A stretch of DNA of 64,000 bases from Pseudomonadales bacterium (GTDB lineage: Bacteria; Pseudomonadota; Gammaproteobacteria; Pseudomonadales; Azotimanducaceae). The position numbers and the translations under genes were made by a program. The notes beneath the pieces were generated by a model. The model made no database searches, was not told the DNA's origin, and saw only the letters and a list, made by a program, of their open reading frames with translations. Below are positions 1 through 64,000 of this stretch, one piece after another (within the stretch, counting starts at the first letter, position 1; each line of letters begins with the position of its first letter). The stretch is from assembly GCA_028285415.1 (NCBI GenBank), contig JANQPF010000013.1:1-64000 (forward strand), given 5' to 3'.

Positions 1-2
1 GT

Positions 3-521
3 CAGGCAGAGCAGAATACGGCCCGAATCCGGCCCGAACAGCGACGCCAACAGCGCCCCGAACGGCAGGCGCGCATGCCTGAAGCCCGTGTGTCCCGACC
101 CCAGGAGCAGCGCGCACGCCCGGAGCGGCGCCAGCGTACGGAGCCACTGGCGGATCGACGCCAGGCGATAGCACAAAGACAACGCCAGGCACAGGCCAGA
201 CAACAGCGGGAGACGCGCAACGTCCGTCCGCAGCGTCAGGCGCAGCAGCGCATCGGCCAGCAGCAGAGACAGGCGCAAAGGCGCAATGTGCAACCGCAGC
301 AACGGGCGCAACGTCTTCCGCAACAACGACAGCAGCGCCAACAAAGACCGCAACGGCAGCAGCCACGCGAAGCGCGTCGTCAGCAGTCAAACGCAAGACC
401 GGCCAGACAGCAGGCACAACGCGCACCCCAGGCACGGCGCAACGAGCGCAGCGCCGGCCAGAATCAGCGTTCACAACGCGCCGCCATGGGTCGTCGCAGC
501 GAAAACGTCAGACGCTTTTAA
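3..521 (+). CDS. Arg/Gln-rich low-complexity protein, C-terminal part
   Basis: The reading frame is open from the left edge and ends with TAA at 519-521, so the start lies outside the window. A possible internal ATG sits at 75. The visible part is almost only Arg, Gln and Ala with some Pro and Asn, in irregular RQxQRQ-type runs, and has no recognisable domain or membrane segment. Such tails are strongly basic and probably disordered; nucleic-acid or anionic-surface binding would be an inference from charge only. The gene converges on the symporter gene and overlaps its 3' end by 4 bases. Function unknown; low-complexity DNA can keep several frames open by chance, so coding status is only likely. 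Confidence 0.5.
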   Translation, partial: QAEQNTARIRPEQRRQQRPERQARMPEARVSRPQEQRARPERRQRTEPLADRRQAIAQRQRQAQARQQRETRNVRPQRQAQQRIGQQQRQAQRRNVQPQQRAQRLPQQRQQRQQRPQRQQPREARRQQSNARPARQQAQRAPQARRNERSAGQNQRSQRAAMGRRSENVRRF

Positions 522-1954
522 GACCTGGCGGCGCCAACCACGCCGCGCCACTCCGGCGCGGATCGCTCGATGAGCCAGACGACGGCAACCATGGCGCTGC
601 CGGCCAGGGGGCACCAGTAGAAAAACGCGACGCCCTGAGCGCCCAGCCACAAGACGAGCGCAAACGAAACGACCGCGCCGATGAGAACGCTCGGCCAGCG
701 GCCGATGCCGAAGCGCGCCAGCACAATGCAGCCAAAGATGGCTGCGTAGACGTAGTTCGGCAGCTTGAAGGTTAGATCGAGCAGACCTTCGCCGGCAAAA
801 CGGCTGAAGAACATCGCCACGCCGAAGAAAACAAAGCCCCACGCGACCATCAGCCACCTCGATACCTGCACGTAGTGACGCTCCGAGCGCGCCCGTGCAA
901 TGAAGCGCGCGTAGATGTGCGAGACGCTGAGATCCGAACTTTCCGCCAGCGCGGAATCGAGCGTTGATATGGCGGCGGCAAAAATGGCTGCGATGAAAAG
1001 TCCCGAGAGACCGAGGGGGATCTCGGTCATGATGAAGTGCGGAAATATCCGGTCCGGGGATCCTTCGAGCTGCGCCTGCACTTGCTCAGGCAGTGAGTGT
1101 TCCCCGTAGAACACGACCAGGCCAAGTCCCAGGGCGAGAATGACCAGATGCATCACATAGAATAGCGCGGCGTAGCCGTAAGCCTTCTGCGCGTCATGCG
1201 CACTGCGACATGCGCGCACACGTTGCCACGTTCCCTGGGTACTGCCCTGCGCAATATTGAGCGCAATACCACCGATCACCCCAGCCCAGATGGTATAGCG
1301 TTTCTCCACGTCTGTTGAGAAATCGAACAGGACGAGTTTGGCCTGCGCGTCGAGATACACGAGCGCTTCACCCAGACTCTGCTCTACCGACAACGCAATC
1401 AGGACGAGTGCGAATACGGCACCCAGACCGAACAGCACAAAGAGCAGGAAGTCCGTCCATATGACCGTTTTGATACCGGCAAGCGCGCTCCACAGGACGC
1501 TGATGGCCACGACAAAGAGCGCGCACCCCGGCAGACCCCAGCCACTGATGACGTCCAGCACGAGGCTTGCAGTCAAGAGCTTCACGCCCGAGTTGATGAT
1601 CGTCAGAAGCAGGCCCAGATACATTGAGATCTCCCCGGTGGGTCGATCGATCCGCGCGCCGACGTATTCGTACGCCGTTGCCACCCCCTGCGACTCGTAA
1701 AACGGCCTGGCCAGAAGCCAGGCGACCGCCACTTTGCCGAGTGCAAGGCCAAGCACAACCTGGATGTAGGTAAGATCACCACCCGGGGCGAACACGGCCG
1801 CGGGGACGGATACAAACGTGACCGCGCTGACGAGCGTCGCCAGAATGCTGGCTGACACCGCCCACCATGGCAGCGAACCGTCCGCTTGAAAGAACGACTG
1901 GCGGCTTGCAATGCTGCCGCTCAACTGATGTCCGAGCCACGTCACGCCGAGCAT
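518..1954 (-). CDS. Sodium:solute symporter family (SSS) transporter
   Basis: A hydrophobic protein of 478 residues with about 12-13 membrane segments. After the first helix it carries the SSS-type stretch FFQADGSLPWWAVSASILAT, typical of the motif following helix 1 in Na+/solute symporters. Members take up sugars, amino acids, carboxylates or vitamins with sodium; the substrate here cannot be read. It is the last gene of a minus-strand set (5120 to 518) and follows the SnoaL-like gene by only a few bases. The first ATG is at 1954, but the frame stays open upstream and encodes a plausible beginning of helix 1 (IHPVDVVVVAVV), with no ATG, GTG or TTG available. An ATT at 1988-1990 is a possible non-standard start. 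Confidence 0.85.
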   Translation of the reverse strand: MLGVTWLGHQLSGSIASRQSFFQADGSLPWWAVSASILATLVSAVTFVSVPAAVFAPGGDLTYIQVVLGLALGKVAVAWLLARPFYESQGVATAYEYVGARIDRPTGEISMYLGLLLTIINSGVKLLTASLVLDVISGWGLPGCALFVVAISVLWSALAGIKTVIWTDFLLFVLFGLGAVFALVLIALSVEQSLGEALVYLDAQAKLVLFDFSTDVEKRYTIWAGVIGGIALNIAQGSTQGTWQRVRACRSAHDAQKAYGYAALFYVMHLVILALGLGLVVFYGEHSLPEQVQAQLEGSPDRIFPHFIMTEIPLGLSGLFIAAIFAAAISTLDSALAESSDLSVSHIYARFIARARSERHYVQVSRWLMVAWGFVFFGVAMFFSRFAGEGLLDLTFKLPNYVYAAIFGCIVLARFGIGRWPSVLIGAVVSFALVLWLGAQGVAFFYWCPLAGSAMVAVVWLIERSAPEWRGVVGAARS

Positions 1955-2000
1955 GACGACGGCAACGACAACGACGTCTACTGGATGAATGACGCGCTCG

Positions 2001-2483
2001 CTATTCCTGGTTCGGCATCAAGACCGGCACAAATTTGCGCTCCGCAATCTGCCAACCGGCGTCTGTTTTGACGAACACGTCGTGGTATTCGCCAACGGCA
2101 GCCGGTGCATCGAGCGGCCGCGGTCCTTCGCCCGGCGGTGCCGTGTAGACCGTCACGTAGCTCACGCCCGTCGCGCGCGTTTCACTTTCGGGAAAAATCC
2201 GGATGGTGGACATGAGGTGCCGGAAGAGCGGACCATCAGCGCCGGCGACGATACGCTCGTAGATGGCCTGACGGCCGCGCCAGGTCTGGCCCAGAACCGA
2301 GAGCTCCGCATCTTCGGTGAAGAGATTCGCAACCCCTCGTGCGTCGGGCCGGTCACGGTAAAACGCATAGTCGAGCACCAGATCACGACATGCCTGGCGT
2401 GCATCCGCCTGCGCAACGGCGGGCGCAAGTGCCATGAGTGCTGCCATGAGCAGCGCCGCCGTGGACGATTGGAGCCGGTTCAC
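2001..2483 (-). CDS. Exported SnoaL/NTF2-like protein
   Basis: 160 residues. The N-terminus is a clear signal peptide ending near AVAQA, so the protein is probably periplasmic. The mature part has the SnoaL-type layout: an N-terminal helix with the YAFYRDRPDARGVANLFTED pattern, then a curved sheet, ending with a WQIAERKFVPV strand. This family comprises cone-shaped proteins that act as isomerases, dehydratases or ligand binders; SnoaL_4-like members are common near aromatic and steroid catabolism genes. The start overlaps the stop of the upstream MDR gene by 4 bases, so the two are translationally coupled. Exact reaction unknown. A second NTF2-like protein, without signal peptide, lies at 58526-58999. 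Confidence 0.75.
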   Translation of the reverse strand: MNRLQSSTAALLMAALMALAPAVAQADARQACRDLVLDYAFYRDRPDARGVANLFTEDAELSVLGQTWRGRQAIYERIVAGADGPLFRHLMSTIRIFPESETRATGVSYVTVYTAPPGEGPRPLDAPAAVGEYHDVFVKTDAGWQIAERKFVPVLMPNQE

Positions 2484-3478
2484 AGCCGCACCACACGGGT
2501 ACCGACGTTGCCGCCTGCCAGGAGGTCAACAAACCCTTCAGGCGCTGCCGCCAATCCCTGCACCTCGTCGGTGAGCGACTTGAGCTCACCGCTTTCCAGC
2601 CAGCCATGCAGCGCTTCGCGCGCCCGGGCGTACTGCTCGGCGAAGTCGAACAGCAGGAAACCCCGCATGGTGAGCCGCTTGTTGACCAGCAATCCGGGCA
2701 CACCCTTCGGACCTGGCTCGGGCCGGTCGGTATCGTACTGGGACACAACGCCACAGCAGGCGATACGTCCGTAGAGGTTCATGCGAAAGAGCGCCGCCCC
2801 CAGAATCATCCCACCGGTGTTATCGAAGTAAACGTCCACGCCGTCAGGCGTCGCCGCCTTGAGATTCTGGCGGAAGCCGTCGTCGTGATAGTTGACCGCA
2901 GCATCGAAGCCGAGGTCAGACTGGAGCATGGCGCATTTGGCATCGCTGCCGCACACGCCCACGACGTGATTACCCTTGATGCGGGCAATCTGCCCGACAA
3001 TGTGGCCAACGGAACCCGCCGCGGCGGAGACCATCACGGTTTCGCCGGGCTGCGGCCGGCCCACTTCGAGAAGGCCAAAATAGGCCGTCAAGCCGTTTAC
3101 GCCGAGCGGTCCAAGATAGTGAACGGGGTCGTGCCCTTCTGGAATGACGGTCACGACGCCTGCCTGCTGCACCGAAAATGCCTGCCAGCCAGTCGGCGCA
3201 AGCACGTTTGCGCCAACCGGTACACTTGCCACGTTGCTTGCCACAACTTCACCCACGCCGGTACCGTTCATGACAATTCCCGTTTGCGGTGCGCCGGCGT
3301 AGCTTGCGCTGCCCTGCAGGCCCGCACGCGTACCCGCAGTGATGGCAAACGCGGTCGTCTTGACCAGCACCTCGTCGGCACCCGGTTCGGGCATGGGTGC
3401 GCTCGCGAGCTTATAGTGGCTCGCTTCCAGCTTGCCTTGCGGCAAGCTGTCGATCAGTACCTGTTGATTCTCGCTCAT
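2480..3478 (-). CDS. Zinc-independent MDR-family NAD(P)-dependent oxidoreductase
   Basis: 332 residues, the usual length of medium-chain reductases of the prostaglandin reductase/quinone oxidoreductase type. The N-terminal half is the GroES-like catalytic domain. The Rossmann domain begins at about residue 150 with the nucleotide-binding stretch VSAAAGSVGHIVGQIARIKG. The stretch VDVYFDNTGG and a C-terminal strand ending GTRVVRL fit the family. I see no structural-zinc cysteine cluster. Members reduce enones, quinones or alkenals with NADPH. It lies 17 bases after the methyltransferase gene and overlaps the SnoaL-like gene by 4 bases, within the five-gene set that ends with the symporter. Confidence 0.85.
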   Translation of the reverse strand: MSENQQVLIDSLPQGKLEASHYKLASAPMPEPGADEVLVKTTAFAITAGTRAGLQGSASYAGAPQTGIVMNGTGVGEVVASNVASVPVGANVLAPTGWQAFSVQQAGVVTVIPEGHDPVHYLGPLGVNGLTAYFGLLEVGRPQPGETVMVSAAAGSVGHIVGQIARIKGNHVVGVCGSDAKCAMLQSDLGFDAAVNYHDDGFRQNLKAATPDGVDVYFDNTGGMILGAALFRMNLYGRIACCGVVSQYDTDRPEPGPKGVPGLLVNKRLTMRGFLLFDFAEQYARAREALHGWLESGELKSLTDEVQGLAAAPEGFVDLLAGGNVGTRVVRL

Positions 3479-3495
3479 GGTCTTTCTTCCCTTCT

Positions 3496-4320
3496 TCAGG
3501 CCCGCGCGCTGACGATCCAGGCGGCGGCGCCGAGGTTGATACCGTTGTCGCTGATGTGGGGCGCCAGCGCTTCACGCGCGGCGGCAAGCGCTGCGTCCCG
3601 CTCATCTCCGTCGAGTTCTGCCAGGGCGCGCGCTGCCGGGCCGATCTCACTCTGCGCCGCCATGGCGTCATCGAGCGTATCGCCAATGTGCAGCTCAGCG
3701 CGCGTGTCGACAATCTCTACATCGGAGAACCCGGCAGCGCCGAGGATGTCACGGATGTAGGCGTCACGGGCAAAAGCAAAGGGACCCGGTGCCTGCGGGT
3801 CTACCGGCGCTTCCGGCTCTGGCAGGTACGGCTGGATTGCGCGACCCGCCACCGCCATCCAGGGGTTTTCGCGGGGCGCCTGCCAGCACATGAAAACCAG
3901 CCGCCCCCCAGGCACAAGCGCGGAACGAATGTTGGCAAACGCAGCATGAGGATCGGCGAAGAACATGACGCCGAAGCGGGAGAACACCAGCTGGTGATCC
4001 GGCGTGTAGCTTTGCGTCGCCGCATCTCCCTCGGAGAACGCCACGTTGTCCAGCCCCGCCGAGCGCTCGCGTGCTCGCGCGAGCATCGGCGCTGAGATAT
4101 CAACGCCCCAGACGTGCGCACCACGCTCGGCAAACGCGATAGACGTCGCCCCACAGCCGCAGCCGATGTCGACCACGCGTTCACCGGCCTGCACGGCAGC
4201 GGCGGCTACCGCCTGCGCAGACAAAGGCGCCAACATGGCATCTACCCGCTCCTGTGCGGTGACCCAGGTTTCACCGGCTTTGCCGTTCCAATATTCGATT
4301 TGTTCTTCGTTACCGCTCAC
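3496..4320 (-). CDS. SAM-dependent class I methyltransferase
   Basis: 274 residues from a GTG start at 4320, chosen because GTGA overlaps the TGA of the upstream GST-like gene by 4 bases and the protein then begins with SGNEEQIEYWNGKAGETWV, a common opening of this family. Motif I, VVDIGCGCGATS, lies at about residues 49-60; motif II is the acidic GVDISAPML; a later stretch LVPGGRLVFMCW is the post-II strand. The layout matches UbiE/type-11 methyltransferases acting on small molecules. The substrate is not visible. The frame stays open 10 codons further upstream, but those residues do not look homologous. Confidence 0.85.
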   Translation of the reverse strand: MSGNEEQIEYWNGKAGETWVTAQERVDAMLAPLSAQAVAAAAVQAGERVVDIGCGCGATSIAFAERGAHVWGVDISAPMLARARERSAGLDNVAFSEGDAATQSYTPDHQLVFSRFGVMFFADPHAAFANIRSALVPGGRLVFMCWQAPRENPWMAVAGRAIQPYLPEPEAPVDPQAPGPFAFARDAYIRDILGAAGFSDVEIVDTRAELHIGDTLDDAMAAQSEIGPAARALAELDGDERDAALAAAREALAPHISDNGINLGAAAWIVSARA

Positions 4321-5120
4321 CCGACCTCCGCAAGACCTTTTCTGTACCAATTGAGATATGTGCCCATTCGCGCGGCAAAAACGTCCGTCGCGCTCAGCTC
4401 GAGCATGTGGCCGAACGCGCGCGGATACTGCTCGAGACCGTCGGCACTGATGAGCGGCAATCCCGCAGCCTCCAGCGCCTCAACGTAGTGCCCCTCCCGC
4501 AGAAACTGCGCAAAATCACAGACAAACGATATATCTGCGATCGACAGCTTGTCACCTGCAACGAAGCGCGTGTGCGCCAGCGCGCTTTCGACACCCGTCA
4601 GGTAAAACTCGTACGCTGCCGCCATGCGTTGATGGTTGTGCGCCTCCGGCTCGTCCATGCCCAGCAGATAGACCTGGGCCTCACGGGCGAACACCAGACC
4701 GGCATCCAGAAAACCATCAATGCGCGACGCCTCGTACGCGTCCGCGCCATAGAGCCCGGTGTCTTCACCGGCACAGCGCGCCGCGGCACGCAGAATGCTG
4801 TTGGATTCGAAGATGCCAACTTCTCCACCGGGGCTGAACGCCGCCGGCACCGTCCCGAACGGCTGCGTGCGCAGGAACGCATCCGTCTTGTAGAGCGTGC
4901 CGCTGAAGCCGCGCTTGCCGGTACGCGCATAGGGACTGGTCGGCACCCGCTCATCATCAGGCAGGGGGCGCGCGTCATAGTCCCAGAGCCAGGTGCCGAG
5001 ACCGGCCGGTTTGTCGCCAACCACCTCAATCTCAACGCCGCCGATATCAGCAGCAATCAGCGCTTTCCACACGCGCGGATTCGGCAGATACGAAAATATC
5101 CGCAGTACCGGCTGTGCCAT
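4317..5120 (-). CDS. Glutathione S-transferase family protein, eEF1-gamma-like
   Basis: 267 residues from ATG 5120, which has GGGGAGG six bases upstream; two upstream in-frame ATGs are worse placed. The N-terminal thioredoxin-like half contains RIFSYLPNPRVWKALIAAD and the loop FGTVPAAF...VGIFESNSI, which matches the glutathione-binding P/ES loop of GSTs and particularly the GST domain of eukaryotic eEF1-gamma. The C-terminal half is helical with FVAGDKLSIADISFVCDFAQ, the conserved N-capping and hydrophobic staple of GSTs. It probably conjugates or isomerises an electrophilic substrate with glutathione. It is the first gene of the minus-strand set and faces the esterase gene across 66 bases. 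Confidence 0.85.
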   Translation of the reverse strand: MAQPVLRIFSYLPNPRVWKALIAADIGGVEIEVVGDKPAGLGTWLWDYDARPLPDDERVPTSPYARTGKRGFSGTLYKTDAFLRTQPFGTVPAAFSPGGEVGIFESNSILRAAARCAGEDTGLYGADAYEASRIDGFLDAGLVFAREAQVYLLGMDEPEAHNHQRMAAAYEFYLTGVESALAHTRFVAGDKLSIADISFVCDFAQFLREGHYVEALEAAGLPLISADGLEQYPRAFGHMLELSATDVFAARMGTYLNWYRKGLAEVG

Positions 5121-5186
5121 GCTCATCCTCCCCATGCAGATGTGAACCGCCAAGAGTACACTGAGCGCTTTCGGGGGAGAACATCA
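5121..5186. promoter_or_regulatory. Divergent intergenic region between GST-like and esterase genes
   Basis: The 66 bases must carry start signals for both the minus-strand five-gene set and the plus-strand esterase. A strong ribosome binding site GGGGGAGA at 5173-5180 precedes the esterase ATG, and GGGGAGG precedes the GST ATG on the other strand. I see no convincing -35/-10 pair or operator palindrome. Confidence 0.4.
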
Positions 5187-6878
5187 ATGCGAATCCTGGG
5201 CCTTGTCGGCTGTCTCTTGTGTGCAACGCTTGTCTCAGGCGGCTGTGGGCCGTCCGCCACCGGCATCGTTGCCACCGCCAACGGCCCGATTCAGGGCATC
5301 TCGCAGGACGGCGTCAATATATTCCGCGGCATCCCCTACGCGGCACCCCCGGTTGGAGATCTGCGCTGGCGCGCACCCCAGCCGGCTGCAACCTGGAAAG
5401 CGCCGCTGCAGGCCACCGAGTTCGGCGCGATGTGCTGGCAGGATCTGTCCGCCGGTGACGCCGTGTTTCTGACCACCCTCACCGAAGGCGCGGGTATGGG
5501 CGGGTTTACCCGATGGCTGCTCAACACCCTGGTGAGCCTCGGATCTGCCGAAGTATCCGAGGATTGTCTGACGCTCAACATTGTTGCCCCCGTCGATCCA
5601 GAGGGTCCTCTGCCGGTCCTCTTCTGGATACACGGCGGCGGACATCAGTTCGGCTCCGGCGGCGTCATGTACGAATCGCCACAGCTGGCGGCCCGGGGTG
5701 CGGTTGTCGTCACCATCAACTATCGCCTCGGTTTATACGGCTTCCTTGCACATCCGGATCTGGCCGCCGAGGATCCCAAAGGCTCGAGCGGCAACTACGG
5801 CATGCTCGACCAGATTGCCGCCCTCGAATGGGTGCGGGACAACATCGCCGCTTTTGGCGGCGATCCGGACAACGTGACCATCTTCGGGGAGTCTGCGGGC
5901 GGTCATTCCGTCGGCCAGCTGATGGCAAGCCCGCTGAGCCAGCAGCTCTTTCACCGCGCCATTGCCCAGAGCGGCACCGGCTTCTATCAGTTTCAGGCCA
6001 CCGACGCCGCCTATGAGCGCCTGAGCGGCTTCGATGCCGGTCGCCGGGTAGCGGCCATGGCCGGCGTCAGCGGCGCGAACGAGATTGCGGCGCTGCGCAA
6101 GATGAGCGTCGAAGCGCTCCGTGACATTGCGTTCGATCCGGACATCAGCGCGACGCTCCACCCGCAGATCGACGGCCACGTGCTGCCGGTATCCACCGCG
6201 CAGACCTTCCATGAGGGCCGTCAGGCTGCGGTGCCGCTGATTGTGGGCTCAAACGCGGATGAAGGGTCGGTGCTCTACCATATGGGCTTGAATCCCATCG
6301 ACGGCGGTCCGCAGCGCCAACCGCAAACCGTACCGGAGTGGGATACGCTCCTGGCTGAGGCGTTTGGTGAGGACGCTGCGAACGTGGCGCTCGCTTATAC
6401 GGTGGATACCGATGCAGACGTCGTGAAAGCGGCTGAGCAGCTGATGGGAGATACCTGGTTCGGCCGCCACGCTTTCTACATGGCCGAGATGCACGTCGCC
6501 GCCGGACATCCGGCATATCTCTACATGTACGAACGCCGACCACCGGCGGAGAATGAGACCATCGGTGCTTCCCACGCCCTCGAAATCAGCCACGTGTTCG
6601 GCGGTTTCATCCCGTTCTGGCCAAGCGATGCCCGGGATGACGAGCTTACCCGGGAAATGCAGTCTTACTGGGTGACGTTCGCAGCCGACGGCAATCCGAA
6701 CGCAGACGAACTGCCTGCCTGGCGTCAGTTTGCGGATCTCGAACCTTTCGAGATGGCCTTCGGCCACGACGTGACCGGGGAAAGACGGGTGGCCCGGGAG
6801 GATCGCTACCGTGCGATGGCCGGGCAGTTCGAAGCGCGTCTGACGAACGCCACTCTTGCTCCCGTCGGCGGGCGCTGA
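5187..6878 (+). CDS. Type B carboxylesterase, probable lipoprotein
   Basis: 563 residues from ATG 5187, preceded by GGGGGAGA; the frame is open further upstream, but that part is antisense to the GST gene. Residues 1-20 form a signal peptide with a cysteine (LVSGGC), probably a type II site although Ser at -3 is unusual. The mature protein is a type B carboxylesterase of the usual length: oxyanion-hole motif HGGGHQFGSG, nucleophile in FGESAGG (Ser236), acid in the NADEGS motif (Glu359) and catalytic His463 in GASHALEI. It should hydrolyse carboxylic esters at the cell envelope. It is divergent from the GST/MT/MDR/SnoaL/SSS set and may release the compound that set imports and modifies. Its TGA directly abuts the stop of the nucleoside hydrolase gene. 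Confidence 0.92.
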   Translation: MRILGLVGCLLCATLVSGGCGPSATGIVATANGPIQGISQDGVNIFRGIPYAAPPVGDLRWRAPQPAATWKAPLQATEFGAMCWQDLSAGDAVFLTTLTEGAGMGGFTRWLLNTLVSLGSAEVSEDCLTLNIVAPVDPEGPLPVLFWIHGGGHQFGSGGVMYESPQLAARGAVVVTINYRLGLYGFLAHPDLAAEDPKGSSGNYGMLDQIAALEWVRDNIAAFGGDPDNVTIFGESAGGHSVGQLMASPLSQQLFHRAIAQSGTGFYQFQATDAAYERLSGFDAGRRVAAMAGVSGANEIAALRKMSVEALRDIAFDPDISATLHPQIDGHVLPVSTAQTFHEGRQAAVPLIVGSNADEGSVLYHMGLNPIDGGPQRQPQTVPEWDTLLAEAFGEDAANVALAYTVDTDADVVKAAEQLMGDTWFGRHAFYMAEMHVAAGHPAYLYMYERRPPAENETIGASHALEISHVFGGFIPFWPSDARDDELTREMQSYWVTFAADGNPNADELPAWRQFADLEPFEMAFGHDVTGERRVAREDRYRAMAGQFEARLTNATLAPVGGR

Positions 6879-7793
6879 TCAGCCGAGGCGCGCGGCCAGG
6901 AGATCGAGAAACGCGGGCTTGTCGTCCCAGCCCGTGGCGCAGCGCACGAGAGCGCCGCGCTCGTCGATGAGCGTCTTGCCGTCCGCGGTGACGTAGACTG
7001 GCAACTCTTCCATGACGAGGTGCTCTTCGCTGAACGCGAGATACACTGCCACGCAGTCAAACAGCACCGAGGAGCGCCGCGCGGGATCCATCTGCGCAAT
7101 GCCCGGCCAGTCCTGTACCTCGTCGAACCAGCCGAAGTGGTTGGCGATGACGGCCTGAGACAGCGGATTCTCGCTCGCCGCGACGCGCTCGAAACGTTCA
7201 TCTTCCAGCCACACCGTGCCGCAGCTGTCGAGCGGCGTGATGGTCTTCGGCCAGCCTGCCCGGAACGCGGCCTGGCAAGCGAGCGCATGTTGCTTGACGT
7301 TGAATTCGCGCATCGGCTTTGGCGCACCCAGATAACCCTGACGCAGGCTGCCGTGCATGCCCACGAACCGCGCACGCTCGACGATTTCCGGTTGCCGCGC
7401 GAGCGCCGCGGCCACGTTCGGCAGCGGCCCGATGCAGAGCACCGTCATCGGCTCGGGGCTTGTCATGATGGCGTCGCAGAGCGCACCCACCCCGTCGCGC
7501 AGCACCATGCCCCGGTACCCGTCCAGGCTGAAGTCGCCAAGCCAGGCCGCATGGGTCTGCGGCGACGCGTCCAGCGGAATGCCAACGCCGATGGGAATGT
7601 CCTCACGACCGGCAACTTCCAGGAGTCTCGCCACGAGCCGTGCGCGGTAGGCGGTATCACCGGTAGCCGTGGTCACCAGGCGGATGTCGAGCTCAGGGCA
7701 TTGCAGCGCAAACGCCAGCGCCCAGACGTCGTCCACATCGAGACCAATGTCAGTATCGATGATGACCGGAATGCGGGCAGACGGGCTGGTCAC
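6879..7793 (-). CDS. Nucleoside hydrolase (IunH-like)
   Basis: 304 residues, normal for inosine/uridine-preferring nucleoside hydrolases. The N-terminus holds the calcium-binding aspartate cluster, VIIDTDIGLDVDDVWAL (Asp13, Asp15, Asp21, Asp22), slightly altered from the usual DTDxGxDD. The glycine-rich region VLCIGPLPNVAAAL and the second calcium ligand region FDCVAVYLAF are also present. The enzyme cleaves the N-glycosidic bond of ribonucleosides; base preference cannot be read. Start is GTG at 7793, overlapping the stop of the homocysteine methyltransferase-like gene by 4 bases (GTGA), so the two are one operon. Together they suggest salvage of a nucleoside or S-adenosyl/5'-thio compound. 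Confidence 0.88.
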   Translation of the reverse strand: MTSPSARIPVIIDTDIGLDVDDVWALAFALQCPELDIRLVTTATGDTAYRARLVARLLEVAGREDIPIGVGIPLDASPQTHAAWLGDFSLDGYRGMVLRDGVGALCDAIMTSPEPMTVLCIGPLPNVAAALARQPEIVERARFVGMHGSLRQGYLGAPKPMREFNVKQHALACQAAFRAGWPKTITPLDSCGTVWLEDERFERVAASENPLSQAVIANHFGWFDEVQDWPGIAQMDPARRSSVLFDCVAVYLAFSEEHLVMEELPVYVTADGKTLIDERGALVRCATGWDDKPAFLDLLAARLG

Positions 7794-8677
7794 CAGCGCA
7801 CCTGCATACGTTTCTCATGGAGCGCCCGAATGTAGCTCGGGCCAATGCCGCAACAGCCGCCGATCATGGTTGCCCCCAGGTCGTGCCATTGCTCAGCGAA
7901 GCTCACGTAGTCTGCGACATCGAGTTCACGGACACCGGTCGGGACCTCGTTGTCCAGCGTCCAGCCTTCCGGGATCATCAGGAGGTTGGGGTAAGTCCCG
8001 ATCGGCACGTCCACGAGAGCGCTCAGCGATTTGATGGCGGGTGTGATCGCTTCCGGCGTCGAGCAGTTGAAGAGATAGGCATCTACGCCAAGCCCGCGCA
8101 TTGCTGCGACCGCTTCGGCCACGGATTCGCCGCTGCGCAGGCCGCCGCCGGGCGTCTCGGACAGTGTACATGATACCCAGACGGGCTTGTCGTGGCCGAC
8201 AACCTCGCGCACCGCGGATACCGCATTGAGCGACTCCCGGGTGGAGGACATGGTCTCGCAGAGATAGACGTCCACGTACGGCAGCAGCGTCGCGGTCAAA
8301 TTGCCATACACCGCTCTGGCTTCCTCATCCGGCGGCACCAGGTCCGGGCGGTAGCTTTCATCCAGCGGCGGCAACGAGCCTGCAACGAGTACCTTGCGCG
8401 ATGCACGATCTGCCACGCGCCGCACAATCTGACCGGCCAGGTCGGCAAGTTCCAGGTAGCGGTTCTCGAGCCCACTTTTGGCAAGATAGCTCGGCACCGT
8501 GGAATACGTGTTCGTGATCAACACGTCTGCACCGGCCTCTACATAATCCTCATGGACGGAGGCGACCAGGTCCGGATCGTCGATCAGCGCCTGGGCAGAC
8601 CAGAGCCCGCCGCGCCTGGCGCTGCGCCGCTGCAGCTCTGCCCCCATGCCGCCGTCGAGAAGTAAAAAATGGCTCAT
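7790..8677 (-). CDS. Homocysteine S-methyltransferase family protein
   Basis: 295 residues from ATG 8677, where the family N-terminus FLLLDGGMGAEL begins; an open extension of 21 codons upstream has no family similarity. The zinc-binding cysteines are in place: Cys205 in FNCSTPEA and Cys275-Cys276 in MIGGCCGIGPSYI. The fold is the TIM barrel of MmuM/BHMT proteins, which transfer a methyl group from S-methylmethionine, SAM or betaine-type donors to homocysteine or selenohomocysteine. It is co-transcribed with the nucleoside hydrolase and lies divergent from the TonB-dependent receptor gene with 120 bases between. The actual methyl donor is unknown. Confidence 0.87.
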   Translation of the reverse strand: MSHFLLLDGGMGAELQRRSARRGGLWSAQALIDDPDLVASVHEDYVEAGADVLITNTYSTVPSYLAKSGLENRYLELADLAGQIVRRVADRASRKVLVAGSLPPLDESYRPDLVPPDEEARAVYGNLTATLLPYVDVYLCETMSSTRESLNAVSAVREVVGHDKPVWVSCTLSETPGGGLRSGESVAEAVAAMRGLGVDAYLFNCSTPEAITPAIKSLSALVDVPIGTYPNLLMIPEGWTLDNEVPTGVRELDVADYVSFAEQWHDLGATMIGGCCGIGPSYIRALHEKRMQVRW

Positions 8678-8797
8678 CAATCCAACTTTTTGTCCGCTCG
8701 CTGCGTCTGACAAAACTACCGCAGCCCGGTGGTTTTTCAATCGAAAATCACTAAGATGCGCCCACCTGAAAAGGTCAACATTGGAGAGTCAACAATC

Positions 8798-11149
8798 ATG
8801 AAAAAAATAGCCCTGCTCATCCTCACTGCCATCATCGCCCCTGGCGTGCACGCAGACGAGGACATCATCGAGGAGGTTGTGGTCACCGCGACGAAGCGCG
8901 CCGCATCCCCTCAGCAAATCCCATTTTCCCTCAACGTACAAACCGAACGGGACATCCAGCGTGCCGGCGCCAGCAACATTGAAGAGCTGTCGCGCAACAT
9001 CGCGGGCCTCACGGTACAAAACCTCGGACCCGGCCAGAGCCAGGTTGCCATTCGCGGCGTATCTGCCGGTCAGATCGTGCGTGACCAGCCCGGCGTCAAA
9101 GAACAGGTTGGCGTGTACCTCGACGAATCCGTCATCTCGCTGTCGCTCTTCACGCCGGACTTCGATCTCTACGATCTGAACCGGGTGGAGACGCTGCGTG
9201 GTCCGCAGGGAACGCTGTTCGGCTCCGGTTCCGTGGGTGGCACCATCCGCTACATCACCAACCAGCCCAACCTGGACGAAACTGAAGGTTCCGTGGAGCT
9301 CGACCTCAACACCGTCACCGACGGTGATCTGGGTGGGTCTGCAAAAGGCATGATCAACCTGCCCCTCGGTGACGCAGCGGCACTGCGTCTGGTCGGCTAC
9401 ACCAACCAGTATGCCGGTTTCATCGATGCCATCACTGACGGGCGCAAGCGCAGCGATGTCAACGAAGGCACCAACAACGGTTTTCGTGCCGCACTTCGTT
9501 TCGAGCCGACCGACACGATCGCCATCACACCGCGGGTGATTTACCAGGAGATCGAAACGGACGGCTTCAACCGTCAGGAAGTGTTCAACCTCTATGCGAA
9601 TCCGTTCACCACGACGCGTCCCGCCATTCAGCTGGACGAGCGCGAGCAGTTCCTGCGCCTGTCAGAAGCGTTCGAAGACGAGACGCTGCTTGCAGATCTC
9701 ACCTTCGAGGCCAGCTTCGAGCACTTCGACCTGACCTCAGTGACGAGCTACACCGAGCGCGACATTCTCGTCAGCCGCGATGCCAGCGCGCTGACCGGCA
9801 GCGTCTCGGTGGACCTCGGCTTTCCGGAGTCCGCAGTGCTGATTCCCTCCAATCTGCGCGACACCACCGACGTCGAGCAGATCACACAGGAGATCCGCAT
9901 CAGCTCTACCGGTGACGGCAGCTTCGACTGGCTGTTTGGCGTCTTCTGGTCCGATACCGAGCGCGAATACGCCCAGCGCCTGCCCACGCCCGGCTATGAC
10001 GCCGTCACCGACTCGGTGCTCGGCGCAGGCACCGCTGCCGGCGTTGCGAACGGCTACGGTGCCGACTCGCCGTTCAATTCCGACCTGCCCTACGACATCG
10101 AGCAGCTGGCGGTATTCGGTGAAGTCTCCTTTGACCTGTCCGAAGCGCTGCGCCTCACAGTCGGCGGCCGCTGGTACGATTTCGAAGAAGAACGCACCAT
10201 CACCACGGGCGGTCTCTTTGCCGCCGGTGACTCAGGCGTGGTCGACAAGACCGATTCCGACGGCTTCAACCCGCGCGTGCTGGCAAGCTACGACATCTCC
10301 GAGAACGTCACCTTGAACGCACAGGCGGCGCAGGGCTTCCGCCTCGGCGGCGTCAACGACCCGCTCAACACGGCTCTATGTACGCCCGGTGACCTCTCCA
10401 CCTTCGGCAGCTTCCAGTCTTACGACGATGAGACCATGTGGAACTACGAGGTTGGCATCAAGGCTGAGTTCGACAACGGCGTTTCGTTGCAGGTTGCGGC
10501 ATTCCACGCTGACATCGAAGACCTGCAGGTCACGCTGGATGCGGGCTCGTGCTCTTCGCGTATCTCGTTCAACGTGGAAGATGCACACTCCACCGGCTTC
10601 GAGTTCGAGCTGACCGCTCGTCCCGCGGAGGGTCTGGAGCTCGGCATCGCCGGCAGCATCGTGGAATCCGAGTTCGACAGCACGGTTGAAGCAGACGCCG
10701 GTGGCGTGCTCGGCGGCGTCGAAGACGGCAACCGCCTGGCATCCGTGCCTGAATTCCAGATGTCCGGCAACGCCACCTACACCGTCCCCACGGAAATGTT
10801 CTCAGGCGCGGACTTCTTCGTGCAGGCAACCGTGCAGCACGTTGGTGACCGGATCACCCAGCCGAGCGACCAGGTTGCCGGTGCGGGCGTCTTCGTCAGC
10901 GGCCTGCCGTTTGCAGGTGCTACCGGCACCGAAGAAACGCGGCTCGATCTGGAGCTCGACCCTTATACTCTGGTGAATCTGAACGCAGGTTTTGCCAAGG
11001 AGAACTGGGAAGCGGTCCTGTACGTCAACAACGTGACGGATGAAAACGCGGACCTGTCGTTCGACCGCGAGCGCGGTGGCCGCGCACGCCTTGGTTTCCG
11101 CACCAACATGCCGCGGACCGTGGGTCTGACCTATCGCCGATTCTTCTGA
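8798..11149 (+). CDS. TonB-dependent outer-membrane receptor
   Basis: 783 residues from ATG 8798, with TTGGAGAG about nine bases upstream. Signal peptide 1-19 (cut after VHA), then the TonB box EEVVVTA at 25-31, a plug domain (about 40-150, including VETLRGPQGTLFGSGSVGG) and a 22-strand barrel ending in Phe-Phe, the normal outer-membrane terminal signature. It imports a ligand using TonB/ExbBD energy. The relatives that come to mind are the many marine and sphingomonad receptors of the FecA/CirA type that take up organic compounds rather than only siderophores; the ligand cannot be deduced. No FecR/FecI-type regulator is adjacent. A strong terminator follows. Confidence 0.95.
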   Translation: MKKIALLILTAIIAPGVHADEDIIEEVVVTATKRAASPQQIPFSLNVQTERDIQRAGASNIEELSRNIAGLTVQNLGPGQSQVAIRGVSAGQIVRDQPGVKEQVGVYLDESVISLSLFTPDFDLYDLNRVETLRGPQGTLFGSGSVGGTIRYITNQPNLDETEGSVELDLNTVTDGDLGGSAKGMINLPLGDAAALRLVGYTNQYAGFIDAITDGRKRSDVNEGTNNGFRAALRFEPTDTIAITPRVIYQEIETDGFNRQEVFNLYANPFTTTRPAIQLDEREQFLRLSEAFEDETLLADLTFEASFEHFDLTSVTSYTERDILVSRDASALTGSVSVDLGFPESAVLIPSNLRDTTDVEQITQEIRISSTGDGSFDWLFGVFWSDTEREYAQRLPTPGYDAVTDSVLGAGTAAGVANGYGADSPFNSDLPYDIEQLAVFGEVSFDLSEALRLTVGGRWYDFEEERTITTGGLFAAGDSGVVDKTDSDGFNPRVLASYDISENVTLNAQAAQGFRLGGVNDPLNTALCTPGDLSTFGSFQSYDDETMWNYEVGIKAEFDNGVSLQVAAFHADIEDLQVTLDAGSCSSRISFNVEDAHSTGFEFELTARPAEGLELGIAGSIVESEFDSTVEADAGGVLGGVEDGNRLASVPEFQMSGNATYTVPTEMFSGADFFVQATVQHVGDRITQPSDQVAGAGVFVSGLPFAGATGTEETRLDLELDPYTLVNLNAGFAKENWEAVLYVNNVTDENADLSFDRERGGRARLGFRTNMPRTVGLTYRRFF

Positions 11150-11174
11150 AGCAACGGCCAGGTAGACCACAATA

Positions 11175-11202
11175 AAAACGGGGAGCTGATGCTCCCCGTT
11201 TT
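11175..11202. terminator. Bidirectional rho-independent terminator
   Basis: A perfect 12-bp stem (AAAACGGGGAGC / GCTCCCCGTTTT) closes a TGAT loop. The A-run on the left and T-run on the right make it work in both directions. It separates the receptor gene (stop 11149) from the converging CsgG-like gene (stop 11242). Confidence 0.93.
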
Positions 11203-11241
11203 CTTTTCAGCCCGTCTTACTCAGGCAGGACTTCCGACGTT

Positions 11242-12408
11242 CTAGAACTTGCCGCGCTTCGGCTTCTTCCACCGGTCCGCATAGTCGATGCTCGGCGGCG
11301 CAGCGGTAGAAATTACCTTGTCGCCGCGTTTGACCGATCCGTTCATCGACACCGTGTTCGCGATGCTGAATTTCTCCTGCGCGTTGGAGACGCGGACGGT
11401 GCCTACCTCCGTGTCCTGGCTGCCGAGGCTGATGCCGGTATCCGGATCGATCAGCTCTTCGCCTTTCGACATCACGCGGAGCACATCACCGTTCGACACA
11501 GAGCTGTTGCCAATGTTGACCCAGACCTGACCGCCTTCGGACTTGATCACCGAACCCGTGGCGGGTGCCGCGCCAATCTGTTTGACGAGCTCATAGACCC
11601 CTTTGTTGATGCCGGCAATCACCGCCTGGCCAATGGGCGTTTTCGAATAGTTGGAAAAGAATCCACCGGCGGCAACGCTGCTGCCGAAGCCAACGCCACC
11701 CACGGTCAGCCCCGATTCCTTGATCACGGACTCGATCTGCTTGGTGTACAACACTTCCGAGGTCTCGGCGTCAATGAGGCGGAAGTTCAGTCCAACCCGG
11801 CCTTTGCTGTTCTTGACCCCAAGCCCGCCGAGGACCGGAACACGGTTGCCAACCAGCGCGCCGATACCACCGCCGCCTGAGTTGCCGGAGGTATTTGCTT
11901 CGTAGTCGGTCACCACCACCTGCACGAGGTGCTGCGCGCCGAGCACGTTACCGGTTCTTGCGCCGGAGGGCTTGGCAACCCGGCCCGACGTCGCGAGGTC
12001 CTGCTCCTGCAGCACCGCACCGAGCGCCTGGCGTTCGATGAGACGGAAGCGGCCGGTCTGATTCATGACGTCGGTGACAATCGCTTCGATGCCGTTGACC
12101 GGGACCTGATTGGCGTGGTCATAGCTCCACGAATAGCTTTGTCCGTTGGGACCCGTCATGGAGAACGAATTGGACGAGCTGTTGTTGTCCACCTCGAGGA
12201 CAGCCACCCGCGCGCGGGCGCCGTCGTAGTTCCCCCACTTCACGTTGAGCAGGTACTTGGAATCAATTTTGTCGATCCGCTCGGGCAGCGGAATCTCGGA
12301 TTGCTCTCCTACCGCGTAGGCGAGGTAGTCCGCCTGCGCGAGGCTGGCTGCCGTCACCAGTACCGTGAATAGAGAGAGTTGGAAATGTCGGCTTATCCCC
12401 CTGAACAT
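11242..12408 (-). CDS. Exported CsgG-family protein with FlgT_C-like C-terminus
   Basis: 388 residues from ATG 12408, chosen because AGGAG lies nine bases upstream and a signal peptide (to AQA, about residue 26) then starts cleanly. The middle region has CsgG-family features: ARVAVLEVDN, VTDVMNQTGRFRLIERQAL and a glycine-rich segment that in CsgG forms the barrel. Residues of about 280-375 resemble the FlgT C-terminal domain (VNIGNSSVSNGDVLRVMSKG, then DPDTG). CsgG itself is a lipoprotein exporting curli subunits; here the signal peptide lacks a lipobox cysteine and no curli genes are nearby. It may be a periplasmic or outer-membrane assembly factor; the role is open. Confidence 0.8.
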   Translation of the reverse strand: MFRGISRHFQLSLFTVLVTAASLAQADYLAYAVGEQSEIPLPERIDKIDSKYLLNVKWGNYDGARARVAVLEVDNNSSSNSFSMTGPNGQSYSWSYDHANQVPVNGIEAIVTDVMNQTGRFRLIERQALGAVLQEQDLATSGRVAKPSGARTGNVLGAQHLVQVVVTDYEANTSGNSGGGGIGALVGNRVPVLGGLGVKNSKGRVGLNFRLIDAETSEVLYTKQIESVIKESGLTVGGVGFGSSVAAGGFFSNYSKTPIGQAVIAGINKGVYELVKQIGAAPATGSVIKSEGGQVWVNIGNSSVSNGDVLRVMSKGEELIDPDTGISLGSQDTEVGTVRVSNAQEKFSIANTVSMNGSVKRGDKVISTAAPPSIDYADRWKKPKRGKF

Positions 12409-12582
12409 GCTGAAAAACTCCTTTTCATTGTCTGACACAATTTAAGCAGATCCGGGCTATCTGCAGCTAGTCAATAAAGCGCAGGCCGCGCACCAAACCC
12501 GCCATCTCCTGTGAAATTATTTTGTGCAACCATGTCCCTCTGTAAAAGACAGATTGCAAAAGACAGACCGCAAAAGTCGGCG

Positions 12583-13746
12583 CTACTCGCCGCGAAGCGC
12601 CGTCGTAATCGGCAGGCGCGCAGCGCGTAGCGCTGGAAACAGACCGCCAATGAGGCCCAGCGCGAGCGCCCAGGTGAGGCCCATCTGCAGGAGATCGCCG
12701 GTCACCGCAAAATCGAACGCCACCTGGGAAAAAGACGCGTTGTTGAGCGTCGACGCGGTATAGCCGTCAAAAGCAAGCCACACCAGACCGCCCCCAAGAA
12801 GTCCGCCCAGCAGCGCCAGCGCCATGGCTTCAATCATGACGCTCACCACCACCGGCAGACTGCTGAAGCCGAGCGCACGCAGCGTGGCAATCTCGACGGT
12901 CCGGGAACTGACCGCCGAGTACATTGTGTTCAGCGCGGCAAATACCGCGCCAATGGCCATGATGATGCCAACCGCCACCCCAAAATCGTTGATCAACGTG
13001 GCGCGGTCCCTCGACTGCTCGGCGTAGTGTTCCCGCTCTGTCCGCACCATCAGGTCGAACCGCGGATCTTCGCGCAGGCGTTTGTTGAGCTTCAGCGCGG
13101 CTTCCGGCGAGACGAGCTGCACACGCATCGTGTTGCTGGTCCCGCCGCGCCGAAACGCAGACTGGACGTTGGCGAGATCCGCCCAGATTTCCGATTCGGT
13201 CACGCTGCCGCCAGCAACAAAGTGGCCCACCACCTGCCAGGACTGATCACGCACCTTGAGCGTCTCGCCAACGCCAAGCCCCTTGAACTGCGAAGCTGCT
13301 TTGACGCCAACGATGATTTCAGCCCGACCCGGTTCGAACCGCCGCCCTTCGATGATTTTCACTTCCGGACGTATGTCGAAGCTCGGCGGTTCGACCCCGC
13401 GCACAACCACGTTGGCGGGCACGTCGGTACCAATCTTCTCGATAGCCGCAACCACGTAGGTTTCACCACTCGCGGTCGCAACCTCTTCCATCGCCCGGAT
13501 CGTGGCCCGCTGTCCGGCGCTCATGGCACCGTTCATTTCCGACGTCGACCCTTCCCGCATGATGAGCGCACGATCAGCTTTGCCGGTCGAATTGAGCGCG
13601 GCTGAAAAGCCGGTGGCCATCGACAGGAGACCGACCAGCACGGCGACAACCCCGCCAATCCCGACGACAATGACTGAAGACGAGCCGAGCCGGCTCGACA
13701 GGTTCTGCAGGTTCATCAGGGTGATTTCGCGTATTTGAGCAAACAC
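12583..13746 (-). CDS. ABC transporter permease, FtsX/MacB type (second)
   Basis: 387 residues from a GTG two bases after the stop of the preceding permease. One membrane helix near the N-terminus (SSSVIVVGIGGVVAVLVGLL), a large periplasmic MacB_PCD-like domain, then three helices in the C-terminal FtsX domain (SRTVEIATLRALGFSSLPV precedes the second). This is the layout of LolC/E and MacB permease halves, which work by mechanotransmission rather than by moving substrate through the membrane. With the adaptor, ATPase and other permease it forms a four-gene exporter. Last gene of the operon; the 174 bases after it, up to the CsgG-like gene start, hold nothing I recognise. Confidence 0.9.
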   Translation of the reverse strand: MFAQIREITLMNLQNLSSRLGSSSVIVVGIGGVVAVLVGLLSMATGFSAALNSTGKADRALIMREGSTSEMNGAMSAGQRATIRAMEEVATASGETYVVAAIEKIGTDVPANVVVRGVEPPSFDIRPEVKIIEGRRFEPGRAEIIVGVKAASQFKGLGVGETLKVRDQSWQVVGHFVAGGSVTESEIWADLANVQSAFRRGGTSNTMRVQLVSPEAALKLNKRLREDPRFDLMVRTEREHYAEQSRDRATLINDFGVAVGIIMAIGAVFAALNTMYSAVSSRTVEIATLRALGFSSLPVVVSVMIEAMALALLGGLLGGGLVWLAFDGYTASTLNNASFSQVAFDFAVTGDLLQMGLTWALALGLIGGLFPALRAARLPITTALRGE

Positions 13747-13748
13747 GG

Positions 13749-14912
13749 TTACTGCCTGCGTAGCGCATCGACAATGGCCAGGCGCTTTGCGGTGATGGCA
13801 GGCAGCGCGCCGATGACAAGGCCGATGACGAGGCTCAAACCAACACCCGTGAGCGCCGCCTGCGGTGCAATCTCAAAACTGCCGAGCACTTCCTCGAGGC
13901 TCACCGATAATCCCGGCCCCAGCAGAAAAGCCATGCCCACGCCGATGGCGCCGCCAACCAGACAGAGCAGTACCGCCTCGCCGAGCACCAGCAGCGACAC
14001 GGTCATATCGGTAAAACCCAGCGTTTTCAAAACCGCAAGCTCGGGTATCCGCTCCCTGAGCGCCTGGGTCATGGTGTTTCCGGTCAGGAGCACAATGGTG
14101 AAAAACACTGCCGACATGATCATCGTCGTGATGAACCCCATGTCGCCGAGCTGACGCGCGAACTCACGGTTGCTCTCATCTTCGGTGGTCGTGCGGGTGG
14201 GATCCGAGGAGTTTTCGAACAGCGCGTCGATTTCCTGAGCAATTTCGTCCGCGCGGTCCGGCTCACTCACCCGCACCGTCCACTGGCTGACCGAATCGCC
14301 GCCGAATGCGACCGACTCGCGAAAGCGTTCATAGTGAAAGAGCATCACCGGGAAGCTCGATGACCTGCCGTTGTCCGAATAGGTACCGACAATCTCGAAC
14401 TCGAACGTGCGGCTGCCATCCTCTTTCTTGCTATAGATCTGACTGATGAGCGGCACCACGTCGCCGACCTGCCAGCCGAAGCGGTCGACGAGGCCGATGT
14501 CGATCACGGCGCTGCCTCGCTCCCGGGCAAATCGTTGCAACGCATCAGCCGGCTCGAGCATGAGCTCGGAGTAGACCTCGAAGTACTCCAGCGGCATGAC
14601 CGGAAACTGCGCAAAAAAGCTCTTTCCGTCCTGGTACATACCGCCAAACCAGGTGGTATGGGTGATCGCCTCGACGCCCTCGACGGCCATGATCTGCTGC
14701 TTCTGGCTGTAGGGCAGGTTGTCGATCTGCGAGTACTTGGCGCCGACGACGATGCGGTCGTTGCCGGCAATCTGCGGTCCGACAGCAAACGCATCGGCAA
14801 TAGACTGCAGCAGCATGAAGAGGAGAAACGCCACCATGACCGACAAGAGCGTCAGCGTCGTACGGGTGCGTTTGCGAAAGAGGTTAGCCCACATCAGGCT
14901 GAAGAGGCTCAC
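13749..14912 (-). CDS. ABC transporter permease, FtsX/MacB type (first)
   Basis: 387 residues, the same length and topology as the following permease. N-terminal helix (RTTLTLLSVMVAFLLFMLLQ), a periplasmic domain of about 230 residues with VIDIGLVDRFGWQVGDVVPL, and a three-helix FtsX domain (RERIPELAVLKTLGFTDMTV). Start is GTG at 14912, overlapping the ATPase stop by 4 bases. The two permeases most likely form a heterodimer over the ATPase, unlike MacB where ATPase and permease are one chain. Substrate unknown; export of a lipoprotein, peptide or lipid is consistent with the family. Confidence 0.9.
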   Translation of the reverse strand: MSLFSLMWANLFRKRTRTTLTLLSVMVAFLLFMLLQSIADAFAVGPQIAGNDRIVVGAKYSQIDNLPYSQKQQIMAVEGVEAITHTTWFGGMYQDGKSFFAQFPVMPLEYFEVYSELMLEPADALQRFARERGSAVIDIGLVDRFGWQVGDVVPLISQIYSKKEDGSRTFEFEIVGTYSDNGRSSSFPVMLFHYERFRESVAFGGDSVSQWTVRVSEPDRADEIAQEIDALFENSSDPTRTTTEDESNREFARQLGDMGFITTMIMSAVFFTIVLLTGNTMTQALRERIPELAVLKTLGFTDMTVSLLVLGEAVLLCLVGGAIGVGMAFLLGPGLSVSLEEVLGSFEIAPQAALTGVGLSLVIGLVIGALPAITAKRLAIVDALRRQ

Positions 14913-15601
14913 ACTTCTACTCCAGCGTCCGTCACGAGCTTGCCTTTGTCCATGTGCAGCACGTGCCGCGCGCGCTCCGCGGCGAGCGGATCGTGCGTCA
15001 CCATGATGATCGTCTTGCCGTACTCCTGGTTGAGCGTCTGCAGAAGCCCGAGGATTTCATCCGCCGTTTCCCGGTCGAGATCTCCAGTCGGTTCATCGCA
15101 GACCAGGAGGCTTGGGTCCGCAACCAGCGCGCGGGCAATCGCAACGCGCTGCTGCTGCCCGCCTGAAAGCTCCGACGGCTTGTGTTTGGCGCGATCCGCG
15201 AGACCAACAATCTCGAGCGCGGTCCCGGCGTTCTTTGCACGCTGCTTGCGCGAAAGTTTCGTCAGAAGCAGCGGCAGCTCGACGTTGCGCTGGGCATTCA
15301 GTACCGGCAGCAGGTTGTAGAACTGGAAGATGAAACCCACGTGCTCCGAGCGCCACTTCGCAAGCTCGCGGCCGTTCATGTCGTTGAGATCGACGCCGCC
15401 AACTTCAATTTCCCCACCCGTGGGATGATCCAGCCCGCCGATGAGATTGAGCAGCGTCGTTTTGCCCGACCCTGATGGACCCATCAGCGCAACGAAGTCT
15501 CCTTCCTCGATTTCCAGATTGATCCCTGTCAGCACCGGCACAACTTCTTTGCCCTTCGTGTACTGCTTTTCCAGGTTGCGACACGTTACCGCTGCGCTCA
15601 T
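14909..15601 (-). CDS. ABC transporter ATPase, LolD/MacB type
   Basis: 230 residues. Walker A GPSGSGKT at 41-48, Q-loop, signature LSGGQQQRVAIARAL, Walker B LLVCDEPTGDLD and the H-loop in MVTHD are complete, so it should hydrolyse ATP. The DRETADEILGLLQTLNQEYG stretch after Walker B is characteristic of the LolD/FtsE/MacB subgroup. It lies 24 bases after the adaptor gene and overlaps the first permease by 4 bases. Confidence 0.95.
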   Translation of the reverse strand: MSAAVTCRNLEKQYTKGKEVVPVLTGINLEIEEGDFVALMGPSGSGKTTLLNLIGGLDHPTGGEIEVGGVDLNDMNGRELAKWRSEHVGFIFQFYNLLPVLNAQRNVELPLLLTKLSRKQRAKNAGTALEIVGLADRAKHKPSELSGGQQQRVAIARALVADPSLLVCDEPTGDLDRETADEILGLLQTLNQEYGKTIIMVTHDPLAAERARHVLHMDKGKLVTDAGVEV

Positions 15602-15625
15602 CAGCGTTCTCCCTGTATCTGATCG

Positions 15626-16876
15626 TTAGTTGAGTGTGGTGACCGCCTGACCGTCAGCAAGCGTGTCCAGCACTTCCGCGGACAGCTGCGCGACGACAAG
15701 CTCACCGCCGGAAAGCCCCGTCAGCACGCGCACCCGCGCGCCATCACGCCCGCCTACCCGGACGGCGCGACGGTTCACGGCATCGTCTTCCACCACGTAG
15801 ACAAAAGCGCCTTCCGCATCCTCAGCAACCGCCGCCCCCGGCACCAGCACGCCCGGCTCGGGCTCAGCGGCTGCGGACGTTTCTTCTTCCTGCATGAAAG
15901 CCACCCGTACACCCATGTCGGGCAGCACGCGGCCATCGCGCTCCAGCAGACCGACACGCACGCGCACGGTCGCTTTGTTCCGATCCGCTGCGGGGATGAT
16001 GGCAATGACGCGAGCTGGATAGGCATCGTCGGGATAGGCGTTCAGCACCACCTGCACCGGCTGTTCCGGATAAACCCGATTGATGTAGGACTCGTTGACG
16101 TCCACCTCGATCTCGAGGGACGCCATGTCGACGATGGTGCAGATGCCGGTGCGGGTAAATCCGCCCCCAGCGGAGATGGGTGAGATCATCTCGCCGGGCT
16201 GCGCCGCCTTGGCAATGACAACCCCGGCAAACGGCGCGCGTATCTGCATGTCATCGAGGAGCTGCTTCTGCACGGCCATGCTGCGCTCAGCCACCGCAAT
16301 GTCGCGACGGGCACGCTCCAGGCGGGCAATCAAACCCTCCACCGAAAGCGCGTCGCGATCGAGGTCGGCCTGACTGGCAAGATTTCTGGTCGCAAGACCC
16401 TGCGTGCGCTCGAGATCGAGTTCCGCCTGCTTGAGATTGACCTCGAGCTCAGCGAGGCTGGCATCGGCCGATGCCAGCTGCGATCTGGCAAGCTCGTACT
16501 GCGCGCGCGGGATGGAATCGTCCAGCCGGGCCAGGAGCTGTCCTTCGGCGACGACAACGCCTTCTTCGATCAGTACCTCAATGACTTTGCCGGTGGTCTT
16601 GGCGCTGACGGTTGCCTGACGGCGGGCGACGACGTAACCCGTGGCATCGAGCACGCTGTCGCTGGGGGCGCTGACGCTGCTCCCCTGAGCCACCGCGGTC
16701 CTGACCGGCACGGGTGCTTCCGCGGAAGGCAGGTCGAAGGCCCACAAGGCAAATCCGACGCCGCCAGCGAGGGCAATGGTCACAAACCACTTGAGCGGTC
16801 GGCCTTCGCTCGATGCGGGCGCATCGCGATCGAGCTTCAATTCCTCCAGAAGCGCTTTCTTGTCCTGCTCTGCCAT
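15626..16876 (-). CDS. Periplasmic adaptor (membrane-fusion) protein, HlyD/MacA type
   Basis: 416 residues. A cytoplasmic N-terminus of about 28 residues is followed by one membrane helix (about 29-48). Then come the split lipoyl motif (ATVSAKTTGKVIEVLIEEG and later APFAGVVIAK), a coiled-coil hairpin with LASADASLAELEVNLKQAEL, a beta-barrel and a membrane-proximal domain. This is the architecture of RND/ABC adaptors that bridge an inner-membrane pump to an outer-membrane channel. First gene of the four-gene exporter operon; no TolC homologue is in the window, so a shared TolC is likely. Confidence 0.9.
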   Translation of the reverse strand: MAEQDKKALLEELKLDRDAPASSEGRPLKWFVTIALAGGVGFALWAFDLPSAEAPVPVRTAVAQGSSVSAPSDSVLDATGYVVARRQATVSAKTTGKVIEVLIEEGVVVAEGQLLARLDDSIPRAQYELARSQLASADASLAELEVNLKQAELDLERTQGLATRNLASQADLDRDALSVEGLIARLERARRDIAVAERSMAVQKQLLDDMQIRAPFAGVVIAKAAQPGEMISPISAGGGFTRTGICTIVDMASLEIEVDVNESYINRVYPEQPVQVVLNAYPDDAYPARVIAIIPAADRNKATVRVRVGLLERDGRVLPDMGVRVAFMQEEETSAAAEPEPGVLVPGAAVAEDAEGAFVYVVEDDAVNRRAVRVGGRDGARVRVLTGLSGGELVVAQLSAEVLDTLADGQAVTTLN

Positions 16877-16900
16877 GTGGCAACAACTCCTGAGTCACTC

Positions 16901-16927
16901 TCCCCGGACTCCCCGGACTCCCCGGAC
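16901..16927. repeat. Three perfect 9-bp tandem repeats upstream of the exporter operon
   Basis: TCCCCGGAC occurs three times in a row, followed by a degenerate copy (TTCCCGGAC) at about 16932-16940. It lies 25-50 bases upstream of the adaptor start, where it could affect expression through repeat-number change or act as a binding site. Too short for CRISPR. Confidence 0.7.
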
Positions 16928-17056
16928 GCTCTTCCCGGACTTCCCCCGATGTCCGGCAGGCCAGTCTAGCAGGGCACCGGACGTTCGTCTCATACGACGA
17001 CGAAGCGGTAACGTGCGCGCTAGAATGGTCATTCGAGGACTTCAAACGGAGAGGCT

Positions 17057-17398
17057 ATGAGCCTGCGACGCTACGTCACGGAAATGGGCATGGGGGTGGA
17101 CGTCCACGGTGGGGACTATACGAAGGCTGCGCAGCGGGCGGTCGCTGACGCCATCCGACACTCCAGCCTGAATTTCTTTCAAGCGTTGGATCTGCGTCCC
17201 AGCGACATGCAGATCACCGTGAAGATTGGTGCGGGTGATCCCGAAGCCGTGAACGTCGAGGCCGTCGCCGGTGAGCTGCCCTACGGCACGGTGCGGGTGG
17301 AGGCCGAACGCGGCGGCCTGGACGTGCCGAGCGAGAACGGTGAAGACCTCATGGTGATCGTCAACGCCGCGGTGCTGGTGTCTCTGCCGGCACGCTAG
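17057..17398 (+). CDS. Lin0512-type conserved protein
   Basis: 113 residues. The N-terminus TEMGMGVDVHGGDYTKAAQRAVADAIRHSSL closely follows the pattern I know for the Lin0512 family (about 110-120 residues, found in many bacteria and some fungi), whose function is not established. The remaining sequence is an alternating strand/helix pattern consistent with a small oligomeric alpha/beta protein. GGAGAG precedes the ATG. It stands alone, divergent from the exporter operon and convergent with the TetR gene. No signal peptide or membrane segment. Confidence 0.8.
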   Translation: MSLRRYVTEMGMGVDVHGGDYTKAAQRAVADAIRHSSLNFFQALDLRPSDMQITVKIGAGDPEAVNVEAVAGELPYGTVRVEAERGGLDVPSENGEDLMVIVNAAVLVSLPAR

Positions 17399-17426
17399 CC
17401 AAACACTGGCCGCTCGCCAGCACCGC

Positions 17427-18059
17427 TCATGCGCCGCGCTGGATCAGATGCGCAAGCCGCGTCGCACATGCCTCCAGATGCTCGAGGTGTGCGGCTTCGT
17501 CGACCATCTTGAGCTGCCCTTCCAGGCGCAGATGCGCATAGCCGTGAATGTGGCACCAGCCGAGCAGGATATCCGCTACGAGCGCGGCCGATTTTTCCCG
17601 GCTCATCTCGTGCGGTGTAAGCTCCGCTTCGCCGCGCTGGCGCAGGATGACGTTGGTGAGCTCAGTGAACGTTGCGAGCAGCGCATCCGGCGGGCAGCCC
17701 ATGTCGAACGGGATGAGGTCCGAACGGAACATGATGCGAAAGTGCTCGGGCCAGGTCTGCGCAAACTCCACGTAGGCTTTGGCGGTGGCGAACATCTCGG
17801 CATCGAGATCGCCCGCGACGGCCGCAAGCTCGGCCTGGAGCGTTGCGGCCAGGCGTGCAAAACCCCGCTCGGCCACCGCGCCGAGCAAACCACGCACGTC
17901 GTTGAAATGGTGTTTCGGCGCAGCGTGAGAGACACCGGCAATGCGGGCGCAGGCGCGCAGCGTAAAACCCTGCAGCCCTTCTGATTGCAACAGCTCGTCC
18001 GCCGCATCCAGTAACGCGTTACGCAGATCACCATGGTGGTAGCCGGGCCGGGTGCTCAT
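17427..18059 (-). CDS. TetR-family transcriptional regulator
   Basis: 210 residues from ATG 18059, which has GAGGTG just upstream; an ATG four codons earlier is less well placed. The N-terminal helix-turn-helix (HGDLRNALLDAADELLQSEG, then LRACARIAGVSHAAPKHHF) is typical of TetR proteins. The C-terminal half resembles the WHG/TetR_C-type ligand domain (EFAQTWPEHFRIMF). It is divergent from two membrane-protein genes, and an inverted repeat overlaps the probable promoter between them, so it likely represses itself and that pair. Confidence 0.9.
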   Translation of the reverse strand: MSTRPGYHHGDLRNALLDAADELLQSEGLQGFTLRACARIAGVSHAAPKHHFNDVRGLLGAVAERGFARLAATLQAELAAVAGDLDAEMFATAKAYVEFAQTWPEHFRIMFRSDLIPFDMGCPPDALLATFTELTNVILRQRGEAELTPHEMSREKSAALVADILLGWCHIHGYAHLRLEGQLKMVDEAAHLEHLEACATRLAHLIQRGA

Positions 18060-18096
18060 TTCACACCTCATTGATCACACACGCGTCATTGTACCC

Positions 18097-18170
18097 ATCT
18101 TTACACCGTAAACTTATCTTGACACTGGAAATATACAGCGATACCTTGCAGATCTTTCCAACGTAAAGAT
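18097..18170. promoter_or_regulatory. Promoter and probable TetR operator
   Basis: TTGACA at 18119-18124 and TACCTT at 18142-18147, spaced 17 bases, form a good sigma-70 type promoter reading toward the ABA4-like gene. ATCTTTAC (18097-18104) and its exact reverse complement GTAAAGAT (18163-18170) flank it. A second small inverted repeat, TTTAC-acc-GTAAA, lies at 18100-18112. Operator function is inferred from position beside the divergent TetR gene. Confidence 0.55.
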
Positions 18171-18184
18171 TGTCTGGAGCCGCC

Positions 18185-18634
18185 ATGAATCCCGAAACCA
18201 TCTTCAGCTTGTGCGGGGCGCTGGCCATGGCCGGATGGCTGGGCCTGGCGCTGCTGCCCCGCTGGCACATCACCAGGGACTGGCTGGCGCCGGTGGTCGT
18301 GCCGCTGCTCATCGGCGTCGTATATGCCACGCTCATGCTGACTTACATCGATCGGGCACCTGCGGACGGTGGCTTCGGATCCCTTGCCGCGGTTGCCGCG
18401 CTCTTCACGGTGCCTGAACTGTTGCTTGCCGGGTGGATTCACTACCTCGCTTTCGATCTCTTCGTGGGCGCCTGGATCGTCAGCGACGCGCAGCGGAGCG
18501 GTGTGCCACATCTCCTGATTATGCCGTCGCTGCTGGCAACGTTCATGGCCGGGCCCGCAGGGTTGTTGCTCTACTGGATCTGCAAACTCATCTGGGGCCA
18601 GTTCGCCCCCAGAACGACGGAGGTCTCATCATGA
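18185..18634 (+). CDS. ABA4-like family membrane protein
   Basis: 149 residues from ATG 18185, with GGAG five bases upstream. Four membrane segments. The C-terminal part, LLAGWIHYLAFDLFVGAWIV followed by GVPHLLIMPSLLATFMAGPAGLLLY, matches the ABA4-like (DUF4281) family. In plants ABA4 is needed for neoxanthin formation; in bacteria the role is not established. Its TGA overlaps the next start (ATGA), so the two membrane proteins are made together, probably under the divergent TetR protein. Confidence 0.85.
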   Translation: MNPETIFSLCGALAMAGWLGLALLPRWHITRDWLAPVVVPLLIGVVYATLMLTYIDRAPADGGFGSLAAVAALFTVPELLLAGWIHYLAFDLFVGAWIVSDAQRSGVPHLLIMPSLLATFMAGPAGLLLYWICKLIWGQFAPRTTEVSS

Positions 18635-19461
18635 GTACCATTCTGGAATCGACGCCTCACAGCGCGGGCTTTCGCTTGGCACAGCTGGCTCGGGACGTTC
18701 AGCCCGTCTGGTACTACCTGGTGATCGGTAACCTGGCGTTGATGGCATTCTGCATCGCCGCAGCCGGCATCGACCCGCGCCTCCTGCATGGCGTCTCAGT
18801 GTGGACCAAGCCCGCCAAGTTTGCGCTGTCCCTGGCGGTCTATTTCGCCACGCTCATGTGCTTCGTGCGCTATCTACCACATGGCTACCTGAAGACCCTG
18901 GGTGGACGGCTGCTGGTTCAGGTCACCGCCTGGTGCGCGGTGCTCGAGATGTTATACATCACGGCGCAGGCTGCCCTGGGTGAGGCATCTCACTTCAATA
19001 CCGGCACGCCTTTTCACGCACTGATGTATTCCCTCATGGGCCTGGGTGCAACGCTCCTGGTTCTGGCACTCGCCTGGATGGGCTGGGTCATCGGTCGGGC
19101 CAACCGCCTCGACAATCACCTGGTGCTGGCGGTGGTTGTCGGGTTGTTCCTGACGTTTGTACTCGGCGGTGGTTTTGGCGGCTACCTCGGAAGCATGTCG
19201 CAGCACTGGGTTGGCGGCGTTGCGTCCGACGCCAACGGCATTGTGCTCTTCAACTGGGCCCGGGATGGCGGTGATCTCAGAGTTGCGCATTTCTGGGGTA
19301 TGCACGCCATGCAGTTCATACCGCTTCTCGCACTTTGCCTGCCGGCACAGCTATCGAACGCCTGGAAACTTGCCGGCGTCATGGCCGGTTCCGCCGCCTA
19401 CGCGGCGTTCGCCACCTTCACTTTCTACCAGGCGCTGGAGGGGCTGCCCTTCATCAGCTGA
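18631..19461 (+). CDS. Multi-membrane-segment protein of unknown function
   Basis: 276 residues from ATG 18631 (4-base overlap with the preceding stop). Seven or so hydrophobic helices; conserved-looking features are WTKPAKFALSLAVYFATLM and the histidines in VAHFWGMHAMQF near the C-terminus, which could bind a cofactor or metal. I do not recognise a named family. Coupled to the ABA4-like protein and probably controlled by the divergent TetR gene, it may act on a membrane-soluble substrate. No transporter signature is visible. Confidence 0.75.
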   Translation: MSTILESTPHSAGFRLAQLARDVQPVWYYLVIGNLALMAFCIAAAGIDPRLLHGVSVWTKPAKFALSLAVYFATLMCFVRYLPHGYLKTLGGRLLVQVTAWCAVLEMLYITAQAALGEASHFNTGTPFHALMYSLMGLGATLLVLALAWMGWVIGRANRLDNHLVLAVVVGLFLTFVLGGGFGGYLGSMSQHWVGGVASDANGIVLFNWARDGGDLRVAHFWGMHAMQFIPLLALCLPAQLSNAWKLAGVMAGSAAYAAFATFTFYQALEGLPFIS

Positions 19462-19578
19462 CCCACCGCTCCGTTGAGCGAGTTGTCAGAGCACCGCACG
19501 GCATGTTGATTCCCCAGTACAAGAGGCGGATACTGGCTGCAAGACTGCAGTGCTTGCAGAACGAGGGGGAGCAGCCAC

Positions 19579-19944
19579 GTGGAAAACCTTGTCATCGGAT
19601 ACGTCAACATCTTTGTTTCCAAGTTCGACACAGCGGTTGCGTTCTACCGTGACACCCTGGGCCTCACGCCGCAAACGGTGGATCCAGATTTTGGCTACGC
19701 CTCATTCCAGGCTGGCAATATAAGCTTTGCACTCGCGAAGGCTGACGATCTTGCACTCATTGGACGCCACACCGGCGTAGGCTTCATCGTCGAAGACATC
19801 AACGCGGCCCACGAGACGCTGGTCGAACGCGGCGTCGAATTCGAAATGCCGCCAACGCGGCAGCCCTGGGGCGGGATTCTGGCCCTCTTCAAAGATCCGG
19901 ACGGGAACGTCTTCTATCTCGACCCGGGACATTCTGCGATGTAA
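19579..19944 (+). CDS. VOC/glyoxalase-fold protein
   Basis: 121 residues from a GTG with GGGGGAG upstream. The paired beta-alpha-beta-beta-beta units of the VOC superfamily are seen: NIFVSKFDTAVAFYRDTLGL in the first half, GFIVEDINAAHETLVERGVEF and FKDPDGNVFYLDPG in the second. Family members include glyoxalase I, ring-cleaving dioxygenases and fosfomycin-resistance proteins. The C-terminal Glu usually binding metal is replaced by Asp (YLDPG). It lies 38 bases before the DyP-P450 gene and could be in the same transcript. Confidence 0.82.
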   Translation: MENLVIGYVNIFVSKFDTAVAFYRDTLGLTPQTVDPDFGYASFQAGNISFALAKADDLALIGRHTGVGFIVEDINAAHETLVERGVEFEMPPTRQPWGGILALFKDPDGNVFYLDPGHSAM

Positions 19945-19982
19945 CCGGGATCGCAGGCACCGGCAACACACAGGGAGGAGTC

Positions 19983-22900
19983 ATGCCAAAACAACCCAAG
20001 GTCACCGCACTGCCTGGCGCGCGTCGCACGGCGCCCGATGTCGTCAGCAGGAACCTGGTCAACAACACCGAGCTGACGCTCATGATGCCGGTCAAACCCG
20101 GTTTCATCCCAACCCGCGACACGGTGACCTACGCCACCCGCGCGCGCCTGACGATGGAAGCGTTCCATGGGTTCCGCCAGATTGCGCGCGAGGCTTCGAT
20201 GCAACATCCCTTCTCGGATGTCGTAGAGCGTATTGCGACGATCCAATCGTATCGACTGTCGCTATTGGAAAACGATACGAAGCTGCTCCTGGCGGTGTCC
20301 TTCGATCAGCCATGGGAGCCGTACATCCGGCGCATCTGGCGGGATACGGGCCCGTTTCTCGACGCCATCATCTGCAACTGTGTCGACTACGACCAGTACG
20401 CAAGTCCCAACGGTTTCGAGGCATTTTCCCGCTGGGTGCGGAAAACCCAGGTGCCTGCCGACTTTTTCTACATTGCCGACAACCTGACGGTCGACGATCG
20501 CAACTATCTCGATCTCATGGAGCAACGCCAGCGTGAGGGTCTTGCCAGCAACCGCGAGCTCGACATCGCGCGCATGCGCCTGCCCGACCTGGAAGACAAA
20601 GCAGAGGCCGAGCGCAATCGAGACCTGCCGGAAGCCATCGCCATGGGCCTACGAGCGCTGGGCGTACTTTATCGTCTCAACGATCTCTTCCCGAACGTCG
20701 AAGGCAGCAAAGACCACGAGTATTTCCACCATGCAACGCGCCGGCTCCTGCATGGTTTCGACTCGCAGCTGGTGCAGGGCCGCCAGCGCGAGGTGCTGTT
20801 CCGAGCCGAACTCGCCTGGTTCGAGCAGGAGATCAAACCGCCGCGGAAACCGAGAATCCGCAAGCGACCTGGAGCCGGGGTCATCCAGGGGGGCATCCTG
20901 GAACCCTACCGCGAAGTGTCCCACGGTGTGCTGCTGCTCATGCGGATTCGCAACCTCAGCGATGCCTGTCGCTTCATTGCCGAGCTGCCCGTCACCGCCG
21001 CCGGGCGCGAACCGGACAAACGCGCCCCGCGTTACAACATCGGTTTTACCTACAACGGTCTGGTACAGCTGCAGGCGGACCCGGCGGATCTTGCGGACCT
21101 GCCGCAGGAGTTCAAGGAAGGCATGGCGGCACGCGCCGGCATGCTCGGTGACGTACGCACCAACCATCCCGACAACTGGAACCTGCCGGACCGGCTTGGT
21201 GAGCGCGCCGACAACGTCGCCAAGGTTGAGATGTCGAGCGTCGACTTCGTGATACAGATCCGCTGCTCGCGCCGGGGTTCAGATTACGTCGGCGAATGGG
21301 GACCGGGGCACCCGCTCTACGCGACCGTGCAGCAGCTTGCACGCGATACCGGATGGTCCGGCGTGCAACTGCTTGCCATTCAAGCGATGGGCCATCAGCG
21401 CGACACGTTGAAGCGCACCGAGCACAAGATCCGCGAGCACTTCGGCTTCATCGACGGCATCAGCCAGCCCGACATCAAGGAAAACCCGGATCTCGAGAGC
21501 GACACCTGGAACAACGACGGCGCCGTCGGCGACGTGCTGCTCGGCCACGGCAACAGCTACGGCGACCCCGCCTATCCCGAGAACGCACGCGGCGGATTCC
21601 TCGACAACGGTTCTTTCCTCGTCATTCGCAAACTGAAGCAGGACGTTGCGGCGCTGAACAAACGCCTCCCCGGAGACCGCGCACAGCGGCGGCAGCGCCT
21701 CGCGAAAATGATGGGACGCCATCAGGACGGGCGGCCGCTGGTGCGTCATCGAAACGGTGACTACAACAACTTCGATTTTGACAAAGATCAGAACGGGGAC
21801 AAGTGCCCCATCCACTCGCACGTTCGCCGCATGAATCCTCGCGAGTTCAAGCCGGTGATCGGCGAAGATCGCGGTGGTCGGATTCGCGTGCCGCGCATCG
21901 TGCGCCGGGGAATGTCGTACGGTGAAACCGTCACCGACGACAATTTGGACGCCGATCGCGGCCTGGTGTTCATGGCTTACAACGCGAGCCTTGCGGAGCA
22001 GTTTGAGGTGCTCCAGCGCTGGCTCAGCGGCGGCAACTCCAGCGGGGGGTACAGCGGCCAGGCAGATCCGTTCATGGGGGTGCCCGAGTACGGTAAAAAG
22101 AGCACGTTCCGCTACGTGGATGGCGGCAAGCTGATCCATCAGCACATGCAGGACGAGAAAGACCCGCAACCCATCGTCAAGCTCGAGTGGGGTTTGTACC
22201 TTTTTGTCCCTTCGATGCGCACGCTCAAAAGCCTGACGAATCCCGTCGGCCGACCGAGTCTGGTCGAGCGAGGAGAGGCCATCATCAAAGATCTCGAGCG
22301 CCTGGCAGCGGAGCAGGCGCTCGGCTTCCCGCGCAAAGACCATGAGGTCTGCGTCTACCAGCGTTGGAAAGCCGTTCTCGAGGACGTGCAGCCTTCTCGC
22401 GAGGAAGATCTGGACGCCGTATGGGCGGCGGTGCGCGCGAAACACGGAGGCGTTCTGCGAACACCTTACGGCGTGCTGGTCGGCAGCGAGCGCCTGGTGC
22501 GCGAGGTATTTGCAGACGACGGCCGCAGGTTCTCCGTGCGCAAATACTGGTGGCGACTGCGCAAATCGTTTGGCGACATCTACCTCAGCATGGATCCACG
22601 CCCGAAGGCATTTCCCGGCAAAGATCCGTCTCAGCCGCCCAGGCAGCAGCCGTACCACAAGCAGGTCAAATACGGCGACTATCAACGGCGCGGCGAGGAG
22701 GTCAACGCGCTCCTTCACAGCTTCGGTGAGGCGTGGGCGTTCGACCCGGCATACCGCTATACGAGCGAAAAGTTTGGACCGGAATTTCCAGTCGGGGTGC
22801 AGGGCAACCTGCGCGTCCGGGACCTCGTGCACGTGGTTCTCGGCGAGCTTTCACGCGACTGGTTCGGCATACCGAATTCGAGGGAGATTCACGTTGGCGG

Positions 22901-23672
22901 CGAACCCACGGTCGATCGCCCGGACACCCTCCACTGTCCCTATCACTTCATCTCATCGTCCCGTTATGCGTTTTCACCCAATCCAGGTCCGGCGGCCGTA
23001 GACGAAGGTAAGGACCACGGATCGCGGCTGCAGGCGGCGACGCTGAAGTGGGTTCGACGGATCAAAGCTGATCCCAAGAAAAACCCCACTCCGATCGGCG
23101 GTGAGCTCTTCAGAATCATGGGTGACAAGCCGACACAGCTGGCAAGCGAGCTGATCGGAGCGATGCACGGTTTCCTGCCGTCTACGCTCGGCAACCTGTT
23201 GAAGGCCATCGACATGTGGTCTAACGACGGTAACCTGTGGCGAATTCAGGAAGACTACTTGAACGACGGCGGCGTTGATCCCCTGACGCGCGCCAACTCC
23301 GCCATTCGTGATCCGCTGCTGCGCGCGCTGCAATACCGGCCGGTACCCGATCAGCTGCACCGCATCGTGGTAGACCGTCACGTACAGCTCGGGCGCGAAG
23401 CGCTCGAACCCGGTGATACCGTCGTGATCGGCATCGGCTCGGCGTCAGCGGAGCTTCTCGAGAAAGGCCGCGCGGACGCAACGTGGGTGTTCGGGGGGGA
23501 CTACTACGGTAAAAACGCCGGGACCCACGGGTGTCCGGGGCAGAAGATTGCGATGGGTGTCATGCTGGGAATCACCGCGGCGCTCCTCGACGCCGGACAG
23601 CTGCGGGCGGAGGCGCCGCCGTTGATCCTGACGCTCATGTCCCGCGCGGAGGAGGTTGATCAGGAGGTGTGA
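19983..23672 (+). CDS. DyP-type peroxidase fused to a cytochrome P450-like domain
   Basis: 1229 residues; GGAGGA precedes the ATG. Residues 1-300 are an extra N-terminal region with a ferredoxin-like flavour (KLLLAVSFDQPWEPYIRRIW). About 305-745 is a full DyP peroxidase of the fungal-like subgroup: YNIGFTYNGLVQL, distal Asp491 in GFIDGISQP, proximal His613 in HSHVRRMNPR and distal Arg659 in DRGLVFMAYN. About 780-1229 resembles a cytochrome P450: entry region YGVLVGSERLVREVFADDGR, an I-helix-like GAMHGFLPST, and the haem-thiolate loop GTHGCPGQ (Cys1184). The K-helix ExxR is replaced by Arg1114-Ala-Leu-Gln1117. No signal peptide. A DyP could consume peroxide or feed an activated species to the P450 domain; that is inference. 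The 3' end overlaps the converging cyclase gene by 13 bases. Confidence 0.88.
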   Translation: MPKQPKVTALPGARRTAPDVVSRNLVNNTELTLMMPVKPGFIPTRDTVTYATRARLTMEAFHGFRQIAREASMQHPFSDVVERIATIQSYRLSLLENDTKLLLAVSFDQPWEPYIRRIWRDTGPFLDAIICNCVDYDQYASPNGFEAFSRWVRKTQVPADFFYIADNLTVDDRNYLDLMEQRQREGLASNRELDIARMRLPDLEDKAEAERNRDLPEAIAMGLRALGVLYRLNDLFPNVEGSKDHEYFHHATRRLLHGFDSQLVQGRQREVLFRAELAWFEQEIKPPRKPRIRKRPGAGVIQGGILEPYREVSHGVLLLMRIRNLSDACRFIAELPVTAAGREPDKRAPRYNIGFTYNGLVQLQADPADLADLPQEFKEGMAARAGMLGDVRTNHPDNWNLPDRLGERADNVAKVEMSSVDFVIQIRCSRRGSDYVGEWGPGHPLYATVQQLARDTGWSGVQLLAIQAMGHQRDTLKRTEHKIREHFGFIDGISQPDIKENPDLESDTWNNDGAVGDVLLGHGNSYGDPAYPENARGGFLDNGSFLVIRKLKQDVAALNKRLPGDRAQRRQRLAKMMGRHQDGRPLVRHRNGDYNNFDFDKDQNGDKCPIHSHVRRMNPREFKPVIGEDRGGRIRVPRIVRRGMSYGETVTDDNLDADRGLVFMAYNASLAEQFEVLQRWLSGGNSSGGYSGQADPFMGVPEYGKKSTFRYVDGGKLIHQHMQDEKDPQPIVKLEWGLYLFVPSMRTLKSLTNPVGRPSLVERGEAIIKDLERLAAEQALGFPRKDHEVCVYQRWKAVLEDVQPSREEDLDAVWAAVRAKHGGVLRTPYGVLVGSERLVREVFADDGRRFSVRKYWWRLRKSFGDIYLSMDPRPKAFPGKDPSQPPRQQPYHKQVKYGDYQRRGEEVNALLHSFGEAWAFDPAYRYTSEKFGPEFPVGVQGNLRVRDLVHVVLGELSRDWFGIPNSREIHVGGEPTVDRPDTLHCPYHFISSSRYAFSPNPGPAAVDEGKDHGSRLQAATLKWVRRIKADPKKNPTPIGGELFRIMGDKPTQLASELIGAMHGFLPSTLGNLLKAIDMWSNDGNLWRIQEDYLNDGGVDPLTRANSAIRDPLLRALQYRPVPDQLHRIVVDRHVQLGREALEPGDTVVIGIGSASAELLEKGRADATWVFGGDYYGKNAGTHGCPGQKIAMGVMLGITAALLDAGQLRAEAPPLILTLMSRAEEVDQEV

Positions 23673-26611
23673 ACGCCGTTGCCGGTTCTCGACAGGCCCA
23701 GACGTTGAAACGCCGCGGCCGCGCGCTCTGCGCGGACCGCAGCTTCCGCGCTATCACCTACCGCTGCGGCAAGCTCAGCGCCACACTCATCGTTCAAAGC
23801 AGCCTCGCGCAACGAGCTCCGCTGCAGGGCCGACTTCTCTGCCCGGGCCAGATAGTGCCCGGGCGGGTGCGTCCAGCCTTCCGCGGCTGAGGTCCTGGCG
23901 GCAGCGCGCGCGGCAATGGCAATACCAAAACCATCTCCCTGTCGCGCTCGGCGAAACGCGCGGGCAACATATTTACGCACGTCTTGCTCGCGGCCAAGCG
24001 CCGCGCATCCCTCCGCCAGCCACCCGTAGTTGAGCGACAGGAACTGACCCTGCCCCGAGTTTTCGAGCCAGGCCGTCGTTTCGATGAGCGCATCGACGTG
24101 CCGCGCATCACCAGACTGGCGCCATCGCGCATAGGCGATGACCACGCTGCCCATGCCGAAGAGATAGAAGTTAGTGAACCGTTCCGACAGGGTCCGGACC
24201 CGTTCCGCAGTCTCGATCGCCGTGCCCCAGTCCTCCCGCCAGAGCGCAACCCCCGCAATCTTCGCTTCGACGTTGATCGAGGTGGGATTGTTGTGCCACT
24301 GCGAGAGGTAACGTTTAGCCAGGGTGAACTGCTCGTCCGCGCCCGCGAAATCACCCTGATCGCCGAGCACCATCCCCAGGCAGCCGAGCGTATAAGCCAT
24401 CGCCAGCGATTCGCTGCTCGCAGGCTTGACCGAACCGTGTTTGCGCAACACTTTCTGCAAGAGCGCAATGGCAGCCACGTGATCGCAACTCGATGCCGTT
24501 GCCTGGCCGAGCGTTCTATCCGTCTCATCAACCAGCCGCGTGTGGCCACACTCCTGCGCGAGCGTGCGGGCTCGATAGTAGTAACGCAGCGCCTCACGGG
24601 GTAACCCGAGGCCATACTTCACCGTACCGAGCCAGTAGTTCACGTTGGCCTGGCCTTTCAGGTCGTGGCGCTCCTCGGCCAGGGTCATCATGCGGTGCAG
24701 CAGCGGCAGCTCTTCGTCGCTGGGATCGAGAATCGCGGCAATATTGAGACGCCGCGCGAGACTCATGATGTGACGGTAGTTGCCGGTGGAAACCTCCGCC
24801 GAATCCAGAAGCTCAATGGCAAGCCGAAACTGCGAACGCGCAAGGGCAAGCGCCGGCGCAGCCAGCGCGCGGTTGCCCGCCAGCTCGGCAAAGTGCACGG
24901 CCTCATTGCGCATGCCTGCTCCGGCAAAGTGGTACGCGAGCGCTTCGAGGTATTTACTTTCTCCCTCGCCTGAGTCGATGAGCGCCTGAGCAATGGTGCG
25001 GTGCAGGCGGCGCTTTTCGCGCAAGCCAATCAAGTCGTAGACAATTTCCCGGGTCAGCCCATGCTTGAAATGCCATTCCTCCTGCTGGCCGGGAAAGAGC
25101 AGGTCCAGCACCATCAATCCAGCCAGCGCCTCGACCCCCTCGAACTCGGCAACCTTCTGTAGTAACCATAGCGGCGCGGAGCTGCCGAAAACCGCGGCAA
25201 CTTCGACAATCTGTCTGGCCATCGGATCAAGCTGCAGACAGCGTGATTGGACCAGGCTGTACAGCCATTGAGGCGCGTGCTCTACCGGGCTGGGGGCATG
25301 ATCCAGACGATCCACGGACGAGGCCTGGCAAAGCTCTTCGAGGTACAGCGGATTGCCGCCGGCAAGCCCACAGATTTTGCCGCGAACAAACGGGTCCACG
25401 CTCGGCAGCAGCATCTGTATCGCTTCGTCCACTTCAACGTCGCTCAGCCCATCGAGCGGAATGATCTCCGCCTCGGCGAGCATGCTGGACTCCTGTTCAT
25501 CCAGATCGCGGCGGGCGAGCAGAATCATGATCGGCAGCTCTATCCGCGGCACCAGCTCGGCAATGAGGCGTTTCGACGCTTCGTCGGCCCACTGCCAGTC
25601 ATCGAGAAAAAGTACCAGCGGAGCCTGGCGGGCCAACGTCTCCATGCGTTTGAGCAGCATGCCACTCAACGCTGCCTGATCGTCGAAGCCTTCGACAGTC
25701 TCAGCACCCTGGTCACCCGTGAGTAAGTCCGGATGGTTGCTCAGCAGGTTGTGAAACGCGCCGAGCGGTCGAGCAATATGTTCCGCTTCGCAGTAGCCGC
25801 TGAGCACCATGACCTCGGCCATCGCGGGCTGATGCAGGAAGTGTTCTACCAGGCGCGACTTCCCCACGCCCGGGGAACCCACAAGGTAAACCGTCACCGA
25901 CACGCCTGAACGGACTGCCGCCCAACGCTGCTCGAGCAGCGCAAGTTCCGTATCCCGGCCGACAAAACTCAGACGGCTGCGCTTGCGCCGCGCCTGGTAG
26001 CGGTTGGCAACGGGATTCGCGCCGGACACCGGATAAGCGGGCACGCGCCCGGCAAAGCCCCTGAGTTCGAGACGGCGAATGGGACCGCAATCGAAGTACG
26101 CTTCCGATCCGCGAAGACTCTCGGCACAAACGAGAATCTCGTCTTCTGCCGCCGCCGCAGAGAGCCGCTGACAGAGGTTGGTGACTTCACCACTCAGCTG
26201 GTAGCTGCCGCCGTAAACGTCGCCCTCCTGCACGAACACGAGCCCGGCGTGGACGCCGCTGTGCAGACGTAGCCGTAGTCGCGATAACTCGGGTGTGTCG
26301 AACTGGAGGGAGCGCACCGCTGCGTGCAGATCAAGCGCCGCGTTGACGGCAAGACGGACGTCCTCTTCTCCCGCATTGGGAAAGCCGAACATGGAAAGCT
26401 GGCCGTCGCCGTGGACCTGCAGAAGCGTACCGCCGTGACGTGGGATGATCTCACGGCACAGCCGCCGGAGCTCCGCTAACAGCTCCGCGTATATTTCCGC
26501 TTCGAGATTCGCCGCGTACGCACTGGAATCAGACAGATCGGCATAAAACACCGCCACGTACCGCCGCTGTCGCGACACCTCTGACGGAACTGACGTTCCA
26601 CCGCTTTCCAC
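23660..26611 (-). CDS. Class III nucleotide cyclase / AAA ATPase / TPR protein
   Basis: 983 residues from a GTG with GGGAG close upstream. An N-terminal cyclase homology domain (about 15-195) keeps both metal aspartates (Asp25 in YADLSDSS, Asp69 in HGDG) and the transition-state Asn145 and Arg149, so it may be active. Next is an AAA-type domain with Walker A GSPGVGKS (245-252) and Walker B LFLDDWQWAD (Asp337-Asp338). The C-terminal half consists of TPR-like helical repeats. The arrangement matches cyclase-MalT/LuxR-like signalling ATPases without the DNA-binding domain. It lies 108 bases beyond the pilus operon on the same strand and could be co-expressed, but no shared role can be shown. Confidence 0.87.
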   Translation of the reverse strand: MESGGTSVPSEVSRQRRYVAVFYADLSDSSAYAANLEAEIYAELLAELRRLCREIIPRHGGTLLQVHGDGQLSMFGFPNAGEEDVRLAVNAALDLHAAVRSLQFDTPELSRLRLRLHSGVHAGLVFVQEGDVYGGSYQLSGEVTNLCQRLSAAAAEDEILVCAESLRGSEAYFDCGPIRRLELRGFAGRVPAYPVSGANPVANRYQARRKRSRLSFVGRDTELALLEQRWAAVRSGVSVTVYLVGSPGVGKSRLVEHFLHQPAMAEVMVLSGYCEAEHIARPLGAFHNLLSNHPDLLTGDQGAETVEGFDDQAALSGMLLKRMETLARQAPLVLFLDDWQWADEASKRLIAELVPRIELPIMILLARRDLDEQESSMLAEAEIIPLDGLSDVEVDEAIQMLLPSVDPFVRGKICGLAGGNPLYLEELCQASSVDRLDHAPSPVEHAPQWLYSLVQSRCLQLDPMARQIVEVAAVFGSSAPLWLLQKVAEFEGVEALAGLMVLDLLFPGQQEEWHFKHGLTREIVYDLIGLREKRRLHRTIAQALIDSGEGESKYLEALAYHFAGAGMRNEAVHFAELAGNRALAAPALALARSQFRLAIELLDSAEVSTGNYRHIMSLARRLNIAAILDPSDEELPLLHRMMTLAEERHDLKGQANVNYWLGTVKYGLGLPREALRYYYRARTLAQECGHTRLVDETDRTLGQATASSCDHVAAIALLQKVLRKHGSVKPASSESLAMAYTLGCLGMVLGDQGDFAGADEQFTLAKRYLSQWHNNPTSINVEAKIAGVALWREDWGTAIETAERVRTLSERFTNFYLFGMGSVVIAYARWRQSGDARHVDALIETTAWLENSGQGQFLSLNYGWLAEGCAALGREQDVRKYVARAFRRARQGDGFGIAIAARAAARTSAAEGWTHPPGHYLARAEKSALQRSSLREAALNDECGAELAAAVGDSAEAAVRAERAAAAFQRLGLSRTGNGVHTS

Positions 26612-26719
26612 AGGCTCCCAACCCTTCCTCCTGGGTCGTACAGCTTACGGAACTCCGCGCGCAAAAGCACTCCTCGAAGACCAGGCGCTATGGCCATGAG
26701 TCCGTATCTGGAGCTGACT

Positions 26720-27616
26720 TCAGCTGCGCTTTTCGCTCTTGCGGGCGTCCACCGCCGAGGCGAGGTCGGCAATGCGGCGCATGACGGTCGGGCGCAAGGA
26801 CGCGGCACCGTGTGGCGCGCTGATGAGGAAACGCTGATACGCGCGCATGGCATCTTCCAGGCGTCCCAGGCGTTCGAGCGAGTACGCGCGGTTCAGGTGC
26901 ACCGCTGCCGCTTCCGCATCAATCTGCTCGGCAACCGCAATGTACTGCAACGCGCCGATGTGGTTGTCGAGTTCCTGTTCGAGGACCGCAAGCTGTACCC
27001 AGATGTCGGCCACGGCCGAGTTTTTGGCGACGGCGGTATCCAGCATACGCCGGGCCTGGCCATGATTACCGATGGAGAGATACGCGGTGCCTGCCCAGAA
27101 CCACGGCTGCCAGTCCGGATGCTCCCGCTCTGCAAGAGGCTTCAGTAGCGGCGCAAGGGTCACGAGCGCTGCGCTCGAGGCATCGTCCAGAATATGCAGC
27201 CGCGCAAGCGTTAGACGGGCTTCACGATGCAGCGGAAACTCGTCGACGTAGGACTCGAGCTCGGCACGCATCACGGCAACGTCGTGGGTGGCCAGCAGAT
27301 TATCGCGCAGCTGATCAAACGCGCGCTCAGCCGCGGCGCTGAGCGTGCCGACCGGCACCCGGCCGACGCTGGGTTCATGCGTGCGGACGACCTCCGCACG
27401 GCGTGGATGACCGATGATCTTGGCTTCATCCGCCTTCGCCTGTGGCGCGGACTCGATGCCCTCAAAGAGCGTCTGCAGCGCTTCACGCGCCGCCGCCGCA
27501 TGCGCTTCGGATTGCGCGAGGTCTTCCTGATCAGCGGCAACCAGATCAGCCACCTCGGTGTCGGCAACCGACGCCGTACACATCAGCACGAGCAATAAGA
27601 CGGACAGTTTACGCAT
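26720..27616 (-). CDS. Exported TPR protein of the MSHA-type operon (MshN position)
   Basis: 298 residues from ATG 27616, where a signal peptide (to SVA, about residue 18) begins; an ATG seven codons earlier is less likely. After an acidic, Ala-rich linker come TPR-type repeats: EARLTLARLHILDDASSAAL, WFWAGTAYLSIGNHGQARRM, ADIWVQLAVLEQELDNHIGA and AVHLNRAYSLERLGRLEDAM. In Vibrio MSHA loci a TPR protein, MshN, follows the secretin gene, and this fits by position. It may stabilise secretin assembly in the periplasm. It starts almost at the stop of mshL (27621), overlapping none of it. Confidence 0.75.
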   Translation of the reverse strand: MRKLSVLLLVLMCTASVADTEVADLVAADQEDLAQSEAHAAAAREALQTLFEGIESAPQAKADEAKIIGHPRRAEVVRTHEPSVGRVPVGTLSAAAERAFDQLRDNLLATHDVAVMRAELESYVDEFPLHREARLTLARLHILDDASSAALVTLAPLLKPLAEREHPDWQPWFWAGTAYLSIGNHGQARRMLDTAVAKNSAVADIWVQLAVLEQELDNHIGALQYIAVAEQIDAEAAAVHLNRAYSLERLGRLEDAMRAYQRFLISAPHGAASLRPTVMRRIADLASAVDARKSEKRS

Positions 27617-27620
27617 GACG

Positions 27621-29210
27621 TTATCCCTCAGCCGCAACGATTGTCGGCGTCAATACCATGATGAGCTCCCTTCGAACCTTGTTCTCGTAGCGTCCACCGA
27701 ACGCTCGACTCAGCGGACCCAGGCGGCTCAGTCCCGGCAGGCCGCGTTCGGTGTAACTGTCCTGGGTCTGAATCAACCCCCCGAGCACAACGGTGTCGCC
27801 GCTCCTGGCACGCACGATGGAAGACACCTGCGCAACGTCGAGGTTGGGTGCTGAACTCTGAATGACACCCCCCGGACCTTCGACGACGCTGACGCTCGAC
27901 ACCCTTGTGACCACCGGCGATATGTCCATCATCACCCAGCCGTGCTCGCCAATCTGCGGCGTGAGCGACAGCACCACGCCCTCCGTCACAACCTGAGGAA
28001 TGTCGGTGGCGGTGGTGATCGATCCGGCGGACGTGGAGTCGGTGGACTGCTCGCGGCGGAAAAACGTTCGATCCGTTCCCACTTTGATGAGCGAGGTCTG
28101 GTTGTTCAACGTCCGCACGTGGGGCTGCGAGACGATCTCGACGTCACCCTGTTCCTCCAGGGCTTCGACCACCGCCGCGATTCTGACGTTGCCGTCGTTT
28201 TTGAGATTGAAGGCATCGAGACTGAGCACGGACGTCAACGGCGCAAGGCCACCGGCCGGGGAGCGAACGATGCCGTCCGTCGTGAACTCGACGTTCGTTC
28301 CCGAGTCGAGGGCGGCGCCGACACGGGCCCAGTTGACCCCAAGCGCCGAGGAGTCGTCCAGAACCACTTCCAGAATCCGCACCTCAATATCCACCTGCCG
28401 GTGGATGGCGCGGTTGATGTGGTTGACAAACTCCTGCACGGCCTCGACGTAGGCGTGCTGGTCCGTTACCTGAACGGTACCGGACAGCCGATTCACGACC
28501 ATCCTACCGCCGTCACTCAGGAGCGCTTCGAGCTGCTCTTCGAGCTCTGCCCAGAATTTGATTTCATCTTCCTGCTCTATCACGATGGAGCCGGACTCTT
28601 CACCCTCACCGCCGTCTCCACCGCCGGAACCGCTGCCGCCGGTATCCGAACTCGAGGACACCGTGGCGGTGGACGTCCCGGTTCCAGAACGCACCAGCCT
28701 CAGGTAATCGACGGTGAACTGTCTTGTTTCGGTAGAACGGACACGAATCACACCGTCTTTGATTTCCCAGTAGTAGTCGAGACTTGCCAGCATCAGTGAA
28801 AGGGCGCGATCGAGACTCATGTCCCGGAACTCGACGTCCAGCACGCCGGTGACGTCCTCGTCCGCCACGATGTTGAGATCATAAGCTCTGGCAAACAGGC
28901 GCAGACCGTCTCTGACCGCCATGTTGTTGATGACAAAGCTGTAGAGCTCCTCCGCTTCGGGTTCTGCTTCGAGGGATTCGGGTTGCGGAAACGCCATGCG
29001 CTCGCGGGCGGACAGCTGAAACGGCTCGAGCGCTGCCGGCGGCCAGGAGTCCGGCGAATGATAGCGTGGGAAATCACGCTCCTCGTCGGGTGCCTTGAAC
29101 TGCATCTGCGCACAGCCGGTGCTCAACACCATCAGCGCCAGAATTGCCGCGCGCAGAAGCGGCGTCATGCTGCGCGGGTTGGTCGATCCCTGACCGGAAA
29201 CTCTGCTCAT
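27621..29210 (-). CDS. mshL: MSHA-type secretin MshL
   Basis: 529 residues. Signal peptide with a lipobox ending LSTGC (Cys33), so an outer-membrane lipoprotein. N-domains: an STN-like stretch (MAVRDGLRLFARAYDLNIVADE) and the MshL-type region VDYLRLVRSGTGTSTATVSS, then a Gly/Ser/Glu-rich insert at about 210-230. The C-terminal secretin domain has VEIVSQPHVRTLNNQ, the VPxVTEG-like IPQVVTEGVVLSLTPQI and SGDTVVLGGLIQTQ. It forms the outer-membrane pore for the pilus. The ATG at 29210 overlaps the previous stop (ATGA); Met15 is an alternative start that shortens the signal peptide. Confidence 0.92.
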   Translation of the reverse strand: MSRVSGQGSTNPRSMTPLLRAAILALMVLSTGCAQMQFKAPDEERDFPRYHSPDSWPPAALEPFQLSARERMAFPQPESLEAEPEAEELYSFVINNMAVRDGLRLFARAYDLNIVADEDVTGVLDVEFRDMSLDRALSLMLASLDYYWEIKDGVIRVRSTETRQFTVDYLRLVRSGTGTSTATVSSSSDTGGSGSGGGDGGEGEESGSIVIEQEDEIKFWAELEEQLEALLSDGGRMVVNRLSGTVQVTDQHAYVEAVQEFVNHINRAIHRQVDIEVRILEVVLDDSSALGVNWARVGAALDSGTNVEFTTDGIVRSPAGGLAPLTSVLSLDAFNLKNDGNVRIAAVVEALEEQGDVEIVSQPHVRTLNNQTSLIKVGTDRTFFRREQSTDSTSAGSITTATDIPQVVTEGVVLSLTPQIGEHGWVMMDISPVVTRVSSVSVVEGPGGVIQSSAPNLDVAQVSSIVRARSGDTVVLGGLIQTQDSYTERGLPGLSRLGPLSRAFGGRYENKVRRELIMVLTPTIVAAEG

Positions 29211-29680
29211 GCTTCAGGCTCCAACCTGTATTCTTTTACGCCGCGCCTGAGCACTACGTGCTGCGCGCCGATTTCTACGACCTCGTATCTGTCGACGACG
29301 TCGCCCACGCGCACGAGGCGCTCGTCAATGACCGCCGCCTCCACGCCGGCGCCGACAAATAGCGCGCCCACCACCGGTAACGTTTCCGGCTCGGGCGCGC
29401 TTTCGCTGATGAGGCTGCCGCTGAACGGGTCGCGCTCCACGTCGTAGAGCCAGCCAATGCTCTCCCGACCTTCGATACTCGTTTCTGTTAGACCCACAAC
29501 ATTGGCGACGCTCGCAACGTCCGCATCAACGGTGTTACCAAAAAGATCCAGGGGCGGCACATCCGCAACGGTTACGGGATCATCGGATATCAGCGGCAGG
29601 ACCAGCGATATGCCCAGATAAACCGCCGCAAAAATGCCGAGCGCCGCGACGATCCATGGATTGTTCAGTAGATTTCTCAT
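29207..29680 (-). CDS. PilP/GspC-like pilus assembly protein (MshK position)
   Basis: 157 residues. One N-terminal membrane helix (VAALGIFAAVYLGISLVLPL) and a periplasmic part that ends in a GspC-HR/PilP-like beta domain: VGALFVGAGVEAAVIDERLVRVGDVVDRYEVVEIGAQHVVLRRGVKEYRL, read here as separate short strands. Such proteins link the inner-membrane PilM/N/O-like complex to the secretin. It overlaps its neighbours on both sides by 4 bases. Sequence is divergent, so the assignment rests mainly on topology and on its place between the PilO-like gene and mshL. Confidence 0.7.
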   Translation of the reverse strand: MRNLLNNPWIVAALGIFAAVYLGISLVLPLISDDPVTVADVPPLDLFGNTVDADVASVANVVGLTETSIEGRESIGWLYDVERDPFSGSLISESAPEPETLPVVGALFVGAGVEAAVIDERLVRVGDVVDRYEVVEIGAQHVVLRRGVKEYRLEPEA

Positions 29681-30393
29681 TCCATTGTTTCCTGGGCAGT
29701 GGCAGCCGCTGACTGCAGCAGCGTCAAATCGACGAAGCCGTAGCGGTCACGCACCCAAACCTGAGCATCGACGCTCAGGCTCAGCAGCTGTTCGCCGTCG
29801 CCGCGCGCCTGCGTCGATACCACGTCGATGTGCCAATGATCACGCAGCACCCTGCCGATCAGCTGCATGGCATTCATAAAGAGACTATCGGCAGTCTCAG
29901 CGGTAGCTTTAAATTCCAGCACCACCGGCACTTCCAGCACGTCCGGGACCGGGGACAAATGCGGTGCACGCGCCTTGTACGAAAACGTCAGACCGTAGCT
30001 GCCTGCAACCCTGGCGAGGCCCTCCGCCCAGGCAGCAAGCTCCGGAAATCCCTGGAACACGCGATCGTTTTCGGCTTCGATCGCGCGGCTCAAACTGTCC
30101 AGGTCGATCATCACCAGATCCGCCTCCAGCTTGGCAAGCTGGGTGTCGAGCGAATATTGCGTTGAGCGGAGCTCAACGAGCTCATGCAGGATTGACATGC
30201 GCTGCAGGTTCCAGGCAATCAGAAAACAACACGCTATGACCAGGCACATCGTGCCCGCGATCCTTTGCGGGGTGCGGAACCAGGCATCCACCATCATCTG
30301 CACATAGCGCTTGAGACCGGTGTGCGCCTCGATGGTCTCCTCTTTCTCATCCGTCCCGCTTTCGAGATCGGGCAGCTCGATATCGAGGCTCAC
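29677..30393 (-). CDS. PilO/MshJ-like inner-membrane assembly protein
   Basis: 238 residues from a GTG overlapping the previous stop (GTGA). About 45 cytoplasmic residues, one membrane helix (IAGTMCLVIACCFLIAWNLQ), a coiled-coil stretch (LHELVELRSTQYSLDTQLAK) and a periplasmic ferredoxin-like domain. This is the topology of PilO/GspM-like proteins that dimerise with a PilN/MshI-type partner on the periplasmic side. Sequence similarity is weak by eye; context supports the call. Confidence 0.7.
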   Translation of the reverse strand: MSLDIELPDLESGTDEKEETIEAHTGLKRYVQMMVDAWFRTPQRIAGTMCLVIACCFLIAWNLQRMSILHELVELRSTQYSLDTQLAKLEADLVMIDLDSLSRAIEAENDRVFQGFPELAAWAEGLARVAGSYGLTFSYKARAPHLSPVPDVLEVPVVLEFKATAETADSLFMNAMQLIGRVLRDHWHIDVVSTQARGDGEQLLSLSVDAQVWVRDRYGFVDLTLLQSAAATAQETME

Positions 30394-31778
30394 AGCATTT
30401 CTCCCGCAATCTGGAAGCCAAGCCGACCCGAATCACTCAGCTTGCCCTGCTCGAACTGTTCCATCCACGTTTCCGTGAAACTCTGCCGGACAGCGACGCG
30501 CCAGGGCGGCTGCTCCAGGTCCTGCTCGAAACGCGCAAGGATGCGCGCACCACGACGCATGTCGCCGGCAACGGTGCCGCTCAGCGCAACCCGCCAGGCG
30601 CCGCCGCTGCGTTGGATTTCTACTTCGGTAAGGGTGACCTCGGACGGTGTCAGCCGACTCAGATGCACCATCATCAGCGAAGGAAGATTGTGGCTGGTTG
30701 CGCGTAAACGGTTGAGATGATCCTGCTTGCTCTTCCCCGCCGACACCTTTTGCTCCACCTCGGCAATGAGCGTACGAACCTGATCGGAGCGCTGTTCGAT
30801 GGATCGCATCTGATCTGCACGATGGGCGACCAGCCCGCCGGTGAAGAGCGTCAAGAACCCTGCGACGGCAATTACGGCGGCGGTTGACCACGCGCCAACG
30901 CGCCGGAAAACCTCGCCGGTCATGTTCTTCTGCGCAAAAACTGATATGAAGTTGGCGGACAATTTACCGGACAGGCGCGTCGCCCATTGCGCCCAGAAGT
31001 ATGGGTCTTCCGCCTCGTCGTCGAAATACACCGGCATTTCCACGCCGGCTTCGAGCTCGGCGGCAAACTGCGGCGCAAGGTGCCCCATCATCCAAGCGGT
31101 ATCGACGCCGCGGCCGAGCTGCTGACGGGTGTAGCGCACGGTGCGGTTGATGTCCTGCACCAATCGTTCCACCGTTTCTGACGAGAGGCCGTAGTTCAGC
31201 TCGCGGACAAAGAGAGCCTCACCGTCGCCGAGCGCCAGGATGATCTCGGTCCGCTCGTTGAAGCATGCAACGACGACAATCAGCTGGTCATGAGCAATGT
31301 CCCTGGTAGGCAGGTAGTCCGACACAATTTCCGTCAGCGGCACATAGTTTTTTGGCGCGAGGCCAACGGCCGTGCACGCTGCTGTCGTAGATTTCACCAA
31401 CCGCTTGGGGAGGAGATGCAGAAGCACGCCTTCCTTGCCGTCCCGATGGGATACCTTGTGGTAGCACCAGGCGGCGTCTTCTTCGAACGACTTGTCTTGC
31501 TCCACACGACGCTGCAAGTACTTTTCGAGGTCGCGCCGCTTCATGGAGGGCACTTCCAGATAGTCGTGTGTGTGCAGATCGTGCTCGTGCACGACCGTCA
31601 CGTCACCTTTGATGCTGAGGTCAACGTGGTTCGACGCGGCATCCAGCGCACGCACCAGCTGGGCATGCGTCTCGACCCGTTCCGGCGCTTCCCACTGCGC
31701 GGCTATGTTGCCTTTGTGCAGGCGAGCGATGCGGAATTCGCCGTAGAGCCAGGATATGGAGTAACTGGTGCGTGCCAT
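30390..31778 (-). CDS. mshI: MshI/PilM-PilN-like pilus assembly protein
   Basis: 462 residues from ATG 31778, one base after the preceding stop; the open frame upstream is antisense-like and lacks similarity. The N-terminal 300 residues look like the actin-like PilM fold (LYGEFRIARLHKG, LPTRDIAHDQLIVVVACFNE, RELNYGLSSETVERLVQDIN). A single membrane helix follows at about 310-330 (AAVIAVAGFLTLFTGGLVAH), then a PilN-like periplasmic coiled coil. So PilM- and PilN-like parts are fused, as in MSHA MshI. It should sit at the inner membrane between the MshE/MshG motor and the PilO-like protein. Confidence 0.8.
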   Translation of the reverse strand: MARTSYSISWLYGEFRIARLHKGNIAAQWEAPERVETHAQLVRALDAASNHVDLSIKGDVTVVHEHDLHTHDYLEVPSMKRRDLEKYLQRRVEQDKSFEEDAAWCYHKVSHRDGKEGVLLHLLPKRLVKSTTAACTAVGLAPKNYVPLTEIVSDYLPTRDIAHDQLIVVVACFNERTEIILALGDGEALFVRELNYGLSSETVERLVQDINRTVRYTRQQLGRGVDTAWMMGHLAPQFAAELEAGVEMPVYFDDEAEDPYFWAQWATRLSGKLSANFISVFAQKNMTGEVFRRVGAWSTAAVIAVAGFLTLFTGGLVAHRADQMRSIEQRSDQVRTLIAEVEQKVSAGKSKQDHLNRLRATSHNLPSLMMVHLSRLTPSEVTLTEVEIQRSGGAWRVALSGTVAGDMRRGARILARFEQDLEQPPWRVAVRQSFTETWMEQFEQGKLSDSGRLGFQIAGEML

Positions 31779-31779
31779 G

Positions 31780-32568
31780 CTAGTCCACCCAGGCCCAGGT
31801 GAATCCGTCCGTCTGATAACGCCAGGAGGCGTCGTCATTGACAATCTGCCGCACGAGCAGGCCTGCTCCCGGATACGGGGCCGCATTCAGGTCAAGGCGG
31901 GTACCCGCCAGCACAAATACCGTTCGCGAACCGTCAACGCCGCCGGACGCCGCTGCTATGGAGCCTTCAGCGCCACCCTCCAGTGCGAAGCCGGCCTGGG
32001 AATTGTTGGCGTTGCTCAACACCGCGCGTACGAACAACGGCGCCAGGTTGATCCGCTCGATCTGGAGCGTGTCGCTTTCGACCAGAAGCGCGTCCGCCGT
32101 CTGATCCCAGACGTCGCTGAAACGGGTGTTCGTGTTCAAGGTAGCCGTCACGCTGCCGTCCAGGTTCGACACGAGCATGAGGCGCGGGGAATTCGGCATC
32201 GCGGCCAGTCCCTGCGTCTGGGTATACCCTGACCACGACTGATTCGAAGTCGAGAAAAACATCGGATCCGCGTATAGCCGCCGGTTGAAGTTCTTCTCGT
32301 TCACCAGCACCCGCTGCGGAGACAGCGATGCGTAGTCCGCAATTGCCACCGGCCAGTCGGTGTTGGCTAACGTTGGGATTTCCTGGTTACGCTTGATGTA
32401 GCCCTGCAATGAGCCGGCGATTGCGGCAAGGCTCTGCTGCTCGGCATCCTGATACGCCTCCTCCAGCATCTGAAAGACGGACGGTGCCAGCGCGCCGGCA
32501 AGGATGGCCATCACCGACAAGACGCCAATCATCTCCAGCAGTGAAAATCCCAGTGATCGTGGCTTCAT
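31780..32568 (-). CDS. Type IV prepilin-like protein (minor pilin)
   Basis: 262 residues. Class III signal: short leader MKPRSLG, cleavage before Phe, then FSLLEMIGVLSVMAILAGALAP with the +5 Glu that is needed for assembly. The rest is a soluble globular domain of about 230 residues without a clear family. It overlaps the mshG-like gene by 4 bases, an unusual location for a pilin, between the platform protein and MshI. Probably a minor (initiating or tip) pilin; the substitution of Thr by Ser in GFSLLE is common. Confidence 0.82.
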   Translation of the reverse strand: MKPRSLGFSLLEMIGVLSVMAILAGALAPSVFQMLEEAYQDAEQQSLAAIAGSLQGYIKRNQEIPTLANTDWPVAIADYASLSPQRVLVNEKNFNRRLYADPMFFSTSNQSWSGYTQTQGLAAMPNSPRLMLVSNLDGSVTATLNTNTRFSDVWDQTADALLVESDTLQIERINLAPLFVRAVLSNANNSQAGFALEGGAEGSIAAASGGVDGSRTVFVLAGTRLDLNAAPYPGAGLLVRQIVNDDASWRYQTDGFTWAWVD

Positions 32569-33770
32569 CCGCGAATCCCCGACATGAGACTGAAGAGCGG
32601 CATGAATATCGACGCGGCCACCATGCCAACTATGCCCAGGAGCGTCAGAATGATGAGAGGTTCGAGAATGCCAAACAGGCGTTTGATGCGGCGCGGAATC
32701 TCGTTGTCCATGCGCTGGGAGATCTTTTCCAGACAGCTGTCGAGCTTGCCGGTCTCTTCACCAACGACAATCATGCGCATGACAATTGGGCTCACGACGT
32801 CATGCTCCGCCAGGGCCTGAGACATGCGGCGACCTTCCGTGACCGCAAGCTCAGCATCCATCAACGCGTGATTCATGACACGGTTGTTGACCACACCAGA
32901 AACAAGGCCAATGGCTTCGACGATCGGCACGCCGGCTTTCAGCATCAACGCCATGTTGTGCGCAAACCGTGACAGCACCAGCAATTGATTGACCGGACCA
33001 AATACCGGCATACGCAGCTTTGCCGTGTCGAGCGCTGTGGCGAGCTCCGGCCAACGCGGTGGCGCGTACTTCAAAAACAAAAACAATCCAGCGCACACCA
33101 GAAGTACTGCCCACCAGTAGCCGTTGCAGAACTCGCCGATGGCCACGACCACCTTGGTAATGGTCGGCAGCTCAATGTTGAGGCTGTCGAAAATTACCGA
33201 AAACTGCGGCACCACAAAGCTGAACATGAGGAAAACCAGGCCAAAGACGGCAACGGCAATCATCGACGGGTACATGGTTGCCTGCTTGACGTCACCCATC
33301 AGCGCGTCGAGCCACTCCAGGTGGTCGCTGATGTCGGCGCAGGCGGCGACCAGCTCACCGCTGTGCTCACCCGCGCGTACCAGATTGCAGATCTCCGCAG
33401 AGAATACTTCCGGATGAGCGGACATCGCATCGAAGAAGCTCACCCCGCTTTCAATATTGAGCTGCACGTCCTCGAGCACCCGGCGAAAACCCTCCTGCTC
33501 GGTTTCCTTGACGATGACATTCAAACTTTCGCTGATGTCGACACCGGCACCAATCAGCGTCGCCAGGCCGTTGAAGAAGTCCACCAGATCCTTGCGCGTC
33601 ACCTTGACCTTGAGGTCAGCCTGTTTTTTTCCGCTATGCGGCTTTGCTTCGATCAGCCACAGTCCCAGACCCGCCATCCGGCGCTCGAGCACGGCTTCGG
33701 AATCCGCCACGAGAATGCCCGTGGTGATCTGACTGTCCTTGTCTACTGCACGATAGGCGTACTGCGGCAT
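32565..33770 (-). CDS. mshG: Inner-membrane platform protein MshG (PilC/GspF family)
   Basis: 401 residues, the family's usual length. N-terminal cytoplasmic part MPQYAYRAVDKDSQITTGIL, then the duplicated T2SSF domain: first copy about 65-190 (FFNGLATLIGAGVDISESLN), second about 270-395 (RFAHNMALMLKAGVPIVEAI). Three membrane helices, including SMIAVAVFGLVFLMFSFVVP and the C-terminal LIILTLLGIVGMVAASIFMP. It transmits the work of the MshE ATPase to pilin assembly. It lies 54 bases after the mshE stop. Confidence 0.92.
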   Translation of the reverse strand: MPQYAYRAVDKDSQITTGILVADSEAVLERRMAGLGLWLIEAKPHSGKKQADLKVKVTRKDLVDFFNGLATLIGAGVDISESLNVIVKETEQEGFRRVLEDVQLNIESGVSFFDAMSAHPEVFSAEICNLVRAGEHSGELVAACADISDHLEWLDALMGDVKQATMYPSMIAVAVFGLVFLMFSFVVPQFSVIFDSLNIELPTITKVVVAIGEFCNGYWWAVLLVCAGLFLFLKYAPPRWPELATALDTAKLRMPVFGPVNQLLVLSRFAHNMALMLKAGVPIVEAIGLVSGVVNNRVMNHALMDAELAVTEGRRMSQALAEHDVVSPIVMRMIVVGEETGKLDSCLEKISQRMDNEIPRRIKRLFGILEPLIILTLLGIVGMVAASIFMPLFSLMSGIRG

Positions 33771-33824
33771 GGTACTACCCCAACCGCTTGAGCAGATTCG
33801 TATGGAACGACCGTCCGGTCACGG

Positions 33825-35519
33825 CTACCTCAGCACCCGTAACACTTCTGCGACCGTTGTCAGGCCCTGATGCGCTTTGGCAATGCCATCTTCCAGCATG
33901 GTGGTCATCCCGCCCGCACGCGCGAGCTCGAGCATCTGCGATTCCCCCCCACCGTCCAGCATTGCATCGTGGAAGGACGCATCGGTCAGCAGCACCTCAT
34001 AGACGGCGATACGGCCGCTGAAACCCGTCCCATTGCAGTAATCACAACCAACCGCCTCCCAATGGGTCGACGATGCAGCGCCAAGAGCAGCAAGCTCTCC
34101 GGCAAGCAGCGGATTCGTGCCGGGTTGTTCCCGCCGGCATTCCATGCAGAGTTTGCGGAGTAGCCTCTGGCCGACGATTCCCACCAGCGCCGAAGGCAGC
34201 AGATATCGGTCAATGCCCATGTCCACCAGGCGTGGGATGACACCAACGGCGCTGTTCGTATGCAGCGTCGAAAACACCAGGTGCCCGGTCATGGCGGCGC
34301 GCGTGGCTAGCTCCGCCGTCTCCGCGTCGCGAATCTCCCCGACCAGGATGACGTCCGGATCCTGCCGCAGGAGCGCTCTCAAACCCGCCGCAAAGCTCAT
34401 TCCGATTTCCGAATTGACCTGCGTCTGGCGCACCAGCGGCAGGGTGTATTCGATCGGATCTTCGAGGGTGAAGACGCTGCGTGCTTCGCGATCGATGGTG
34501 CCAAGGGCGGTGTAGAGCGTTGTCGTCTTGCCGCTGCCCGTGGGTCCGGTGACGAGCACCATCCCATAGGGCTGGCTGATGGCCTGCTCAATCCGGGTAA
34601 GGTCACTCGGCGAGAATCCAAGATCCGCCAGCGACAGCTGCACCGCACCGCCGTCGAGCACGCGCATGACAATGCTCTCGCCGTGATTGGTCGGCAGCGT
34701 CGAGACGCGCAGGTCAATGTATCCGCTGCCGAACGTGAAGCGGATGCGCCCATCCTGGGGTACCCGCTTTTCGGTAATGTCGAGGTTCGCCATGAGCTTC
34801 AGACGCGCGAGCACCGCCGACTGTATGGCTTTCGGGACGATAATCTCCTCACGCAGAATGCCATCAACCCGCAGGCGGACGCGCATGTTGCGCTCTTCCG
34901 GCTGCAGGTGCACGTCGGTTGCACGCTGCTTGATGGCCGTGGCGAGAATCTGATCAACCAACCGCACCATGGGCGAGCCTTCGTCGTCCGCCGTGGTGAC
35001 TTCGAGGGAATCGCCTGACAGTACCTGCTCAATGGTTTCGTTGATGCTCGACGATCGCGCGTAGTTGCGCTCAATCGCCTCCAGCACATGAGACTCCGGC
35101 GCGGTGACCACCTTGATGGTGTATTTGGTCTCACGCTCGACCGCATCCTGCGCCACGATGTCGAGCGCATCGGCAAAGACGACGGTGAGCACGCCGCCTT
35201 CGAGCACAAAAGGAATGAGCTTGTGGGTGCGTGCGGTATCGTATGAGACAAGGCCAAGCAGGTCGGGGGCAATCTCGATGTCGCGCACCGTGACCATCTC
35301 GACATCGTGTTCCTGCGCCAGCGTCGCGGTGATGTCTTCGGTCGTGACGAAGCCCAGCTCCACGAGCGTCTCCCCGAGGTAGCCGCCGCCGCGTTTCTGC
35401 TCGCGCAGCGCCAGATCCAGCTGCGGCTCGGTGACGAGACCCGCTTCCAGGAGTCTTTGTCCGAGAGGTTTACTGACCTTGGGCTGTGCCGATCCCTGGC
35501 TGTGCCGCGATTGTGTCAT
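33825..35519 (-). CDS. mshE: Pilus extension ATPase MshE with c-di-GMP-type N-domain
   Basis: 564 residues. Residues 18-75 carry MshEN-type c-di-GMP-binding pattern (PLGQRLLEAGLVTEPQLDLA, then YLGETLVELGFVTTEDITAT), so cyclic di-GMP should control assembly. The GspE core has Walker A GPTGSGKT (325-332), the Asp box, Walker B with DPDVILVGEIRDAETAELA and a His box. Two CxxC pairs (CMEC near residue 460 and CDYC about 35 residues later) form the usual zinc site. I see no good ribosome binding site; the start lies 9 bases after the pilin stop and is probably reached by coupling. Confidence 0.94.
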   Translation of the reverse strand: MTQSRHSQGSAQPKVSKPLGQRLLEAGLVTEPQLDLALREQKRGGGYLGETLVELGFVTTEDITATLAQEHDVEMVTVRDIEIAPDLLGLVSYDTARTHKLIPFVLEGGVLTVVFADALDIVAQDAVERETKYTIKVVTAPESHVLEAIERNYARSSSINETIEQVLSGDSLEVTTADDEGSPMVRLVDQILATAIKQRATDVHLQPEERNMRVRLRVDGILREEIIVPKAIQSAVLARLKLMANLDITEKRVPQDGRIRFTFGSGYIDLRVSTLPTNHGESIVMRVLDGGAVQLSLADLGFSPSDLTRIEQAISQPYGMVLVTGPTGSGKTTTLYTALGTIDREARSVFTLEDPIEYTLPLVRQTQVNSEIGMSFAAGLRALLRQDPDVILVGEIRDAETAELATRAAMTGHLVFSTLHTNSAVGVIPRLVDMGIDRYLLPSALVGIVGQRLLRKLCMECRREQPGTNPLLAGELAALGAASSTHWEAVGCDYCNGTGFSGRIAVYEVLLTDASFHDAMLDGGGESQMLELARAGGMTTMLEDGIAKAHQGLTTVAEVLRVLR

Positions 35520-35528
35520 GGAGGTGCA

Positions 35529-36110
35529 TTACACCCGTGCCAGGCACATCACCAGTATCGAGGCGTGGGTGCCGGCATAGCGCTTGACGCGACCGGCTTT
35601 TTTCCAGTCGCCGTCACCGCTGGTCACGGCGCCATCTTTGTCAAGCATCTGACTGATACTCTGAGCCATGTCATCGGCGACGCCGTCAACACGGTACGCG
35701 ATGAATCTGCCATCCTGATTACCATCACCGTCAAGGTCACAGGCGTAGTTGGCATCGGCGGTCACGAGCACGTCGAGATAGCCGCCGGGCGTAATTGGAT
35801 TGGAAAGCTCCGCCTCAATGTACGGACCGTTCCAACCGGCAATGGGATTGCCGCCCGAGTCGGAATTGCGCATCAGCTGGCGCAAATGGTCTTCCGAACG
35901 CGACGGGATGTGGCGTGGCCAGGTCCCCGTGTCCTTGTAGTAGCGCGCTACCGCAGCCTTGAGATCGTTCGATTCCTGTACCAGCGACGACACCTTGGCG
36001 TCCTGAATGGCCTGGAATATCTGCGGCGTCGCGACGGCAGCGATAATGGCAATCACAGCCAGCACGCCAATCACTTCCATGAGCGTGAACCCTGAGTTCT
36101 TTCCTTGCAT
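35529..36110 (-). CDS. MSHA-type major pilin-like prepilin
   Basis: 193 residues, first gene of the pilus operon. Leader MQGKNSG, then FTLMEVIGVLAVIAIIAAVA with the +5 Glu: a standard type IV prepilin. The C-terminal region has two cysteines (one in NYACDLDG, one in LVMCLARV) that may form the D-region disulfide. The acidic loop DLDGDGNQDG resembles a calcium-binding loop. Position first in the operon and length agree with a major pilin such as MshA. About 250 bases lie upstream before the gpsA-like gene. Confidence 0.85.
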   Translation of the reverse strand: MQGKNSGFTLMEVIGVLAVIAIIAAVATPQIFQAIQDAKVSSLVQESNDLKAAVARYYKDTGTWPRHIPSRSEDHLRQLMRNSDSGGNPIAGWNGPYIEAELSNPITPGGYLDVLVTADANYACDLDGDGNQDGRFIAYRVDGVADDMAQSISQMLDKDGAVTSGDGDWKKAGRVKRYAGTHASILVMCLARV

Positions 36111-36358
36111 GACACAACCTTGTATCTATTTCATTGTCACCGACAAAAGCACCTGGCTTTTGCCTCAACCCTGCTTAAAGCATAGACCAGCATCTGCGGT
36201 GTAAAGCGGTGGCGACAAAAAAGTGCCGAACTAGCGCCGAACAGGTCACAAAACTGCGCCCGCAGTCAGAAAAACGGCGCTTCTGATCGCACAGGAAGCA
36301 AGCTGCAATGAAAGAGTTGCAAAAGAGGAAATGCCCTTCGGGCGGGCTTTCCAGGGAT
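36111..36358. other. Intergenic region upstream of the pilus operon
   Basis: About 248 bases between the pilin start and the gpsA-like stop. It is slightly richer in A/T than the surroundings and must hold the pilus operon promoter, but I cannot point to a convincing -35/-10 pair or sigma-54 site. The only clear element is the hairpin at 36327-36352. Confidence 0.4.
36327..36352 (-). terminator. Probable terminator after the gpsA-like gene
   Basis: Stem GGAAA/TTTCC plus GCCC/GGGC with one bulged base and a 7-base loop. On the minus strand it is followed by a short T-rich run (TCTTTT). It begins 7 bases beyond the gpsA-like stop at 36359. Confidence 0.6.
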
Positions 36359-37351
36359 TCAGACGGACATCAATCCGGAGAGGAAACCATCAATGTCGAG
36401 CTCGCCATCCAGGAGACCACACACGGTGTCGACAAACGGTGCTGCAAGACCCGCACCGGCAAACAATCCCTGAAACATCCGGGCTGCGCGCACGCCCTCG
36501 CTGACCATGACCATCTCGCCTTCGGCCTCCGCAAGGCTCTGTCCCCGGCCGAGACGCTCGCCCATCTCCCGGTTGCGGCCGTGGGGCGACGTTGCGGTCA
36601 CGAAGAGATCGCCAATGCCTGCCGCGCTGAGCGCAGTATCCGGTGCAGCACCAAGCTCCGGCAGAAGCCGCACGGCTTCCCGATAACCCGCTGTGAACAC
36701 GGCCGCCTTGAGGTTGTCACCACCACGGCCGTCTTCCTTGAGACCGTCGACGACACCACAGGCAAGCGCAATGACGTTTTTGAATGCGCCCCAGTATTCC
36801 GCGCCGAGCGGATCGCTGGCCGCTGCAAGCGTGAGCGTTCTGGTCGTGAGCAACGATGCCATACGGGCGGCAAGCTCAGCGTTAGCACTTGCCACCAGCG
36901 CCGTTGTATAGACACCGCGAGCAAGCTCCGGCGCAATGGTCGGACCCATCATGACGCACAGGGAGACATCCAGGTTCGCCGCCGCGAGCTGCTCTTCGAT
37001 GACATCGGAGATCAGCTGATCGCCGGGGGCAAGGCCTTTGGCCAGATCAAGCAGAATCTGACCGTTCTCGAGATGTGGCACGAGATCGTCAACGACGCTC
37101 AACACAACGCCAGAGGGTAGCGCGAGCACGACAATGTCCGCGCCTTTGACCGACGCGGCAATGTCCATTGATGCCTGCAACCCTTCGAGCACCACTCCGG
37201 GCAGGTACTTTTCGTTGATGCTCGACGACTCGAGGCTTGCATACACCTCTTCCTCGACGGTCCACCCTCGAACCTCGTGTCCCGCTTCGAGCCAGTTGCG
37301 CGCGAGCGCCGTTCCGAAGTTGCCCAGTCCCAGCACTGCAATGTCGGTCAT
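36359..37351 (-). CDS. gpsA: NAD(P)+-dependent glycerol-3-phosphate dehydrogenase
   Basis: 330 residues, the normal GpsA length. N-terminal Rossmann motif VLGLGNFGTALARNW (usual form GAGSWGTALA). Catalytic-domain motifs include YWGAFKNVIALACGVVDGL, with the conserved Lys, and GIGDLFVTATSPHGRNREMG. It should make sn-glycerol 3-phosphate for phospholipid synthesis from dihydroxyacetone phosphate. The nucleotide motif and the MMGPTIAPELARG stretch (usual GPSFAxE) are somewhat divergent, so a second, specialised paralogue cannot be excluded. It lies 14 bases after the response regulator gene. Confidence 0.88.
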   Translation of the reverse strand: MTDIAVLGLGNFGTALARNWLEAGHEVRGWTVEEEVYASLESSSINEKYLPGVVLEGLQASMDIAASVKGADIVVLALPSGVVLSVVDDLVPHLENGQILLDLAKGLAPGDQLISDVIEEQLAAANLDVSLCVMMGPTIAPELARGVYTTALVASANAELAARMASLLTTRTLTLAAASDPLGAEYWGAFKNVIALACGVVDGLKEDGRGGDNLKAAVFTAGYREAVRLLPELGAAPDTALSAAGIGDLFVTATSPHGRNREMGERLGRGQSLAEAEGEMVMVSEGVRAARMFQGLFAGAGLAAPFVDTVCGLLDGELDIDGFLSGLMSV

Positions 37352-37365
37352 GCCGCTTCTCCGCG

Positions 37366-37983
37366 TTAGTTGTCCAATTCTTCCAGCTTGATCAGCAGGC
37401 GCACCAGATCCGCCAGAGAGCGGGAGCCGGTTTTCTGCATGACGTTGCTGCGGTGGATCTCTACCGTTCGTTCGCTGATACCAAGCTCGATGGCGATCAC
37501 CTTGTTGGCCTGCCCACTTGCCACGCGTTTGAACACTTCCTGTTCGCGCGGTGTGAGATCTGCCACCCGTTCGCGGTAGCTCTCCAGATCCGCCGCTTCA
37601 CCGCGATGTTGCGCATCGAGTGACAGCGCTTCCTGTACGCGATCCAGCAGCTCCTGGTCGCGAAAAGGTTTACGCAGGAAGTCCACCGCACCGCGCCGCA
37701 TCGCCTCGACCGCCATGGGGATGTCGCCGTGGCCGGTGATGAACACAATGGGGATGTCGATTTCCATCGAGACGAGCTTTTCCTGCAGCTCGAGTCCGCT
37801 CATGCCCGGCATGCGGATATCCAGCACCAGGCAATTCACTTCCTCCGGGTTCACCTCGTCGAGAAACGACTGCGCGTCCGGGTAGGCGACATAGGGGATG
37901 TCCACGGTTTCGAGCAGCATGCCGATCGAATCGCGCACCGCCTCGTCGTCATCGACGATGTACACCTTTTCCGCGTTACTCAT
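37366..37983 (-). CDS. fixJ: FixJ-type response regulator
   Basis: 205 residues from ATG 37983, with GGAG six bases upstream. Receiver domain: acidic pair in YIVDDDEAVRDS, phospho-acceptor Asp55 in CLVLDIRMPGMSG, Lys in FLRKPF. The C-terminal LuxR-type DNA-binding domain has LTPREQEVFKRVASGQANKV and ISERTVEIHRSNVMQKTGSR. This is the FixJ/TodT layout. The start overlaps the last codons of the sensor kinase gene by 8 bases, so the two form a pair. No fixK or nitrogen-fixation gene is nearby. Confidence 0.9.
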   Translation of the reverse strand: MSNAEKVYIVDDDEAVRDSIGMLLETVDIPYVAYPDAQSFLDEVNPEEVNCLVLDIRMPGMSGLELQEKLVSMEIDIPIVFITGHGDIPMAVEAMRRGAVDFLRKPFRDQELLDRVQEALSLDAQHRGEAADLESYRERVADLTPREQEVFKRVASGQANKVIAIELGISERTVEIHRSNVMQKTGSRSLADLVRLLIKLEELDN

Positions 37984-39109
37984 TCTCATCTCCAACGGGC
38001 AGTACAAAGAAAAACGTACAGCCGTGATTATCGTTATTCTCGAAGTTCAAGTCTCCGCCATGCTCGCGCATAATGGAACGACAGATCGACAAACCCATTC
38101 CCATGCCCTCCTGTTTGGTCGTGTGAAAGGGACTGAAAATCATGGGTTCGTTTGTCTCGTCGACGCCAGACCCGCTGTCAGTGACAGAAACCCGCACACG
38201 TGCGTCCACCTGCTCAGCCCGCGTTCGTACAAGAACCTCAGTACCATGCGCGCAGTCAATCTCCTGCATGGCATCGATGGCGTTTCTGATCAGGTTGAGC
38301 GCCACCTGCTGGATCTGCACCGGGTCACAATAGACTACGGGTAAGTCTTCCTGCAGGTCGAAGGTCAACTCGACGCTGTGCAGACGCGCGTCGGGGGCGG
38401 CCAGATGGACGAGGTCCCGCATCAGCTCGTTGAGATCAACGAGCTCCTTCTGGCTACCTTCATGCCGCACGAAGCGCTGTATGCGCTCGATGACCGCGCC
38501 CGCACGCAGGGACTGCTCATTCAACTTACGCAGCCCGTCGCGGACGCGATCGAGATCGCAGTCCTCTTTCTGCAGGAGCTTCTGGCAGGCCTGTGCATAC
38601 GCCGCAATGGCGGTAAGCGGCTGATTGATCTCATGGGCAATGCTCGCCGTCATCTCCCCCATCGTGCTCAAGCGGCCGACTCTGGCAAGGCGTTCGCGCT
38701 GCTCTAGCAGCGTTTCCTGATTGGCCTTGGTTTCCGAAAGATCGCGGATGATACCGGCGAAATAGCTGCCACGTTCGGTTTTGATTTCACTCACTGCCAG
38801 ATAGATCGGGAACAGCGTGCCGTCCTTTTTGAGCGCGCTGAGCTCGCGGCCGATGCCGATGATGTGCGCCTGACCGGTCGTGAGGAAACTGTCTACGTAC
38901 CGCTGATGGCGGCTGCGGTGAGGTTCCGGCATGAGCACCTCGACCGGCTGCCCCAGAAGCTCGCTGGGGGGATAACCAAACAGTACTTCCGTCGCCCGGT
39001 TGACGGACTGGATGACACCCTCTGCGTCGATCGTAACAATGGCATCCACCACGGAATCCAGGACTTCGATGGCGTTGTCTGCAAGCCACTGCTGGTCGGT
39101 TCCTACCAC
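37976..39109 (-). CDS. fixL: FixL-like haem-PAS oxygen-sensing histidine kinase
   Basis: 377 residues from a GTG at 39109, preceded by GGAGA; a TTG five codons upstream is possible. The single PAS domain (about 12-125) follows FixL closely: MPEPHRSRHQRYV contains the haem-ligand His68, and TGQAHIIGIGRELSA contains the equivalents of FixL His214 (His82) and the oxygen-contact Arg220 (Arg88). FixL Arg206 is replaced by Ser. The kinase core has the phospho-acceptor His159 in IAHEINQPLTAI, N-box NLIRNAIDAM and G-boxes. No membrane helices, so a cytoplasmic soluble oxygen sensor is predicted. Partner is the adjacent FixJ-like regulator. Confidence 0.88.
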   Translation of the reverse strand: MVGTDQQWLADNAIEVLDSVVDAIVTIDAEGVIQSVNRATEVLFGYPPSELLGQPVEVLMPEPHRSRHQRYVDSFLTTGQAHIIGIGRELSALKKDGTLFPIYLAVSEIKTERGSYFAGIIRDLSETKANQETLLEQRERLARVGRLSTMGEMTASIAHEINQPLTAIAAYAQACQKLLQKEDCDLDRVRDGLRKLNEQSLRAGAVIERIQRFVRHEGSQKELVDLNELMRDLVHLAAPDARLHSVELTFDLQEDLPVVYCDPVQIQQVALNLIRNAIDAMQEIDCAHGTEVLVRTRAEQVDARVRVSVTDSGSGVDETNEPMIFSPFHTTKQEGMGMGLSICRSIMREHGGDLNFENNDNHGCTFFFVLPVGDENE

Positions 39110-39142
39110 TCCATCTCTCCGCAACGCACCACAGGTGTGCCG

Positions 39143-39871
39143 TCAGAGTGCATTAAGGCCTCCATCGATGAGAAATTCACTGCCCGAAGAGTAAGAGCTT
39201 TCATCGCTGGCAAGAAACAACGCCATGCGGGCCACTTCGTCGGCTTGCGCGCTACGCCCGAGCGGGGTGCGCTTGATGAGCTTGTCGTTGTCGCCACCAA
39301 GTTGTTCCGCCATTGGCGTTTCGATGAGCCCTGGATGAATCGAATTCACGCGTACGCCCTTACGCGCAAGCTCCACTGCCGCGGCCTTGGTCATGCCGCG
39401 CACCGCCCATTTTGACGCGCCGTACGCCAGCGCTCCGGCAGCCGCCCGCATGCCCGCCAGCGAGGAGACGTTGATGATCGAACCATTGCCACTTTTTATC
39501 AGCAACGGTGCAAACGTGCGCATGCCGAGGAACACGCCGGTGCAGTTGATGTCCATGACCTCCTGGAATTCTTCCAGCGGGGTGTCGACCAACCTGTTGC
39601 GACGAAAGATCCCGGCATTGTTGAGCAACACGTCCAAACGCCCGTGCGCACCTTCTACAGCCGCTGCCAGCGACTGCCAGCCGTCTTCGTCGCGGACATC
39701 CAGGTGCTGGTAGCTTGCGCCAATCTCGTCCGCAAGCCCCTGACCTTCCTCGTCAAGCACATCGGTCAGCCACACGCGGGCGCCTTCGCGGGCAAAGAGC
39801 CGAGCTTCCGCCGCTCCCTGGCCTCTGGCCGCACCGGTAATCACACACACCTTGTCATCGAGCCTGCCCAT
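39143..39871 (-). CDS. Short-chain dehydrogenase/reductase (SDR)
   Basis: 242 residues; GAGGTG precedes the ATG. Classical SDR: cofactor motif TGAARGQGAAEA at 12-23, NNAG motif in LLNNAGIF, catalytic Ser in INVSSLAG and YxxxK in YGASKWAV. Asp after the second strand (WLTDVLD) points to NAD rather than NADP. It resembles 3-alpha/20-beta-hydroxysteroid-type dehydrogenases, but the substrate cannot be read. It lies about 30 bases upstream of the fixL-like gene on the same strand. Confidence 0.88.
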   Translation of the reverse strand: MGRLDDKVCVITGAARGQGAAEARLFAREGARVWLTDVLDEEGQGLADEIGASYQHLDVRDEDGWQSLAAAVEGAHGRLDVLLNNAGIFRRNRLVDTPLEEFQEVMDINCTGVFLGMRTFAPLLIKSGNGSIINVSSLAGMRAAAGALAYGASKWAVRGMTKAAAVELARKGVRVNSIHPGLIETPMAEQLGGDNDKLIKRTPLGRSAQADEVARMALFLASDESSYSSGSEFLIDGGLNAL

Positions 39872-39908
39872 GACACACCTCCGCGTTCTTCAGTTCTTGC
39901 TTCCGGAC

Positions 39909-40397
39909 TCAGATATCCCGGAGCTTGTAAGCCAGCTCCGTGAGCCACGTTGCAGGATCAGGAGCCTGCTCGGGGTCGGTCAAGTACGATTCCAGCCTGG
40001 CCGCCCAGACGTTCTCGTGGACGTCAAATTCGAGCCCCTGGTCGCTCACCCAGGTCTGCAGCGTCGCGTTGCTTTCCGGCAAGGCGTCGAACGGCCCCTC
40101 GTGGACGGCTACAGCGTACCTTCCACCTGGCAGAACCCCGTTCACGACTCGGCCCGAGCCGGGTATCTCAGCGGTGCAGGGAATGCCCACCTCGAGCTTG
40201 CACACGCCTTCCATGTCGATTTTCACGTAGCGAATGAACGGTGCACCCGCCACGTCCGCCGGGCACTGCGAGAGATAGCCTGCAACTTCCGGCCACAGCT
40301 CAGGCAACACCGCGCCGAGCTCATCGAGGCGAATTTCCGCCGCGATCGCAGCATAAGGCTGCGCCTGGCGCTCCTGTATTTCCGGCAATGCTGCCAT
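39909..40397 (-). CDS. GyrI-like effector-binding protein
   Basis: 162 residues. The sequence follows the SHV2/GyrI-like ligand-binding fold seen in AraC effector domains and GyrI: MEGVCKLEVGIPC, a VLPGGRYAVAVHEGPFDALPE strand-turn-helix (read as shorter pieces) and FDVHENVWAARLESYLTDPE at the end. No DNA-binding domain is attached. Stand-alone members sequester or hydrolyse small compounds. Neighbours are the SDR and citrate synthase genes on the same strand. Confidence 0.75.
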   Translation of the reverse strand: MAALPEIQERQAQPYAAIAAEIRLDELGAVLPELWPEVAGYLSQCPADVAGAPFIRYVKIDMEGVCKLEVGIPCTAEIPGSGRVVNGVLPGGRYAVAVHEGPFDALPESNATLQTWVSDQGLEFDVHENVWAARLESYLTDPEQAPDPATWLTELAYKLRDI

Positions 40398-40496
40398 ACT
40401 CCCCTCCAGAGCGCAGCTTACGCCATCTGATGGCAGCGTTCACCATATTGCGGAGCGGCAGGAGGGGATGCCGGAGCAGGCAACAACGCCCAGCTG

Positions 40497-41603
40497 CTAG
40501 TTCGCTATCGCCTCGGAATAGCTGCGCATGGGTCCGACATAGTGCGCCGCAGGCCGATAGATGCGGTTGTCCTCTCGACTCTCGAGAAAGTGAGCGACGT
40601 AGCCAAACGCGCGGGCCATTGCAAAGCCCGAGGTGAAAAAATGATTGGGCAACCCCAGGACCCGGTAGACGAGGCCTTTGTAGAACTCGACGTTCGCATG
40701 CAGGGGTTTGCCGCGGACCTGCATCTGCTCGCTGAACCGCTCGTCGATCGCCCGCAGAACGCCGAAGGTTCGTTCGTGCTCCGTACCCGCGCTCAACCGT
40801 TCAGCCCAGTCCTGCAGGTAGTGCGCACGAGGATCGCGGACGCGATACTCACGGTGCCCCATGCCGGGGATTTTGCCGTTTTCAGCCAGCGTTTGATCGA
40901 CATAGGCCTGCGCCGCTTTGACCGAACCGAGCGTATCGGCAATGTTGAGAACGGCTTCGTCCGCGCCACCATGCAGCGACCCGGACAACGCAGCGATGCC
41001 TGACGCAATGGCCGCCTCAACCGGCGCAAGCGTGGAGGCGACAACGCGGGCGGCAAACGTGCCGGCATTGAAGCTGTGCTCGAGCTGCAGGATCTGCGCG
41101 ACGTTGAACGCCTCAACGTGCCGTGCATCCGGCCCCGCTTCGGTAGTGCGTTCGGTAGAGGGGCCGATAGCGGCCAGAAAACGGGTGGCGTAATCGCTGT
41201 CAGGATCGAGTTCGACAGCGCGCCGCTGGAGATGGGTCGCCACCACGGCAGGCAGCTTCGCCGCCACGTGAATGCCCTGATCCCCTTCATCAAAACCAAG
41301 CGGTTCAGCACGGGACAGCAGCGGCACCACACCCTCGAGCAGCTGCATGGGATGGAGCCCCGCATCCGCGCTCAACACCAGCGCGGTTTCTGCGGCCGTG
41401 AGATTGGCCGACTGTGCCAGCACCGTTTCCAGCGACGTGCCGGGATGACCGGAGACCACCAGCGCGGCGACCTCGGCAAAGGGTCGCGTCACCAGATCCG
41501 CGATGTCATAGCCCCGGTAGCTCAACCGTCCGTCCGCTGACACATCGGATATTTCGGTGTTTTCGACGACCACGCCGGCCAGTCCTTTCGCAACATCAGG
41601 CAT
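40497..41603 (-). CDS. Citrate synthase family protein
   Basis: 368 residues from ATG 41603, with GGAG six bases upstream, chosen over two earlier in-frame starts because the family's GLAGVV opening follows. Active-site histidines are His211 in SGSLHGGADEAV and His250 in GMGHREYRVRDPRA. The third catalytic position, normally Asp in NVDFY, is Glu306 (ANVEFYKG). Short length and sequence fit the dimeric/hexamer-free Gram-positive-like or 2-methylcitrate type rather than E. coli GltA. It condenses acetyl- or propionyl-CoA with oxaloacetate. It is divergent from a LysR regulator that probably controls it. Confidence 0.85.
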   Translation of the reverse strand: MPDVAKGLAGVVVENTEISDVSADGRLSYRGYDIADLVTRPFAEVAALVVSGHPGTSLETVLAQSANLTAAETALVLSADAGLHPMQLLEGVVPLLSRAEPLGFDEGDQGIHVAAKLPAVVATHLQRRAVELDPDSDYATRFLAAIGPSTERTTEAGPDARHVEAFNVAQILQLEHSFNAGTFAARVVASTLAPVEAAIASGIAALSGSLHGGADEAVLNIADTLGSVKAAQAYVDQTLAENGKIPGMGHREYRVRDPRAHYLQDWAERLSAGTEHERTFGVLRAIDERFSEQMQVRGKPLHANVEFYKGLVYRVLGLPNHFFTSGFAMARAFGYVAHFLESREDNRIYRPAAHYVGPMRSYSEAIAN

Positions 41604-41814
41604 ATCTTTCTCCATTACCAACCTTCTACAGTGGGCTTCAGATTACCGCCCGAGCGCCGGCAAGCCAGGCTGCCTGGCTTCTATCACTATCCAAGCAGCT
41701 TATATTTGCCGCCTTTTTGATCCATATCCGATCGTTTCATAAGTAAAACTGATAGTAACGCCTTACAATTTGACTTATGGTGGACGCTGTCATTCGCGCA
41801 ACTTATACGCTGTC
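41604..41814. promoter_or_regulatory. Divergent control region with an inverted repeat
   Basis: 211 bases between the citrate synthase and LysR starts, noticeably richer in A/T than the flanks. CATAAGT (41738-41744) and its exact reverse complement ACTTATG (41773-41779) are separated by 28 bases. LysR proteins usually bind such sites in the shared promoter region; this is a candidate recognition element. Confidence 0.5.
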
Positions 41815-42735
41815 ATGCAGATCGAACGCCACGAAGCACGGGTTCTCGATGCCGTGATCGAGGCGGGTGGCTTCAGCCGCGCCGCCGAACGCCTGAGCTT
41901 GTCCCAGTCTGCGGTGAGCCAGGCAATTGCAAACCTCGAGCACAAGCTGGGTACCCAGCTCATTGTCCGCGGTCGGCGCCCGGAGCTGACGGAAGCGGGT
42001 CGGCGCCTGCACGCCTTCGCACGCATGCTGCAGACGGAAGAACACGAGGCGCTCCAGGACATCGAACTCATCCGCACCGGCGCGTTGACGACGCTGAGCC
42101 TCGCCACCAACTCGATGGTCAACCGCTATTTCGCACGCACGCTCCTGCTGCGCTTCTGTGAGCAGAATCCGCTCACCCGCCTGAAGCTCGACGTGGTCCC
42201 CAGCAAAGAGATCATCTACGGTGTCGACGAAGGCCGCTGGGAGCTTGGTTTTGGCCCCTTTCAGTCATCCATGCCGCAGCACTTCGAAACGCGCGTCTAC
42301 TTCAACGAGCAGCGGTTGCTCGCGGTGCATGAAAACCACCCTCAATTCGAAAAACTCATGACCGATCCCGCCGCGGTTCTCGCCGAGGTGACCCTCTTGA
42401 CCTCCTATCTCGATGAAGTCACAAAGCGTTCAGAGGCGAAGCGCTTAAGTGACCAGTTTGCCGCTGTCTGGGAGGTCAGCAATCTTGATCTGCGCCTGGC
42501 GCTCGCTGCCGCGGGAAAGGGCGTGACGTACCTGTCCAATCGGCTGCTGGAGGATTCGCCCGGTATGCGGGCAGTGACGGGTCTGCCGGAGGCCAGCATT
42601 CCGCGCGAGGTGGGGATCTATTTCAACCGCCACGACCCGTTATCGACCGGCGCGCGACACTTCCTCGCGATCTGCGATCGTCAATTCGCATCCGCATCCG
42701 CCGTCGAATCCCCGGAGCGTGGCGACGCGCCTTAG
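41815..42735 (+). CDS. LysR-family transcriptional regulator, ArgP-like
   Basis: 306 residues from ATG 41815. The N-terminal winged helix (RVLDAVIEAGGFSRAAERLS, SQSAVSQAIANLEHKLG) resembles ArgP/IciA more than CbbR types. The C-terminal substrate-binding domain is of periplasmic-binding-protein type. An in-frame ATG 15 codons upstream is less likely since the conserved part starts at MQIERHEARVLDAV. Divergent from the citrate synthase gene, which is the probable target. Confidence 0.88.
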   Translation: MQIERHEARVLDAVIEAGGFSRAAERLSLSQSAVSQAIANLEHKLGTQLIVRGRRPELTEAGRRLHAFARMLQTEEHEALQDIELIRTGALTTLSLATNSMVNRYFARTLLLRFCEQNPLTRLKLDVVPSKEIIYGVDEGRWELGFGPFQSSMPQHFETRVYFNEQRLLAVHENHPQFEKLMTDPAAVLAEVTLLTSYLDEVTKRSEAKRLSDQFAAVWEVSNLDLRLALAAAGKGVTYLSNRLLEDSPGMRAVTGLPEASIPREVGIYFNRHDPLSTGARHFLAICDRQFASASAVESPERGDAP

Positions 42736-42779
42736 TTATGGCTTAGTCTACGGGCTGGAAACGGAGAGCCAGCTCCAAC

Positions 42780-44672
42780 ATGCCGCAGCGTGACATCAAT
42801 TGCCGCTCGTTCAGCGTGTACCTGAAATTGATGCGCGAACGCGGCATCGCGGTCGATGGCATCTGCGACGGCCTCAACATCACCCTCGAAGAGGCACTCG
42901 ATCCCGGGACCTGGCTGGATTGGCCAACCGCATGCGTTTTCATGCAGCGCCTCGAAGATCATATTGGCGGACCTCTTGCCGTTGCCGATTTCTCGTACGA
43001 CGCTACTGCCGAATTGAACGCTTCGTTCTACGCGCCGCTCTTCCGTCTGGTTGTTACTCCCTATCAGCTTTATCGTCTGGCCGTAAAGGTTGTAGCTCCA
43101 GGCAACTGTCCATACCACAACGCACAGATCGTACGAGAGGATGAGCAGACGTTGCACGTCGTGTTATCGATCCCCGATACCGGTCCGGGCAGCGAAACAT
43201 TTTTCCGCACCGCAGACGGTTTCTTCCGTGCGCTGCCAACAATTCTCAATCTGGAACCCGCTGGTGTAACATCAACCATCAGCCCGCATCGCGGTGAGTA
43301 CAAGATCAAAGTGGGCCAGCACCTTTCTATGTGGACCAGAATAAGACGCATGCTGTCGCCCCGTTCACGCGCAGCTGCGATCGAAGAGCTAGAGTCCCAG
43401 CAGCGTCAGCTCAGTGAAAACAACCGCGAGCTGCAACGCGCCTACGACGAAATCAAGGCGCGCGAGCAACGGCTGACAGAAGAGCTCGATGATCGCGCGC
43501 GAATGCAGGAGGCTTACGAGCTGCAGGAAGAGCAGCTGCGCCAATCGCAAAAAATGGAGGCTATGGGCAAGCTCTCCGGGGGCATGGCCCACGACTTCAA
43601 CAATCACCTCACCGTGATACTTCTGTACGCCGAGGCGACCCTTGAGGCTACGGACCTCGACAGCGCCAAACACTACGCGGACAAAATACGCGATGCCGCG
43701 CTGACCTCGGCGAGCCTGACCAAGCAGCTGCTGGCTTTTGCACGCAAACAGATGCTGAAGCCCAAGGTGCTGAACCTCAACGATCTCGTTGCCAAAACGG
43801 ACGACATGCTGCGCCGCACGCTCGGGGAACGGGTTGATCTCGATTTTGTCCGCGGCGCCGGCCTCGGCAAAGTTCGGGTCGACCCTGCGCAGCTGGAACA
43901 GGCTCTGGTCAACCTCGTCATCAACGCGCGCGACGCCATTGGTGACGGAACGGGTTATCTCACGGTCGAGACCGCGAACGTGTATCTCGATCGGAGCTAC
44001 GCGGAGACACACGGCGACGTCCAGCCGGGTCGGTATGTGATGCTGGCCATTTCGGACGACGGTCCCGGCATACCCGAAGATGAAATGAAGCTGGTATTCG
44101 AGCCTTTCTTCACAACCAAGGAAACGGGCACGGGCCTGGGTCTCTCGATGGTGCAGGGATTTGTTTCTCAGTCCGGCGGGTTGATCAACGTCTATTCAGA
44201 ACCCGGCGTTGGCACTTCTTTCAAGATTTATCTGCCCCGGGTCGATCAGGAGCACCCGCCGGACGGATGGGACGAGGCGCCCGTCACCGATAGCGTGCGC
44301 GGTTCCGAGTCCATTCTCGTCATAGAAGACGAAGAGCTGCTCTGTGACCTCGTCACACAGATGCTCACCCACCATGGTTACAAGGTGATGTCCGCAAAAG
44401 ACGGCATGGAGGCGGTGCGCATCGCTGAGGGCAAACACCTGGACCTCGTGCTTACCGACGTTGTGATGCCCGGCATGAACGGACCCGAAGTTGCCGCGAA
44501 ATTGCGGGAATCGCACCCGGACATGGTTACGGTGTACATGTCCGGCTATACGGAAAATGCCATCGTCCATCGAGGAGAGCTCGACGCCGGGGTCGTTCTG
44601 ATCGAAAAGCCGTTCACAACAAGAGAACTGCTCAGCGTGGTGCGCAAAACTCTGAGCCGCCACAACGCCTGA
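42780..44672 (+). CDS. Hybrid sensor histidine kinase/response regulator
   Basis: 630 residues. Residues 1-190 are a soluble input domain I cannot name; it has an alpha/beta pattern and recalls ligand-binding N-domains of some AraC regulators. A coiled coil (about 195-260) leads to the kinase: phospho-acceptor His271 in GGMAHDFNNHLTVI, N-box LVNLVINARDAIG, and G-boxes AISDDGPGIP and GTGLGLSMV. A C-terminal receiver domain follows, with phospho-acceptor Asp560 in LVLTDVVMPGMNG and EKPF. No membrane segment. It likely signals with the STAS-like protein four bases downstream. Confidence 0.88.
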   Translation: MPQRDINCRSFSVYLKLMRERGIAVDGICDGLNITLEEALDPGTWLDWPTACVFMQRLEDHIGGPLAVADFSYDATAELNASFYAPLFRLVVTPYQLYRLAVKVVAPGNCPYHNAQIVREDEQTLHVVLSIPDTGPGSETFFRTADGFFRALPTILNLEPAGVTSTISPHRGEYKIKVGQHLSMWTRIRRMLSPRSRAAAIEELESQQRQLSENNRELQRAYDEIKAREQRLTEELDDRARMQEAYELQEEQLRQSQKMEAMGKLSGGMAHDFNNHLTVILLYAEATLEATDLDSAKHYADKIRDAALTSASLTKQLLAFARKQMLKPKVLNLNDLVAKTDDMLRRTLGERVDLDFVRGAGLGKVRVDPAQLEQALVNLVINARDAIGDGTGYLTVETANVYLDRSYAETHGDVQPGRYVMLAISDDGPGIPEDEMKLVFEPFFTTKETGTGLGLSMVQGFVSQSGGLINVYSEPGVGTSFKIYLPRVDQEHPPDGWDEAPVTDSVRGSESILVIEDEELLCDLVTQMLTHHGYKVMSAKDGMEAVRIAEGKHLDLVLTDVVMPGMNGPEVAAKLRESHPDMVTVYMSGYTENAIVHRGELDAGVVLIEKPFTTRELLSVVRKTLSRHNA

Positions 44673-44675
44673 ATC

Positions 44676-45062
44676 ATGGCCGCAAGCTATGAGATCAAGC
44701 AGCGATTTTTCATCTTGCGTCTGGAGGACAGCTACACGATGGACGACATCCTGAACGCCTGCGAGCAGGCGTTCCGAGATCCGGACTTTCCCGACGATGC
44801 GCTTGCGATCATGGACGTACGTCACTCGACGGTTCTCAAAGAGCGACGCCCGGAAGATCTGCGTTTCATGGCAGGCAAGCTCGCGGCGCTTTCGAGTCGC
44901 TTCGGTTCGCGCCTGGCGCTCGCAGCAGGCAACCAGCTGTACTACGGCATGATGCGTATGGCCGAGGTTTTCAGCGAAAGCAGCGGCATGACCGCCAGAG
45001 CCTTCATCACGATCGAAGAAGCAGAGGCCTGGCTCCTGACGTCGGACCGGCGCGTTCGGTAG
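44676..45062 (+). CDS. SpoIIAA/STAS-like protein
   Basis: 128 residues, starting four bases after the hybrid kinase stop. The pattern fits the SpoIIAA-like (STAS superfamily) proteins: a first strand FFILRLEDSYTMDDI, DDALAIMDVRHS in the middle and FITIEEAEAWLL at the end. I see no conserved Ser/Thr loop typical of anti-sigma antagonists, so phospho-control is uncertain. Probably a partner or output module for the kinase. Confidence 0.65.
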   Translation: MAASYEIKQRFFILRLEDSYTMDDILNACEQAFRDPDFPDDALAIMDVRHSTVLKERRPEDLRFMAGKLAALSSRFGSRLALAAGNQLYYGMMRMAEVFSESSGMTARAFITIEEAEAWLLTSDRRVR

Positions 45063-45078
45063 CGACGCTGGAATAGTC

Positions 45079-45411
45079 CTATTTGAACTTTACCAACAGG
45101 GGTATGCGTTTCCCCGGCGATTCGTCCATGAGCCTCGAGTAGGTGCGTCCGTCCCAGCGATAGTCCACACGGTAGCCACGGATTTTACTGGTTGAACGGT
45201 GCAGGCAATCGCGCCGCAAATCCCATGCCAGAAGTTCAGCAATCTCGAGCGTTTCAGGTCTGTTTATCGGGCAATCCGGCGACGGCGCCACGTTGTGCTG
45301 CTCAACGACCGGTTCGACGTTCACGACGTCACCCCAGACGATTCGCTCCACGACCTCAGCATGACCCGCCGCAGGCAGCAGGAGCAGCAGTACCAATGGC
45401 AGGCGGATCAC
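45079..45411 (-). CDS. Small exported protein, paralogue of the protein at 50966-51382
   Basis: 110 residues with a clear signal peptide (LPLVLLLLLPAAGHA). The C-terminal half, GYRVDYRWDGRTYSRLMDES followed by PGKRIPLLVKF, is shared with the protein at 50966-51382 (GYDVTLRYNGEIFHRRTSDH, PGNRVPLQVEV). Two cysteines (PDCPIN, RDCLHR) may form a disulfide. Function unknown. It is the last gene of the minus-strand envelope locus and overlaps the lytic transglycosylase gene by 4 bases. Confidence 0.75.
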   Translation of the reverse strand: MIRLPLVLLLLLPAAGHAEVVERIVWGDVVNVEPVVEQHNVAPSPDCPINRPETLEIAELLAWDLRRDCLHRSTSKIRGYRVDYRWDGRTYSRLMDESPGKRIPLLVKFK

Positions 45412-46097
45412 AGCGACCAGCCCATGTTGGCCAGCACAATCTGGTCCTGCACGGTCAGTCCATTCTGACCAACCGCAAGCACAACGGCGGATCCACGCGC
45501 AGGCCGCTTGACCCGCTGCACGCTCACGGTGGCACCTTGCAGGCGCTCGCCCAGCGTTTTGGCTAGGTGCTGCGCCCGGGTGTGTGAATCAAAGGTGACG
45601 AGCGTACGTTCCGCGGCGGGTTCCAGCCTGGCAGGCAGCATGCCGTCGACAATACGGCGCTGATGCGTCAGCACCTTCTCGGCGTAGGCAATTGCCCCGG
45701 CAGGCAGCTCGGTGCTCGCCTTGATGCGCGTTGGCCCATAGTTGTAAGCGGCAAGCGCTCGACGTACGCCGTCAAAGTCGTCGAGTAGCTCGCGCAAGTA
45801 CTTCGCACCCAGGGAGATGTTGAGGCACGGATTATAGAGTTCCGCAACGCGCTGCACCCCAAGATGCCGAGCCGTGCCCGGCCATTGAATCTGCATGATG
45901 CCGTGGGCATCAGCGTGTGAGCGTGCATCCGCTTGCCAGTTGCTCTCCGTCGCCGCAACGGCAAGCAGCAGCTCCATTGGAACCTTGTGCATCTGCGCCG
46001 CCACTTCGAAGCAGCCCTGATACGGATAAGCCCGCGACGGCAGCGCCAGCGCGTCCGCAGCCAGGAACAGCAGAATCACCGCAACACACCCTTTCAT
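45408..46097 (-). CDS. Lytic transglycosylase (SLT domain)
   Basis: 229 residues. Signal peptide to about residue 18. The SLT/goose-lysozyme-like domain (about 28-150) has the catalytic Glu51 in AVAATESNWQADARS, the GIMQIQWPGTA motif, LNISLGAKYLRELL and AAYNYGPTRI. It should cleave the glycan strands of peptidoglycan with formation of 1,6-anhydro-MurNAc. The C-terminal 80 residues are a small alpha/beta domain not seen in simple Slt proteins. It overlaps the SPOR gene by 4 bases and belongs to the nine-gene envelope locus. Confidence 0.9.
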   Translation of the reverse strand: MKGCVAVILLFLAADALALPSRAYPYQGCFEVAAQMHKVPMELLLAVAATESNWQADARSHADAHGIMQIQWPGTARHLGVQRVAELYNPCLNISLGAKYLRELLDDFDGVRRALAAYNYGPTRIKASTELPAGAIAYAEKVLTHQRRIVDGMLPARLEPAAERTLVTFDSHTRAQHLAKTLGERLQGATVSVQRVKRPARGSAVVLAVGQNGLTVQDQIVLANMGWSL

Positions 46098-46720
46098 GTC
46101 TGGGGTATCCCGGTCACGTCGGCAATCTGTTCGCGCATCGCGCTCAGGTCCGCCTCTCCGGCGTACACGAACGTCACCGCGTACTGCCCGGGACCGCGTT
46201 TTTCGACCGCAAACGGCCGCCCTGTCTCGCGGCTCAGCCTGCGCGCAAACCCGTTTGCAGAGGCTTCGCTGTGAAACGGCCCCCAGGCCGTGGCAGCCTG
46301 CTGCTGCATTTGCGGTACTTCCTCGGGATACGAATCCGCTCCGGAGACGGTCTCGTTGTCCGCCATGACAATCGAAGAATGCGCTGACTCCGGCTGCGGA
46401 TCCTCTGGTTCCGCTACCACTTCCAGCTCAGACACCTTCGCCGCAGGCACTTCCGGCTCAGGCACCTTCGCCGCAGGCACTTCCGGCTCGGGCACCTCCG
46501 ACACAGGCCCCTCCTCAGACAGGAATTCAACCGGGTCCAGCGATTCGATCTCGTCGGCCACGCTGGCTAAATCCGGAATGTCCGTTTCAACGAGCCTGTC
46601 CGACAGTCGCGCCGTGGTGTGAACCAGCTTGCCGACCAGATGATCCGCCGGGGCGTCGAACGCCGCGGCGACAAACAAAGTTGCCAAAGCACCGGCAACC
46701 AGACCAAATATGAATCGCAT
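46094..46720 (-). CDS. SPOR-domain membrane protein
   Basis: 208 residues from ATG 46720, preceded by AGGAGG; an open extension 20 codons upstream is unlikely. One N-terminal membrane anchor (IFGLVAGALATLFVAAAF), an acidic linker with an imperfect tandem repeat (PEPEVPAAKV twice, then SELEVVAEPE), and a C-terminal SPOR-type domain (ATAWGPFHSEASANGFARRL, PGQYAVTFVYAGEADLSAM). SPOR domains bind denuded glycan strands at division sites or sites of cell-wall turnover. It partners naturally with the adjacent lytic transglycosylase. Confidence 0.85.
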   Translation of the reverse strand: MRFIFGLVAGALATLFVAAAFDAPADHLVGKLVHTTARLSDRLVETDIPDLASVADEIESLDPVEFLSEEGPVSEVPEPEVPAAKVPEPEVPAAKVSELEVVAEPEDPQPESAHSSIVMADNETVSGADSYPEEVPQMQQQAATAWGPFHSEASANGFARRLSRETGRPFAVEKRGPGQYAVTFVYAGEADLSAMREQIADVTGIPQT

Positions 46721-46722
46721 TT

Positions 46723-48033
46723 CTACAACCTCCTGAATCCCGCAGACGACTCTGCCGTCGTCAGATGCATAGCACGCCACTGCAGCCGAGGCTGCAGGCG
46801 CTCCATTGCAGCCAGCAAACCGGCGGGATTTGCCGGACGGCGCGTGCTGCAGGCTGAACTGGATCTACGCACCAGCCGCTCCAACTCCCGTATGACCTCA
46901 CGGTCGCGGCTGGCTATGACATAAAATCCCGTACGGGTATCCGTGCCCGCTGCGACCTGCACACGAAACTGGAGCTCACCGGCCACGCGCCGCTCCTGGC
47001 GGGCGGTGCACGACGTTGCGGAGAGCGCTGCTGCATGTGTGCGAAACACCAGCACGTAGGCATCGTCATGAAGCGTGAAACCCACCTGCGCACAGCGGTC
47101 GCGGCTTTCCGCACAGCGCTCCAAAGTGTGAAAATCACTCAACAAATCGGCCGACGCGACTACAGGTACTGCCGTCACCTTCGCGGAACGCGCTCGGCGA
47201 CTCTGCGGCACGGAGACGGTTACCTGCGCAACACGTTGCGCCGCCGCCGGGTCATCTACGGCCGCAAGGGCCAACACCACCTGGGTTGGCATCGGCGGCG
47301 CATCTGACAGCAACACGCGCAGCTGCCAGTTGCTGTTGTCTGTCTGTTCGGCGAGCACCATGCCGGGCTGCGCAACGAGGCGCTGCTCGAGTTCCCTGGC
47401 AAGTAGCTGAAGCTCCGGGCGTTCGGGAAGCGCCAAGGTCACTGTGCCGTCGACGCCTTGCGGTAGATTGCAGCGCATCTGCTGGAGCAGGCGTTCGACG
47501 ACCAGCTGACGATTCTCCAGCGGCAGCGGCCGGCTCGACGAGCCCGCCGCCGAATGGCTCACCGTCTGCTTGAGCGCGGCGCGCTGCGCGGTGCTCAACC
47601 GGCCACGCCAGTTGTAACTGACGCCCGCCACCCAGATGCCCTCGGTCACGTCCATGACCGCGAGGTTGACTTCGTGATAGCGGCTCCCGGTGGCACGGAT
47701 GTTGATGCCCACCAGATAAGTTTCACGCCGACCCACGCGCTGGCAGCTCGGGGTCAGATTACCAACCACATCGTTGGATCCCTGCTTGAGGATGCGATGC
47801 GTCAGCGCCCTGCGAATGTCCGCCGTCAGCTCGTTGTCGATCGTGGTTGGACGCCCGTCCACAACGCCGACAAACCGGATCCGCTCACCCTTGAACCTGG
47901 GGTGCTTTGCAAGCACCTCGGCGAGCTGCGGCGCCGCGCGGTCTCGCAGCCAGCCATCCAGAGACAGCGTCGATGCCGCCAACGCAGGCAGCGCCGTAAC
48001 CATCAGCACGCACACGCTAGCGAGCCGCAACAT
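46723..48033 (-). CDS. Exported protein of unknown function in the envelope locus
   Basis: 436 residues from ATG 48033, with GAAGAGG six bases upstream; a TTG five codons earlier is an alternative. Signal peptide to about residue 20 (ALPALAA). The N-terminal half, LAKHPRFKGERIRFVGVVDG then TIDNELTADIRRALTHRILK, has the alternating pattern of LpoB/FlgO/CsgG-like domains, but I cannot name a family. The remainder has several strands and a cysteine-containing C-terminal region. It starts inside the end of the ExbD-like gene and ends 2 bases before the SPOR start. Confidence 0.7.
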   Translation of the reverse strand: MLRLASVCVLMVTALPALAASTLSLDGWLRDRAAPQLAEVLAKHPRFKGERIRFVGVVDGRPTTIDNELTADIRRALTHRILKQGSNDVVGNLTPSCQRVGRRETYLVGINIRATGSRYHEVNLAVMDVTEGIWVAGVSYNWRGRLSTAQRAALKQTVSHSAAGSSSRPLPLENRQLVVERLLQQMRCNLPQGVDGTVTLALPERPELQLLARELEQRLVAQPGMVLAEQTDNSNWQLRVLLSDAPPMPTQVVLALAAVDDPAAAQRVAQVTVSVPQSRRARSAKVTAVPVVASADLLSDFHTLERCAESRDRCAQVGFTLHDDAYVLVFRTHAAALSATSCTARQERRVAGELQFRVQVAAGTDTRTGFYVIASRDREVIRELERLVRRSSSACSTRRPANPAGLLAAMERLQPRLQWRAMHLTTAESSAGFRRL

Positions 48034-48886
48034 GTCGAACCTCTTCAAACCGGTTGATCAGGAGTTCACCGTTGTCGACGGTTGCCACCAGATCCTGGAT
48101 CTGACGCTGTACCCGCGACGGCAGTCCAACCGCCCACTTGGTCGGGGCGGGTCCATCCACGCGGGCCAGGGCGCTGCGCATCTGCGACGGGATGGTGCCG
48201 GGATCCAGCTCATAGACCTGCTGCGGGGGTGGTGCCGGGGCAAACTGATAATCCGGCGCCAGGGTAAGAAAGCGGTTGTCATCGAAGGCGTAGACCGCCA
48301 CCTTGCCCCGAGCAACCAGGCGCAGGAAGTCGGCTTCCGACGCAAACCGCAGCGTCAGCCCTTCTTCTGCTTCCGCTTCCGCAACCGGTTCAGCCTTCGG
48401 TTCCGGTGCTGGCGTGGGCGGCGGCTCGACTGCAGCGACCACCTCTAACGTCTCTTCCTCTGCGACCTGTTCCTCTGCACCCTGTTCCTCTGCAACCTCT
48501 TCCTCTACAGCATCAACCTCCGGCGGCACTTCGATCTCTGGCTGCGGTGCAGCGCGTCTGGTTTCTACAACCTCCGGGAATACCGGATCGCGATGGATGA
48601 CGAACACGCGCTCTTCGGGCTCGGCAATCTCCGCCGAGGGACGAGGCGCCGGTTCCGGAGGCAGCGGCGCGGGCAACGGCTCGGGTGGCTCCGGATCCGG
48701 TCTTGCCTCCGCCACAACGGGCGCCGGCGTCGATTCGCTGACCGTGTCCGCTGGCGCAGGCGGTGCTTCGACATTGCGCACCATGGCGAGAATGGCAATG
48801 AGACAGAACGCGACGATGGCCATGAAGCGCATGACGTCGGTCTGCAGACTCGCCTCATCAACCTGTGTGTGGTGGCGCCGTCTCAT
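48017..48886 (-). CDS. ExbD/TolR-like protein with long Pro/Glu linker
   Basis: 289 residues. A short cytoplasmic N-terminus and one membrane helix (about 18-37) preceded by LQTDVMRFMAIV. Asp17-Val-Met lines up with the DVM of ExbD/TolR, where this Asp carries protons. The periplasmic part is a Pro/Ala/Glu-rich linker (about 40-175) like that of TonB, followed by a C-terminal domain (180-289) unlike ExbD. It overlaps the ExbB-like gene by 4 bases. Predicted role: couples a proton channel to an unknown periplasmic target. Confidence 0.72.
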   Translation of the reverse strand: MRRRHHTQVDEASLQTDVMRFMAIVAFCLIAILAMVRNVEAPPAPADTVSESTPAPVVAEARPDPEPPEPLPAPLPPEPAPRPSAEIAEPEERVFVIHRDPVFPEVVETRRAAPQPEIEVPPEVDAVEEEVAEEQGAEEQVAEEETLEVVAAVEPPPTPAPEPKAEPVAEAEAEEGLTLRFASEADFLRLVARGKVAVYAFDDNRFLTLAPDYQFAPAPPPQQVYELDPGTIPSQMRSALARVDGPAPTKWAVGLPSRVQRQIQDLVATVDNGELLINRFEEVRHVAAR

Positions 48887-49545
48887 GCCGTACGCTCGCT
48901 CAGATCAACCACGGTCGATGGGCCAAGACGATCCAGGTGCGCTTCAATCCGTTCAGCAGCCTCGAGCAGCGCTACCATTTCTTGACGGTCCAGCGCTTCG
49001 TAGTAGTTCTGCAGGGCCGCGCCCGCAAAGATGGTTTTCGACAGACGCATCAGGTAACCCCCGACGGCTCCGACAATTGTCGTCGTGAGCGCCAGCAGAA
49101 TGCCGCCGTCCACCAGCTTGCGGAGCACGTTTCCGGCGCTGTCCTCCAGCGCGGAGGTCGGGTCTCCAAGCGCCGCCTGCAACGCGCTGCGCATGCCTAC
49201 GGCAGTCCAGATCACCCCGATGCCGATGAATACCTGTATCCAGACATCCAGCATCTGATCGAGTGCGGCTATGTCACGCGAACGTGCTGCCGAACTCACG
49301 GGCTCCTCCAGAATACGCACGAGATGGCGCAGCTTCAGGCTGAAAAGCACCAGCACGATGACAAAAAGCCAGACGGAGTGCCCTAGATTGATACTGACCC
49401 AGGTTGCCCAGCCCATGTCCTCGGCGCCCGCCGGGGGTGCTTGCTGGGTAAAGAGAGCCACCAGCACAATGGCAGCGCCGGTGGCGAACCCCCAGCCGAA
49501 ACCCCAGGTGACGCGACTAGCGCTGTTCACCAGCCGCGCAGGCAC
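48883..49545 (-). CDS. MotA/TolQ/ExbB-like proton channel protein
   Basis: 220 residues from a GTG with GAGG upstream. Four hydrophobic segments: about 12-34, 47-68 (SVWLFVIVLVLFSLKL), 101-117 and 147-168. The last, GGILLALTTTIVGAVGGYLM, matches the signature of the MotA/TolQ/ExbB family, whose Thr lines the proton path. The N-terminus differs from ExbB by an extra helix. It overlaps the lipoprotein gene by 29 bases and the ExbD-like gene by 4 bases. With the ExbD-like partner it could energise a periplasmic process. Confidence 0.75.
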   Translation of the reverse strand: MPARLVNSASRVTWGFGWGFATGAAIVLVALFTQQAPPAGAEDMGWATWVSINLGHSVWLFVIVLVLFSLKLRHLVRILEEPVSSAARSRDIAALDQMLDVWIQVFIGIGVIWTAVGMRSALQAALGDPTSALEDSAGNVLRKLVDGGILLALTTTIVGAVGGYLMRLSKTIFAGAALQNYYEALDRQEMVALLEAAERIEAHLDRLGPSTVVDLSERTA

Positions 49546-50056
49546 GACACGTCGCCTCGAGCACCAGCTGGGCCTCCTTCAGAAGGTGGTCAGCACGGTA
49601 GTAGCTGGTTTTGTCGTCGCTGGCCTGCAAGAGACCCACCTGCTTGTCGCGCAGCTCGTTCTGCATGTTGGCCATTACCTGGCCCTGCACCGGGCAGGTC
49701 TGCGCGCAGGTGTTGTAGTCACCCGTAAGCGAGACGAATTTGACGTTGAAGTAGCGGTTGTAATACTCGCGCGCCTGACGCGTGCTGATCACACCCGTTT
49801 CGTTGGCTCGCATCAGGAAGTCGCTGAAGAGCACTTTGTTTTCGCTGCTCGGATTGGCCTCGGCCGTAGCCAGGAGCTCAGCAAAGTAGCGATCAAAATG
49901 GTATTCACACCCGGTACCGAGGCGCGCCTCGACGTCATGGATGGCGTTTTCGAGTCCCGGGCTCAACCCGGCAGAACAATGACTGGCCACCGGCGTGGTG
50001 GTGCAGGCGGCAGCGGCAATGACCGCCAGAGCCGCAAAACTGATCTTTGCAAACAT
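49517..50056 (-). CDS. Lipoprotein of unknown function
   Basis: 179 residues. Signal peptide with lipobox AAAACTTTP (Cys18), so probably anchored to the outer or inner membrane; residue +2 is Thr, not Asp, which favours outer membrane. The mature part is helical with charged segments and six cysteines (CSAG, GCEY, TCAQTC, CRAC), suggesting disulfides. No family recognised. It overlaps the ExbB-like gene by 29 bases, part of the envelope locus. Confidence 0.7.
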   Translation of the reverse strand: MFAKISFAALAVIAAAACTTTPVASHCSAGLSPGLENAIHDVEARLGTGCEYHFDRYFAELLATAEANPSSENKVLFSDFLMRANETGVISTRQAREYYNRYFNVKFVSLTGDYNTCAQTCPVQGQVMANMQNELRDKQVGLLQASDDKTSYYRADHLLKEAQLVLEATCRACAAGEQR

Positions 50057-50076
50057 GTCTTATCTCCACTTGCTCG

Positions 50077-50880
50077 TTACATTTCCAGAGGGCTGACAAA
50101 ATCGGTTTGGCCAATGGCATAGGGCGGTGCGGCAATCGGCGCTTCGTTGACCGCCTCACCAAACAGAATCTCTTTCACGCCACCAACCACCGCGGCCATT
50201 TCCGGAGTGATCATGCCGAACGACTGATTGAGCTGTTCCATCAGAGCCGCGCGGCTGATTTCTTCCTGGGTCGCGGCAATCAGCTGGGCGGCTTCCTCCA
50301 TGTCGAGGTAGATGTCCGCAGCAACGACGGCCAGCGATTGACCGGGACCGTTGCGATGCGCAGCAACCAGGTCGTAGTACTGTTTGAACCGATCCGACAA
50401 CCGCACGCCCGAACGACCTCTGAGCGCCGGTCTCTTGGTGCTGCTTGTGGCGGTAGGTTTCCCGAGCAGCTGATCCTGCAGCGAGGTTGGCGTTGTGCGC
50501 TGACCCAGCTCCTGCCGCAGACGCTTTTCCAGGCTGCCGCGCGTGCTCTGAACGGCACGCTCCATCTGCGGCAGGCCGTCGGACATTGCGTTCAGCATCT
50601 CGAGGTACGTTGCACCCAGCTGCTTGGCGATGCGCGCGCAGCCCTGGTCGCCGTCGGCGCCCTGGCACAGGCTCTCTTCATAAAGCTGTTGCTGCATATC
50701 GAGACGGTGGATGATTTCCTGAAGATTGTTCTCCATCTCCTCTGCGACCGCGCTGGTTTCACGGATGTCTTCCAGCACGGTCGTCGGAAACAGACGGACA
50801 ACCGGCCCGGTTTGGGACGCTTGGGCTGCAGCAGCGAGCATCAGCGTCCCAACTAGGGATACGAGTACAAAGGGTTTCAT
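50077..50880 (-). CDS. Exported helical protein of unknown function
   Basis: 267 residues from ATG 50880, with GGAGGA just upstream; the frame is open 31 codons further but lacks a signal there. Signal peptide to about residue 22 (AAAAQAS). The mature protein is mostly helical with coiled-coil-like heptads (ETSAVAEEMENNLQEIIHRL and RAALMEQLNQSFGM) and a cysteine pair (LCQGADGDQGC). It may be a periplasmic scaffold. It is 85 bases after the gene at 50966-51382 and 20 bases before the lipoprotein gene. Confidence 0.7.
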   Translation of the reverse strand: MKPFVLVSLVGTLMLAAAAQASQTGPVVRLFPTTVLEDIRETSAVAEEMENNLQEIIHRLDMQQQLYEESLCQGADGDQGCARIAKQLGATYLEMLNAMSDGLPQMERAVQSTRGSLEKRLRQELGQRTTPTSLQDQLLGKPTATSSTKRPALRGRSGVRLSDRFKQYYDLVAAHRNGPGQSLAVVAADIYLDMEEAAQLIAATQEEISRAALMEQLNQSFGMITPEMAAVVGGVKEILFGEAVNEAPIAAPPYAIGQTDFVSPLEM

Positions 50881-50965
50881 GGGCTTCCTCCATTCGTGGA
50901 TGATCAGCGTAGGATGGCTTGTCTGAACGTGTCCTGAATCAGGCACCGGTATCGATGTGCGTCGC

Positions 50966-51382
50966 CTAGTCATCGAAGGGCGCCACTTCTACCTGCAACG
51001 GTACGCGGTTGCCGGGGTGATCCGAGGTGCGACGATGAAAGATCTCGCCGTTGTAGCGCAACGTCACGTCATACCCGGTGATCTGCTCATCCACGCGACT
51101 TTCGTACGTGGTGCGGCAGCGTCGGATGCGCCGCGTGCTCGGGGTTTCGTAGCGCTCGTAGTAACGACGCCGCACCGGCGCATACTCCCAGGCGCAGCGT
51201 TTTACGGGCGTTCGTTCCACCTGACGAGATACGATAGGCGCTGCTTTGACGACCTGCGCAAACCCGACGTAAGACGACGTCGAGGCGGGAAGTTCCTCCA
51301 ACGCTCCGGAGCCGACGTCGCCAGCAGCGGACTGAGCCGCAAACATCAGCACGCCGGCGAGATATGAGCCACCGGTTCGCAT
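50966..51382 (-). CDS. Exported protein, paralogue of the protein at 45079-45411
   Basis: 138 residues. A signal peptide is likely (LAGVLMFAAQSAAG). A conserved-looking C-terminal module, ITGYDVTLRYNGEIFHRRTS then PGNRVPLQVEVAPFDD, is shared with the small protein at the other end of the locus. The Arg/Tyr-rich middle (RRRYYERYETPSTRRIRRCR) and two cysteines may contact the wall or a partner. First gene of the nine-gene set. I do not recognise a named family. Confidence 0.7.
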   Translation of the reverse strand: MRTGGSYLAGVLMFAAQSAAGDVGSGALEELPASTSSYVGFAQVVKAAPIVSRQVERTPVKRCAWEYAPVRRRYYERYETPSTRRIRRCRTTYESRVDEQITGYDVTLRYNGEIFHRRTSDHPGNRVPLQVEVAPFDD

Positions 51383-51519
51383 GGGTATCCTTGGCTACGG
51401 ACAGTCTCGTCATGCTAGATCGGGAAAGTTAAACGCCAGCTGAACGGCGACAGACAACCGAACGAATCTAGGCAGATTCACCTATGCTGTGCCGATCCTG
51501 TACACACTAAAGTGATTCC

Positions 51520-52182
51520 ATGCAGGCCCAACCCGACAATCCGCGCGGACTGAACACCACGCTATTCGGCATCGGCGCCGCGGTGTGGATCATCTGCGCA
51601 ATCAAACCCTGGGACTACGAGGCATGGATGCTGGAGCAGCTGGCGAGCGTCGCTGCTCTGCTGGTGCTGGCGTGGTGCTGGCGCCGCGGCATTCGGTTCT
51701 CCACGGGCTCGAAAATCTGCATCACGCTCATGTTTGTCGCCCACACCATCGGCACCCATTTCACGTACTCCGAAACGCCGTACGATGCATTCACCCGGGA
51801 ATGGCTGGGCTTTTCGGTCAACGAGCTGTTCGGCTGGGACCGCAACAACTATGATCGCCTGGTGCATCTGCTATACGGCATCCTGCTGGCGCTACCGGTG
51901 GCAGAGGCGTTGCAACAGCGCATGGGATTGAACCGCTTGCGCGCTTACTTTTTTGGTACCCACCTGATCATCTCGACGTCGGCGATCTACGAACTCGTGG
52001 AATGGGTCGCCGCACTCATATTCGGCGCGGATCTAGGCAACCATTACCTGGGTTCCCAGGGTGATATCTGGGACGCACAGGCAGACATTGCACTGGCCAT
52101 CGCCGGCTGTCTGGGCGTGTATCTGCTGGCAGCGCTCAGCGTGCCGGCCCGGCAATTTCAGTCCATGCGCTCCATGAAGTAG
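51520..52182 (+). CDS. DUF2238/YjdF-like membrane protein
   Basis: 220 residues with about six membrane helices. Conserved features of the DUF2238 family are GTHFTYSETPYD, NNYDRLVHLLYG, YELVEWVAALIFG and the C-terminal LGSQGDIWDAQADIALA. The function of this family is unknown. The gene stands alone and its 3' end overlaps the converging peptidase gene by 25 bases. Confidence 0.88.
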   Translation: MQAQPDNPRGLNTTLFGIGAAVWIICAIKPWDYEAWMLEQLASVAALLVLAWCWRRGIRFSTGSKICITLMFVAHTIGTHFTYSETPYDAFTREWLGFSVNELFGWDRNNYDRLVHLLYGILLALPVAEALQQRMGLNRLRAYFFGTHLIISTSAIYELVEWVAALIFGADLGNHYLGSQGDIWDAQADIALAIAGCLGVYLLAALSVPARQFQSMRSMK

Positions 52183-53159
52183 CAGAGGCAGTCCTGCTGC
52201 ACGACGGCATGGTCGGTGGTGAACATGGCGGGGATGACCGGCTGTCGCAAAGTGACAATGCCGTGAGTCTCTTCGAAGTATTGGTGAGTGACGTCATTGT
52301 GTTCTGCATCGAGTACCGTGAGCACGCTGGCCAGCGGCGCCCGCACTGCCGCAAACTCGGTACCCGCCGGCAGCGGATGAAAATTCACCGCTTCCATGCC
52401 ACTCGTCAGGATCAAATCTTCCGATGCCTCCATACCCTGCGGCACGTCATCGACGAAGTCGAATACCACGCCGTCCGGGATGTGCACTCTGCCGAGCGAG
52501 CGATGCAGTTTAATCGCCTCCCGCGGCGTCTCAGGCACAACTTCCAGGTCCAGACAATCCGCAACGAACTTGGCAGCGCGCATGTCGCTCTGCCTGTCGT
52601 TGACCGGCCCAACTTCAACCGTCACCGCGGGACAGAGGTTGTGCAGCGCACGAGTCAGCACGGTATCCGGCTCTTCGACGTACACCGCCTGATCCGAGAA
52701 TAGATAGCCGAGCCCCAGATTGTGCGGCTCAACTTTCGTGAGCACGCTGTAGTGCGGATTGCGCCCCGTATTGTTGTGTAGATCGATGGCTGCAAAGAGC
52801 GGCACCGTCCTAAGTTCGGCAAGAAGCACCGTAACCATGTCCACCGTCTCGCCATCGTCACCGTTCCAGATACGGTTGTAGTCGTGCTGGCCTGCCAGCG
52901 TCCGCACGCCTTCAGCAGCCGCGGCCACGTTACCGATGAAAAGCCAGACGTTACGCTTGAGACGATCGCGTAGTACCTCGCACACCGCATGCCAGCCGCT
53001 GGTTTCGTTACCGTGCAGCAACACTGAGATGAACAAAACCTCGGGAGCGGCGCCTTCGAGCTTGATGAGCGTAGGCCCGCCCAGCAGCTTCTCGAGGTCG
53101 GAGGCAGACGTGTCGAACAGGCCCGGCGGCGGGGCCTCCAGGATATTGAGGGCTGACAC
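52158..53159 (-). CDS. M14-family zinc carboxypeptidase, aspartoacylase-like
   Basis: 333 residues from a GTG whose G is the last base of the preceding TAG. Zinc ligands His49 and Glu52 in LLHGNETSGW and His128 in AIDLHNNTG; catalytic Glu182 in VTVEVGP. This is the succinylglutamate desuccinylase/aspartoacylase branch, which cleaves acyl-amino-acid or isopeptide-like bonds. It is translationally coupled to the GCS2-like ligase, suggesting that the peptidase breaks or edits a bond made by the ligase. Cytoplasmic, no signal peptide. Confidence 0.85.
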   Translation of the reverse strand: MSALNILEAPPPGLFDTSASDLEKLLGGPTLIKLEGAAPEVLFISVLLHGNETSGWHAVCEVLRDRLKRNVWLFIGNVAAAAEGVRTLAGQHDYNRIWNGDDGETVDMVTVLLAELRTVPLFAAIDLHNNTGRNPHYSVLTKVEPHNLGLGYLFSDQAVYVEEPDTVLTRALHNLCPAVTVEVGPVNDRQSDMRAAKFVADCLDLEVVPETPREAIKLHRSLGRVHIPDGVVFDFVDDVPQGMEASEDLILTSGMEAVNFHPLPAGTEFAAVRAPLASVLTVLDAEHNDVTHQYFEETHGIVTLRQPVIPAMFTTDHAVVQQDCLCYFMERMD

Positions 53160-54586
53160 TAAATCACCCAGGTATGCACGGGTTGATTGGTATCCTGCAA
53201 TGCGCGATAGGCTTGGACGAGATCACCCAGCGTGGCGTCATTGAAGCTCATCCACCGCCGCTGCCAGGCGGCGCCGTTCTGGGCGTTGTCGGCGCGCGCC
53301 GCGATGATTTCCATGTACTCGTCGATTTCGTCCTTCGGTATGTCCAGACTCTCCAGCCCCAAACGAGCCAGCGGCACGAGCTCTTCTACGATGAGTTTAC
53401 GCATCGAAACTTCCCGCACGCCGCCGTTGTCGTCGAACCAGCAAACGTGGGCATTCAACCCATATCGGGCGGCGTTGTAGAAATTGTCACGGGTGTCGTT
53501 GAAGCTGAACCGCAGCTCCGGCGCCTGCGGCATCGCACCGAATCCGCGCACGAGCCCATAGTAAAACGCTGCATTGGCAACGCAATCGCGCAGCGTCGGA
53601 CCGGCGCTTGCAACGCGCTGCTCGATGCGCAGATGCACCTGACCGTCGAAGTCAAAGCCAATCAGCGGTCGCACCCAGCGCCACATCGTGCCGTTCTGAA
53701 AACGGAGGTGGTTGAACCGGCTTGGCGGTGCGTCCTGCACCATCGGAATGAGAATCAGATGTTCTGTGCGGTTCTCCTCGAAGATCTCGAAGAGCGAAGC
53801 ATGCACGTAGTCAGAGCCGAACGTCACGCGGGGTTTGTTACGCTCACCAACGTCGACGCTCTGTTCAAAAAGCGGTATGCGTGACTCATCCCAGAGCGTG
53901 TGGCCAAAGAGGAACGGCGAGTTGGCGCCGACCGCGACCAGCGGTGCCGCCGCGAGGAGCGACGCGTTGAAATCCCGCACCGCCTGTGAAGGCCGGCACT
54001 GCAGGTGAATCTGGAACGAAGTGGCGGCCGCCTCCAGCATGACGTCGTGATGGCGCAGGGAAAGCGGCTCATCACCTTCAATTTCGATCGCTAGTTTCTG
54101 ACCGTCTCTGAGCGCCATGACCCGATCGTTCAGGGATTTGTAGCGCACCATGGCTGACATGTTGTCGTCTACAAACAGATCTTCGTGCGCGGTCGGCAGC
54201 GTGCCGATGGTGACCACCCCGCACCCCAGCGCATCCGCGGTCTGCCGGCAGCGACCCCAGGTGGCCGTCAGCTCGTCGTGCAGACGCGAGAACACCTTGC
54301 CGGTCAGCGCGCAGGGGCTGCCGTTCAGCTCAATGTTGAACTTGGCGAGCTCCGGCACCACAAGCGGGCTCGCCAGGGCTTCCAGAAACCGCTCATTTTC
54401 CGCCAGGGGCTCACCTTTGGCATCAACCAGCCACGCTTCGAGCTCAAAACCGGCAACGTCGCCACGCGGCGAAAACTCACCGCGATCGAACACGTCCTTC
54501 AAGAGCGCAGTTTCTGCATCGAGCAGCTCACGGAAGCGGCTGAAATCTTCAGCATCAAAGTATCGGTGTGAGACCTCGGAACCCAT
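53159..54586 (-). CDS. Glutamate-cysteine ligase type 2-like (GCS2) carboxylate-amine ligase
   Basis: 475 residues. GCS2-type features: GFELEAWLVDAKGEPL near residue 45, KFNIELNGSP, HDVMLEAAATSFQIHLQCRP and the ATP/metal-binding region LIGFDFDGQVHLRIEQRVA. Family members make gamma-glutamyl or other amide bonds with ATP. Not the classical GshA, which belongs to family 1. It overlaps the M14 peptidase start by one base. The pair probably makes and cleaves a small peptide-like adduct; the identity of the amine partner is unknown. Confidence 0.83.
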   Translation of the reverse strand: MGSEVSHRYFDAEDFSRFRELLDAETALLKDVFDRGEFSPRGDVAGFELEAWLVDAKGEPLAENERFLEALASPLVVPELAKFNIELNGSPCALTGKVFSRLHDELTATWGRCRQTADALGCGVVTIGTLPTAHEDLFVDDNMSAMVRYKSLNDRVMALRDGQKLAIEIEGDEPLSLRHHDVMLEAAATSFQIHLQCRPSQAVRDFNASLLAAAPLVAVGANSPFLFGHTLWDESRIPLFEQSVDVGERNKPRVTFGSDYVHASLFEIFEENRTEHLILIPMVQDAPPSRFNHLRFQNGTMWRWVRPLIGFDFDGQVHLRIEQRVASAGPTLRDCVANAAFYYGLVRGFGAMPQAPELRFSFNDTRDNFYNAARYGLNAHVCWFDDNGGVREVSMRKLIVEELVPLARLGLESLDIPKDEIDEYMEIIAARADNAQNGAAWQRRWMSFNDATLGDLVQAYRALQDTNQPVHTWVI

Positions 54587-54722
54587 GGTGCACCTTCGAA
54601 CCCTTACGCTGAGAGCATACTGACCGGAGAAGCAGAAGCGAAACTTTTATATTCAGGGAAAACCCGTATAGGAATGCGAAGCGCCTCGATGGATGGTCGG
54701 CGCTATACACTCGAGGCAACAC

Positions 54723-56261
54723 ATGGACGCAGAAACCGCTCGCCGCCAGCTGCCCGGGGCGCTCACCAACCCGGCGGCGTATCCCCACGAATGCCGCGAA
54801 GTGCGCCTGATCGAAACGCACATGTCCTGGCTTTTTCTGACCGGCGAGTTCGCCTACAAAGTAAAGAAGCCGATTCACTTCGACTTCGTCAATTTCAGCA
54901 GCGTGGCGCTGCGCCGCCACTTCTGCGAGGAAGAGCTGCGCCTGAACCGTCGCTTCGCGCCGGATCTGTATCTCGGCATCGCAACTATCGTCGCGGCTGA
55001 CGGCAGGCTGGTCGTCACAGACGATCCTGATCACCCTGACGCCGTGGAATGGGCGGTTCGCATGCGTCAGTTCGATCCCGACGCGCAGGCTGACAAGCTG
55101 CTCGACGACAATCTCCTGACAACGGATGAGTTGCGACGCTTCGGCGCCAGCATCGCCAGCCAGCACCGGGATATCACCCCGCACCCGGGCGCCTACGATG
55201 CGGCAGGCCCCATGCGGGATAATTTCACTACCCTTTGCGCACTCCCCTGCAGTCATCCCTACGAGGAAACGTTGGTTGCGCTACGCGAACATCTGGAAAG
55301 GGAAATCGCGCGTCTAGAGCCAGAGCTCGAGCGCCGCCAGCATGACCACCACGTCAAGGAGTGCCACGGTGACCTGCACCTGTCGAACATGGTGCGGCTC
55401 GAGAGCGGCTTGTGTGCGTTTGATTGTCTCGAATTCGACGCGGAACTGCGCAACATCGACGTCATGTGCGACGCCGGATTTCTCCTGATGGACTGCCTGG
55501 TGCGCGGGCGGGGGGATCTCGGCTACGCCTTCATCGACGGCTACCTGAACGTCAGCGGTGACTACGCGGGCGCGGCTCTGCTGCCGGTATTCGCAGACTA
55601 TCGCTCCATGGTCCGGGCAAAGGTTGCCGGCCTGCGGCTGGATCAGGCACCGCAGGACCCGGAAGCCGCCGCCAAGCTCAAACGCCACCTCGAATGGAGC
55701 GCAGGACGCATGGCGCGTCCGCCCGGACGCCTCCTCATCATGTGCGGCGTCTCCGGGACCGGAAAGTCACACTGGGCGGAACAGCTGGTCACGGCGCTTC
55801 CCGCCATCCGCATTCGTTCAGACGTGCTGCGCAAAGTTCAAGCCGGCATGCAGGTTGCAGAGACGAGTGGCGCCGACATTGGCGCGGGGATCTACAGCGA
55901 TGACAAGTCCGCCGATCTGTACGTGGAGATGGCCGCGATGGCGCAGGCGCTCCTGGCGTGCGGCGAGCACGTCATCATCGATGCAGCATGCCTGCAAGCT
56001 GCGAAGCGGCAACGCTTGTACGCCGCAGCCGAGGCGGTGAAGGCAGAGTGCACGCTATTGCACCTCACCGGCGAACCAGATCTTCTCCACGCTCGTATCG
56101 CTGGACGCAATGCCGCTGGCAACGACCCTTCAGAGGCGGACGGAAAGGTCCTGGACTGGCAGCTCGAGTGGGCTGAGCCGCCGGGAGATGACGAGCCGTC
56201 GATCAGTGTCGATGCATCAAACCTGACGCTCCCGGATCTGCTTGATCTACTCCCGACATGA
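54723..56261 (+). CDS. Bifunctional aminoglycoside-phosphotransferase-like / AAA ATPase
   Basis: 512 residues from ATG 54723, preceded by GAGGC. The N-terminal 330 residues are an APH-type kinase with VKECHGDLHLSNMV (catalytic loop) and AFDCLEFDAELRNIDVMCDA (metal loop). The C-terminal region is a P-loop kinase with Walker A GVSGTGKSHWAEQ and the stretch AIRIRSDVLRKVQAGM, resembling gluconate/zeta-toxin-like kinases. Two-kinase fusions of this type are widespread in proteobacteria; substrate unknown. It is divergent from the GCS2/M14 pair. Confidence 0.85.
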   Translation: MDAETARRQLPGALTNPAAYPHECREVRLIETHMSWLFLTGEFAYKVKKPIHFDFVNFSSVALRRHFCEEELRLNRRFAPDLYLGIATIVAADGRLVVTDDPDHPDAVEWAVRMRQFDPDAQADKLLDDNLLTTDELRRFGASIASQHRDITPHPGAYDAAGPMRDNFTTLCALPCSHPYEETLVALREHLEREIARLEPELERRQHDHHVKECHGDLHLSNMVRLESGLCAFDCLEFDAELRNIDVMCDAGFLLMDCLVRGRGDLGYAFIDGYLNVSGDYAGAALLPVFADYRSMVRAKVAGLRLDQAPQDPEAAAKLKRHLEWSAGRMARPPGRLLIMCGVSGTGKSHWAEQLVTALPAIRIRSDVLRKVQAGMQVAETSGADIGAGIYSDDKSADLYVEMAAMAQALLACGEHVIIDAACLQAAKRQRLYAAAEAVKAECTLLHLTGEPDLLHARIAGRNAAGNDPSEADGKVLDWQLEWAEPPGDDEPSISVDASNLTLPDLLDLLPT

Positions 56262-56423
56262 GCGTCTGGCCTCGTTCGGCAGCGCGCAGGAGTGCCGCCT
56301 GAACGTCCGATGCGGACCGGCTTGGCGACAACGTCTTTTGCGTGGTCGCTTCCAGGCCATCTATCTCAGGCAAGTTGGTGCGCAACCGCCCCGGGTGTGA
56401 AGTGGCAATCGTTTTGACGGCGT

Positions 56424-56448
56424 GGGCGGGCGCGTTGCACGCCCGCCC
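56424..56448. terminator. GC-rich hairpin between converging genes
   Basis: A perfect 9-bp stem GGGCGGGCG / CGCCCGCCC with a 7-base loop, 11 bases beyond the stop of the membrane-protein gene at 56459. No T-run follows on either strand, so it is at best a weak or rho-assisted terminator. The remaining bases of the 56262-56458 gap show nothing else. Confidence 0.35.
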
Positions 56449-56458
56449 TCCCGATGGA

Positions 56459-57670
56459 TCAGCCCTCCTCTGCAGATCGTCGACGCAACCGGTCGTAGAC
56501 CGAGCCCGCGATGATCACGGAAACGCCCATCAACGCCAGCGTCAACCAGTTGGTGAAATCGATCAGACCCGCCAGATCGATGGTTGCCGGCAGCATGCCG
56601 AGAGTTACGGTGACCGCGCCCGCCGCTACGATGCCGCGTATCTGCTGGCGGTAGCCGCCAAGCGCAACCAGGAGGCCAACGAGCACACAGGCGACGCCAC
56701 CGTCACCGAAGTGGAGCAACAGATTCGCTACCGTGAAGCTCACGGCCCAGTACGCGCCAACATAGGCGAAGCGTTCACGCGCTGCAGGATGTTGCAGACC
56801 CATGCTCCAGATGAGACCACCGACGGTGGCGCTGAAGATCGGCAGGAGCGCAACCTCGGCGACATATCCGTCGGCAAGCAGGGTGCCCGCAACACCGATG
56901 ACCAGCGCCAGACTCACGCTGACAACGCCGTTGACCGTCTGCCAAACCGACTTCTCCGGCAGCAGATGGACCACATAGCGGCTGGCAAAGAACGCGATGC
57001 TGCTCAGGATGAGCGTCAAAAACTCGTCAGCCTGGTACAACCACAGCAGGCGCCCCAGCATGACGAGCGCCGGCGCAAAGAGACCGAGCACCGCCACGCG
57101 ACCCTCGAGCGTCTTGAGCGCCACGTCACCGAACCGACGGCGCAGATACAGCGCCGGCAGCACCGCCGCAGCAGCGATGACGAGGCCCACTGCCAGAGAC
57201 TCGCGGAAAGGCAGAAGCAACAGCGCGCTCACGGCGGCAAAAACGCCGAGCATGGTGGTCGCGTGCGGCCGCGCCAGAACCTTGAAGGCGAACCAGGCGA
57301 CCGGGAGCAGCACAAGAAAGAGGCTCGCGCCCATGACGCCCAGCAGCAGTAGCGAACCCGCAACGGGTTCGCCGTTGACCAGCGAGTGTATGAGTCCACC
57401 CAGGGTAGTCATGTTGGCAACCACCGATATGAGACCAAGGCCGAGAAAAGCGCGAGCGCTTTTTGCGTCCTTGTAGACGTAGCCCATGATGGCGCCCGCA
57501 AGCGCCAGGATCACGGTGCCGCCCAGCATGGCAAAGTAGCGGCTGAGATCGTTCCAGGCGTGCCAGCCCTCCAGGAGGTGCGCACACATGGCAGCAACGA
57601 CGAGCAGCGCACCCACGGTGCGCATGAGTCCCGCCAGCGAGAACTTGTTTGTGAAGGTATCGAGTTGCAT
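56459..57670 (-). CDS. Multi-membrane-segment protein downstream of pspA
   Basis: 403 residues from ATG 57670, with GAGGAGAG upstream; the frame is open further upstream only as a shadow of the pspA gene. About eleven hydrophobic helices, no long soluble domain, and no transporter signature I can name. The start lies one base after the pspA stop, so it is co-translated with PspA. In other bacteria PspA partners with membrane proteins (PspB/C, LiaI-like, or band-7 proteins), none of which match this one. It may be a stress-related membrane protein. Confidence 0.75.
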   Translation of the reverse strand: MQLDTFTNKFSLAGLMRTVGALLVVAAMCAHLLEGWHAWNDLSRYFAMLGGTVILALAGAIMGYVYKDAKSARAFLGLGLISVVANMTTLGGLIHSLVNGEPVAGSLLLLGVMGASLFLVLLPVAWFAFKVLARPHATTMLGVFAAVSALLLLPFRESLAVGLVIAAAAVLPALYLRRRFGDVALKTLEGRVAVLGLFAPALVMLGRLLWLYQADEFLTLILSSIAFFASRYVVHLLPEKSVWQTVNGVVSVSLALVIGVAGTLLADGYVAEVALLPIFSATVGGLIWSMGLQHPAARERFAYVGAYWAVSFTVANLLLHFGDGGVACVLVGLLVALGGYRQQIRGIVAAGAVTVTLGMLPATIDLAGLIDFTNWLTLALMGVSVIIAGSVYDRLRRRSAEEG

Positions 57671-57671
57671 A

Positions 57672-58328
57672 TCAGCTCTCCTCATCGATATTGCGGCCGA
57701 GCAGATCGTCCAAGTCCGCCCGCAACGTTGCGCTGTCTTCCTCACCGCGAAACGCGTCATCGAGCGAATCGCTCGTGCTGAGCGCAGGCGTTGCGTACTC
57801 GGTTTCGAGAATGCGCATCTCCCAGCGTTCCAGGACGTCGTCGACCGCACACGAAGAATCCGCTTCCAGCTTGTTGAGCGCGCGTTCTGCCTGCGCCGCC
57901 GAATGGCGAGTGCGCAAGAGATTGCGCTGACCATCCAGCTCAGCCAGCTTCTCGTCGATGCGCTCGACGGTTTTGACGAGATCGCGTTCACGCGCTTCGT
58001 GGTCAGCCAGCGCGGCAGCCGTTTCCTCACGCAAAACGCGCTCACGATTGCGACGGCTGATGCACTCGAGCGCTTTCGCTTCGTCGCTATCCGCGACTTT
58101 GCGCGCACGGGTTTCCCACACGCTGATCATGCGCTCGTGCTCGGTAAGCTTCTCAGCGAGGCGCTTGCCGTCGCGCTGCACGCGCGTGAGGCGAACCTTG
58201 GCCTTGGCGGCTGCGGCACGCGTCTGCTTGAGCGCCACCTCGACGATGGCATCATGGTTTTCCAGCTGCGTTGCCGCCTGCTCGATCGAGCCGGAGACAG
58301 TCGCAGTGATACGGCGAAAGATATTCAT
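57672..58328 (-). CDS. pspA: PspA/IM30-family protein
   Basis: 218 residues. The N-terminus MNIFRRITATVSGSIEQAAT and the long coiled coil (residues 20-170, e.g. DEKLAELDGQRNLLRTRHSA) are those of PspA/IM30/Vipp1 ESCRT-III-like proteins, which bind stressed membranes and form rods or rings. The C-terminal tail is acidic and variable. First gene of a two-gene unit with the membrane protein above. No PspF-type activator gene is visible nearby. Confidence 0.85.
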   Translation of the reverse strand: MNIFRRITATVSGSIEQAATQLENHDAIVEVALKQTRAAAAKAKVRLTRVQRDGKRLAEKLTEHERMISVWETRARKVADSDEAKALECISRRNRERVLREETAAALADHEARERDLVKTVERIDEKLAELDGQRNLLRTRHSAAQAERALNKLEADSSCAVDDVLERWEMRILETEYATPALSTSDSLDDAFRGEEDSATLRADLDDLLGRNIDEES

Positions 58329-58525
58329 CGGACAGAACCTCTGTTGTTGAAGGTCCGTCCAGAATAGGGTTAAGTATCGTATTTAGCTAAAATAGTGCAA
58401 AAAGACGCAATCAATTACGCTTTTAGTATAAATATACGATCCTTTGCGCAGATCTCAAAGCGCAGACAGGATTTTCCAACCGCGGGTGCTCACGTAGACT
58501 GCCCGCTTTGAACCGGGAGCCGCTC
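58329..58525. promoter_or_regulatory. A/T-rich control region between pspA and the NTF2-like gene
   Basis: 197 bases with far higher A/T content than the flanks (mainly 58365-58442). It holds a perfect 12-bp inverted repeat GTATA-AA-TATAC at 58426-58437 and a looser pair CGTATTTA / TAAATATACG. On the minus strand TTGAGA and TATATT spaced 16 bases could be a pspA promoter. I see no clear sigma-54 site. Confidence 0.4.
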
Positions 58526-58999
58526 ATGGACTTTGCCACTCACGAGGCTGTGACACGCCTGCGCTACACCTACGCGGTCAGCATCGATACCCGGGACTGG
58601 CCGCTGCATCGCAGTATTTATACCGACGAGATCACTATGGATTTCACGTCCTACTCCGGCGGCTCCGGCGCGACGGCAATGCCGGCGGATACGTGGGTGG
58701 CCGGCCTGAAACCTCTGTTCACAGGCCTGAGCGCAACACAGCACGTCATGACCAATCCGCTGGTCACCGTCAACGGGCAGCGCGCCACGCAGCGCATGTA
58801 TATGAAGGCAGAGCACTTTCTGATCGAAGACGGCCACCAGGGAGAATTTGCCATTGGCGGTTATTACGACGATGCGCTCGTGCAGACCGATGACGGCTGG
58901 CGGATCACCGGCGTGACGCTGACGGTGCTATGGCGCCGCGGTGATCCGACCATCATGGAACGCGCCCGGATTCTCGGTGAGACGGCGCTTGGTACCTAA
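58526..58999 (+). CDS. SnoaL_4/NTF2-like cytoplasmic protein
   Basis: 157 residues from ATG 58526, preceded by GGGAG six bases upstream. The pattern MDFATHEAVTRLRYTYAVSI, DTRDWPLHRSIYTDEITMDF and ITGVTLTVLWRRGD is typical for SnoaL_4/scytalone dehydratase-like members. Unlike the NTF2-like protein at 2001-2483 it has no signal peptide. The 3' end overlaps the converging lipoprotein gene by 4 bases. Reaction unknown. Confidence 0.8.
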   Translation: MDFATHEAVTRLRYTYAVSIDTRDWPLHRSIYTDEITMDFTSYSGGSGATAMPADTWVAGLKPLFTGLSATQHVMTNPLVTVNGQRATQRMYMKAEHFLIEDGHQGEFAIGGYYDDALVQTDDGWRITGVTLTVLWRRGDPTIMERARILGETALGT

Positions 59000-59403
59000 T
59001 CCGGATCGAGCTCCACCTGCACCAGTACCCCGCCCATCCACTGCGGCAGCCAGGTGGGGAACAGCGGTCGCAGCTCGCGAAACACACGGCGGCGCAGCGC
59101 CTTGTCATCGCGGACGGCACGCGCCGTCCCGCTGACGGTCGCCCCGCGCAGCGTCAGTGACACCGGCGTGGGCTGTTCCAGTGCGCGCCACCAGCGACCG
59201 TCCGCACCCAGATAGACCACGTTTTCCTCCTGCAGGTAATTCACCGGCAGTCGGCGCCCATCCGGTAAATTGAGCACCAGCGTGTTCTGCGCGCGGTGCG
59301 CGTCCGGCTCGGTTTCAATCTGGCGAATCACATCAGGATTACGCACGGCACATGCGGGCAGCATGCAGACGACAAACAGGGTGACAGCAATATTTCGAGT
59401 CAT
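58996..59403 (-). CDS. Lipoprotein with PPOX/split-barrel-like domain
   Basis: 135 residues. Signal peptide with lipobox MLPAC (Cys18). The mature domain (VVYLGADGRWWRAL, TPVSLTLRGATVSGTARAVR) recalls the split-barrel flavin/F420-binding DUF385/nitroreductase family, which would be odd on a lipoprotein. No cofactor residue can be confirmed. It ends 4 bases inside the converging NTF2-like gene. The phosphotransferase gene stop (59400) overlaps its start by 4 bases, so the two form an operon. Confidence 0.65.
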   Translation of the reverse strand: MTRNIAVTLFVVCMLPACAVRNPDVIRQIETEPDAHRAQNTLVLNLPDGRRLPVNYLQEENVVYLGADGRWWRALEQPTPVSLTLRGATVSGTARAVRDDKALRRRVFRELRPLFPTWLPQWMGGVLVQVELDPD

Positions 59404-60482
59404 GGCAATAACCTGAACACATTGAGATCCAGTGAGGCCGCTGACTGGCGGGCGACCATCTGTGACATCCAGGCAAACGCGCGGTCGTTCGTGACGTCCA
59501 GGGTGCCCGCCACAACAGCGACGTAAACCCAGTTGTACAGCGTTGCGAGCTCATAGTCCTGCCAGGCCTCAGCTGCTGAATAGTCAGGCACACCGCTGGC
59601 AGCAAGCCCCGCCGCGTAGCGCTCGATCAATTCACGTTCCGCGTCGCGCCGCACTTCCGTGCGAGTGCTTTGGCCGAGCAACAAGGCTACATCAACTGCT
59701 CCCTTACCAAGCAAGGGGCCTTGCCAGTCGATGATGGCCACCGGCGCCTGCCCGTCCCGCGTTGCAAAAAACACGTTCTCCATACGGAAATCACCGTGCA
59801 GGAGCGTTATCGGCGCGGTGTCCATCGCCGCCTGCAGCTCGCGCACGGCGGCCACGAACGCATCCCCCTGTGCGGCAATTCCCGGATCGATGTAATCCTT
59901 GAAGATTTCGCACATGTTCGGCCAGCCCACTTCCGCCAGAGCCGCCATGTTGTCCGCATGGTAACTGTCGGCAATGTGCGGCACCCACTCGAGCGCGCCC
60001 ACGTCGCTCCAGAACGACGCGTGCAGCTTCGCGAGCTCGTCGAGCGCCGCCGCCGTATCGGCAAGGTCGGCCCCGAGCGCCTGATCACCAACACGATAGG
60101 CCGACAGGTCCGCCATGAGGATGACAAAGTTGTCCCCGTCCATTTCAGTCAGGTAGATATGGGGAGTGTGTGCGCTCGTCAACGGGTCCAGCTCGGCAAA
60201 GTAGCGCACTTCCCGCTCGTACACTTTGTACGACATGGCGATCTCACGATTGTTTTCGTTCTGCGAGGGATACTTCGCCACATAGGAGCCAGGCAGGTCG
60301 CTTCCGGGATCCGAATAAGTCACCACCAGCCGCACGAGCTCACTCATCATGCCGGTGCCGTCGCCAATCTGTTCGCGGCGCAGGTCAGTCACCGACGTAT
60401 CCGCGTCGAGCACGCGTTGCGCACGGAGCACCTCGGTGAGCCAGGCAGCAGTCAGTCCATCGGGCATACGCGGAAGCTTCAT
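59400..60482 (-). CDS. Phosphotransferase (APH/ecdysteroid kinase-like)
   Basis: 360 residues from ATG 60482; two ATGs at 60509 and 60512 are alternatives, and the open frame beyond them is antisense to the divergent methyltransferase. The catalytic loop LLHGDFRMENVFF and metal-binding IIDWQGPLLGKGAVDVALLL are conserved. Such proteins phosphorylate small molecules, in some lineages steroids or acyl-CoA-related compounds. Coupled to the lipoprotein gene by a 4-base overlap. Substrate unknown. Confidence 0.83.
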   Translation of the reverse strand: MKLPRMPDGLTAAWLTEVLRAQRVLDADTSVTDLRREQIGDGTGMMSELVRLVVTYSDPGSDLPGSYVAKYPSQNENNREIAMSYKVYEREVRYFAELDPLTSAHTPHIYLTEMDGDNFVILMADLSAYRVGDQALGADLADTAAALDELAKLHASFWSDVGALEWVPHIADSYHADNMAALAEVGWPNMCEIFKDYIDPGIAAQGDAFVAAVRELQAAMDTAPITLLHGDFRMENVFFATRDGQAPVAIIDWQGPLLGKGAVDVALLLGQSTRTEVRRDAERELIERYAAGLAASGVPDYSAAEAWQDYELATLYNWVYVAVVAGTLDVTNDRAFAWMSQMVARQSAASLDLNVFRLLP

Positions 60483-60569
60483 CGTGGCATTCCATGGATT
60501 CGAAGCCATCATTATGGGCAACGGCCCGGCTGCCTTGAAGTCCCTGCGGACACAGGCCCACAATAGCTG

Positions 60570-61421
60570 ATGCGCGCCCTTCTCCCCTGGCAGCTGAAGT
60601 TGCTGGCCAAACTCCTGCTGACACGCCTGCGGCTTCCTTATCGGTTGCTGGCATCGCTCGGCATGTTCCGTCACGGCGACATGGAGGACGTCGACTACGC
60701 GCTGGGTGTTTTCCGCAAGCACCTCAAACAGGCGGGTCTGAACGATGTGGAGGGTAAAGTGTGCCTCGAGCTCGGACCCGGCGATGCGTTGACCTCCGCC
60801 CTCGTTACCCACGCTTATGGCGCGAAACGGTGTTACCTCGTCGATGCCGGCCCTTTTGCCAACACCAGAATTCACGCGTACCAGGCACAGAGCCGGCAGC
60901 TCGAAAGTCAGGGCATGAGCGCGCCGGATTTGTCCGATTGCAACACCATCGAAGCCTTCCTCTCTGCCGCAAACAGCACTTACCTGACGGCCGGGCTCGA
61001 CTCCCTGGAGCGCCTGCCCGATGACAGCGTCGACTTCATCTGGTCACACGCGGTCCTCGAGCATGTGCGTCTGCACGAATTCGACGCTACCCTCCGCGAG
61101 CTGCATCGTATCCTCAAACCTGGCGGCGTCATGTCTCACCGGGTCGATCTGCAGGATCATCTGGCGGCATCGCTCAACAACCTGCGATTCCGCCGAAGCA
61201 CCTGGGAGCAGGAGTGGATGGCGCGCTCCGGTTTTTACACCAACCGCATTCGTTTCTCCGACATGCTCGGGCGTTTCGCACGCACGGGCCTGGAGTTGCA
61301 GGTCGACAACGTCCATCGCTGGGACGCGCTACCCGTACCACGGCGGGTTCTGGACCCGGAGTTTGCGACGCTCGACGATGAGGAGCTCTCCGTTCGGGCA
61401 TTCGACGCGGTGCTGCGATGA
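60570..61421 (+). CDS. SAM-dependent methyltransferase
   Basis: 283 residues. Motif I in VCLELGPGDALTSALVTHAY (about residues 62-81), acidic CYLVDAGPFA, then SVDFIWSHAVLEHVRLHEFD and LHRILKPGGVMSHRVDLQDH, the usual class I (type 11) pattern. The N-terminal stretch MRALLPWQLKLLAKLLLTRL is hydrophobic and could be a membrane-associated helix. A related motif, ELGPGHSLGVGLAAMLSG, occurs in the partial gene at the window end. Substrate unknown; perhaps a sugar or surface molecule. Confidence 0.83.
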   Translation: MRALLPWQLKLLAKLLLTRLRLPYRLLASLGMFRHGDMEDVDYALGVFRKHLKQAGLNDVEGKVCLELGPGDALTSALVTHAYGAKRCYLVDAGPFANTRIHAYQAQSRQLESQGMSAPDLSDCNTIEAFLSAANSTYLTAGLDSLERLPDDSVDFIWSHAVLEHVRLHEFDATLRELHRILKPGGVMSHRVDLQDHLAASLNNLRFRRSTWEQEWMARSGFYTNRIRFSDMLGRFARTGLELQVDNVHRWDALPVPRRVLDPEFATLDDEELSVRAFDAVLR

Positions 61422-61484
61422 AAGAGCACCAGCCGAAGCGTCACAACATCGAACGTTGCGGCCGCGCCCACACGTTGAGCCCGC

Positions 61485-62102
61485 TCATCCCGTGCCCGCG
61501 TCACCCGGCAGCTGCACGACTACCCCGGCGGCAAAGCTCTCTTTGAAATGCTGGCGGCAGAGCGAGACGTAGCGTTCGTTTCCGCCAATCTCCACCTGCG
61601 ACCCTTCTGTGATGGCGGAACCGTCCTCACGCGCGCGGATGACCATGGTGGCTTTGCTGCCGCAGTGGCAGATGGCCTTGATCTCTTTGATGTTGTCTGC
61701 CCACGCCAGCAGGTACTGACTGCCTTCGAAAGGTTCGCCGCGAAAGTCCGTGCGCAGGCCATACGTCAACACCGGCACATTCAATCGGTCACAGACTTCG
61801 CCGAGCTCGTGCACCTGCTGGCGGGTCAGAAACTGAGCCTCGTCGATCAGCACGCAATGCAGCGTCTGCGCGCCATGTCGCCCGTTCACGAGCCCGAAGA
61901 GATCGTCGCTCGGCCGGAAGGTCTCAGCCTCGGCTTGAATACCAATGCGGGACGTCACCTGTCCAACTCGATAGCGATCATCCAGCGCCGGGGTCAGGAT
62001 CAGGGTGCGCATACCACGCTCCTGATAGTTGTAGCTCGACTGGAGTAGCGCGGTCGACTTACCGGCGTTCATGGAAGAGTAGTAGAAGTAGAGTTTGGCC
62101 AC
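61485..62102 (-). CDS. tdk: Thymidine kinase, type II
   Basis: 205 residues from a GTG. P-loop [20 protein letters not shown] (9 onward), Walker-B-like [10 protein letters not shown], and [20 protein letters not shown] are diagnostic for Tdk. Zinc-site residues are seen in CHCGSKA and LCRQHF. It phosphorylates thymidine in the salvage pathway. It faces the methyltransferase gene convergently. Length and motifs match E. coli Tdk closely. Confidence 0.95.
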
Positions 62103-62204
62103 GTTGCGATCGTTCGAATGATGGGGCTCGTAAGCGCCACGAGATTCTCACAATCTTCCGGTGAGCGCTATGACTTACGCGACCTGCGGCCGAATTATTA
62201 CAAA

Positions 62205-62639
62205 CTACAGCGTGAGCACCACCAGCGCGACCGCAAGCGCAACGATCAGAGCCGCCACGGCCGCCGCGACACGTGACATGTGCAGGAGAACGCGCTCCCG
62301 CCGCTCGCCGGCGTCAGCCTCGAGATCCTGCGCGAGCGCAAGGAGCTCCGTATAGAGACGCGCCCTCACGCTGGCGCGATCGTTGCGGTCTTTGATCTCG
62401 GCCGCCTGGGAGGATGCGAACTTCTTGATGAGCGCTCGTATCTCGGTGGCAAACTGTTGACGGTGCCGTGCCCGCGTTTCCCGTCGCCAGCTCAGGCTCG
62501 AGGTGTGACGCACCAGCGTCCGCAGACGCGCCTGCAGGGCTTCGAGCGCCACCAGGTCAGCCTCAGCACCTTCGCCAGCGCGCTTTTCACCCGCAGCGCT
62601 ACCCACGGGTACGGCCATGTCGATGTGTTGTATTGCCAT
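62205..62639 (-). CDS. Tail-anchored helical protein
   Basis: 144 residues; GGAGAG precedes the ATG. The bulk is charged and helical (VALEALQARLRTLVRHTSSL, RARLYTELLALAQDLEADAG) and the last 20 residues are a membrane helix (VAAAVAALIVALAVALVVL). No signal peptide, so it should be a C-terminally anchored inner-membrane protein. Family unknown. About 100 bases separate it from tdk. Confidence 0.65.
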   Translation of the reverse strand: MAIQHIDMAVPVGSAAGEKRAGEGAEADLVALEALQARLRTLVRHTSSLSWRRETRARHRQQFATEIRALIKKFASSQAAEIKDRNDRASVRARLYTELLALAQDLEADAGERRERVLLHMSRVAAAVAALIVALAVALVVLTL

Positions 62640-62816
62640 GAAAATGCTCTCCAGATCCGATCATCGGCTCAGGTTGCTCCCGTTTCCGTGAACCACGTCG
62701 CAGCTGGCGCGCGTCGGGCGAATCATCAACACGAGCCGATGAATGGTGTCGGTAATACCGACTGGTCCACCTCCCCCTTTCGCCTACAATGCCGCCGCAT
62801 TTTGAGGAGATTAAAC

Positions 62817-62975
62817 ATGGCGGAAGAACAGAAGAACGCAGAACTCACCCTGGGCGAGAAGATCAACCAGCTCATTCACGACCCCTTCGGCTCGGTCATT
62901 GCCGCCGTTGTGCTCTGCTCCGCGGCCACCGCAATGGTGTTCGTCGGTATCAATGCCATCGGCACGGTCGTCTAG
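62817..62975 (+). CDS. Small single-helix membrane protein
   Basis: 52 residues, with GAGGAGA six bases upstream of the ATG and a TACAAT-like -10 near 62785. A short acidic N-terminus (MAEEQKNAELTLGEKINQLI) is followed by one membrane helix (VIAAVVLCSAATAMVFVGI). A clear ribosome binding site and following hairpin support its reality. Function unknown; possibly a regulator of a membrane complex. Confidence 0.7.
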   Translation: MAEEQKNAELTLGEKINQLIHDPFGSVIAAVVLCSAATAMVFVGINAIGTVV

Positions 62976-62988
62976 CCAGCACACCCCC

Positions 62989-63013
62989 GCCGCCTGCCTT
63001 CCGCGCAGGCGGC
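62989..63013 (+). terminator. Possible terminator hairpin after the small membrane protein
   Basis: A perfect 9-bp stem GCCGCCTGC / GCAGGCGGC with a 7-base loop begins 14 bases after the stop at 62975. The T-run is weak (CTCCTTTC), so termination is likely but not certain. Confidence 0.5.
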
Positions 63014-63083
63014 CAGCGCTCCTTTCAGCACCATCTATTGAGCTCATCCTGCGGCCACGCTAGGCTGCCCGTTAAGAAATGAC

Positions 63084-63109
63084 GGGAGCTAATGAGGGGA
63101 GCTAATGAG
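63084..63109 (+). repeat. 13-bp tandem duplication of a ribosome binding site and start
   Basis: GGGAGCTAATGAG occurs twice in direct succession at 63084-63096 and 63097-63109. Each copy has a ribosome binding site and an ATG. The first ATG (63092) is out of frame with the gene; the second (63105) is the SRPBCC start. The first copy may act as a decoy or enhance loading of ribosomes. Confidence 0.85.
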
Positions 63110-63521
63110 CGAAGCAAAAGTCGTCAAAACCGTAAACGCACCCGCCGCAGCCGTGTGGGCGCATCTCAGCAACTTCGCGGGCATCAAAGTCGGAGGTCCC
63201 GTGGAATCCGTCAGCTACGAAGGTGAGGGTGTGGGCATGGTCCGTACCATCGGCATGGGCGGTGGCCTCGTCATCGAACGCCTCGACGTGCACGACACCG
63301 AAGCTCGCACCTTCACGTACTCGATTATCAACGACGACTGCCCCCTGCCCTTCAGCGACTATTCGGCCACGGTGAGCATCGCGGACAACGGTGACGGCAC
63401 AAGCACCGTCGACTGGACCGGCACGTTCGAACCCAGGGGTGTGCCTGAAGCAGACGCGATCAATGTCGCCACCGGGATCTACGCAGGCGGCATCAAGGGC
63501 GCGCAGATTGCGCTGGAATAA
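63105..63521 (+). CDS. SRPBCC (START/Bet v1-like) ligand-binding protein
   Basis: 138 residues. The N-terminus KTVNAPAAAVWAHLSNFAGI, a central YEGEGVGMVRTIGMGGG and the C-terminal helix are typical of polyketide-cyclase/SRPBCC proteins, which bind hydrophobic ligands in a deep cavity. Cytoplasmic, no partner gene evident. The start lies in the second copy of a tandem duplication of the ribosome binding site. Confidence 0.85.
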   Translation: MSEAKVVKTVNAPAAAVWAHLSNFAGIKVGGPVESVSYEGEGVGMVRTIGMGGGLVIERLDVHDTEARTFTYSIINDDCPLPFSDYSATVSIADNGDGTSTVDWTGTFEPRGVPEADAINVATGIYAGGIKGAQIALE

Positions 63522-63646
63522 CGTCCGAAGACGGGTGCCGCCGTTTCCAGGATAGCCCAGGAGCAACGTCCCGGCGTGGCTGGCAGTAGACCAACACAGC
63601 AAACTGCCGGGCGCATGCCGGGCAGCGCTTCCCGCCCGCCGTAAAC

Positions 63647-64000
63647 GTGACCGAACTGTCTTCCATACTCCTGAAGGAAATGGCCAAAGGCACGCTCACC
63701 CGACTGCCCGGCTGGCAGCGTCTGCGGCGCAAGCGCGGCGGCGAAGAGTCTGCCTCAGCAACGTACTGTTATGCGGTCTGGCTGAAACATCTCACCCTGC
63801 TCCACGCTGGCGGTGCACAGGCCATCCCCGAGAGCCTCGGGGAGCTCGGTCCGGGACATTCGTTGGGCGTGGGTCTCGCCGCGATGCTGAGCGGGGTGAA
63901 CCACTACGTTGCGCTGGATAGCCTGCCTTACGCCACGAGCGCGCGCGACCTGGCGGTGTTCGAGGAACTGGTGGTGCTCTTCCGTGAGCGAACGGGCCGG
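63647..64000 (+). CDS. SAM-dependent methyltransferase-like protein, N-terminal part
   Basis: Open from a GTG at 63647 to the window end; an ATG at 63680 is an alternative start. At least 118 residues are visible. The stretch ELGPGHSLGVGLAAMLSGVN matches a class I methyltransferase motif I (compare VCLELGPGDALTSALVTHAY at 60570-61421), followed by HYVALDSLPYA. The C-terminal half is outside the window, so the assignment is tentative. An upstream stop in frame at 63587 limits the start. Confidence 0.65.
   Translation, partial: MTELSSILLKEMAKGTLTRLPGWQRLRRKRGGEESASATYCYAVWLKHLTLLHAGGAQAIPESLGELGPGHSLGVGLAAMLSGVNHYVALDSLPYATSARDLAVFEELVVLFRERTGR

Follow-up and report, generated by a model that had tools for sequence, protein, structure and literature searches.

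Comparison with described systems

The closest described systems are the fungal dioxygenase-P450 fusions (Ppo and the linoleate diol, allene oxide and epoxy alcohol synthases), which carry two haems and whose P450 halves are called self-sufficient (PMC13049297, PMC11719350). Another related case is CYP157 of Streptomyces, a P450 devoid of the consensus ExxR motif that keeps its Glu (EVLW, EQSLW) and shows that ExxR is not an absolute criterion for a P450 (PMC3599690). Here, a bacterial gene that joins a DyP peroxidase to a P450-fold domain was characterized in the window, that is, the whole stretch of 64,000 nucleotides analysed, and no description of such a fusion was found among the titles and abstract openings listed in searches of an open-access library. 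P450s known to cleave the O-O bond of a peroxide include CYP74 and prostacyclin synthase, as well as the P450 halves of the fungal dioxygenase-P450 fusions. P450s of the CYP74/prostacyclin synthase type have an unusual I-helix and no redox partner, and CYP74 also presents an insert that alters its Cys loop.

A three-domain fusion and its distribution

The architecture is shown by the translated sequence together with the predicted structures: the gene is a single intact frame of 1229 codons, with the N-terminal region, DyP peroxidase and P450-like domain of the original prediction, and the open reading frame, profiles and models agreed on this layout (Table 1). Its GC content (62-64%, against 60-64% around it) neither indicates nor contradicts horizontal acquisition. 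The protein is probably cytosolic, since no signal peptide was apparent when the translation was read by eye.

Table 1. Coordinates of the fusion gene, its domains and its convergent partner in the window
Feature	Position	Strand	Details and basis
DyP-P450 fusion gene	19983..23672	+	1229 aa, ATG start; ORF and relatives
WEPY N-terminal domain (about residues 24-280)	20052..20822	+	secondary structure of the model
DyP peroxidase domain (about residues 301-751; Asp491, His613, Arg641)	20883..22235	+	profiles, PDB matches, Foldseek, conservation
P450-fold domain without ExxR (residues 752-1229; Arg1127, His1182, Cys1184)	22236..23669	+	profiles, model, Foldseek
RALQ (1114-1117) at the K-helix ExxR place	23322..23333	+	alignment
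Cys1184 codon, proposed haem ligand	23532..23534	+	conserved 81/81; model
Convergent partner gene (983 aa; class III cyclase, AAA_16 ATPase, TPR)	23660..26611	-	ORF and domain matches

With the window protein as a single query, no relatives were confirmed over the named genomes, and the family was found only when a six-row alignment served as query. In total, 113 relatives were confirmed by tblastn, and the best 80 of these 113, which were analysed, all carry the DyP-P450 frame, as does one plasmid; the fusion is not a one-off. The three domains share one frame in 76 of the 81 other sequences, the five exceptions being L015, L110 and L125, which are cut short, and L062 and L082, which have no N-terminal domain in frame. 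Because of this recurrence, a chance joining, a frameshift or an assembly artefact was rejected. The hosts include Bradyrhizobium and Variovorax, and the presence of the fusion is patchy: counting the window's own genome, it occurs in 2 of 40 genomes of the genus, and its P450 part matched strongly in 2 genomes out of 390 from the order and 2 out of 398 from the phylum. The weaker matches that were read in the order and phylum were mostly ordinary P450s, with a permuted fusion in G703 and, in L029, what looks like an unrelated Clp-type ATPase.

The permuted order P450-WEPY-DyP was found in seven loci (L031, L131-L134, L145 and L147), Novosphingobium aromaticivorans being among the hosts, and the same parts occur as adjacent genes in split operons at four others (L036, L138, L143 and L146). 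The fusions of DyP-P450 order form one clade in both the P450 tree (22 rows) and the DyP tree (17 rows), each with support of 100/100, and the permuted P450s form one group (99/98), but the DyP tree puts L148, where WEPY-DyP occurs without the P450, among the permuted fusions. Branches are long, and the DyP-P450 clade has no firm place relative to the other P450s.

The N-terminal domain, named WEPY in this analysis after FDQPWEPYIR (residues 107-116), has a ferredoxin-like predicted structure (beta-alpha-beta-beta-alpha, followed by helices). It matched no Pfam family, and no solved relative was found by sequence (best E 0.1). Of 398 genomes from the phylum, 13 contain WEPY, each time fused to or adjoining a DyP gene (that of G710 was judged by eye). 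WEPY-DyP pairs without a P450 adjoin a catalase-like gene in L135 (above the Pfam cut-off), L137 (below it) and L136 (judged from likeness alone); in L139 (Pfam) and L140 (likeness) the adjoining gene is a GMC oxidoreductase.

The DyP half

By catalytic residues, profile and fold, this half is a member of the DyP peroxidase superfamily. It scored 101.6 bits with NCBIfam TIGR01413 (cut-off 100.5) and 31.4 with Pfam Dyp_perox_C (cut-off 20), Pfam DyP_N being under its cut-off (17.3 vs 27.5). A PDB sequence search (E <= 10) returned 27 matches, of which the best 25 were DyP-type and the last two (E 0.48 and 1.5) chance, and all 50 Foldseek matches listed for the model of residues 1-757 were DyP-type peroxidases (best 8re3_A, E 5.6e-26). 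Profile and Foldseek thus place a DyP where the fungal fusions have another peroxidase, the animal-type (cyclooxygenase-like) haem peroxidase domain being absent, and they sustain the proposed parallel with Ppo enzymes built on a different peroxidase family.

Conservation was counted over 82 rows, namely the window protein, the 80 named loci (best 80 of 113 relatives) and the plasmid. The distal residue of the GxxDG motif, Asp491, is Asp in 79 rows and Glu in 3, and the proximal His613 is kept in all 82, so these two members of the predicted catalytic set were borne out. The third, Arg659, was not: it is kept in only 78 rows, whereas Arg641, placed 28 residues past His613 in RRGMSYG, is kept in 82. 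Given the role of the arginine of this motif and its spacing in AauDyP, the distal Arg is most likely Arg641.

A remodelled P450 half

As a single sequence, the C-terminal 456 residues gave no significant match in Pfam, NCBIfam or the PDB. Since the Pfam P450 model misses this part of the window protein, DyP-fused P450s of such type may be overlooked in annotation. A six-member family profile aligned with six P450s at 99.4% (E 1.6e-21, 327 columns), templates that were not independently chosen, five being weak matches of the same-family profile and the sixth coming from the P450 of a permuted fusion. A profile of 63 rows retrieved 138 PDB matches at E <= 10 (best E 8e-5), and the best 60 of the 138 were all P450s. 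Moreover, the AlphaFold model of residues 752-1229 (pLDDT 92.6, pTM 0.93) resembled P450s in all 50 Foldseek matches listed, with moderate TM values of 0.49-0.60. On this model, the C-terminal half is a P450 fold, as anticipated, and Cys1184 (domain residue 433) lies immediately N-terminal to the helix 436-452.

The predicted haem-thiolate Cys1184 stands as the candidate ligand, being conserved together with His1182 in 81/81 rows (one row stops earlier), and Arg1127, past the K-helix, is present in 82/82. RALQ was correctly located at the ExxR place; an in-register ExxR occurs in none of the 82 rows and an out-of-register one in two, the Glu and Arg places both being variable in the family. 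Similarly, the acid column of the I-helix holds D/E in 0/82 rows and Pro in 74; Thr follows in 72, the pair reads Pro-Thr in 71, and Arg occupies neither place. In the Cys loop, the distance from Phe to Cys is 11-22 in all 81 rows measured, against 7 in the canonical FxxGx[HR]xCxG, with HxC kept in 81/81. In the eleven permuted or split P450s, ExxR is kept in all and the GxxPT I-helix in eight.

The P450 part is under purifying selection (dN/dS 0.10-0.41 in 11 of 11 close pairs), as is the DyP part, which, together with the invariant Cys, disfavours decay and argues for a P450 half that was remodelled instead. Degeneracy was one of three options offered by the original prediction; the peroxygenase or isomerase option is now the best supported of them, because ExxR is missing throughout the family, which has also lost the acid of the I-helix and lengthened its Cys loop. 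That the DyP half feeds such an activity is something we infer.

Genomic neighbourhood

The partner gene and the 3' end of the fusion gene share 13 bases. Of the 82 loci, 73 have a cyclase-type relative close to the fusion, in 68 of them downstream and convergent (tblastn, E <= 1e-6, a threshold that may include unrelated cyclases), whereas none was found at four loci with full flanks. The metal residues Asp25 and Asp69 of this cyclase are each present in 64 of 65 sequences, and in 54 of the 82 loci an ORF longer than 800 aa begins no more than 200 bases from the fusion stop. Among 94 genomes searched, the window's own included, the best outside matches of the cyclase-type gene (E <= 5e-67) came from the three genomes that bear the fusion, the next gene having 1.8e-30. 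Among recurrent neighbour clusters, 2-4 fell entirely on the cyclase gene, as did 127 of the 156 ORFs in cluster 1, and the next cluster was found in 19 loci.

An SGNH hydrolase (lipase) is fused to the protein in 15 of 80 loci (best 80 of 113 relatives), a 16th being cut by a contig end, and is encoded separately 120-411 bases downstream in four. It is neither fused nor just downstream in 60 of the 80 loci and in the window, some contigs being short. Crp-type genes were also seen near some fusion copies. A link with phage defence was considered and set aside: window protein P0001 had no PADLOC match, and the weak matches of the P0002 cyclase domain to Pycsar cyclases were read as shared cyclase ancestry.

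Proposed function

From sequence and models we infer the substrate and chemistry, and the reading preferred, tentatively and at somewhat short of an even chance, is a peroxide-driven, perhaps lipid-directed enzyme. The cytosolic chain would combine WEPY, a complete DyP and a remodelled P450 with two haem centres; the P450 half would forgo the ordinary NAD(P)H/O2 monooxygenase cycle and would instead split the O-O bond of an organic hydroperoxide or H2O2, and the DyP half would produce, consume or hand over an oxidised intermediate within the same chain. More weakly, the SGNH acylhydrolase that some members of the family have on the same polypeptide or adjoining might point to a lipid or fatty acid as substrate. 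Expression or activity may be coupled to a cyclic-nucleotide circuit through the cyclase-ATPase-TPR gene and the Crp-type genes near some copies. Against this reading, most loci, like the window, show no lipase and four fully flanked ones no cyclase-type gene, the I-helix Thr, as it is mostly kept, leaves O2 activation possible, three of the eleven permuted or split P450s lack GxxPT and all retain ExxR, and the peroxidase activity known from DyPs consumes H2O2; among the titles and abstract openings listed in an open-access literature search, none shows fatty-acid hydroperoxides as DyP substrates.

Alternatively, the P450 half could be an H2O2-dependent peroxygenase that hydroxylates its substrate, with the DyP half performing one-electron oxidation or removing excess peroxide. 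The lost I-helix acid, the natural suitability of DyPs for peroxide chemistry and the catalase-like or GMC oxidoreductase genes beside WEPY-DyP pairs all point this way, but CYP152 peroxygenases carry Arg-Pro at the I-helix acid/Thr places, where the family mostly has Pro-Thr and never Arg, and this explanation appears rather unlikely. A bolder extension of the preferred peroxide-driven reading, which we regard as unlikely and speculative, is an independent bacterial analogue of the cyclooxygenase/prostacyclin-synthase cascade, with a lipase, a DyP fatty-acid oxygenase and a hydroperoxide-isomerising P450 on one polypeptide, assembled at least twice in two domain orders, whose oxidised-lipid signal would be read or controlled by the neighbouring cyclic-nucleotide regulator.

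It is improbable that the P450 domain lacks catalysis and only binds haem or a ligand, serving with the cyclase as a gas or lipid sensor or as a DyP regulator: the joint loss of ExxR and the I-helix acid and the frequent cyclase neighbour would suit it, but the invariant Cys and a purifying selection like that on DyP speak against it, though a sensor would be selected too, as does the ExxR of permuted and split P450s. A conventional monooxygenase served by unlinked host ferredoxins is quite improbable; the frequent Thr and a host genome rich in P450s (47 Pfam matches) are compatible with it, but the acid column and Cys loop are altered, and no recurrent neighbour besides the cyclase is as frequent. 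Finally, it is very improbable that DyP oxidises aromatic or lignin-type compounds and the P450 plays an accessory part, for although DyPs of this type oxidise aromatics and the hosts include Bradyrhizobium and Variovorax, and N. aromaticivorans among those with the permuted order, the protein is probably cytosolic and the attached enzyme, where present, is of acylhydrolase type.

Relation to known enzymes

The DyP half shares its fold and catalytic Asp, His and Arg with the C/D-type DyPs 8re3, 4g2c, 5c2i and 7anv and differs from them in the two domains added. Similarly to CYP74 and prostacyclin synthase, the DyP-fused P450 has an unusual I-helix and would need no redox partner, and like CYP74 it has an altered Cys loop, but the likeness is one of kind only; the I-helix Asn of those enzymes lies elsewhere, and neither emerged as a close relative in the sequence and structure searches made. 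It resembles CYP157 in lacking the consensus ExxR and departs from it in that both ExxR places vary, the Cys loop is longer and the domain is fused. A natural P450 family of this size, in which ExxR is missing and the Cys loop reshaped, lets the need for the classical salt-bridge motif be tested.

Like the fungal Ppo-type enzymes, the bacterial fusion places a haem peroxidase-type domain before a P450 in one chain with two haems, which are predicted here from sequence and model. Their peroxidase half, however, belongs to the peroxidase-cyclooxygenase superfamily, and the bacterial protein has a DyP instead, adds WEPY and sometimes a lipase, and lacks ExxR. Besides the cyclooxygenase-like peroxidase-P450 fusions of fungi, there is therefore one that uses DyP and comes in two domain orders. 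With a lipase and a cyclase as companions, the idea that bacteria synthesise lipid signals becomes testable and, because the fusion recurs, in most loci close to a signalling gene and in some with a lipase attached, the family may by analogy be a bacterial equivalent of the fungal producers of oxidised-lipid signals.

Domain architecture of the fusion

The original prediction of one joined 1229-residue chain was borne out by a single open reading frame, which comprises a ferredoxin-like N-terminal domain (named here WEPY), a DyP peroxidase and a P450-like part (residues 752-1229). The DyP part was the sole portion recognised by curated models (Pfam, NCBIfam), where TIGR01413 exceeded its cut-off of 100.5 with 101.6 bits and Dyp_perox_C its cut-off of 20 with 31.4; DyP_N reached 17.3, under its cut-off of 27.5. 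Residues 1-757 gave a good AlphaFold model (pLDDT 88.2) resembling DyP-type peroxidases in Foldseek (top match 8re3_A, Deinococcus radiodurans).

As a single sequence, the C-terminal 456 residues had no significant match in Pfam, NCBIfam or PDB. The homology of this predicted domain to P450s was supported in three ways, by two profile comparisons and by the predicted structure. A profile of six family members matched six P450s, templates whose choice was not independent of the fusion family (99.4%, E 1.6e-21, 327 columns). A 63-row profile compared with PDB sequences gave 138 matches, of which the best 60 were all P450s (top E 8e-5). The AlphaFold model of the P450 part (pLDDT 92.6, pTM 0.93) retrieved P450s in 50 of the 50 Foldseek matches listed (TM 0.49-0.60, rmsd 5.8-8.6), in keeping with the P450-like C-terminus first proposed. 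The host genome is itself rich in P450s, with 47 Pfam matches, some being fragments of one gene; none of the matches in this whole-genome search fell inside the fusion gene, the P450 of which is missed by Pfam.

Coordinates of the fusion genes and neighbouring features
Location	Coordinates	Strand	Feature
Window	13749-18071	-	MacB/FtsX-type ABC exporter, HlyD-like adaptor and TetR regulator, upstream of fusion
Window	19983-23672	+	WEPY-DyP-P450 fusion
Window	23660-26611	-	Class III cyclase, AAA_16 ATPase and TPR gene
Window	26720-35519	-	Directly past cyclase gene, run of MSHA-type pilus / type II secretion-like genes: TPR protein, MshL-like secretin, GspF/PilC-like, PilB/GspE-like ATPase
L015, Sphingopyxis sp. 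DBS4 plasmid pDB-1	8941-14391		Fusion copy without first part
L036	6715-7740	-	Tle1-like phospholipase-type hydrolase (E 8.3e-74), divergent from split P450-WEPY-WEPY-DyP operon
L148, Rhizobium leguminosarum plasmid	5692-8622		Fused WEPY and DyP motifs, no P450; annotated hypothetical protein

Distribution of the fusion family

Among 97 genomes, the window's own counted, the fusion was present in three others, intact in G040 and G051 and interrupted by a contig break in G030. Searching the named genomes with the window protein alone revealed no relative, and searching them with a six-row alignment confirmed 113, the best 80 being returned as loci. The search for the same fusion elsewhere, proposed as a check, thus yielded these loci and a further plasmid copy (L015), which starts directly after a Tn3 transposase gene. 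Hosts among the best 80 included Bradyrhizobium, Variovorax, Roseateles/Pelomonas, Xenophilus and Piscinibacter sakaiensis. In four cases the locus belongs to a genome that also carries a G number (L059 = G051, L068 = G040, L110 = G030, L092 = G540). All three domains shared one frame in 76/81 rows (window left out). In L062 and L082 the open frame lacked the N-terminal domain, which may be a natural variant or a sequencing error.

Catalytic residues

Residues were counted over 82 rows (80 loci, window and L015), 81 of them distinct. The proposed DyP residues Asp491 (79 D, 3 E) and His613 (82/82) stood, whereas the distal arginine is most likely Arg641 (82/82) instead of Arg659 (78/82). The putative haem-thiolate Cys1184 was conserved with His1182 in 81/81, the remaining row stopping short of both, and Arg1127 in 82/82. 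The reported lack of ExxR in the K-helix (RALQ, 1114-1117) extended to the whole family (0/82 in register; out of register in L078 and L130). In the I-helix, G1063 was invariant (82/82) and Thr was kept in 72/82, the acid column holding Pro (74), Gly (4) or Ala (4) and D or E in no row. The Phe-to-Cys spacing in the Cys loop was 11-22 (14-16 in 71/81) against a canonical 7. From the ExxR place to the Cys-loop Phe the window protein has a stretch of 56; among 14 other P450s measured by pattern, 11 gave 64 to 69 and the other three 50, 57 and 16, the last probably a mis-hit. The dN/dS values (NG86, 11 close pairs) were 0.10-0.41 for the P450 part, 0.13-0.55 for DyP and 0.07-0.32 for the N-terminal domain.

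Other arrangements of the same domains

The WEPY domain was found in 13/398 genomes of the phylum, fused to or adjoining a DyP gene in all 13 (by eye for the DyP of G710). A permuted order, P450-WEPY-DyP, occurred in frames of 1410-1643 codons (L031, L131-L134, L145, which is Novosphingobium aromaticivorans SARO_RS19865, and L147, Sulfitobacter). Split genes followed the order WEPY-DyP-P450 (L138 and L146, Skermanella) or P450-WEPY-WEPY-DyP (L036 and L143, the second WEPY assigned by likeness). The permuted and split P450s kept ExxR in 11/11 and the GxxPT I-helix in 8/11, that of L036 resembling ordinary bacterial P450s (best E 4.2e-21). WEPY-DyP gene pairs without a nearby P450 adjoined a catalase-like gene in L135 (33.1 bits, Pfam cut-off 25), L137 (under cut-off) and L136, which Pfam did not match and which was assigned on likeness only; in L139 (Pfam) and L140 (likeness) the neighbour was a GMC oxidoreductase. 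In trees, the P450s and DyPs of the WEPY-DyP-P450 fusion each formed one clade (support 100/100 each). The permuted fusions fell outside these clades, joined in the DyP tree by L148. Since they stand apart, the two fusions may well have had separate origins.

Companion genes

A tblastn relative of the cyclase-AAA-TPR gene occurred at 73/82 loci, 68 being downstream on the opposite strand. Five of the nine loci without a match (L073, L078, L092, L098, L129) have contig ends <=1.4 kb from the fusion, and L066, L077, L118 and L126 gave no tblastn match despite full flanks. At 54/82 loci a cyclase ORF >800 aa begins <=200 bases from the fusion stop. Among 65 neighbour cyclase ORFs, each metal Asp was present in 64, GK[ST] in 65 and the transition-state Asn in 55, and the usual Lys for ATP was not seen in the window cyclase. 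Across 94 genomes, the best outside matches of the window cyclase were in three fusion genomes (E <= 5e-67), the next-best gene reaching 1.8e-30. The link between cyclase and fusion is one of genomic association only.

A Crp/Fnr-like gene lay in the fetched flank at 21/82 loci and was not found in the window's. The permuted fusions L131-L134 had a cyclase-TPR gene upstream (Pfam in L131 and L133, likeness in L132 and L134). Downstream of each came a Crp-type gene, identified by Pfam in L132 and L133 and by likeness in L131 and L134. The gene upstream of L145 is annotated as a SARP-family regulator, and it is resembled by a TPR protein upstream of L147 and a protein upstream of L031.

A fused SGNH hydrolase was detected in 15 copies by tblastn and by motif in a 16th, cut by a contig end; in four further loci a separate gene followed the fusion on its strand at a distance of 120-411 bases, and an additional match 5.3 kb upstream in L093 was taken as unrelated. 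The GGND and HP blocks were present in 15/15 uncut copies and GDSW, by pattern, in 12/16; Pfam Lipase_GDSL_2 scored 27 against L030, under the cut-off of 32.9.

Proposed function and known systems

Because the thiolate and haem contacts are kept, the I-helix acid and ExxR are lost and the Cys loop is reshaped, the P450 half would cleave a peroxide O-O bond rather than activate O2, by analogy with the fungal dioxygenase-P450 fusions, with CYP74 and with prostacyclin synthase (in part PMC13049297). The lipase companion suggests a lipid substrate, a weaker reading since none was seen at 60/80 loci. As far as the open-access literature searched shows, the DyP-P450 combination, its permuted twin and their companions are undescribed, the fusion being absent from titles and abstract starts; peroxidase-P450 fusions are already known in fungi, and P450s without ExxR in Streptomyces.
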